From positions 1 to 24,632 of the IMG/VR virus record IMGVR_UViG_3300042569_003095: a stretch of 24,632 nucleotides of DNA. The stretch is one strand, 5' to 3'. A program made the position numbers and the translations under genes. Source of the DNA: a virus. Shown here in pieces: positions 1 through 24,632 of the stretch (its first letter is position 1; every line of letters begins with the position of its first letter). The notes under the pieces were generated by a model. That model was given only the letters and a program-made list of their open reading frames with translations, made no database searches and had not been told where the DNA came from.

Positions 1-1
1 T

Positions 2-433
2 GCCATCAAGAACGCGCTGAAGGGCATGGAAATGGCCGAAACCGGCCAGTACAAGGACATGCGCGGCCGCAACGTGACCGAGACAGATGGCACCGACGCC
101 TTCTTGAAGGGCATTGGCTTCCAGCCCACCAGCGTGGCCAGCGTTCGCAGGCCTGAGCGCCTGATTGCGCAGGATGTGACGCGGGTGCGCCAGGTGGAGG
201 CCGACATTGTTCGCATGCGCGCCCAGGCGATGGCGGAGAGCGACCCCGACTTGCGCCGCGAGGCCGATGAGGCACTGCGCGAGTGGAACGAACGCAACCC
301 CGAGCTGCGCATTCGGATCAAAGACAGCCAGGTGGCGCGCATGGTCAAGGAGATGCGCCGCACGTCGCGCGATAGGCTTTTGGACACGGCGCCAAAGGAG
401 ACACGCAGAGCTCTGGAGGATTCCTTAGGGTGA
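2..433 (+). CDS. C-terminus of PLxRFG-type large phage protein (partial)
   Basis: The reading frame is open from the first bases of the window, so this is the last 143 residues of a longer gene and the internal ATG at 26 is not a real start. The sequence is charged and helical. It contains an IGFQP block and a WNERNPELRI block, and it ends in a basic segment followed by PKETRRALEDSL. This layout is typical of the C-terminal region of PLxRFG-domain proteins, very large polyvalent proteins at the end of the structural operon in many temperate phages of Proteobacteria; they are thought to be virion-carried or injected. Assignment to this family is from memory of its C-terminal pattern. Its place here marks the end of a late operon. 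Confidence 0.72.
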   Translation, partial: AIKNALKGMEMAETGQYKDMRGRNVTETDGTDAFLKGIGFQPTSVASVRRPERLIAQDVTRVRQVEADIVRMRAQAMAESDPDLRREADEALREWNERNPELRIRIKDSQVARMVKEMRRTSRDRLLDTAPKETRRALEDSLG

Positions 434-471
434 GGCGCCCTTATGATTTCCGCACCTTTAGGGAGGATCAA

Positions 472-870
472 ATGAACAGATTAATTGCAGCTGCGGTGGC
501 TGCGGCGGCCATTTCCAGCGTCAGCGCGCAAACTGCAAACGCACCAACAACGCAACCCAGCTCCATCCTTGGGGTGACGGGCGGCAGGTTTGTCTTTGGC
601 GAGCCGGCACAGTACGCTGGCTACTACTTGCTGGACACCCAAAGCGGCCGGCTGTGGAAGCTGACGCGCTTTTGTGAAGACGCAAAGCGCAATGAAACGT
701 GCGATCCGGCGGTTATGGCTCCCGTGTTTTTTGAGCACGCCGAAGCCAGAGTGAACCTAGAACGAAAGTTCACCGGGAAGCTATTGGCGAGCCCTTTGGA
801 CGAGGGCGGCACGCCCCAGGCGCAAGTAAAGCGGCCACCTCGCCAGAACGCCGCAACTCCCAGCCCTTGA
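472..870 (+). CDS. Small exported protein of unknown function
   Basis: The predicted product has 132 residues and I do not recognise its family. Residues 1-20 form a signal peptide: MNR, then an alanine-rich hydrophobic run ending SVSAQ, so export to the periplasm by Sec is likely. The mature part holds two cysteines (in FCEDAKRNETC) that could form a disulfide, and a proline/glutamine-rich tail. The frame is open back to 430, but the ATG at 472 was chosen because a GGGAGG ribosome-binding site lies just upstream and the signal peptide starts there. It follows the PLxRFG gene by 38 bases and is probably the last gene of the late operon, perhaps a lysogenic-conversion or lysis-related accessory gene. 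Confidence 0.6.
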   Translation: MNRLIAAAVAAAAISSVSAQTANAPTTQPSSILGVTGGRFVFGEPAQYAGYYLLDTQSGRLWKLTRFCEDAKRNETCDPAVMAPVFFEHAEARVNLERKFTGKLLASPLDEGGTPQAQVKRPPRQNAATPSP

Positions 871-888
871 TGCAGCAAGCGCCAGGCA

Positions 889-1185
889 TCAGCTAGCCAG
901 GCGCCGCTCCAGCTCGAAGAAGAAGCCCGCGACACAGGCCCGCGCCGACCCGCAAGTTGCGTTCATGCCCATTTCCTTGGCGAGCGCGAACAGCATGCCA
1001 GAGGCGGCGCCGTCAGCTTGAAGATGCGCCATGAACTCGGCCGCCCGGCGCTCGCCTTCGGCAAAGCCCTCCGCGTAGCCGCTCGCTTGCGGCTTGGCCC
1101 AAAGCGTTACCCGCTCGTCATCGTGCAGGACGGCGAAAGACAGTGCGGCAACGCGCGGCACCGCAACTTGATGTGTGGTTTGCAT
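889..1185 (-). CDS. Conserved phage hypothetical, possibly SOS-controlled
   Basis: The predicted product has 98 residues and no function can be assigned. It has an N-terminal beta-like stretch (VAALSFAVLHDDERVTLWAK), a central helical part rich in Gly/Ala/Glu (GYAEGFAEGERRAAEFM), and a C-terminal segment with two cysteines and FFFELERR. No membrane segment or enzyme motif is visible. The ATG at 1185 was preferred over longer starts because an AGGGAA site lies upstream and the extra N-terminus looks non-coding. The gene faces the late operon and lies between it and the attachment core, where accessory genes usually sit. A LexA-like box (1204-1219) lies 19-34 bases upstream of the start. Confidence 0.55.
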   Translation of the reverse strand: MQTTHQVAVPRVAALSFAVLHDDERVTLWAKPQASGYAEGFAEGERRAAEFMAHLQADGAASGMLFALAKEMGMNATCGSARACVAGFFFELERRLAS

Positions 1186-1203
1186 GATTATGGGTTTTCC
1201 CTG

Positions 1204-1219
1204 CTGTATGTAAACACAG
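1204..1219. promoter_or_regulatory. LexA-like SOS box
   Basis: CTGTATGTAAACACAG matches the beta/gammaproteobacterial LexA operator CTGT-N8-ACAG, with 5 of 8 central bases agreeing with the alternating AT core. It lies just upstream of the minus-strand gene at 889-1185, where it could repress that gene's promoter. No clear -35/-10 pair was fixed around it. Confidence 0.55.
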
Positions 1220-1386
1220 GTTACTCGGCCCGGTGGCTCATGGTGTGAGCTACCTGGTTGGTGAGCTGATCTTGTCAAAAGCCACCGCGCGGGCCCGCCG
1301 ATACCGGGGCGTTTTGCGGAGGCATTTCGGCAATCTGATCAGGCCGATTTGCGCTGACCGAGCGCCTGAGCTAGTCGAGAAAGCCA

Positions 1387-1518
1387 ATGATTGCGATGGT
1401 GATACCAAGCCACTTCGATGAGCAGGCGGTGCGCCTGTATTCGGACATGGCAGGCGCGCCCATCGAGTTTTTCCCAACGGTGGAAGCGGCGCGCCAGTGG
1501 CTTGACGCCTTCAATTAA
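1387..1518 (+). CDS. Small ORF resembling the end of a SpoIIAA/STAS-like protein
   Basis: This 43-residue frame runs from ATG 1387 to TAA 1518 and is closed by an in-frame TAG at 1372. The sequence VIPSHFDEQAVRLYSDMAG followed by PIEFF, then VEAARQWLDAF, resembles the last third of small STAS/SEC14-type (SpoIIAA-like) proteins, which end in an AxxWL helix. The N-terminal two thirds are not found upstream in any frame, so this is either a decayed fragment or a true microprotein. No good ribosome-binding site is seen. If the fragment is bacterial, it would be cargo or host-derived sequence near the attachment site. Confidence 0.35.
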   Translation: MIAMVIPSHFDEQAVRLYSDMAGAPIEFFPTVEAARQWLDAFN

Positions 1519-1551
1519 GCGCCGATTTCTGCCCGGTTCCAATCCGAAAAT

Positions 1552-1580
1552 CGGCCCGGAAAATCCGACTTTTCGGGCCG
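1552..1580. repeat. Inverted repeat / hairpin
   Basis: CGGCCCG (1552-1558) pairs with CGGGCCG (1574-1580), and further G/A-T pairs extend the stem to about 11 bp around a short loop. There is no T-tract on the plus strand. On the minus strand the stem is followed by ATTTT, so a weak leftward terminator is possible. Confidence 0.4.
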
Positions 1581-1639
1581 GGAGTGTGGGTGCATTTGTT
1601 GGTTCACCTTGCAAGCCATTGATTGACAAGGGTGCTTGC

Positions 1640-1657
1640 ATCCCTCCCTCTCCGCCA
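1640..1657 (+). other. Attachment-site core (attP/attR) identical to tRNA-Ser 3' end
   Basis: ATCCCTCCCTCTCCGCCA is the 3' end of a typical betaproteobacterial tRNA-Ser: end of the T-arm, acceptor strand, discriminator G and CCA. No matching tRNA body (anticodon arm, 5' GGAGAGG) precedes it, so this is not a functional tRNA. A tRNA 3' fragment about 200 bases in front of, and in the same direction as, a tyrosine integrase gene is the usual arrangement of a phage attachment core. Confidence 0.72.
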
Positions 1658-1699
1658 GTAACACCAATCAGGAGCCTTCTAAACGGCCCTGATGCCACC

Positions 1700-1738
1700 A
1701 AAAACCCGGCGCTCTCATAGGAGCGGCCGGGTTTTTCT
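1700..1738 (+). terminator. Strong intrinsic terminator downstream of att core
   Basis: AAAAACCCGGC (1700-1710) pairs perfectly with GCCGGGTTTTT (1726-1736), with an inner GCTC/GAGC stem and a TCATAG loop, followed by CTTT. It is efficient-looking in the plus direction. On integration it would sit just downstream of the restored tRNA-Ser gene, so it could stop tRNA transcription from entering int. Confidence 0.8.
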
Positions 1739-1747
1739 TTGCCTGGA

Positions 1748-1766
1748 GCCGTCAGGGGCCGTCAGG
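1748..1766 (+). repeat. Direct repeats GCCGTCAGG
   Basis: GCCGTCAGG occurs at 1748-1756 and again at 1758-1766, one helical turn apart, between the att core and int. Helically phased repeats of this kind can be excisionase or accessory-factor sites; this role is inferred. Confidence 0.45.
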
Positions 1767-1790
1767 AAACGCCCCCACAGCGCAGGCCCG

Positions 1791-1844
1791 AGTGTGGGTT
1801 TTTCTTGCGATTGAACCCACACTTCCGGCACAGTGTGGGTTCAA
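1791..1844. repeat. Arm-type or operator repeats upstream of int
   Basis: A perfect 13-bp inverted repeat, TTGAACCCACACT (1811-1823) and AGTGTGGGTTCAA (1832-1844), is separated by 8 bases and ends 17 bases before the integrase start. The AGTGTGGGTT half occurs again at 1791-1800, and AGTGTGGGT also at 1583-1591 on the other side of the att core. Copies flanking the core on both sides fit arm-type integrase sites. An int operator or an mRNA hairpin covering the int leader are alternatives. Confidence 0.6.
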
Positions 1845-1861
1845 GGACGACAAGGGCGCAG

Positions 1862-3025
1862 ATGACCCCGCTAGAGCTGAACAAGAAAATGACCGAGGCC
1901 AGGCAGCGCCTGGAGCTGGGCGGCGGCCGTGCCGTTGCGGTGCAAGTGGGCGATGGCCTGATGTTGGTGCTGCGCGCGAGCTCGGCCAGCTGGGTGGTGC
2001 GGCGCCAGGTGGATGGCAAGCGAACCGACAAGACCCTGGGGGCGCACCCGGCCATGTCGCTCAAGGAAGCGCGTCGCGCAGCTGCAATGCACGCACCTGG
2101 CCAGGCCGATGCGGCGGCCCCGGTGCCGGCCAAGGCGGGGCCATCGTTTGAAGCGCTCTTTGAGGAGTGGCTGGCGCATGGCTCCGATGGGCCGGCCAGC
2201 CGGCGCAACAAGCGGGTGGCCTTCGCGGCCGATGTGCTTCCGGTGCTGGGCAGCAAAGAGCCCCACCAGGTCGAGCGGGCCGACACCGATGCAATCCTGC
2301 GCACCATGGAAGCCCGTGGGGCGCTGGACAAGCTGCGCCGCGTTCGCATGTGGCTGTCAATGGTGTTTGAGTACGCGATTGACTCCGAGCTTTGGCCCAA
2401 TGTGACGACCAACCCCGTGCGCCAGCAGCTGCTGAGTTTCAAGAAGGGGAAAAAGCGCCACTATCCGGCCATCACGAACGCGGGCGATGTGCCCGAGCTG
2501 ATGCGCGCCATCCGGCTGACCAATAGCACCATCACCCGGCATGCGCTGATGCTGAACGCTTACGTTTGGCAGCGGCCCTCTGAAGTGCGTGAGGCCGTGT
2601 GGGCTGAGTTTGATCTGGATGCCGCCACCTGGCGGATTCCGGCCGCGCGCATGAAGGTGGGCCGCGAGCACTGGGTGCCATTGCCGCGCCAGGCCGTGCA
2701 GCTGCTGCGACTGCACCAGGAGCTGGTGGGCAAGACCGGGTATTTGTTCCCTGGCCTGGCTGATGGCAAGCCAATCAGCAACGTGACACTGCAAAAGAGG
2801 CTGCGCGAGGCTGGCTTTGCGGGCCGGCATACCCCGCACGGGTTCAGGGCGATGGGCCGCACGCTCGGGGTGGAAGTGCTGGGCTTTGACCCGCAGGTTT
2901 TAGAGCGCCACCTGAGCCATGAAAAAAGCGGCCCACTGGGGGCCGCTTATGACAGAGCAGAGTTCTGGCCGCAGCGCGTTGACATGATTCAGCGCTGGGC
3001 GGATTGGCTGGATCAGCAGCTATAG
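1862..3025 (+). CDS. int: P4-type tyrosine integrase
   Basis: The predicted product is a 387-residue site-specific recombinase that integrates and excises the phage at the tRNA-Ser-like core. Residues 1-75 form the arm-binding domain with the usual GxHPxMSLKEAR end. About 95-200 is the core-binding domain, and about 205-387 the catalytic domain. Catalytic residues can be seen: R238 (QRPSEVRE), K265 (RMKVGREHWVPL), H326 and R329 (HTPHGFRAMGRT), H353 (HLSHE) and nucleophile Y363 (AAYDRAEF). It ends in the family-typical RWADWLD. The frame is open back to 1739, but ATG 1862 gives the normal N-terminus, and the upstream part overlaps the terminator and repeats. Its stop is 7 bases from the convergent xis stop. 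Confidence 0.93.
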   Translation: MTPLELNKKMTEARQRLELGGGRAVAVQVGDGLMLVLRASSASWVVRRQVDGKRTDKTLGAHPAMSLKEARRAAAMHAPGQADAAAPVPAKAGPSFEALFEEWLAHGSDGPASRRNKRVAFAADVLPVLGSKEPHQVERADTDAILRTMEARGALDKLRRVRMWLSMVFEYAIDSELWPNVTTNPVRQQLLSFKKGKKRHYPAITNAGDVPELMRAIRLTNSTITRHALMLNAYVWQRPSEVREAVWAEFDLDAATWRIPAARMKVGREHWVPLPRQAVQLLRLHQELVGKTGYLFPGLADGKPISNVTLQKRLREAGFAGRHTPHGFRAMGRTLGVEVLGFDPQVLERHLSHEKSGPLGAAYDRAEFWPQRVDMIQRWADWLDQQL

Positions 3026-3032
3026 GGCTCGC

Positions 3033-3230
3033 TCATGCCGCCACTCCCAGCGCCAGGCGCTCCACGCAGGCCTCCACATCGGCCGCGCGCCAGCGCGAGC
3101 ACTTGAGCAGCTTGACGGGCTTGGCCAGCTGGCCGCTTTCGACCAGGCGGCGCACGGTGGACTCGCTGCAAGAAAGGGCGACGCAAACGGCCCGCACGTC
3201 AAGCAGCAGCGGTTTGGTGTCGCCCTGCAT
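3033..3230 (-). CDS. xis: AlpA-like excisionase / HTH protein
   Basis: The predicted product is a 65-residue winged-helix protein of the MerR/AlpA type: LDVRAVCVALSCSESTVRRL is the helix-turn-helix, followed by VESGQLAKPVKL and SRWRAADVEACVERL. Phage proteins with this pattern bind DNA as excisionases and sometimes as regulators of int. ATG 3230 was chosen because it overlaps the stop of the upstream gene (TGATG), indicating translational coupling; a GTG one codon earlier is possible. It is the last gene of the leftward operon and faces int, so high leftward transcription would favour excision. The order (xis far from its promoter, opposite int) differs from lambda. Confidence 0.75.
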   Translation of the reverse strand: MQGDTKPLLLDVRAVCVALSCSESTVRRLVESGQLAKPVKLLKCSRWRAADVEACVERLALGVAA

Positions 3231-3478
3231 CACTGGCCTTTGGGAGCCACGCGAACGGCCACGCCATCGGGGTGCATGCCGTGCTGGAGCTCATGGCCTT
3301 CGAGCTCGTTCACATCGGCCTGGGTGACGACCAGGAAGGCATCGGGCGCCTGGCCTTGCAGCTTGGCCAGCTTGCGCAGGGCCACGGCCAGCAGCTGGCT
3401 CAGGGCTTCCAGCGCGTCGGGCGTGGCAACCAGGCCCAAGTCAGGGAGTTGGGAGGGGTTTGGATTGGTGGTGTTCAT
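3230..3478 (-). CDS. Hypothetical phage protein
   Basis: This 82-residue protein has no recognised family. A central helical region (DALEALSQLLAVALRKLAKL) is flanked by a polar N-terminus rich in Asn/Pro and by a C-terminal half with short strands and several His and Glu residues. It looks soluble, with no signal or membrane segment. The start at 3478 follows a modest GAAAG ribosome-binding site. It is coupled to xis by a TGATG overlap and preceded by an 18-bp palindrome at 3504-3521. Confidence 0.6.
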   Translation of the reverse strand: MNTTNPNPSQLPDLGLVATPDALEALSQLLAVALRKLAKLQGQAPDAFLVVTQADVNELEGHELQHGMHPDGVAVRVAPKGQ

Positions 3479-3503
3479 GGTGGTGTCTTTCTGTTGGTTT
3501 CGG

Positions 3504-3521
3504 GCACCCTAGTTAGGGTGC
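3504..3521. repeat. Perfect 18-bp palindrome
   Basis: GCACCCTAGTTAGGGTGC has two 8-bp arms around a GT centre. It fills most of the 45-base gap between the MazG-like gene and the next minus-strand gene. It may be an operator, or an RNA hairpin separating expression of the upstream genes from the xis pair. There is no T-tract. Confidence 0.5.
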
Positions 3522-3523
3522 GT

Positions 3524-3952
3524 TCAAAAGGCTTTGCCGCCAGCCGCGCGGCGGTTTTCGGGTTTGTGGTCTTGGCGGGTGGCGTTGAAGGCCATTTTTT
3601 CGGCGATGGCGCCGCCCAGGTCTAGGCCCAGGCCTCCAGCCAGGTCAAAGATGCGAATGGCGGCGTCGGCCAGCTCCACCTCCAGCATGAGCCGGTGCGG
3701 CAGCTTGTCATCCATCAGGCCCTTGCGGTGCCCCTCCATTGCTTCGCTGATTTCGCTGTGAATGAGACACAGCTTTTCGGCGACGTTGAAATGGGGGTGG
3801 TCGCCGGATGGCAAGTCGCACCACAGCGGCTCGCTCGTTGCCAGCGAGTTCCACCAGCCGGCTTCTTTGGCGGCTTCGTGGCAAGCGGCTTGCAGCTGAG
3901 TGCCGGCCTTCATTGCGATCCAGCTGCTGGCGGGGTTTGGTTCGGTGCTCAT
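3524..3952 (-). CDS. MazG-like nucleotide pyrophosphohydrolase
   Basis: This 142-residue all-alpha NTP pyrophosphohydrolase probably cleaves (d)NTPs to (d)NMP and pyrophosphate. The metal-binding motifs are visible as ExxE (E67-E70 in SEISEAMEGHRKG) and ExxD (E93-D96 in EVELADAAIRIFDL), followed by the conserved EKMAFNATRQDHK region and GGKAF end. The pattern is that of the phage-type MazG-like family with one catalytic domain, not the two-domain cellular MazG. Such phage enzymes are proposed to clean the nucleotide pool or lower ppGpp during infection. It overlaps the previous gene by 4 bases (ATGA). Confidence 0.8.
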   Translation of the reverse strand: MSTEPNPASSWIAMKAGTQLQAACHEAAKEAGWWNSLATSEPLWCDLPSGDHPHFNVAEKLCLIHSEISEAMEGHRKGLMDDKLPHRLMLEVELADAAIRIFDLAGGLGLDLGGAIAEKMAFNATRQDHKPENRRAAGGKAF

Positions 3953-4374
3953 GTGGCTCCAGTGATTTGTTGAGTCATCGCAATGCGCAAAGCGGTGTCC
4001 CGCTCGGCGCGCTCGGCGGCTTCTTGCATGGCGGCGTGCGTCAGCTGCGCGTCGGCCTCTTTGGTGCGCTTGGCGGCTTCGTCCATCAGATGGGCCTGGC
4101 CGCAGGCGCCCAGCAGCTCGGCCAGGTGGTCGAGCATGGTGCGAGCGCGCAGCGACTTGTGCACCAGCGTGGCGTTGGCAATGCGGGTATCGAGCCGGTG
4201 AATCTCCAGCTCGATGGCGTTGAGCGACGCGCGCCGGCTGGCTCGCTCGGCAGGGGTTGCCCCCTTGCCCCCGTTGACAAAATCCGCCCAGCTCGCGGAG
4301 TCCTCGGCGCGGAGCGCCAGGCGGGACTCGGCAAGCAGGCGGCGCTTGGCTCTCAGTGCGTGGATGGTTTCCAT
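3949..4374 (-). CDS. Hypothetical helical (coiled-coil) phage protein
   Basis: This 141-residue protein is predicted to be almost wholly alpha-helical, with long Ala/Arg/Glu-rich stretches (about 1-25, 45-70 and 95-130) that would form coiled coils. No enzymatic motif, signal or membrane segment is seen. Its start at 4374 lies 9 bases after the ssb stop, and its stop overlaps the MazG-like gene, so the three are one transcription and translation unit. A recombination or replication accessory role is inferred from position only. Confidence 0.65.
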   Translation of the reverse strand: METIHALRAKRRLLAESRLALRAEDSASWADFVNGGKGATPAERASRRASLNAIELEIHRLDTRIANATLVHKSLRARTMLDHLAELLGACGQAHLMDEAAKRTKEADAQLTHAAMQEAAERAERDTALRIAMTQQITGAT

Positions 4375-4383
4375 TGGCCAGAC

Positions 4384-4857
4384 CTAAAAAGGAATGTCGT
4401 CGTCCATGTCGTCAAAGCCGGTTGACGGCTTTTGCGAACGGGCGGGAGCTTGACGCGGCGCCTGGCGCGAGGACTGGCGCTCAGGCTCGGGGCGGCGGCT
4501 GGAGCTTTGGCTGCGCTGGCCTTCGCGGCTGCCCTTGTCTTCGGGCGGCGGGCCGGCAAATTCCACGGTGGCCACGCGCGCCACGATCTTGGCGCCGGGG
4601 CCGTTCTTGCCCTCGTAGGTTTCAATGTGCGCGTCATCCAGGCACACATAGAGCAGCTGGCCCTTGACCAAGTACGGCGCCAGCGCGTCGGCGCGGTCGC
4701 CCCACAGTGAGGCATCGACCCACTGGGTGGGCCGCTGGCCTTCGTCGTCCTTGCGGCCGTAGGTGAAGGCCAGCGAGAGGCCGGCCACGGTGCCGGCCTT
4801 GGTGTCGCGCAGTTCTGCGTCGCGGCCCAGGCGGGCCAATCCAATCATTTGAGGCAT
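4384..4857 (-). CDS. ssb: Single-stranded DNA-binding protein
   Basis: The predicted product has 157 residues. Residues 1-105 form an OB fold with the SSB pattern: MIGLARLGRDAELRDTKAG, LSLAF, WVDASLWGDRADALAPYLVKG and a VARVATVEF strand. Residues 106-145 are a disordered linker rich in Ser, Arg, Gln and Pro. The acidic tip DMDDDIPF at the C-terminus is the conserved tail that recruits replication and repair proteins. Its role is to coat single-stranded phage DNA during replication and recombination. It lies between the coiled-coil gene and the exonuclease/annealing pair, a classic phage recombination block. ATG 4857 is used; ATG 4848 is also possible. Confidence 0.92.
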   Translation of the reverse strand: MPQMIGLARLGRDAELRDTKAGTVAGLSLAFTYGRKDDEGQRPTQWVDASLWGDRADALAPYLVKGQLLYVCLDDAHIETYEGKNGPGAKIVARVATVEFAGPPPEDKGSREGQRSQSSSRRPEPERQSSRQAPRQAPARSQKPSTGFDDMDDDIPF

Positions 4858-4878
4858 GGGTTCTTTCTTGGTGGGGGA

Positions 4879-4894
4879 CTCCCCCGTGGGGGAG
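4879..4894. repeat. GC-rich palindrome between yqaJ-like gene and ssb
   Basis: CTCCCCCGTGGGGGAG forms a 7-bp stem with minimal loop in the 52-base gap between the exonuclease stop and the ssb start. The neighbouring GGGGGACTCCCCC can form a competing hairpin. There is no T-tract, so it is more likely an mRNA-stability or attenuating structure than a terminator. Confidence 0.4.
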
Positions 4895-4909
4895 GGTTGA
4901 GGGGAAGGG

Positions 4910-6634
4910 TTAGGCGGCGACGGCCAGGGGCTCGCGCACGTCTTGGATGTGCTGAATCAGGGCGTCGCAGATCAAGGGCCAATCGCTTTCGCGGTAGAGC
5001 TTGGCGGCGCCCTGGCGGGTGGCCTTCAGGCCCAGCGAATCCAGCAAGTCGGCGCTCACAGCGAAGCCCAAGCGGCGGGCAATGACCGAAATGGACAGGG
5101 TGGGCGCTTCGTCGGCCTTGGCCAGCTGAAAGGCATCAAGCACTTCGCCCTTGGGCGTTACCAGGGCGGTGCCGGTGGTGACGGCGGCGGCGTGGGCCTG
5201 CTCTGCGTTCTGGATTTGCCGGGCCAGGCGCTGGGCTTCGCTCAGCGCCATGCGCTCCAGCTGCTCGGCGTGTTGCTGGGCGACTTCGGCGCGGTGCTGC
5301 TGGATGCGCGACTGGGCCAGGGCCGCGAAGTCTTCCGGGGTTTTGAGGAGCAAAGATTTCAGGTCAGGGAACAGCGAGGCCGGGGCGCTGAGCTTTTGCA
5401 GGGCCATCGTGTTCAGGCTCACGGTGTTGGCCGTGTCATTGGCCACGCCCTTGGCGCGGGCCAGCTCGGCCTGCACAGCGTCCTCGCAACCCTGCATGCT
5501 GCGCTTGCCTTTGATGACGCCGGCAAAGTCGGCAGCTGGCAGGGGCACGGGCTCGGAGGGGCCGGTTTCAAGGTGCGGCACGGTCGTGTTGAGCTCGGTG
5601 ACGTACTGGCGCAGCGAGAGGTTGGCGCGGTGAACGAGTGCGGTGCGCAGTTCGTCCTTCTTGGCCTTCACGTCCTTTTCCAGCGCCAGGCGCAGCTTGC
5701 GGGCCTCGGCCATCACTTCGTCCAGCGTGGCCTGCACGGCGGCCACATCGTGCATTTGATCCAGCACGGCCTGCTTGGCGGCGGCCAGCTTGTCCTCCAC
5801 GTTGGCGCACCACTTCACGGTCGCCTCGGCATCGGCAAAGTCCTGGTCGGTCGCCAGCTCGCGGCTGACGCCACGGATGCAGGCCAGGGCGTGCTCCTTG
5901 AACTCGGCCAGGTTGCTGGCGGTGACGGCGCCCGACACTTCAACGCGCAGGGCCGGGAGGTTTTCCGGGGTGCGGGCCACGGGCTTGGGTGGCGCGGCTT
6001 CGGGGGGCTGCCAGGTGGCCAGGTCGGCCTCCAGCTGGGCCCAGCCGGCCAGCAGCTGGGCGCGCAGGGCGGCGTCGCTTTCGTACCAGGCATGCCGCGC
6101 TTCCACCAGCTTCCACTTCGCGCCGTCAAAAACCCACTTGCTGGCGGTGAATAGCGCGCGCTTGGCACTGCTCACCAGCAGCTGCTGCTCCATTTGTACG
6201 CGGTACTCCAGTGGCAAGTCGGCGCCGTTTCCAATGCTGTGCGATGGCGGCATGCAGGCGCGCAGCCGGTCGTTCAGGCTCTTGTGTTCCCAAACGGTTT
6301 CCTCCAGCATGGTCAGGCCGTCGAAGCTGGCCGACAGGTCGCGGCTCAGAATGCCCTCGATGCCGATGCTTCCGGTGACGGGGTACAGCTCCTCGCCAAT
6401 CAGCTGCTCGGCCATCTGGCGGGCCAGGGACTCAAAGCGGTGGCCGTCATCAAAGCGCTTTTGCTGCGCAGCGTTGACGTCTTCCTTGAGCCCGGTGGAC
6501 AGCTCGCGCAGCAGCTGGCTGCGGGTGCGGTAGCTGCTGATGCCCAGCATGGCTGGCGCGTCACTGGCGTTGAAGCAGTTGGCGCGGTGGGCATGCCACT
6601 CAGGGCTGCCTTGGATGAGAGTGTGGTGTTTCAT
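4910..6634 (-). CDS. YqaJ-family viral recombinase (exonuclease) with long C-terminal extension
   Basis: The predicted product has 574 residues. Residues 5-170 match the YqaJ/lambda-Exo PD-(D/E)xK nuclease fold: QGSPEWHAHRANCFNASD, then MLGISSY, D105 (SFDGL), E116-x-K118 (WEHKS) and Q148 (VQMEQQLLVSS). Its expected role is 5'-3' resection of double-stranded DNA ends to load the annealing partner. The remaining roughly 390 residues are mostly helical and charged, much longer than in stand-alone phage exonucleases, and end in a folded segment (SVIARRLGFAVSADLLDSLG) that looks like a DNA-binding or anti-repressor-type C-terminal domain. ATG 6634 was chosen over the 48-residue proline/arginine-rich extension because an AAAGGA site precedes it. 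It follows the ERF gene by 13 bases. Confidence 0.85.
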   Translation of the reverse strand: MKHHTLIQGSPEWHAHRANCFNASDAPAMLGISSYRTRSQLLRELSTGLKEDVNAAQQKRFDDGHRFESLARQMAEQLIGEELYPVTGSIGIEGILSRDLSASFDGLTMLEETVWEHKSLNDRLRACMPPSHSIGNGADLPLEYRVQMEQQLLVSSAKRALFTASKWVFDGAKWKLVEARHAWYESDAALRAQLLAGWAQLEADLATWQPPEAAPPKPVARTPENLPALRVEVSGAVTASNLAEFKEHALACIRGVSRELATDQDFADAEATVKWCANVEDKLAAAKQAVLDQMHDVAAVQATLDEVMAEARKLRLALEKDVKAKKDELRTALVHRANLSLRQYVTELNTTVPHLETGPSEPVPLPAADFAGVIKGKRSMQGCEDAVQAELARAKGVANDTANTVSLNTMALQKLSAPASLFPDLKSLLLKTPEDFAALAQSRIQQHRAEVAQQHAEQLERMALSEAQRLARQIQNAEQAHAAAVTTGTALVTPKGEVLDAFQLAKADEAPTLSISVIARRLGFAVSADLLDSLGLKATRQGAAKLYRESDWPLICDALIQHIQDVREPLAVAA

Positions 6635-6647
6635 GGTGTGGTTCCTT

Positions 6648-7442
6648 TCAGGCGGCGCAGATGGCTGCTTTTTGCTCGGGGGTGAGCAGGCCCTTGGCCT
6701 GCACGGTGGCGATGACTTCGGCGGCTGACTTCTTCCCGGCCGCGATGGCCTGGCGCCAGGCGGGCAGGTTCTTTTCAAACGACTCGGGGGGGTAAGGCGG
6801 CCGGGTGTCTTCTTGCTCGGCAGCTGGGGGCGGTGGCGGGCTGCCTACTTGGTCGCCTTGCTCGTTGCCTTCGCCGCCTTCGCCGTCATCGTCCTGGCCG
6901 CCTTCGGCCACGCCCGTGATGGCCTTGAGCGTGTAGCGCTGCAAGTAAGTGACGGTGCTGGCAATCTGCTGGATCGCGTTTTTCTTGCCCGAGGCATCAG
7001 GCGGGCCGCCCAGCTCGCAGGTTTCGCTGTGGCCCAGGGCGTGCTTGAGGATGCACGTCACGCTGACCCAGGTCGGCGTTTGCTTCACGTCCCAGCGGAA
7101 GGAGAGGCCGTGCTTGGAGAGCGCGGGGCCCACTGCGTCCACCACGTCGCTGAGCTCGGCGTGGCGGTAGCCCACTTCTTCGCCTTGCTTGGTGGTGTAG
7201 CCCACCAGCTTGGCCTTGCGCACCACGATGGGCTCAAACTTGAACGCGGCCAGCGCGGCATTGAAGGCGGCGCGGGCCTGGTCGGCTTGCCATTCGCGTT
7301 GCATGTTCAGCAACTCGCGCAGGTCGGCGGGGCTGATTCCGCGCTCCATTGCGGTGAGCATGATGCCGGCCGGGCTGCTGACGGCCAGGGCGTGGGTTTG
7401 CACGGCGGCAACGGCCGCGTGCTCTTGCTTGACGAGTTCCAT
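6648..7442 (-). CDS. erf: ERF-family single-strand annealing protein
   Basis: The predicted product is a 264-residue recombinase of the ERF superfamily (P22 Erf type), which anneals complementary single strands. Typical features are the N-terminal helix pair with AAFNAALAAFKFEPIVVRKA, then GYRHAELSDVVDAVGPALSKHG, VTCILKHALGHSET, and SGKKNAIQQIASTVTYLQRY, which is the family signature before the C-terminal part. Residues about 190-225 are an acidic, Gly- and Pro-rich linker (GGQDDDGEGGEG, then PPPPP), followed by a small helical tail. ATG 7442 has a GAGGAA site 7 bases upstream. It probably partners the adjacent YqaJ-type exonuclease. Confidence 0.88.
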   Translation of the reverse strand: MELVKQEHAAVAAVQTHALAVSSPAGIMLTAMERGISPADLRELLNMQREWQADQARAAFNAALAAFKFEPIVVRKAKLVGYTTKQGEEVGYRHAELSDVVDAVGPALSKHGLSFRWDVKQTPTWVSVTCILKHALGHSETCELGGPPDASGKKNAIQQIASTVTYLQRYTLKAITGVAEGGQDDDGEGGEGNEQGDQVGSPPPPPAAEQEDTRPPYPPESFEKNLPAWRQAIAAGKKSAAEVIATVQAKGLLTPEQKAAICAA

Positions 7443-7450
7443 TGGGTTCC

Positions 7451-7603
7451 TCAACGAAGGAAATGGGCCAGCGCCGAAGCGAAGGCCAGGCCGGCCAAGA
7501 TGGCGGCCAGAGTGGTCAGGATGGACGCGGCCGGGCCGCGCTTGTGAAGGTGCTCATGGCGGCGCATGGCCGCCTGAAGGTGCGGGGTGTCGTGGCACTT
7601 CAT
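7451..7603 (-). CDS. Tiny single-span membrane protein
   Basis: This 50-residue protein has a His- and Arg-rich N-terminal half (five His in residues 1-20, MRRHEHLHKRG) and one transmembrane helix at about 27-48 (ASILTTLAAILAGLAFASAL). The basic N-terminus predicts that it lies in the cytoplasm. It overlaps the upstream gene by ATGA (start 7603, upstream stop 7600) and ends 8 bases before the erf start. No known family is recognised. Confidence 0.55.
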   Translation of the reverse strand: MKCHDTPHLQAAMRRHEHLHKRGPAASILTTLAAILAGLAFASALAHFLR

Positions 7604-7758
7604 GCGAAGTACCGAATGACGTAAGCGATGCCGGTGACGGCCAGGGCAGCCGATGCCAGCAGCAGGGCTAGGCCCAGTTGCGGGCCTGCGCCTGATTCGC
7701 ATTGCTCAGGGTGTTCGCAGGCGGCTCGGCCTTGGCAGCAGTTGCCGGTGCAGTTCAT
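7600..7758 (-). CDS. Tiny cysteine-rich membrane protein
   Basis: This 52-residue protein has five cysteines in the first 20 residues (C3, C7, C8, C14, C20; MNCTGNCCQGRAACEHPEQC), then one transmembrane helix at about 28-46 (LGLALLLASAALAVTGIAY). The cysteine cluster could bind metal or form disulfides, depending on topology. The ATG at 7758 follows a GAGGG ribosome-binding site and overlaps the upstream stop (ATGA); its own stop overlaps the next start. A function cannot be assigned. Confidence 0.55.
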   Translation of the reverse strand: MNCTGNCCQGRAACEHPEQCESGAGPQLGLALLLASAALAVTGIAYVIRYFA

Positions 7759-7988
7759 ACGACCCTCACAGGCTTGACTCGCACGATGCCGGCCCAGGGG
7801 CACAGCTCCAGGGCTTCGCCCGTGGCGTCGGTGGCGCTTTCGGCGCTGATGTTGAAGCGCATGGTGAGCTCGTCGCTTTGCGCGAAGACCTCATAGAGCT
7901 TTGTGGGGGGCTTGATGGCCGCCAGTTCGGCGGCGCGCTGCTCGGGTGGCAGCAGATGGGCCAGGGCGGCCCGGATGGTGGGGTGCAT
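7755..7988 (-). CDS. Hypothetical phage protein, first gene of leftward operon
   Basis: This soluble 77-residue protein of unknown family has an N-terminal helical part (TIRAALAHLLPPEQRAAELA), then a strand-rich C-terminal half (KLYEVFAQSDELTMRFNIS and CPWAGIVRVKPVRVV). ATG 7988 was chosen because the promoter candidate at 8028-8057 lies within the longer open frame, which makes the upstream starts impossible in that transcript. The stop overlaps the next gene's start. Genes in this position in lambda-like phages are early host-takeover or regulatory genes; that is inference only. Confidence 0.55.
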   Translation of the reverse strand: MHPTIRAALAHLLPPEQRAAELAAIKPPTKLYEVFAQSDELTMRFNISAESATDATGEALELCPWAGIVRVKPVRVV

Positions 7989-8027
7989 GGTGTCGTTTCG
8001 TCGGCGCTGGCGATTCCAGCGGCGCAA

Positions 8028-8057
8028 ATAGTACGCTGAAAGGGATTCAGCATGCAA
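8028..8057 (-). promoter_or_regulatory. Leftward early promoter with internal operator-like repeat
   Basis: Reading the minus strand, TTGCAT (8057-8052) is followed by 18 bases and TACTAT (8033-8028). Between them lies a perfect inverted repeat GCTGAA-N5-TTCAGC (8035-8051). The promoter would drive the ten minus-strand genes from 7988 down to 3033. The repeat filling the spacer suggests a repressor site, different in sequence from the rightward operators. Confidence 0.5.
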
Positions 8058-8078
8058 TAAGGGATGACGAAAGGCGAC

Positions 8079-8100
8079 AAAAAACCCGCCGAAGCGGGTT
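8079..8100 (-). terminator. Intrinsic terminator of the repressor operon
   Basis: On the minus strand AACCCGC-TTCG-GCGGGTT forms a 7-bp stem with a UUCG tetraloop, followed by TTTT and G. It lies 24 bases past the stop of the membrane-protein gene downstream of the repressor, so it ends the lysogenic transcript before the leftward early promoter. Confidence 0.8.
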
Positions 8101-8123
8101 GATTCAGGGACTGTCTGCGGCTG

Positions 8124-8336
8124 TCAGGAGCAGGCGGCCATGAGGAGGAGGGCGCCGATGAGGGCGCCACGGCCGCTCCACTTGTTCTCATCTTGACCGC
8201 TGATGTGGGCCAGGAAGCTGCCGGCCACGGCGCCCAGCACCAGGCCGAGCAGGCCGAACAGCAGCCAGCTGCCGGTGGTGGCGGTGCCGCCCACGTCGCC
8301 CAGCTGGTCAACGGCCACGCCGAGCAGCTGGTTCAC
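8124..8336 (-). CDS. Small membrane protein cotranscribed with the repressor
   Basis: This 70-residue protein of unknown family starts at GTG 8336, which overlaps the repressor stop (GTGA), so its translation is coupled to the repressor. Residues about 22-44 (GSWLLFGLLGLVLGAVAGSF) are a glycine-rich transmembrane helix. A second hydrophobic stretch (about 58-69, ALIGALLLMAAC) ends at the C-terminus, and the loop between them is polar and basic. Because it is in the only operon expected to be on in a lysogen and is closed by its own terminator, a role in superinfection exclusion, host conversion or repressor modulation is plausible, but it is inferred from position only. Confidence 0.55.
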   Translation of the reverse strand: MNQLLGVAVDQLGDVGGTATTGSWLLFGLLGLVLGAVAGSFLAHISGQDENKWSGRGALIGALLLMAACS

Positions 8337-8941
8337 AGCAGGGCCACCACGCCCATGACGCGGCCAAGAATCTGCACGTCCTTCGTGACTTTGACGAGCT
8401 CGCCGTACTTGGGATTGAGCGCCACCAGGTAGAGCTGGCCGCTGTCACTGATGAGCTTGCGCACCACGGGCTGGAGCGCGCCGGGGTGTTTGGCCACGAC
8501 GAAATCGCCGGTCTTGGCCTCTGCATCGGGATTGACGGCCACATGGGAGCCAGGCGGTAGGCTGCGCTCGAAGCTGCTGGGCGACACCATCGAGTCGCCT
8601 TCGATCAAGAGCATGTAAGACCCCGCTGTACTGATGCGCGCGTCAAAAAACACGCGCTCTTGCACGGCCTCCAAGTCAATGCGGCCAATGTCTTCAGGCC
8701 GGATGACTGGCAGATAGCCGGCGCGCATGGCGCTGCCCATGTCCACGCTGTCCACCGAAAAGTAACCCTCGGGAAGCCCCAGGGCCTCCTCAAAACGAGT
8801 GCGTGCATTGAGTGCAAACGGCTTTTGCCCCGTCAGCAAGTTGGAGAGGTATTGCTTGGACAAGCCGGTGTCTTGCAGCACGGACACGCGCCCGCGCTTC
8901 TCCACGAGTTCCTTGAGCTTGTCTGTCGCTGACTTGGCCAT
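8333..8941 (-). CDS. cI: CI-like repressor, LexA/S24 self-cleaving type
   Basis: The 202-residue product has an N-terminal helix-turn-helix (residues 6-60; VSVLQDTGLSKQYLSNLLTG) and a C-terminal S24 peptidase domain. The cleavage site is A74-G75 in MRAGYLPV, the catalytic serine S117 in EGDSM, and the lysine K162 in VVRKL. RecA-stimulated self-cleavage, hence induction by DNA damage, is therefore expected. ATG 8941 has no ribosome-binding site, but a GATACT -10 element ends 7 bases before it, so the message may be leaderless, as with lambda cI from PRM. It probably binds the GTATCCCG-type operators at 8988-9005 and 15749-15766. The membrane-protein gene follows by overlap. Confidence 0.9.
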   Translation of the reverse strand: MAKSATDKLKELVEKRGRVSVLQDTGLSKQYLSNLLTGQKPFALNARTRFEEALGLPEGYFSVDSVDMGSAMRAGYLPVIRPEDIGRIDLEAVQERVFFDARISTAGSYMLLIEGDSMVSPSSFERSLPPGSHVAVNPDAEAKTGDFVVAKHPGALQPVVRKLISDSGQLYLVALNPKYGELVKVTKDVQILGRVMGVVALL

Positions 8942-8947
8942 TGGTCG

Positions 8948-8953
8948 AGTATC
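8948..8953 (-). promoter_or_regulatory. Candidate -10 element of the repressor promoter
   Basis: GATACT on the minus strand (8953-8948) is placed so that transcription would begin at or next to the A of the repressor ATG (8941), giving a leaderless mRNA. No good -35 is found at 16-18 bases, so activation by repressor bound at 8988-9005 would be needed, as at lambda PRM. Confidence 0.4.
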
Positions 8954-8973
8954 ACAACGGGCGTTCGCCTTTT

Positions 8974-9006
8974 GGGATTGACTTATGGAATCCCAATCGG
9001 GATACT
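8974..9006 (+). promoter_or_regulatory. Rightward early promoter overlapped by repressor operator
   Basis: TTGACT (8978-8983), 17 bases and GATACT (9001-9006) form a sigma-70 promoter for the rightward early genes. The spacer and -10 are covered by GAATCCCAATCGGGATAC (8988-9005), which differs from the perfect palindrome at 15749-15766 at only three positions. A further GGGATT half-site (8974-8979) pairs with AATCCC (8989-8994). Repressor bound here would block RNA polymerase. Confidence 0.7.
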
Positions 9007-9111
9007 GCCTCTTGCCGCGCAATGGCAGCTTCGGCCCTGAAAAGGAGCGAACGAACCGCATGCGCGGCCCAGCGGTGGTCTTCGCTGGCAACCCTTGAAC
9101 CCCGACGACTG

Positions 9112-9282
9112 ATGACATTCCACACTCCCCTGCCTGGCGCTTGGCCTGGTTTACCTGCGATTCCCATTCGCTTCTCCTTAGCGGGGTTTACCCGCTTGCA
9201 GCGCACTGTCTACCGACTTGCGCGCAAAGGCACGCAAAAGAAGCGGGCCCCTTTTGCAACGAGTAGGGGGGGTGCCTCTTGA
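9112..9282 (+). CDS. Possible small basic protein in the cI-cII interval
   Basis: This open frame from ATG 9112 would give 56 residues with a strongly basic second half (RLQRTVYRLARKGTQKKRAP). It lies where lambda-like phages carry cro or, on the other side, N. There is no helix-turn-helix, so it does not look like Cro. Third-position GC is lower than in neighbouring genes and no strong ribosome-binding site is present, so it may be non-coding leader. It contains the hairpin at 9180-9196. Confidence 0.25.
   Translation: MTFHTPLPGAWPGLPAIPIRFSLAGFTRLQRTVYRLARKGTQKKRAPFATSRGGAS
9169..9196 (+). promoter_or_regulatory. nut-like element (boxA-like plus 5-base-loop hairpin)
   Basis: CGCTTCTCCTTA (9169-9180) resembles a boxA. 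It is followed directly by AGCGGG-GTTTA-CCCGCT (9180-9196), a 6-bp stem with a 5-base loop, the size of lambda boxB. It lies in the roughly 320-base untranslated leader before the cII-like gene. No N protein is recognised, so this remains a structural resemblance. Confidence 0.35.
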
Positions 9283-9329
9283 GCGACGACCCAACGAGCT
9301 GGCCGGCGTTCAGCCGGGGAGGTGCCGCA

Positions 9330-9620
9330 ATGAGCAACGGGCGCGCCCATGAGATTCAAACGGCCATCCTGGGCCGCATGGCCGAGGTGGGCCAAAGCCA
9401 TGTGGCCGAGGTGGCCGGCGTGAGCGATGCCACGGTGAGCCGCTGGAAAGACGGTGCGCTGGAGCAGGCGGCGCGCATCTTGGCGGCGCTGGGCTTGAAG
9501 CTGGTGCCGCAAGACGCGCAGGTTCAGGAGCCGGCTTACATGGCCAGCCTGGAGCACCTGGCTTCGATGGCCCTGGCGGCCAAGCGAGCCGAGCGCAACA
9601 CGAACGGGGGCCGGCCATGA
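9330..9620 (+). CDS. cII: CII-like transcriptional regulator
   Basis: The product has 96 residues, close to the 97 of lambda CII. The helix-turn-helix lies at about 17-45 (GQSHVAEVAGVSDATVSRWK) followed by LEQAARILAALGLKLVP, which fits the CII family pattern; the C-terminal part is helical and basic. CII proteins activate promoters for the repressor and int to favour lysogeny. ATG 9330 was chosen because GGGGAGG lies 7 bases upstream; a TTG start at 9279 is less likely. Its stop overlaps the next start (ATGA), and it heads the rightward operon. Confidence 0.72.
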   Translation: MSNGRAHEIQTAILGRMAEVGQSHVAEVAGVSDATVSRWKDGALEQAARILAALGLKLVPQDAQVQEPAYMASLEHLASMALAAKRAERNTNGGRP

Positions 9621-9997
9621 GCGAAGTGAAGGTGATTCAGTTCATGCGCCCGAACGTGCGCCCGAACGAGGTGGAGCGCATCGAGCGCATGGCGCCGCCA
9701 GCCCCGCCGTGCTTTGCCTCCCATGCCGAATGGCAGGAGTACCTGGCCTGGTGCCTGGCCAGCGCCGAACCGGGCATGTTGCCGACCCGCAGCAGCACCG
9801 AGGCCGAGCCCGATGAGGCGGGCCGGCTGCACCGCCGCCGCTTGTTCAACGAGGGTTTGAGCTTCTGCAAAGACTGCGAGCCGGATTACCGGGCCCGCAT
9901 GGAGAAGGCGGTTCGCTGCCGGCCGTACTGGCTCGTTGCCCGCGAGTGGGACACCAGCAAGCACCCGCTGCTGACGGAGGAGCTGGCATGCGCTTGA
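9617..9997 (+). CDS. Conserved phage hypothetical protein
   Basis: The product has 126 residues. The C-terminal third has a FCKDCEPDYRARMEKAVRCRP block whose C84, C87 and C101 may form part of a small metal-binding site; this block is common in short proteins encoded near phage replication genes, but I cannot name a function. The N-terminal part is polar and proline-rich (RMAPPAPPC). Start 9617 overlaps the cII-like stop and its end overlaps the RusA-like gene by 10 bases. Confidence 0.65.
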   Translation: MSEVKVIQFMRPNVRPNEVERIERMAPPAPPCFASHAEWQEYLAWCLASAEPGMLPTRSSTEAEPDEAGRLHRRRLFNEGLSFCKDCEPDYRARMEKAVRCRPYWLVAREWDTSKHPLLTEELACA

Positions 9998-10329
9998 CGG
10001 CGAAGCTGCCCCTGCGCATTGAGAGCGTGGCCAACCTGCGCGAGCACTGGCGCCAGCGCGCCAAGCGCGCACAGATGCAGCGCGAGGCGGCGCACTGGGC
10101 GCTCAAGGGTAATGCGCAGCCTCCAGCCGGCCCGCTAACCGTGACGCTGACCCGCATTGGCCCGCGCCCGCTCGACACCGACAACCTGGCCGGGGGCTTC
10201 AAGGCCGTGCGCGATGGCGTGGCCGATTGGCTGATGGTGGATGACGGCAGCCCGCTGCTGACGTGGGTTTACGCCCAAGAGCGCGGCGCACCCAAGACCT
10301 ACGCATGTCGGATTGAGATAGCCCTATGA
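9988..10329 (+). CDS. rusA: RusA-like Holliday junction resolvase
   Basis: The product has 113 residues. RusA-type enzymes cut four-way DNA junctions symmetrically as dimers. Here the key acidic cluster is seen as PLDTDNLAGGFKAVRDG (DxDN) and VDDGSPLL (DD), with a strand-rich end TYACRIEIAL. The N-terminus (LPLRIESVANLREHWRQRAKR) matches the usual N/xxxxRxHW start of phage RusA-like proteins. ATG 9988 has GGAGGA just upstream and lies inside the end of the previous gene. With NinB and the HNH-like gene downstream it forms the nin-like recombination set of the operon. Confidence 0.72.
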   Translation: MRLTAKLPLRIESVANLREHWRQRAKRAQMQREAAHWALKGNAQPPAGPLTVTLTRIGPRPLDTDNLAGGFKAVRDGVADWLMVDDGSPLLTWVYAQERGAPKTYACRIEIAL

Positions 10330-10544
10330 CCAGCCCATTCTCCAAAGACTACAAGCCCCAGCTGGCGCCGCTCAAGGGCAATTCACGCGCCGAGAGCCGG
10401 ATGAAGCAAAGCCTGCGACGCACCGAGCTGGGCAATTCGTTCGACCGCCAGCCGCTGCACCTGACGAACACGCAGGCTGACATTACCAAGGCCGCAATCA
10501 TTCGCACGCCGAGCTGCATGCGGCCCAAGGAGCCGAGCGTATGA
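10326..10544 (+). CDS. Hypothetical phage protein
   Basis: This 72-residue basic protein (many Lys, Arg, Ser and Asn) has no known family. It shows no hydrophobic core long enough for a membrane span and looks partly disordered; the middle segment (SRMKQSLRRTELGNSFDRQP) is helical and basic, suggesting nucleic-acid contact. Its start overlaps the rusA-like stop and its end overlaps the next start (ATGA at both ends), which supports it as a translated gene. Confidence 0.6.
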   Translation: MTSPFSKDYKPQLAPLKGNSRAESRMKQSLRRTELGNSFDRQPLHLTNTQADITKAAIIRTPSCMRPKEPSV

Positions 10545-11056
10545 GCCGCAAACGCTGCAAGCGCAAGGTGTGGCCGCTGCTGGCCAGCCCCGTGGGGCAT
10601 GTGATCGCACGGGCCGCGCTGCTGGCCCCGGCTGCCGTGAAGGACATGGAGCTGCGCGCGCTGGAGGCCCTGGAGGACTTGGCCAAGGGCCGGGGCGCCG
10701 AGACTGGGTTTGACCTACTGAGCGACATAGCGAACCTGGCCGGCTGCCTGGCCCACGACCAGGCCGGGCTGGGGGTGCGCGTGGCCGCCGAGGGCCTTGA
10801 CCTGGCCGCCGCCAAGCAAGCGATTCGTGACGTGTGGGCGCGCTACGGCCGCACCGGAAAGATTGGCGCCACGGGCCCCGAGCTGGCCGTGCTGCGCGAC
10901 ACGGTGCGCTGCCTGATGGACACGCTGCCCTGCATCACCCAGGCGCAATTCGACAAGGCGGTGATCTACCTGAAAAACCGCTCTGAAACCGGCGAGTGCG
11001 AGGTGCTGAGCGCCCGCCCCGACCACACCCAGGCCGAGCTGGCCCTGGCCGCCTGA
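10541..11056 (+). CDS. Conserved phage hypothetical protein
   Basis: This 171-residue, largely helical protein begins RKRCKRKVWP, a start I associate with a family of unnamed phage proteins in Burkholderiales. Helices dominate 20-75 (KDMELRALEALEDLAKG) and 85-150. No catalytic motif, signal or membrane segment is visible. It is coupled by ATGA to the upstream gene, followed by 29 bases and then the next start. Role unknown; replication or recombination accessory by context. Confidence 0.65.
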   Translation: MSRKRCKRKVWPLLASPVGHVIARAALLAPAAVKDMELRALEALEDLAKGRGAETGFDLLSDIANLAGCLAHDQAGLGVRVAAEGLDLAAAKQAIRDVWARYGRTGKIGATGPELAVLRDTVRCLMDTLPCITQAQFDKAVIYLKNRSETGECEVLSARPDHTQAELALAA

Positions 11057-11085
11057 CCCCTTTCCCCCCGACGAAGGAAAACCCG

Positions 11086-11427
11086 ATGGAAACAACCCTG
11101 AACCTTGCGGCCGCCGAACAAGCGGCCGAGCTTGGCGCGCAGCTGGCTGCGAACCATGCCGACAACGAAAACCCGAGCTGGACGGAGCGCGCCCTGGCGT
11201 ACTTCGTGGCCTATGCCAAGGCCCGGCCGACGAGCGCGTTCCTGACCGAAGACGTGCGCTTTGCGGCGAGCCTGGACGGCCTGCCTCCGCCGCCTGACCG
11301 CCGCGCCTGGGGCTACATCCCCAAGGCCGCGCAGGCCCAGGGCGTGATTGCTCACGCGGGCTATGCGCGCCAGAAAGCTGTGAACTGCCACAGCTCCCCG
11401 AAAAGCCTTTGGAGGCTTGCGGCATGA
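11086..11427 (+). CDS. Hypothetical phage protein near replication genes
   Basis: The product has 113 residues. The central region (WTERALAYFVAYAKARPTSA, FLTEDVRFAASLDGLPPPPD, RRAWGYIPKAAQAQGVI) and the ending with CHSSPKSLWRL resemble a small conserved phage family that looks like a compact winged-helix fold and often lies just upstream of replication initiators; the name and function are uncertain. ATG 11086 has an AAGGA site at good spacing. The stop overlaps the DUF1376 gene start. Confidence 0.6.
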   Translation: METTLNLAAAEQAAELGAQLAANHADNENPSWTERALAYFVAYAKARPTSAFLTEDVRFAASLDGLPPPPDRRAWGYIPKAAQAQGVIAHAGYARQKAVNCHSSPKSLWRLAA

Positions 11428-12224
11428 ACTACTACCCCTTCCATGTAGGCGACTACCTGAGTGCCACCCGGCACTTGAGCTGGGAGGAGGACGCGGCCTT
11501 TCGCCGGCTGCTGGACACCTACTACACAACGGAGAAGCCCATACCGGCAGAGCTTCGGCAAGCATGCCGGCTGGTTGTTGCGCAGACCGAGGGCCAGCGC
11601 GAGGCGGTGGCGTCGGTGCTGGCCGAGTTCTTTGAGCTGACGCCGGATGGCTGGATCAACAAGCGGGCCGATGGCGAGATTCATGCCATGCGCGACAAGC
11701 AGCAGAAGCAGCGCGACAAGGCGAACAAGCGCTGGGGCATTGCCGGCAGTGGTGCGCCGGTAATGCCACGGCATGAGGAAAGCGATGCCGTGGCATCAAA
11801 AACGGATGCCGATGCAATGCCACCAACACCAACACCAACACCAACACCAACACCAACACCAACACCAGAAGAAGAAACCAAAGACAAGGCTTCGCGGCGC
11901 TCAGCCCGAGAAGCTGACTTCGAGCCGCCCGATTGGGTTGACCCCCAGGCATGGGGCGATTACGCGGCGATGCGGGCCAAGATCAAAAAGCCGATGACGG
12001 CCGCCGCCAAACGGCTTGCAGTCTCCAAGCTTGCCGAGCTGCGCGACGAGGGCCATGACCCTTCGGACGTGCTGTGCCAAAGCACGTTCAACAGCTGGCA
12101 GGGGCTTTTCCGGCCGCGCAGCGATGAGAGCCCGGTGAAGGGCAGGGCGCCGCAAGGCACGCACCACGGTTTTGAGGGCCGCAACTACCGGGCAGGAGTG
12201 AACGATGACGGAAGCCTTGAGTAA
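11424..12224 (+). CDS. DUF1376-type replication protein
   Basis: The product has 266 residues. Residues 1-100 carry the YdaU/DUF1376 pattern: MNYYPFHVGDYLSATRHLSW, EEDAAFRRLLDTYY, then PIPAE, typical of phage and prophage replication proteins located before a DnaC-like loader. After a charged segment follows a PT-dipeptide repeat (about 134-148) and EEE, acting as a hinge to a C-terminal helical domain with WVDPQAWGDYAAMRAKIKKP and FNSWQGLFRP. By analogy with lambda O/P pairs it probably binds the phage origin and hands DNA to the loader. GGAGG precedes ATG 11424. It overlaps the loader gene by 20 bases. Confidence 0.75.
   Translation: MNYYPFHVGDYLSATRHLSWEEDAAFRRLLDTYYTTEKPIPAELRQACRLVVAQTEGQREAVASVLAEFFELTPDGWINKRADGEIHAMRDKQQKQRDKANKRWGIAGSGAPVMPRHEESDAVASKTDADAMPPTPTPTPTPTPTPTPEEETKDKASRRSAREADFEPPDWVDPQAWGDYAAMRAKIKKPMTAAAKRLAVSKLAELRDEGHDPSDVLCQSTFNSWQGLFRPRSDESPVKGRAPQGTHHGFEGRNYRAGVNDDGSLE
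11823..11867 (+). repeat. (CCAACA)7 hexanucleotide repeat inside a gene
   Basis: Seven CCAACA units followed by CCA encode the Pro-Thr hinge of the replication protein. Copy-number changes would lengthen or shorten the hinge by two residues without breaking the frame. Confidence 0.9.
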
Positions 12225-13002
12225 GGTCTTGCCGGTGCGCCTTGAGGCGACGCCGGCCGTGTGCGCAACCCACGGCGCTTACTCCGCCAAGGGCGTTCGA
12301 TTCCGCGATGGCCGCGAGGTGCGCGACAGCTGCCCAAAGTGCCAGGCCGATGCAGCTCAGGCCGAACGCGCGGCCGAGAAGGCTGAGCGAGAGCGCCGCC
12401 AGGTTGCAGCGCTGGAGGCCCAGCTGGGCGCGACTGGCGTGCCGGCCCGTTTCTTGGGGCGCGGTTTCGATGGGTTCAAGGCCACGACCCCCGAGCAGCT
12501 GCACGCGCTGACGGTGTGCCGTGACTTCGCCGAGGATTTTGAGGCGCACCGCAGGCGTGGCTCCGTGCTGATCTTGAGCGGGAGGCCTGGCACGGGGAAG
12601 ACGCACCTGGCCACGGCCATGCTGCGCCAAATTCTGCCCGCCAACGTGGGGCTTTACCTGACGGCGATGGGGCTAATTCGGGCCGTGCGTGACACCTGGC
12701 GGCGCGATAGCGCGCGCAGCGAGAGCGAGGTTCTTGATAGCTTGGCCAAGGTGCCGCTGCTGGTGCTGGACGAGGTGGGCATGCAGTACGGCACGGATGG
12801 CGAGGCGACGGTGCTGTTCGACGTGCTGGACAGGCGGTATCGGGACATGCAGCCCAGCGTGCTGCTGACCAACAGCGACCGCGAGGGCCTGCGTAAGTGC
12901 CTGGGCGACCGCCTGGCCGACCGGCTTCGGGAAACCGCGCGCCTTGTGCCGTTTGAGTGGGACAGCTATCGCGCCCAAGCCCGCAAGGAGGCCGCGCCAT
13001 GA
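12205..13002 (+). CDS. dnaC: DnaC-like helicase loader (AAA+ ATPase)
   Basis: The predicted 265-residue product is a phage loader that would place the host DnaB helicase at the phage origin. An N-terminal zinc-ribbon-like segment (C20, H23, C43, C46) is followed by a charged helix that may contact the helicase. The AAA+ core has Walker A GRPGTGKT (126-133), Walker B LLVLDE (185-190) and sensor 1 LLTNSD (220-225). A GDRLADRLRE segment matches the arginine-finger/box VII region of DnaC/IstB proteins. ATG 12205 has AGGAG 8 bases upstream and starts within the end of the DUF1376 gene, a usual arrangement for this pair. Confidence 0.9.
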   Translation: MTEALSKVLPVRLEATPAVCATHGAYSAKGVRFRDGREVRDSCPKCQADAAQAERAAEKAERERRQVAALEAQLGATGVPARFLGRGFDGFKATTPEQLHALTVCRDFAEDFEAHRRRGSVLILSGRPGTGKTHLATAMLRQILPANVGLYLTAMGLIRAVRDTWRRDSARSESEVLDSLAKVPLLVLDEVGMQYGTDGEATVLFDVLDRRYRDMQPSVLLTNSDREGLRKCLGDRLADRLRETARLVPFEWDSYRAQARKEAAP

Positions 13003-13373
13003 TGATCGACTTCACCAAGGCGACGCCTGACGAGCGCGCGGCGCTGCTGGGGCGGGAGTTCAGGGGCGCTCTGGTGCTGGAGGCGGGTGCCGACGAAAGC
13101 GGGCAGTGGATGACGCGCCTGATGATGGACGGCCAGGCCGTGACGCTGATTGGCAACCCCAGCGATGCGCTGCGCACCTACCTTGCAGGGCAAGAGCCGG
13201 GGAGGGCAAGAGCCGGGGAGGGCAACGGCATGAGCGCGCGCCGCCAACTTCGCCAGCTTCGGGCCAAGGCCTGGGCCAATGGCGTGCTGGATCGCGTGCG
13301 CAATGGCGACAAGACACCGAGCCAGGCCCAAATCCTGCGCGCGTTGGTGCTAACCGGGGACTTGCGGCGATGA
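12999..13373 (+). CDS. Fused hypothetical protein created by a 16-bp duplication
   Basis: The product has 124 residues as the frame stands. The first 65 or so (MMIDFTKATPDERAALLGRE, then VTLIGNPSDALRTYLAGQ) look like a small alpha/beta protein; the last 47 (MSARRQLRQLRAKAWANGVL and on) look like an independent basic protein. The two are joined across two tandem copies of a 16-bp unit (13194-13225). With one copy, the first gene would stop at a TGA overlapping the ATG of the second (ATGA), the normal junction in this operon. The second part has its own GGGGAGGG site and ATG at 13230, so it may still be translated alone. Functions unknown. Confidence 0.6.
   Translation: MMIDFTKATPDERAALLGREFRGALVLEAGADESGQWMTRLMMDGQAVTLIGNPSDALRTYLAGQEPGRARAGEGNGMSARRQLRQLRAKAWANGVLDRVRNGDKTPSQAQILRALVLTGDLRR
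13194..13225 (+). repeat. 16-bp tandem duplication (two copies)
   Basis: The unit GAGCCGGGGAGGGCAA occurs at 13194-13209 and 13210-13225 without any spacer. The length is not a multiple of three, so it shifts the frame, and the unit includes the ribosome-binding site for the ATG at 13230. Confidence 0.9.
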
Positions 13374-13858
13374 GCTTCGTGACGCGCGAGCTCCGGCTTT
13401 GGGGCTACGAGCAGGGCAAGCGGCTGATTTGGCAGGTTCTGCCCGACATGGCCCAGGCCCTGCGCATGGGGGAGTGCCTGGAAATGGTGGTTCGGCCGAT
13501 GCGGCGCAGCTGCCCGCAGAACGCGAAGCTGCACGCGATGTTTGGCGACATTGCCGCCAGCGGCTGGACTTTCATGGGCCAGCGGCTGGACAGGGAGGAC
13601 GTGAAGCGGCTGATGGTGGACGCCTTCCACCGCGCGACCCGGGCGGATTCCGACATTGGGCCGCTTTGGCGGAGCTTTGGGCAGATTCGCACGATGCCGA
13701 GCCTGGACGGCACGGGCGTGGTGACGCTGGGCATGCCGACCCGCAAGTTCCCGAAGGCCCTGGCCAGCGCCATGATTGACTGGCTGAGCGCTTGGATGAT
13801 TGAACAAGACATTGACCTGGCCGATGGCGAGGCCAGTGAATGGCGAGAGGCAGCATGA
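13370..13858 (+). CDS. ninB: NinB-family recombination protein
   Basis: The 162-residue product contains the NinB signature: RSCPQNAKLHAMFGDIAASG, then DREDVKRLMVDAF, LDGTGVVTLGMPTRKFPK and a C-terminal WLSAWMIEQDIDLAD. Lambda NinB (Orf) has 146 residues and is a single-strand-binding recombination mediator that can replace RecF, RecO and RecR; the same role is expected here. Start 13370 overlaps the previous stop and its end overlaps the next start. It complements the YqaJ/ERF/SSB block on the other strand. Confidence 0.87.
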   Translation: MSFVTRELRLWGYEQGKRLIWQVLPDMAQALRMGECLEMVVRPMRRSCPQNAKLHAMFGDIAASGWTFMGQRLDREDVKRLMVDAFHRATRADSDIGPLWRSFGQIRTMPSLDGTGVVTLGMPTRKFPKALASAMIDWLSAWMIEQDIDLADGEASEWREAA

Positions 13859-14217
13859 CGGTGAGCTTGATTTGGACGGGCGCGGCCAAGGTGGGCCTGC
13901 TGCGCAAGGGAGAGCAGCAACGTAAGCGCGTGCGCGCCGCGCTGGCCAAGCGAGAAGCTCTTGAGCTGGAGCGCGTGCACCGCATCAGGGTTGGGTATCT
14001 CTGGAACTCCCGCCTGAAAGAACTGCCCTCGCGTTTGGGCGATGCGACGCGCCAAGCTGGGCTGACTCCCGTAGCGGTGGCGACACGGAATGACCCGCTG
14101 GACATGCTCGACCATGTGATTCTCAAGGTCAAGAACCGGCGCAAGACCACCAGCCTGGAGCTGCTGCGCAAGGTGCCGGGCGTTGCTTACGCCGAGTGGA
14201 TGGACGGGCCGGCATGA
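13855..14217 (+). CDS. Hypothetical basic phage protein
   Basis: This 120-residue strongly basic protein is rich in Arg, Lys and Leu, with helical N-terminal two thirds (LLRKGEQQRKRVRAALAKRE). A hydrophobic segment DMLDHVILKVKNRR and a C-terminal LELLRKVPGVAYAEWMDG follow. No family is recognised. The charge suggests nucleic-acid binding. ATGA overlaps link it to ninB upstream and to the HNH-like gene downstream, in the position lambda uses for its nin genes. Confidence 0.62.
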   Translation: MTVSLIWTGAAKVGLLRKGEQQRKRVRAALAKREALELERVHRIRVGYLWNSRLKELPSRLGDATRQAGLTPVAVATRNDPLDMLDHVILKVKNRRKTTSLELLRKVPGVAYAEWMDGPA

Positions 14218-14474
14218 ACAACAAGCTGACCGACGCCGAGCGCAAGCACCTGGCCAATGTCAAAGAGCTGCCGTGCTCTGTGTGCGATGCGCCAGGCCCG
14301 AGCGACGCGCACCACGTTTCTCAACATCGGCAATACACCTGCGTGGCGCTGTGCAAAGACTGCCACCAGGGTTCGATTCTTGGCTGGCACGGCCAGCGCC
14401 GGGCCTGGGCGGTGCGAAAGATGGACGAGCTGGACGCGCTGAATGTGACGCTGCGCCGGCTGTTTACCGCGTGA
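14214..14474 (+). CDS. HNH-like / Ref-like zinc-binding protein
   Basis: The product has 86 residues. The pattern is a compact treble-clef zinc fold: CSVC (C21, C24), AHHVSQHRQY (H33, H34), CKDCHQG (C47, C50, H51) and GWHG (H59). This resembles the HNH core of phage Ref/NinX-type recombination nucleases, but the asparagine of a full HNH motif is not evident, so nuclease activity is uncertain. Start 14214 overlaps the previous stop. After it comes a 56-base gap before the Q-like gene. Confidence 0.6.
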   Translation: MNNKLTDAERKHLANVKELPCSVCDAPGPSDAHHVSQHRQYTCVALCKDCHQGSILGWHGQRRAWAVRKMDELDALNVTLRRLFTA

Positions 14475-14530
14475 GAGCGCAAACCGATGCCGCCGCTTTG
14501 CCATGCTTCGGCGCCCTGACGAAAGGACAC

Positions 14531-14950
14531 ATGCAGACAAGCTCACATGAGAGGCGCGCACTGCGCCAGGCCGACCCGAGCGCTGACTGGCTGACCATCG
14601 ACCCGGATCAACGCGAGATAGACACCCAGCTAGCCAACTGGGCTCGCTGGGTTGCGGGCCGCCCGGCTTCAGTTACCTGCCCCATGTTCAGGCTCATGCG
14701 CAGCAACTTTGCGCGGGCCAGTTATGGGGCCCCAACAGCCATGGCCAGCGTGGATTCGCAGGCGGCGATGCGGGTTGAGAAGTCCATGCGGTACTTGCCC
14801 GAGCGAGCGCGCGAGCTTCTGAAAGGGTTTTACGTTCTGGAGGCGCACCCGAGGCGCCTGTGCCGCTTCTTGGGAATCAACATCCGAGACTTGGCTGGCG
14901 AGCTCAATGCTGCGCGGCGCATGCTGATGAACATCCTGCGGAGGCACTGA
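14531..14950 (+). CDS. Q-like late antiterminator candidate
   Basis: The product has 139 residues. It begins with a polar N-terminus and contains DTQLANWARWVAGRP, then a segment that looks like a helix-turn-helix: VDSQAAMRVEKSMRYLPERA, ELLKGFYVLE, RLCRFLGINIRDLAG. This sigma-like helical C-terminus and the position after the nin-like genes are those of phage Q antiterminators, although sequence identity to lambda Q is not evident. It may let RNA polymerase read through the terminator at 18829-18863. ATG 14531 follows AAAGGA, and the frame is open upstream only as a shadow of the HNH-like gene. Confidence 0.5.
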   Translation: MQTSSHERRALRQADPSADWLTIDPDQREIDTQLANWARWVAGRPASVTCPMFRLMRSNFARASYGAPTAMASVDSQAAMRVEKSMRYLPERARELLKGFYVLEAHPRRLCRFLGINIRDLAGELNAARRMLMNILRRH

Positions 14951-15201
14951 TGGCCGGGCAAGCGGTGCAGCTGCGCGACGGCAGCACGGTGGACAGCTGG
15001 AGCGAGGAATGGAGAGCGGAGTGCGCCGCCCTGGAGACTGAGGCGCTGCGCATTGCCCAGCTGCCGCGCTTCGAGCAGCGAGCCGGTGCGGTGGCGAACC
15101 ACGCGAAGCAGTACGGCCAGGCCTGGGCCGACCGGCTCAAGGCGCGATTGACGGCGCTGCGCCAGGCGCGGCTGGAGCAACAAGCAAAGGCAGCAGCATG
15201 A
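14950..15201 (+). CDS. Small conserved phage protein (DUF7696-like)
   Basis: The 83-residue, entirely helical product includes SWSEEWRAECAALETEALRI, RAGAVANHAKQYGQAWADRL, and a Lys/Ala-rich end. The EWRxEC start and alternating helices resemble a family of unnamed small phage proteins (DUF7696), assigned with low certainty. It is coupled to the Q-like gene by TGATG and to the RyR-domain gene by ATGA. Confidence 0.55.
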   Translation: MAGQAVQLRDGSTVDSWSEEWRAECAALETEALRIAQLPRFEQRAGAVANHAKQYGQAWADRLKARLTALRQARLEQQAKAAA

Positions 15202-15689
15202 GCCGAGACAGACAGATTGCCCTCGCTTTGCGCCAGTGCCTGGCGTCAATCGAGCGGCTGCTGGTGGCGATGGATGCCGCAAACGCGGCGCCGTTTGAGC
15301 CGGCGAAGGCTCGAATTGATAAACCCGAAAAGGAAAGCAGCATGAGTCATCCACTTGATCGAATTGCCCGCGTTTGCCACGAAGTAAACCGGGCTTACTG
15401 CCAAGCCCTGGGCGACAACAGCCAGGCCGCTTGGGAGGAGGCGCCCGAGTGGCAGCGCGTCAGCGCCCGCATGGGGGTAGACCTTCACTTGTCCGGCAAC
15501 TTTGGCCCCGAGGCCAGCCACATCGCATGGATGCGCCAGAAGCAAGAGGAGGGGTGGGTTTACGGCCCGGTCAAAGACCCCGAACTGAAGCAGCACCCTT
15601 GCATGTTGCCGTTCGATGAGCTTCCGCCCGAGCAGCAGGCCAAAGACTTCATTTTTCGCGCCATCGTCCACGCACTCCAGCAAGCGTGA
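15198..15689 (+). CDS. RyR-domain phage protein
   Basis: The product has 163 residues. Residues 52-160 contain a RyR (ryanodine-receptor repeat) domain, as found in some phage and bacterial proteins: RIARVCHEVNRAYCQALGD, then EAPEWQRVSARMGVDLH, WMRQKQEEGWVYGPVKDPEL, and PPEQQAKDFIFRAIVHAL. The bacterial domain is proposed to bind ligands or proteins; its phage role is unknown. An internal ATG at 15342 with an AAAGGAAAG site starts exactly where the domain begins, so either a longer protein or a fused pair of genes is possible; the N-terminal 48 residues look like a separate small helical protein. It ends the first rightward operon. Confidence 0.72.
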   Translation: MSRDRQIALALRQCLASIERLLVAMDAANAAPFEPAKARIDKPEKESSMSHPLDRIARVCHEVNRAYCQALGDNSQAAWEEAPEWQRVSARMGVDLHLSGNFGPEASHIAWMRQKQEEGWVYGPVKDPELKQHPCMLPFDELPPEQQAKDFIFRAIVHALQQA

Positions 15690-15738
15690 GCCGGGGCGCC
15701 GAGCTGCCCCAGTTCGTCAATCTTTAGTCGGTGAGTGC

Positions 15739-15767
15739 TTGACCGAGGGTATCCCGTTCGGGATACT
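15739..15767 (+). promoter_or_regulatory. Second operator-overlapped promoter (rdgC operon)
   Basis: TTGACC (15739-15744), 17 bases and GATACT (15762-15767) form a promoter. Its spacer and -10 are covered by the perfect 18-bp palindrome GTATCCCGTTCGGGATAC (15749-15766). The architecture equals that of 8978-9006, with operator and hexamers in the same register. It would drive rdgC and the genes behind it. Confidence 0.75.
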
Positions 15768-15803
15768 CCCGGCTCCGTTTTACTCCCGACGAAAGACCCG
15801 ACG

Positions 15804-16709
15804 ATGTTCAAAAATCTGACCGTTTACGCGCTGCCAGAGGCCTGCCGATTTCATGGCGGCTTGCCCCTGAATCTGAAGCTGGATGCGATGCCATTCCGGC
15901 CCTGCGGCCCGACCGAGCCCGAGAGCTGGGGCTTTGTGACGCCCCACGCCCACGCCAACGGCATGAGCGCACCGCTGGGCGATGGTCGCACGGTGCTTTG
16001 CGTGCGCCGCCAGCAGCGCAAAGTGCCAGCCGAAACCCTGCGCAAGCGTGTGGACGAGCTGGCCAAGACCTTCGAGCAGGAGACTGGGCGCAAAGCTGGC
16101 GCCAAGCGCCGCCGCGAGCTCAAGGACGAGGCCTTGCTGGAGCTGCTGCCGCAAGCATTCACCAAGGACACCACCGCCCTGGTGCTGATTGAGTGCCATC
16201 GTGACCGCCTGGTGATTGAAAGCACCAGCAACGGCATGCTGGATGGTGTGCTAACCACCTTGTCGAAGTCCATCCCTGGCTTCGTGGCAATGCCCTGGAA
16301 CACTGTGGACAGCCCAGCGAGCTGGATGGCCAGGCGGCTGATGGAGTGCGACGGTGGCGGTTTCACGCTGGACGTGGGCAGTGCCCTGGTGCTGGAGAAC
16401 GACATGGGCCGCCGCGTGAGCTGGGCCAATGCCGACCTGGGCGCCGATGATGTGCAGGGCAACCTGATGGCCGGCGCTGCTGTGCTGCGCATGGGCTTGG
16501 AGTTCAGTGGCCGCACCGAGTTTGCGCTGACCGAGAACGGCCAGCTGAAGGGCGTGGTGATGGACTTGGCGGCGATGGCGCAACCTGACGGCGACGCCGA
16601 GGGCTGGCGCACCGATGCCGAGCTGGTGACGGCCGAGCTGGCGTGCATCTTGGACGAGCTGGAGAGCGAGCTGGGCGGCCGCATGGCGCCGCTGGGGGTT
16701 GAGGCATGA
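15804..16709 (+). CDS. rdgC: RdgC recombination-associated protein
   Basis: The product has 301 residues, close to the normal length of RdgC. The N-terminus MFKNLTVYALPEACRFHGGL, the RPCGPTEPESWGFVTP block, a KRRRELKDEALLELLPQAF segment and the later FSGRTEFALTENGQLKGVVM region all match the family. RdgC forms a ring on double-stranded DNA and limits RecA filament formation. In a phage it may tune recombination or RecA-dependent repressor cleavage. ATG 15804 was chosen because the longer frame would begin inside the promoter. The upstream operator palindrome suggests control by the phage repressor. Confidence 0.88.
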   Translation: MFKNLTVYALPEACRFHGGLPLNLKLDAMPFRPCGPTEPESWGFVTPHAHANGMSAPLGDGRTVLCVRRQQRKVPAETLRKRVDELAKTFEQETGRKAGAKRRRELKDEALLELLPQAFTKDTTALVLIECHRDRLVIESTSNGMLDGVLTTLSKSIPGFVAMPWNTVDSPASWMARRLMECDGGGFTLDVGSALVLENDMGRRVSWANADLGADDVQGNLMAGAAVLRMGLEFSGRTEFALTENGQLKGVVMDLAAMAQPDGDAEGWRTDAELVTAELACILDELESELGGRMAPLGVEA

Positions 16710-17278
16710 GCACCACGAAGCTAGCCGATGCGCTGCCGCCGCTGCCCGACGTTGAATTGGCGGAGATTCGCAACGACTCCATTAACAAGACAAGGCTTTC
16801 TGAAACGGGCGCGCATTACTGGGGCTCTAACTGGCGCGAGGTGCGCAAGCTCTACACCGCCGAACAGATGCACGCCTACGCCGTCGCTGCCGTGGCCCAG
16901 GCAGAGGCAAAGCCTGCGCCGGCACAGTGGGCAGATGAATTGGCCCGCGAGCGGCTGTTACGTGGATCGGCTGAGCGGCAGCTTGAGCACTGCCGGGACC
17001 AACTGGCCCGCGCCAGAAACGACGCACGCCGCGAGTTGCTAGACCAGGGTTGGGTGCGTAGACAAGACCCCAGCGCACCCGCAGCGCCTGCCCCTGAGCA
17101 GCAGGCCGAGCCCTACACGTACGAGCGCCAAAAAGCAGCGTTTGAGGTATGGGCCAAGCGCCTTGGCCTGCGTCTTGATCGGTGGCGCATCCATCCCGAC
17201 TTTTGCGATCAAGCGGAGGCCGAGACATGGGCTGCGTGGCAAGCCTGGAAAGACAGCCCAGGCCACTGCGTCGATTGA
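16706..17278 (+). CDS. Modular phage hypothetical protein
   Basis: The product has 190 residues. Residues 40-60 hold the YTAEQMHAYAVAAVAQAEAK pattern common in small modular phage proteins of unknown function. A helical segment (ARERLLRGSAERQLEHCRDQ), a Pro/Ala-rich linker (about 124-135, APAAPAPEQQ), and a C-terminal AFEVWAKRLGLRL ... TWAAWQAWKDS module follow. The linkers are encoded by DNA repeats that recur in the next gene. Its start overlaps the rdgC stop (ATGA), so it shares the repressor-controlled transcript. Confidence 0.62.
   Translation: MSTTKLADALPPLPDVELAEIRNDSINKTRLSETGAHYWGSNWREVRKLYTAEQMHAYAVAAVAQAEAKPAPAQWADELARERLLRGSAERQLEHCRDQLARARNDARRELLDQGWVRRQDPSAPAAPAPEQQAEPYTYERQKAAFEVWAKRLGLRLDRWRIHPDFCDQAEAETWAAWQAWKDSPGHCVD
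16898..16920 (+). repeat. Linker repeat type A, copy 1
   Basis: This copy contains GAGGCAAAGCCTGCGCC (16904-16920) preceded by CAGGCA and encodes an AQAEAKPAP linker. Copies occur at 17944-17964 and 18322-18338, in the next gene. Confidence 0.7.
17075..17099 (+). repeat. Linker repeat type B, copy 1
   Basis: The core GCACCCGCAGCGCCTGC encodes an APAAPAP linker. Further copies are at 17773-17789, 18067-18087 and 18454-18478; the copy here and the one at 18454 agree over all 25 bases. Confidence 0.8.
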
Positions 17279-17283
17279 TTTTT

Positions 17284-17349
17284 GGGGCTGGCAGCAGCGC
17301 GGGGTTGCTGCCTTGCCGCGCCGTGCGCCTGGAACGCGCAGCCAGCCCC
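17284..17349 (+). other. Structured RNA or DNA element with three stems
   Basis: In the 104-base gap before the next gene, GGGGCTGGC (17284-17292) pairs perfectly with GCCAGCCCC (17341-17349). Inside lie a short hairpin (AGCA...TGCT, 17293-17309) and a second hairpin TGCGC/GCGCA (17324-17328 and 17336-17340) with a 7-base loop. Together this can form a three-way junction. No T-tract follows, so it is not a normal terminator. Confidence 0.45.
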
Positions 17350-17382
17350 ACCCAACTCTTCAGGATTACTTAAAGGTTCGCC

Positions 17383-18666
17383 ATGACAGCAATTGACCTA
17401 AATGACCGCGCTTTGCTCCAGTCTCTGCGCGCTGACGCAGAGGCGCAGCTCGCCTGCCCAGGGTGCTCCGAGGTCTGGGCCGACGCCTACCGCGATATTG
17501 CGCGGGCACTAGATCGGCTGGACGCGATGTGGGCGCGGGTAGAGATTGGGCAGGCGCACATCGTTGCGTCACAAGGGCTTGGCGAGCCTATTGCAGCCAC
17601 CCCAGCGCCTGCCCCAGCTGTCAAGGATTCCTTGACAACTGCGCCTGCTGAGCCGGTGGCGTGGGTTGACGAACGGGCCATCGCATGGCTGCAAGGCCGC
17701 AATCCTGCTGCGCACATCACAACCCCGTTGCAAGCCGGCAAGTCTTTCGAGCGCCCGATGCCACTCTACGCCGCACCCGCAGCGCCTGCTGTGCAAGTCG
17801 TGGTCGAGCGTGAGCGCGTATGGATCAAGCGCGGCGTGCAGTCGTTCATGCTGGCCTATGAGGCCGAGACGGATGCAGAACGCGAGTGGTTCGCGGGTCA
17901 GCTTCGCGCCGCTCTTTCCGGCTTTACACCTGATGTAAAGACCCAGGCAGAGGCAAGGCCTGCCGACCTTGCACAGACCATCCGAGGCATCACGGAGGCA
18001 TACCGTGGCACAGATTGCGGCAAGTGCGCAGAGTCCATTGGTGACCGCTTGATTAATGTCCTAGCCGCACCCGCAGCGCCTGCCCCCGAACCATTGATGA
18101 CTGGCTACTTGGTGCGCAACCGAAATCGGGTGGCGGAAGCCGTGGCGGTTTTCGGCCCTGCCAAAGACTTTGGCTACCTTTGGAGCTACATGCACGGCGC
18201 TGATGACATTGAGGCCACCGAAGCGTGCGCGCACCTTGAGGTCGTTCGCCTGTACTCAGCACCCGTAGCGCGCAAGCCCTACCCGAGCTATGCCGAAGAA
18301 GAAGCTACGCGGAAAACTCAGGAGGCAAAGCCTGCGCCTGCCGTGGTCGCGGCCTCAATGCAAGAGCTGGGGCAGCAGTCGTTCATGCACTTGTGGATGA
18401 GCTACCTAGACAAGAAAGCCGAGGTCGAGGACTTGCGCGAACGGCTTGCCGCAGCACCCGCAGCGCCTGCCCCTGAGCCGCTGACCATTCCGGAAGTCTG
18501 CGACCTAGTGGACGAAGCTGGGCTTGACTGGCAAAAGGGATGGCCCGTCAGTCCTTCGGAGTGCAACCGCTTTTTGCAACTTGCCACGTTGGTTCAGAAG
18601 GCATGCCTGAACAAGTGGGGCATCGCAGCCAGCAAGGGAGAGCAAGCCCGCCCCTCCGCAGATTGA
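17383..18666 (+). CDS. Multi-module phage protein joined by repeat-encoded linkers
   Basis: This 427-residue protein of unknown function is built from at least four short modules separated by Ala/Pro linkers. Residues about 1-65 are helical (RALLQSLRADAEAQL); 84-125 hold PVAWVDERAIAWLQG and LQAGKSFERPMPLYA, a module resembling ones in Ea22-like phage proteins; 135-185 begin VQVVVERERVWIKRG; 235-295 run from MTGYLVRNRNRVAEAVAVFG to a HLEVVRLYSAPV end; the last begins EPLTIPEVCDLVDEAGLDW. The linkers (APAAPAPEP, EAKPAPA) coincide with DNA repeats. ATG 17383 has AAAGG upstream. Such mosaic proteins often occupy non-essential early regions. Confidence 0.62.
   Translation: MTAIDLNDRALLQSLRADAEAQLACPGCSEVWADAYRDIARALDRLDAMWARVEIGQAHIVASQGLGEPIAATPAPAPAVKDSLTTAPAEPVAWVDERAIAWLQGRNPAAHITTPLQAGKSFERPMPLYAAPAAPAVQVVVERERVWIKRGVQSFMLAYEAETDAEREWFAGQLRAALSGFTPDVKTQAEARPADLAQTIRGITEAYRGTDCGKCAESIGDRLINVLAAPAAPAPEPLMTGYLVRNRNRVAEAVAVFGPAKDFGYLWSYMHGADDIEATEACAHLEVVRLYSAPVARKPYPSYAEEEATRKTQEAKPAPAVVAASMQELGQQSFMHLWMSYLDKKAEVEDLRERLAAAPAAPAPEPLTIPEVCDLVDEAGLDWQKGWPVSPSECNRFLQLATLVQKACLNKWGIAASKGEQARPSAD
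17773..17789 (+). repeat. Linker repeat type B, copy 2
   Basis: GCACCCGCAGCGCCTGC at a module boundary (about residue 131). It diverges after the core, so only 17 bases are shared. Confidence 0.7.
17944..17964 (+). repeat. Linker repeat type A, copy 2
   Basis: CAGGCAGAGGCAAGGCCTGCC differs from copy 1 at one position over the shared part and again marks a module boundary (about residue 188). Confidence 0.6.
18067..18087 (+). repeat. Linker repeat type B, copy 3
   Basis: GCACCCGCAGCGCCTGCCCCC precedes the EPLMTGYLV module (about residue 229). Confidence 0.75.
18322..18338 (+). repeat. Linker repeat type A, copy 3
   Basis: GAGGCAAAGCCTGCGCC matches copy 1 exactly over 17 bases, at about residue 314. 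Confidence 0.65.
18454..18478 (+). repeat. Linker repeat type B, copy 4
   Basis: Identical over 25 bases to the copy in the neighbouring gene (17075-17099). It precedes the final EPLTIPEV module (about residue 358). Confidence 0.8.
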
Positions 18667-18707
18667 GCTGTACGCGCGCGCGATAGCGCACGGCGGGGTT
18701 TTCACCT

Positions 18708-18716
18708 TGCTATGCT
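18708..18716 (+). promoter_or_regulatory. Candidate late promoter (extended -10)
   Basis: TGCTATGCT is an extended -10 element (TGn plus TATGCT) with no evident -35, about 110 bases before a terminator and 165 before the holin gene. This mirrors lambda pR', where Q acts on polymerase paused in the leader before the terminator tR'. Confidence 0.4.
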
Positions 18717-18828
18717 GCGCGCGTCAATTGCTGATTCCGGCTCAAGCCAGGTAAACGATGCGGCCCCGCAGGGAGTCGCGTCTCTGGCGCCGGTAGGTGT
18801 TTGGCGTCCTTTCGTCGGGACTGAACTG

Positions 18829-18863
18829 GCCCCCTTGGTGCAAACCTTGGGGGCTTTTTCTTT
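18829..18863 (+). terminator. Intrinsic terminator before lysis genes (tR'-like)
   Basis: GCCCCC (18829-18834) pairs with GGGGGC (18849-18854). An inner GGT-GCAA-ACC hairpin lies beyond a TT/TT internal loop, and TTTTTCTTTT follows. It lies between the candidate late promoter and the holin start, so late genes would need antitermination. Confidence 0.7.
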
Positions 18864-18880
18864 TCTTCGGAGCAAAACCA

Positions 18881-19288
18881 ATGAGGGCTACCCCTGTGAC
18901 AGAACCCGCTTCAACTGCGGCCGGCGCGGTGGCCGCTTGGAAATTCGGCCTGATTCACAAGCTGCTGACCCTGATTGCCATTGGCGGCCTGGGTGGTTTG
19001 CTGATTGCGGCATTCGATCCTCCCAAGAACCGCATGGTTCTGTTCGGCCAGGCGGCCGTGGCCGGCTTCTTGAGCCTGCTGCTGACCCTGCCAGTGCTGC
19101 GCGCGCTGGACTATTACGCGGCCTGGATTGACCTGGCCACGCCTGAGCAGTGGCTGGAGGCGGCGTTGCCGGTGGGCTTCTTGATCGGGGCGATGAGTTG
19201 GGGGCTCATGGGTGCCTTGGTGAAGCTGCGTGAGCTCATTCGGGTGCGCGCGGCGCGCTCGCTGGCCGAGAAAGCAGGTTTCAAGTGA
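18881..19288 (+). CDS. Holin-like membrane protein
   Basis: The product has 135 residues. Three transmembrane helices are visible: about 23-41 (LLTLIAIGGLGGLLIAAF), about 50-70 (GQAAVAGFLSLLLTLPVL) and about 93-113 (LPVGFLIGAMSWGLMGALV). A basic cytoplasmic tail (KLRELIRVRAARSLAEKAG) follows. Three spans and a charged C-terminus fit a class I holin, which would open the inner membrane at a set time to release the endolysin. ATG 18881 with a GGAG site was preferred because the upstream frame overlaps the terminator. It is the first gene behind the tR'-like terminator and is coupled by GTGA to the next gene. Confidence 0.68.
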   Translation: MRATPVTEPASTAAGAVAAWKFGLIHKLLTLIAIGGLGGLLIAAFDPPKNRMVLFGQAAVAGFLSLLLTLPVLRALDYYAAWIDLATPEQWLEAALPVGFLIGAMSWGLMGALVKLRELIRVRAARSLAEKAGFK

Positions 19289-19659
19289 ACAAGATTCGAC
19301 AAGTGTTGGCGGCCGTGTGGGTTGCCATCGCTCAAGTGCTGGCTGCGCCGATGCGCCTGCTGGCCAATGCCGACCGTGACAAGCTCCAGCACCACATTGC
19401 TGGCGGGCTGGTGGGCGCGGTGGCCGCCCTGGCTGCCGTGGGCTTTGGCCTGGGTGCTTTGCAGGCTGGCGTGGCGGCGTTCACATCAGCGTTGATCGTG
19501 GGCTACGTCAAGGAGCTGCTGGACTGGCGCGCGAACCGTGCCGCCAGGCGGGCCGGTGAGCCTGAGCTGCGCGGCGTGGAGAAAGCCGATGCCATTGCAA
19601 CCTGGGGCGGTGCGCTGCCGGTGGCCTTGCCGCTGATTGCGCTGGGGCTGCTGCTTTGA
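19285..19659 (+). CDS. Second lysis-module membrane protein (putative holin/antiholin)
   Basis: This 124-residue product starts at GTG 19285, overlapping the upstream stop (GTGA). The DRDKLQHHIAGGLVGAVAAL segment is the start of a membrane-embedded DKxxH-type fold seen in phage and lipoprotein-like families, followed by helices at about 40-58, 62-80 and 105-124 (LPVALPLIALGLLL). A conserved-looking KELLDWRAN and VEKADAIATWGGALP lie between. The family is placed in lysis cassettes beside holins, so an accessory or antiholin role is possible; no direct evidence is visible. It overlaps the endolysin start. Confidence 0.6.
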   Translation: MNKIRQVLAAVWVAIAQVLAAPMRLLANADRDKLQHHIAGGLVGAVAALAAVGFGLGALQAGVAAFTSALIVGYVKELLDWRANRAARRAGEPELRGVEKADAIATWGGALPVALPLIALGLLL

Positions 19660-20141
19660 GCGAACCGCTTTGGCTGGCCGAGGCGCGCCGTCACATTGGC
19701 CTGCGCGAGCTGGCGGGATCAGCTCATGAGCCCAAGATACTGGCCTGGTGGCGGGCAATCCGCCGTTCGGGCATCAAGGACGATGAAACGCCCTGGTGCG
19801 CTGCCTTCGTGGGCGGCTGCCTGGAGGCGGTGGGCATTGTGTCCAGCCGATTCGAGAGCGCCAAGAGTTACGAGGCCTGGGGCCAGCCCCTGGAGGCCGG
19901 TGCTGTGGGCGCCGTGGTGGTGCTGCGCCGTGATGGTGGCGGGCATGTGGGCTTTGAGGTGGGCCGCGATGCGGCTGGCAATGTCTTGCTGCTGGGCGGC
20001 AACCAAAGCAACCGGGTGAGCATTGCAGCCTTCGACCCGGCTCGCGTGGTGGCCAGGCGCTGGCCGCTGGCGGTGCCAAAGCCCGAGGCGATGGCCATGC
20101 CGCGCATCAAGGGCTATGAAATGAGCCGGGGCGAGGCATGA
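19656..20141 (+). CDS. Endolysin, NlpC/P60-CHAP-like peptidase (TIGR02594 type)
   Basis: The product has 161 residues. It starts at TTG 19656, overlapping the stop of the previous gene. It carries the TIGR02594 pattern: PLWLAEARRHIGLRELAGS, ILAWWR, then TPWCAAFVGGC with the likely nucleophile C48, GGGHVGFEVG with H97 and LLGGNQSNRV with N116, the usual Cys-His-Asn order of NlpC/P60 and CHAP cell-wall enzymes. No signal peptide or SAR anchor is present, so it should stay in the cytoplasm until the holin opens the membrane. It would cut peptidoglycan peptides. Its end overlaps the Rz-like gene. Confidence 0.82.
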   Translation: MSEPLWLAEARRHIGLRELAGSAHEPKILAWWRAIRRSGIKDDETPWCAAFVGGCLEAVGIVSSRFESAKSYEAWGQPLEAGAVGAVVVLRRDGGGHVGFEVGRDAAGNVLLLGGNQSNRVSIAAFDPARVVARRWPLAVPKPEAMAMPRIKGYEMSRGEA

Positions 20142-20626
20142 GCTTGCTGATGGCCCGTTATCTGCTGCCGCTGCTGGGGTGCGTGCTGATGCTGGCTGGC
20201 CTGGCCGGCGTAGTGCACAAGGCCAAGGAAGCTGGCCGCGCCGAGGTTCGTGCCGAGTGGAGTGCCGAGCGCATGCAGCTGGCCGAGGCCGCGCGCCAGG
20301 CCGAGGCAAAGAACCGCCGCGAGCGCGAGCTGGAGCGCGAACGCATTGAGAAGGAGCGACAAGACCATGCAACGAAATTGGCCCGTGCTAACGCTGCTGC
20401 TGCTGGCGCTCGTTCTGAGCTTGACCGGCTGCGCGTCGCCATCCAAACCCTTACCCCCCGTGGTGGTGGAGTGCCCGAAGCCGGCCCCGCTGCCCCCCGA
20501 GCTGGTGACCCTGGCGCCGCCGCCGAACTACTCTCAGAGTGCGCAGGAGCGCATCAAGAGCTGGCGGCTGAGGCTGACCGGCTCGCCATCCAACTAGCCG
20601 CGCTGCTGGCGCTGGTGCCGCGTTGA
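20138..20626 (+). CDS. Rz: Rz-like inner-membrane spanin
   Basis: The 162-residue product has an N-terminal transmembrane signal-anchor at about 7-27 (YLLPLLGCVLMLAGLAGVV). A long, highly charged periplasmic coiled coil (about 28-100, with EREREL-type runs) and a C-terminal helix with a LSECAGAHQELAAEADRL patch follow. This is the Rz architecture (i-spanin). Together with the outer-membrane Rz1 encoded inside it, it would fuse the two membranes in the last step of lysis. Start 20138 overlaps the endolysin stop. Confidence 0.85.
   Translation: MSLLMARYLLPLLGCVLMLAGLAGVVHKAKEAGRAEVRAEWSAERMQLAEAARQAEAKNRRERELERERIEKERQDHATKLARANAAAAGARSELDRLRVAIQTLTPRGGGVPEAGPAAPRAGDPGAAAELLSECAGAHQELAAEADRLAIQLAALLALVPR
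20367..20597 (+). CDS. Rz1: Rz1-like outer-membrane lipoprotein nested in Rz
   Basis: The 76-residue product is read in a different frame wholly inside the Rz gene. Its signal (QRNWPVLTLLLLALVLS) ends in the lipobox LTGC, so the cysteine at about residue 22 would be lipidated. The mature part is proline-rich (KPLPPVVVECPKPAPLPP). ATG 20367 has AAGGAG upstream. Together this is the embedded o-spanin typical of lambda-like phages; the longer frame from 20250 is not needed. Confidence 0.87.
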   Translation: MQRNWPVLTLLLLALVLSLTGCASPSKPLPPVVVECPKPAPLPPELVTLAPPPNYSQSAQERIKSWRLRLTGSPSN

Positions 20627-20832
20627 GCTTCAGCTTGACGGTGCAGGCTTCCATGGGCAACCGGTATGCCGGCATCTTGCTGGCGGCGCAGCTGTATCGA
20701 GCTGAGAAGCTGGCGGCGCGTGAGGCCAAGAGCCTGGCGCAGCTGCACCGCGCGCACCGCTGGCGCACGCATGAGGCATTGAGTGACCGCAAAGAAGACA
20801 ACCCGCGCCAAGGCCAAGACAAAGGCGCCTGA
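20623..20832 (+). CDS. Hypothetical phage protein
   Basis: The product has 69 residues, from a TTG start at 20623 that overlaps the Rz stop (TTGA). The sequence is helical, with MGNRYAGILLAAQLYRAEKL and a very polar, basic C-terminus. No family is recognised. Its 3' end overlaps the TerS start by 50 bases in another frame. Translation depends on coupling to Rz, so its reality is moderately certain. Confidence 0.45.
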   Translation: MSFSLTVQASMGNRYAGILLAAQLYRAEKLAAREAKSLAQLHRAHRWRTHEALSDRKEDNPRQGQDKGA

Positions 20833-21349
20833 GAAGACTGCCGCGCAAAAAGCGCAGGAGGCCCAGCAAAAGTCCAGGGCCGAGCGCTTGAAGCGCTGGA
20901 GAGCCTGGAGCTCAAGCCCCGAGGCGATTGAGGAGCTGTGCGAGTTCATCGGCTCGGGCGGCGTGGAGGCGCACCTGGCCGCGTTCTGCCGCGAGCGCAA
21001 CTTTGCTTACGCGACGGTGATTCTTTGGCTCGATGCCGACATGGGCCGGCGCAACCAGTACGAGCTGGCCCGCCAGGCGCGCGCCGACAACATTGCCGAC
21101 AAGGCGGTGGACGTGGCGCTGACCCCGCCCGAGCGAACCATGCAGGGCTCGGTGGACGGTGGCTCTGTGGCCGACAAGCGGCTGCTGATTGACACATTGA
21201 AATGGTCGGCCGCGAAGCTGCACCCCAAGCGGTACAGCGAGAAGCTGGCCCTGGGCGGGGCTGACGAGCTGCCGCCGATGCAAACCCAGGTGAGTGGGGG
21301 GCTGACGATCAGTCCATCCGAGGCCTACCGCAAACTGATTGGAGGCTGA
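20783..21349 (+). CDS. terS: Terminase small subunit
   Basis: The product has 188 residues. After a basic, Lys/Ala-rich N-terminus (about 1-35) comes a central helical DNA-binding region: ELCEFIGSGGVEAHLAAFCR, then ERNFAYATVILWLDAD and RRNQYELARQARADNIADKA. The HPKRYSEKLALGG segment near the end is typical of this small-subunit family. It would recognise the packaging start site and recruit the large subunit. GTG 20783 has GAGG upstream; no ATG gives the full domain. It is followed by an unrelated small gene and then TerL. Confidence 0.8.
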   Translation: MTAKKTTRAKAKTKAPEKTAAQKAQEAQQKSRAERLKRWRAWSSSPEAIEELCEFIGSGGVEAHLAAFCRERNFAYATVILWLDADMGRRNQYELARQARADNIADKAVDVALTPPERTMQGSVDGGSVADKRLLIDTLKWSAAKLHPKRYSEKLALGGADELPPMQTQVSGGLTISPSEAYRKLIGG

Positions 21350-21351
21350 AC

Positions 21352-21738
21352 ATGAACCGACAACGTACTGAGCTGGCGCTGGCAATGGGCGGATTGGTGC
21401 CCAGCATTGCCCGCGAGCTGGCCGAGGCGATGGACACCGAGCACGCGATTGTTGTGCCCTACGCGGCCACCATCACGCTGAACGCGCAGGAGGCCGACAT
21501 TTTTGTGCTGGGGCCTTTGACGGGCAACCTGACGCTGAACGCCCCCACGGGCGCGACGCTGGGCCGCAAGATCACCCTGATGTTTTCGCAAAGTGGCGCG
21601 GCCCGCACGATTACCTGGAACGCGGTTTTCAGGAAGGCGGCCGATGGCGCAGGCGGCGCTGGGCTCAAGGGCGTGGCGGTGTTCCGCTTCGATGGCGCGC
21701 ACTGGGTGCAGCTGGGCGGCGCGCTGGCCTTCATCTGA
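21352..21738 (+). CDS. Virion-like beta-rich protein between terminase genes
   Basis: The product has 128 residues. After a helical start (QRTELALAMGGLVPSIAREL), the rest is strand-rich: TITLNAQEADIFVLG, NLTLNAPTGATLGRKITLMF, AARTITWNAVFRK, GVAVFRFDGAHWVQLGGAL. This pattern resembles the beta-sandwich tip domains of phage tail fibres and decoration proteins (TLNAPTG, TWNAxFR, WVQLGG). ATG 21352 follows a GGAGG site. Its position between TerS and TerL is unusual; a virion decoration or receptor-binding role is inferred from the fold pattern only. Confidence 0.6.
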   Translation: MNRQRTELALAMGGLVPSIARELAEAMDTEHAIVVPYAATITLNAQEADIFVLGPLTGNLTLNAPTGATLGRKITLMFSQSGAARTITWNAVFRKAADGAGGAGLKGVAVFRFDGAHWVQLGGALAFI

Positions 21739-21741
21739 CCC

Positions 21742-23262
21742 TTGGCCGAGCTGGAGATTGATTGGCGCAAACCTGACTACGCGCCAATATGGGCGGAGCG
21801 TGTGCGCCGGCTGGAGAAGCTGCGCGCCAGCCCCGAGCTGATTGCGCCGCTGTGGGAGTTCTACAAAGACCACCCATGTGACTTCATCCATGACTGGGGC
21901 TGCACCTTCGACCCCCGCCTGGTGGAGCTGGGCCTTGAGCCCACGGTGCCCTTCCTGCTGTTTCCCAAGCAAGAGGAGTGGATTGATTGGTGCGTGGCCC
22001 GGTGGAAAAACCGGCGCGACGGCCTGGTGGAGAAAAGCCGCGACATGGGCCTGAGCTGGCTTTGCGTGGCCATGTCGGTGTGGTGGTGGACGTTTCACCC
22101 GGGCATGGTGGTGGGCTTCGGCTCCCGCAAAGAGGAGTACGTGGACAAGATTGGCGACCCCAAGAGCTTGTTCTGGAAGGTGCGCGCATTCATTGGCCTG
22201 CTGCCGCCCGAGTTCCGGCCACGGGGCTACGACGAGAAGAAGCACGCGCCTTTCATGCGGATCGTGAACCCCGAGACTGGCGCGGCCATCGTGGGCGAGG
22301 CGGGTGACAACATTGGCCGGGGCAACCGGGCCGGCGTGTACTTCGTGGATGAGTCGGCGTTTCTGGAGCATCCCGAGTCAGTGGATGCGGCGCTGAGCCA
22401 AACCACGAACTGCCGCATTGACGTGAGCACCCCGAACGGCGAGGGCAACCCGTTCTGGCGCAAGCGCTTCGGCGGAAAGATTGACGTTTTTGTTTTCGAC
22501 TGGCGCGACGACCCGCGCAAGGACAAAGCCTGGGAAGACCGCCAGCGCGAGAAGCTAGACCCCAGCGTGTTCGCGCAGGAGGTGGAGCGCAACTACTCAG
22601 CCTCGGTGCAAAACGCATTCATCCCGGGTGACGTGGTGACGCAGGCGATGACCCGGGGCCCGGCTGACGTGGGCAACAAGGGCGGGCTGCGGGTTGGTGT
22701 GGACGTGGCGCGCTTTGGCAATGACAAGAGCGTGGTGACCTTCCGCCGTGGCCGGGCCGTGCTGGCCATCCATGAATGGGGCAAGACCGACACCCAGGCG
22801 ACGGCCGGCCGCGTGCGCCAGCTCATCCAGGCCTACAAGGAAACGCCCGAGCAGATTGCGGTGGACGTGATTGGTGTGGGCGCTGGCGTGGCCGACACCC
22901 TGCGCGCCTGGTATGGCGACGTGGTGGAAGACGTGAATGTGAGCCTGCGCATGGGCAACGGCCAGGACTACAACCTGCGCGCGTTCATGTGGCGGGAAAT
23001 GAAGGACTGGCTGCCAACGGCCAGCCTTCCGAACGACCAGGACTTGCGGGCTGACCTGACTTCGATCCGCTACGGGTTCAAGGGCGGCGAGCTGCTGCTG
23101 GAGTCGAAGGACGACCTGAAGAAGCGCGGCGTGAAGTCTCCCGACCGGGGGGACAGCCTGGCGCTGACCTTTGCGGCGCCGACCGTGAAGAAGAAACAAG
23201 TGCACATCCCTGCCGGCTCCATCGTGAGCTACGGGGTTATTGACGAGCAAATGGGCCTCTGA
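21742..23262 (+). CDS. terL: Terminase large subunit
   Basis: The 506-residue product is the packaging motor. The ATPase half has a deviant Walker A KSRDMGLS (98-105), as usual for terminases, and Walker B VYFVDES with D203-E204, followed by QTTNCRIDVSTPNGEGNPFW (coupling motif). The nuclease half has acidic residues in RVGVDVARFGNDKS, AVDVIGVGAGVADTL and RGDSLALTFA. The start is TTG 21742; no later ATG keeps the N-terminus. It overlaps the portal gene by one base (TGATG). Confidence 0.93.
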   Translation: MAELEIDWRKPDYAPIWAERVRRLEKLRASPELIAPLWEFYKDHPCDFIHDWGCTFDPRLVELGLEPTVPFLLFPKQEEWIDWCVARWKNRRDGLVEKSRDMGLSWLCVAMSVWWWTFHPGMVVGFGSRKEEYVDKIGDPKSLFWKVRAFIGLLPPEFRPRGYDEKKHAPFMRIVNPETGAAIVGEAGDNIGRGNRAGVYFVDESAFLEHPESVDAALSQTTNCRIDVSTPNGEGNPFWRKRFGGKIDVFVFDWRDDPRKDKAWEDRQREKLDPSVFAQEVERNYSASVQNAFIPGDVVTQAMTRGPADVGNKGGLRVGVDVARFGNDKSVVTFRRGRAVLAIHEWGKTDTQATAGRVRQLIQAYKETPEQIAVDVIGVGAGVADTLRAWYGDVVEDVNVSLRMGNGQDYNLRAFMWREMKDWLPTASLPNDQDLRADLTSIRYGFKGGELLLESKDDLKKRGVKSPDRGDSLALTFAAPTVKKKQVHIPAGSIVSYGVIDEQMGL

Positions 23263-24632
23263 TGCAGCTGCAAGACGAAGACAAGGCGATGGCACCCGAA
23301 GCCAACGCCAGCGGAGCGCTGCCTGGCGGCGACTTTGAGGACGAGCCTGGCGAGGCCGAGGCGCTGGAGCAGGCCAAGCGGGAGCTGCAAAAGGCGGCCC
23401 TGCACGCGCTGCTGGTGCGCCGCCGCACCGAGGCGGTGAATGCCCGCCAGTCAAGCGGCATTGAGCAGCAATGGCGTGACGACGAAGACCAGTACGAGGG
23501 TTACGACGAGCTGAACCGGCCGCGCCAGTTGACGGCGATGGGCCAAAGCGGCCAGGCCACTGCTGGCAAGAAGACCGGCCGCAGCAAGGTGTTCCTGAAC
23601 GTCACGGCGCCCAAGACCGACGCGGCCGAGGCGCGCGTGACCGAAATGCTGCTGCCGACCGATGACAAGCCTTGGTCAATGGAGCCGACCCCGGTTCCTG
23701 ACTTGGTGAAGGCCATCGACGGCAACGACCAAACCCCGGTGACGCTGGTGGACGGCGCCCAGGTGCCGGCTGCCGATGCAGCGCGCGCGGTGATGACGAA
23801 GGCCCAGGCCGCATGCGATGAGCATGAGAAGTGGGTGGAAGACAACTTCATTGAGGGCCAGGTTTACACCGAGCTGCGCCGTGTCATCCGTGACGCGGCC
23901 AGGGCGGGCACGGGCATCATCAAGGGCCCCATTCCAGTGGGGCGTGAAGACCGCCGCTGGCTGATTGCCGATGGCATGGCGTCGCTGACCATTCAGCAGC
24001 GCATTGCCCCAACGAGCAAGCGGGTGGATTACTGGGACTTCTACCCTGACCCAGCTTGTGGCGAGGACATTCACGCGGGCAGCTATGTGCTGGAGCGGGA
24101 CTACCTGACGGCCCGCAAGCTGCGCGACCTGGCCAAAGACCCGAGCTATGACCGTGAGGCGCTGAGCCAGTGCCTGGCCGAAGGCCCGAAGCGTCGCGCC
24201 CGTTCTGACCGCAACGATGACCGGGACTACCCCGGCCAGTCGCAAGTCAGCGATGGCGACGTGTACGAGGTTTGGTATCACTACGGCGACATGCCGGTGG
24301 ACGAGCTGCGCGCGCTGGGCCTGCCCGAGCTGGACAAGCAGCTGGAGAGCTCCGACGCCGAGCTGACCCATGTGGCGGCGATTGCCACGCTCGTGAACGA
24401 CCGGATCGTGAAGGCGACCCTGAACCCGCTTGATACCGGCGAGTTCCCTTATGACGCCTTCAGGTGGGAGCTGGTAACGGGCCAGTTTTGGGGCCGGGGC
24501 GTGCCTCGCAAGATGGCCACATCCCAGGCCATGCTGAACGCGGCCGCCAGGGCCATGCTGGAAAACGCAGGCCTGAGCGCTGGGCCCCAGCTGATTCTGC
24601 GCAAGGGCATGGTGGAGCCGGCTGACGGCAAG
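23262..24632 (+). CDS. Portal protein (partial, runs off the window)
   Basis: The first 457 residues are present and the frame is open at the window end. ATG 23262 overlaps the TerL stop. After an acidic, Ala/Glu-rich N-terminus (about 1-50), the sequence contains IEQQWRDDEDQYEGYDELNR, SKVFLNVTAPKTDAAEARV, and a KRVDYWDFYPDPACGEDIHA block. RWELVTGQFWGRGVPRKM lies near the end. These patterns fit the large portal (head-tail connector) of P22-like or podovirus type, which also fits the PLxRFG protein at the left edge. It forms the ring through which DNA enters the head. Confidence 0.85.
   Translation, partial: MQLQDEDKAMAPEANASGALPGGDFEDEPGEAEALEQAKRELQKAALHALLVRRRTEAVNARQSSGIEQQWRDDEDQYEGYDELNRPRQLTAMGQSGQATAGKKTGRSKVFLNVTAPKTDAAEARVTEMLLPTDDKPWSMEPTPVPDLVKAIDGNDQTPVTLVDGAQVPAADAARAVMTKAQAACDEHEKWVEDNFIEGQVYTELRRVIRDAARAGTGIIKGPIPVGREDRRWLIADGMASLTIQQRIAPTSKRVDYWDFYPDPACGEDIHAGSYVLERDYLTARKLRDLAKDPSYDREALSQCLAEGPKRRARSDRNDDRDYPGQSQVSDGDVYEVWYHYGDMPVDELRALGLPELDKQLESSDAELTHVAAIATLVNDRIVKATLNPLDTGEFPYDAFRWELVTGQFWGRGVPRKMATSQAMLNAAARAMLENAGLSAGPQLILRKGMVEPADGK

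Follow-up and report, generated by a model that had tools for sequence, protein, structure and literature searches.

A remote promoter ahead of an rdgC unit shares the operator architecture of PR and is probably under the same CI-like repressor in a lambda-like phage

The window, which is the whole stretch of DNA analysed here (an IMG/VR virus record of 24,632 bases), contains two promoters 6.7 kb apart that share one promoter-operator architecture. We judge it likely that one CI-like repressor silences both PR (promoter P1) and the remote promoter P2, which heads the unit rdgC-16706-17383, through operators placed over the -10 elements, with autoregulation and leftward control exerted at PRM and PL. 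P2 most likely serves the rdgC unit as a distant promoter controlled by CI; it is probably functional and of a kind already known from phage P1. The two promoters and their operators are located as follows.

8978..9006, plus strand: promoter P1 (PR), -35 TTGACT at 8978-8983, 17-nt spacer, -10 GATACT at 9001-9006
15739..15767, plus strand: promoter P2, -35 TTGACC at 15739-15744, 17-nt spacer, -10 GATACT at 15762-15767
8988..9005, plus strand: operator at promoter P1, GAATCCCAATCGGGATAC, 13 of 14 half-site letters
15749..15766, plus strand: operator at promoter P2, GTATCCCGTTCGGGATAC, 14 of 14 half-site letters

Both 18-bp operators lie in identical register, each made up of the final 13 bases of the spacer and the GATAC of the -10, and they differ from one another at 3 of 18 positions. 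Seven of nine positions pair in the P1 operator. The initial annotation had described two TTGAC(T/C)-17-GATACT promoters with 18-bp operators at the same positions, and had called 15749-15766 a perfect palindrome. Both promoters are indeed present in the same register, and the 8-bp arms at P2 pair fully around a central TT. The first unit had been started at 8974; the unit is real, but its true -35 begins 4 bases later, at 8978. At 8974-8978 there is an extra half-site, GGGAT, which precedes the matching half-site in the P1 operator by 25 bp, and P2 is without a second half-site upstream.

The promoter-operator pair is a real, non-chance feature. At a stringency of 9/12 hexamer matches there are three sigma70-like matches on both strands of the whole window, two of which are P1 and P2. 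A first-order Markov model predicts 0.005 sites per window that differ from the P1 operator at no more than 3 positions, and beyond the two operators the whole window contains none. The complete architecture, TTGAC-N7-ATCCC-N4-GGGATACT, did not occur in 10,000 simulated windows. We also scored the window for the 14 half-site letters of GTATCCC-N4-GGGATAC, obtaining 14 for the P2 operator, 13 for the P1 operator and 10 for three sites, two of which are in regulatory positions; scores of 13 or 14 of 14 were absent from 469 kb of unrelated phage loci. The possibility that P2 arose as a long duplication of P1 was considered and rejected, the flanks being unlike (by eye) outside the operator and hexamers.

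P2 lies between an early operon and the lysis genes, in a region with the following features.

14531..14950, plus strand: candidate Q-like antiterminator, sigma region 4-like (phrog_79, 7.3e-5; weak sigma-factor match)
15198-15689: RyR-domain protein, between the Q-like gene and the gap containing promoter P2
15804..16709, plus strand: rdgC, first gene of the P2 transcript (Pfam PF04381, 2.2e-52; phrog_724; NCBIfam RdgC subfamily, 4.2e-53)
16706..17278, plus strand: second gene of the P2 unit, no convincing family
17383..18666, plus strand: third gene of the P2 unit, no family
18708..18716, plus strand: candidate late promoter, predicted from an extended -10, TGCTATGCT
18828..18855, plus strand: tR'-like intrinsic terminator, -22.4 kcal/mol, z -3.75, followed by TTTTTCTTTTC

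The promoter sits in a 114-bp gap and its -10 ends 36 bp before rdgC, the product of which has a full-length RdgC domain (PF04381 over residues 2-292 of 301), with NCBIfam scores below the curated cut-offs. A defence-family search of the genes in the unit was empty. To the right of P1 the gene order is CII-like, RusA-like, primosomal protein, DnaC-like loader, NinB and Q-like. The rdgC block has the Q-like gene to its left and a strong terminator to its right, beyond which lie the lysis genes; the lysis block runs from 18881, after a 214-bp gap, and the terminases come next. Read-through from P1 could reach rdgC anyway, which, like the three differences between the operators and the missing second half-site at P2, counts against control of the unit by CI at P2.

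P2 could instead be the late promoter, equivalent to pR', where Q, from the gene just before it, would load and take polymerase through rdgC to the lysis and head genes and where CI would silence late as well as early transcription directly. It does follow the Q-like gene, no other strong sigma70 match occurs from 9006 to the terminases, and the rdgC, lysis and terminase genes are all on one strand. However, the 214-bp gap ahead of the lysis genes has its own extended -10 and a strong tR'-like terminator in the usual pR'-tR' layout, rdgC begins about 30 nt past the P2 start so that no leader is left, and the assignment of Q is weak (7e-5). We therefore regard a late role for P2 as unlikely. 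Since the elements at 18708-18716 and 18828-18855 look like a late promoter of lambda type distinct from P2, P2 more likely drives the accessory block between Q and lysis.

The repressor gene and the region around it have the following features.

8333..8941, minus strand: CI-like repressor of 202 aa, N-terminal HTH and C-terminal S24 peptidase
8948..8956, minus strand: candidate PRM, predicted from an extended -10, TGTGATACT
8949..8966, minus strand: weaker candidate operator over PRM, 10 of 14 letters
8028..8057, minus strand: candidate PL, TTGCAT-18-TACTAT, a weak predicted promoter (7/12)
8031..8048, minus strand: weaker candidate operator at PL, GAATCCCTTTCAGCGTAC, 10 of 14 letters
8083..8100, minus strand: intrinsic terminator of the cI transcript, just ahead of PL
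9224..9237, minus strand: PRE-like CII direct repeat, TTGCGTGCCTTTGC, pointing at cI
9330..9620, plus strand: CII-like regulator (Pfam PF05269, 3.5e-7; phrog_725, 8.3e-19)

The CI-like repressor matches Pfam PF00717 (5.5e-15) and the transcriptional repressors of phrog_4 (6.6e-20), and its C-terminal half matches the C-terminal domain of lambda CI in the PDB (2.6e-12). Together with the HTH and the S24 self-cleavage domain of lambda-type immunity, it has a putative cleavage site at A74-G75, Ser117 (in GDSM) and Lys162, and so appears to have the parts expected for SOS (RecA-stimulated) self-cleavage. Such self-cleavage is established for lambda CI and LexA. The locus resembles lambda in its S24 CI, divergent PRM and PR, CII-like gene, likely PL, tR'-like element and weaker site over PRM. 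Beside cI, the operator at 8988-9005 lies within the divergent promoter P1. Set against the tandem operators of OR and OL, there is one strong site at PR, with the half-site 25 bp upstream, and there are the 10/14 candidates at PRM and PL.

The predicted start from the candidate PRM is the A of the cI ATG (8941), which would give a leaderless mRNA; lambda PRM likewise yields one. The candidate operator there keeps the register, its terminal GATAC and the following T making the -10. The candidate PL reads into 7755-7988, erf (6648-7454) and a recE-like gene (4910-6634), and the left half-site of its operator is that of P1. A 10/14 site has a chance of about 0.014 of falling in the PL gap and about 0.007 in the PRM gap, gaps picked after the sites had been seen. 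The PRM and PL sites are only suggestive, as chance alone would give about 3.6 sites with this score in each window. The regulon likely consists of PL, PRM, PR and the remote P2. The initial annotation had placed rdgC and two further genes on a second transcript within a shared repressor regulon, and this is still the best-supported reading; its limitation to two sites is probably incorrect, as the same half-sites recur in weaker form over the cI promoter and the leftward promoter. One operator adjoins the repressor gene and the weaker sites are where a lambda-like repressor should act, an arrangement that supports control by CI.

It is also conceivable that the operators bind another protein, either Cro-like or a host regulator, with CI not the main ligand. 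Binding of CI is a prediction from the sites, and the first operon does encode a CII-like protein. Unlike in lambda, no Cro was recognised, on reading the listed ORFs before the CII-like gene together with their Pfam and PHROG matches. Against this, one site abuts cI in the standard PR position, and a separate TTGC-type direct repeat is available for CII at 9224-9237. CII-family activators use direct TTGC repeats; these are expected 2.8 times per window by chance, and the position and strand of this one fit. We consider a main ligand other than CI very unlikely. A reading of the P2 palindrome as an RNA hairpin that terminates or attenuates the early operon, with a coincidental promoter match, has next to no probability: the RNA does fold (-22.1 kcal/mol, z -2.06), but the stem has no U-tract after it, the half-sites match those of P1 in the same register inside a -35/-10 pair, and the chance estimate for the architecture is very low.

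Under control by CI, repressor dimers would occupy the operators over the -10 of both sigma70 promoters, perhaps the palindrome at P2 more tightly, as the initial annotation proposed, and exclude RNA polymerase. In a lysogen, the early rightward operon from PR would be off and the remote rdgC-16706-17383 unit would be off separately, and the weaker PRM and PL sites would probably provide autoregulation and leftward control, as in lambda. P2 would need an operator to itself, since a promoter of such strength at this place would otherwise be leaky in a lysogen. Upon DNA damage, RecA would induce the repressor to cleave itself at A74-G75 and the operators would be released, whereupon P1, P2 and PL would fire together; with these promoters firing together, RdgC would be made at once, with no wait for polymerase to cross the 6.7 kb early operon. 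If binding is confirmed, the repressor of a lambda-like phage reaches a separate accessory transcript, and the accessory block gains silence in the lysogen and immediate induction, independent of read-through from PR.

The CI of lambda is confined to OL and OR, whereas here, at the level of sequence, a further operator (15749-15766) lies 6.7 kb downstream, past Q. The initial annotation had stated that lambda-like phages do not usually carry a downstream promoter of this type; this is true of lambda itself, but phage P1 offers a close precedent. In the phage P1 record, the C1 operator Odmt (former Op68) is annotated at the promoter Pdmt of uhr-hrdC-dmt, hrdC belongs to the RdgC family, and C1 operators are also annotated elsewhere, Olpa among them. 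With hrdC under Odmt, there is a precedent for remote control of an rdgC-family gene by a repressor. As in phage P1, with its dispersed C1 operators, the lysogenic repressor of the window would govern an RdgC-family transcript from a promoter far from its own gene, here as judged from the DNA. The C1 operators are 17-bp sites, many per genome, and Odmt is just upstream of the Pdmt -35, which it touches. In contrast, the window sites are few, palindromic and overlap the -10, and the repressor is an S24 CI-like protein.

Most of the other phages inspected have rdgC as an internal gene of an operon. Upstream of rdgC there is a gap of at most 28 bp, or an overlap, in 11 of 13 other rdgC phages (F116, PCA1, PdC23, D279, KLER1-1, MACPNOA1, ST2-1pr, PA8, JK004, K250 and phage P1), a comparison in which the gap alone was examined in most; the gaps in MW202426 and SP069 are 73 bp and 157 bp. 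The comparison counts in favour of the CI-controlled reading of P2, which lies in a 114-bp gap.

Distal repressor sites of other kinds are also known. The CI of coliphage 186 has among the promoters it represses pB, which serves late control and lies outside the switch. Distal binding sites are used by this CI in regulation (PMC8053113), but it is an unrelated oligomeric repressor, and what it controls at a distance is a target other than rdgC. In mycobacteriophages, the repressor sites away from the main switch are many dispersed stoperators (PMC9283540). Stoperators are numerous, asymmetric, mostly off promoters and stop elongation; the window instead has two strong palindromes, both on promoters, of which one is remote. 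A group of unrelated IMG/VR phages (L074-L077) has the same half-sites and spacing, TATCCC-N4-GGGATA, over TTGACA-17-GATACT next to an HTH repressor gene, which speaks for the reading of the window sites as repressor operators. Their operators are in tandem, with the second site 25 bp upstream, the same spacing as that of the extra half-site at P1. They differ in having another HTH repressor gene and in that both operator clusters flank a roughly 1-kb repressor cassette; no remote operator was found in these records.

We searched for relatives of the repressor and found none in the viral or genome contig collections searched, from which records very near the window may be excluded; in phages the identity was only about 30%. 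Among 200 genomes, one prophage repressor matched at 32%, with an ordinary-looking small switch. The collections searched likewise contained no RdgC or DnaC relatives with the same layout, no close relative of the whole locus and no relative with the same operator pair. Without a relative that has the same repressor, the operator pair cannot be shown to covary, and since no phage relative with the same pair was found, we infer repressor binding from the sites themselves. De novo searching of related loci for repeated palindromes gave no comparable remote pair, only chance-like pairs or sites close together. Two sets of matches were set aside: 69 viral matches to TATCCCGNNCGGGATA, among them many copies of one recurring context, do not share the promoter architecture, and one pattern match was a chance match in a bacterial chromosome.

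Lambda RexA, a structural relative of RdgC, biases the lambda switch, and E. coli RdgC lowers RecA-dependent cleavage of LexA (PMC11077077). The relation of RexA to RdgC and the effect of RdgC on LexA cleavage suggest a feedback role for RdgC. Made only after cleavage of CI, it might damp the RecA coprotease as a delayed negative feedback on induction, a scheme that would recur in phage P1 (hrdC under C1) and in lambda RexA; we put this forward by analogy and think it decidedly improbable. If control of P2 by CI is true, this phage and phage P1, with different repressors, each put an rdgC-family gene under direct repressor control, and two such phages would allow a test of whether RdgC modulates RecA during induction.

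No tRNA was found in the window that could place the host. The relatives of DnaC in Burkholderia phages and in an Undibacterium prophage suggest a betaproteobacterium.

The GATACT -10 element lies within the operator both in the window and in L074-L077, a phage group unrelated to the window in which an HTH repressor cassette of roughly 1 kb is flanked at both ends by tandem TATCCC-N4-GGGATA operators. Within the window, inspection of the ORFs between PR and the CII-like gene (9007-9330) gave no recognisable Cro; this interval contains a small arginine-rich ORF. The top-scoring sigma70-like match of the window lies to the left of the integrase gene, and a RyR-domain gene immediately precedes P2, the promoter ahead of rdgC.

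1187-1214, minus strand: sigma70-like match, TTTACA-16-CATAAT (10/12)
15198-15689: phage protein with RyR (ryanodine receptor) domain, PF02026

Repeated sequences were also observed on other contigs. TATCCCGCACGGGATA or its reverse complement occurs eight times on a single 44.7-kb contig (IMGVR_UViG_3300037870_000089; loci L030 and L005), with several copies immediately 5' of ribosome-binding sites, and looks like a dispersed regulatory palindrome. In three related contigs, two copies of ATGTAACGTTACA, spaced by ~207 bp upstream of dnaC-like genes, are candidate operator or origin repeats.

L030:5536-10587: TATCCCGCACGGGATA copies, example span
L085:9359-9588, with equivalent positions in L086 and L087: ATGTAACGTTACA pair
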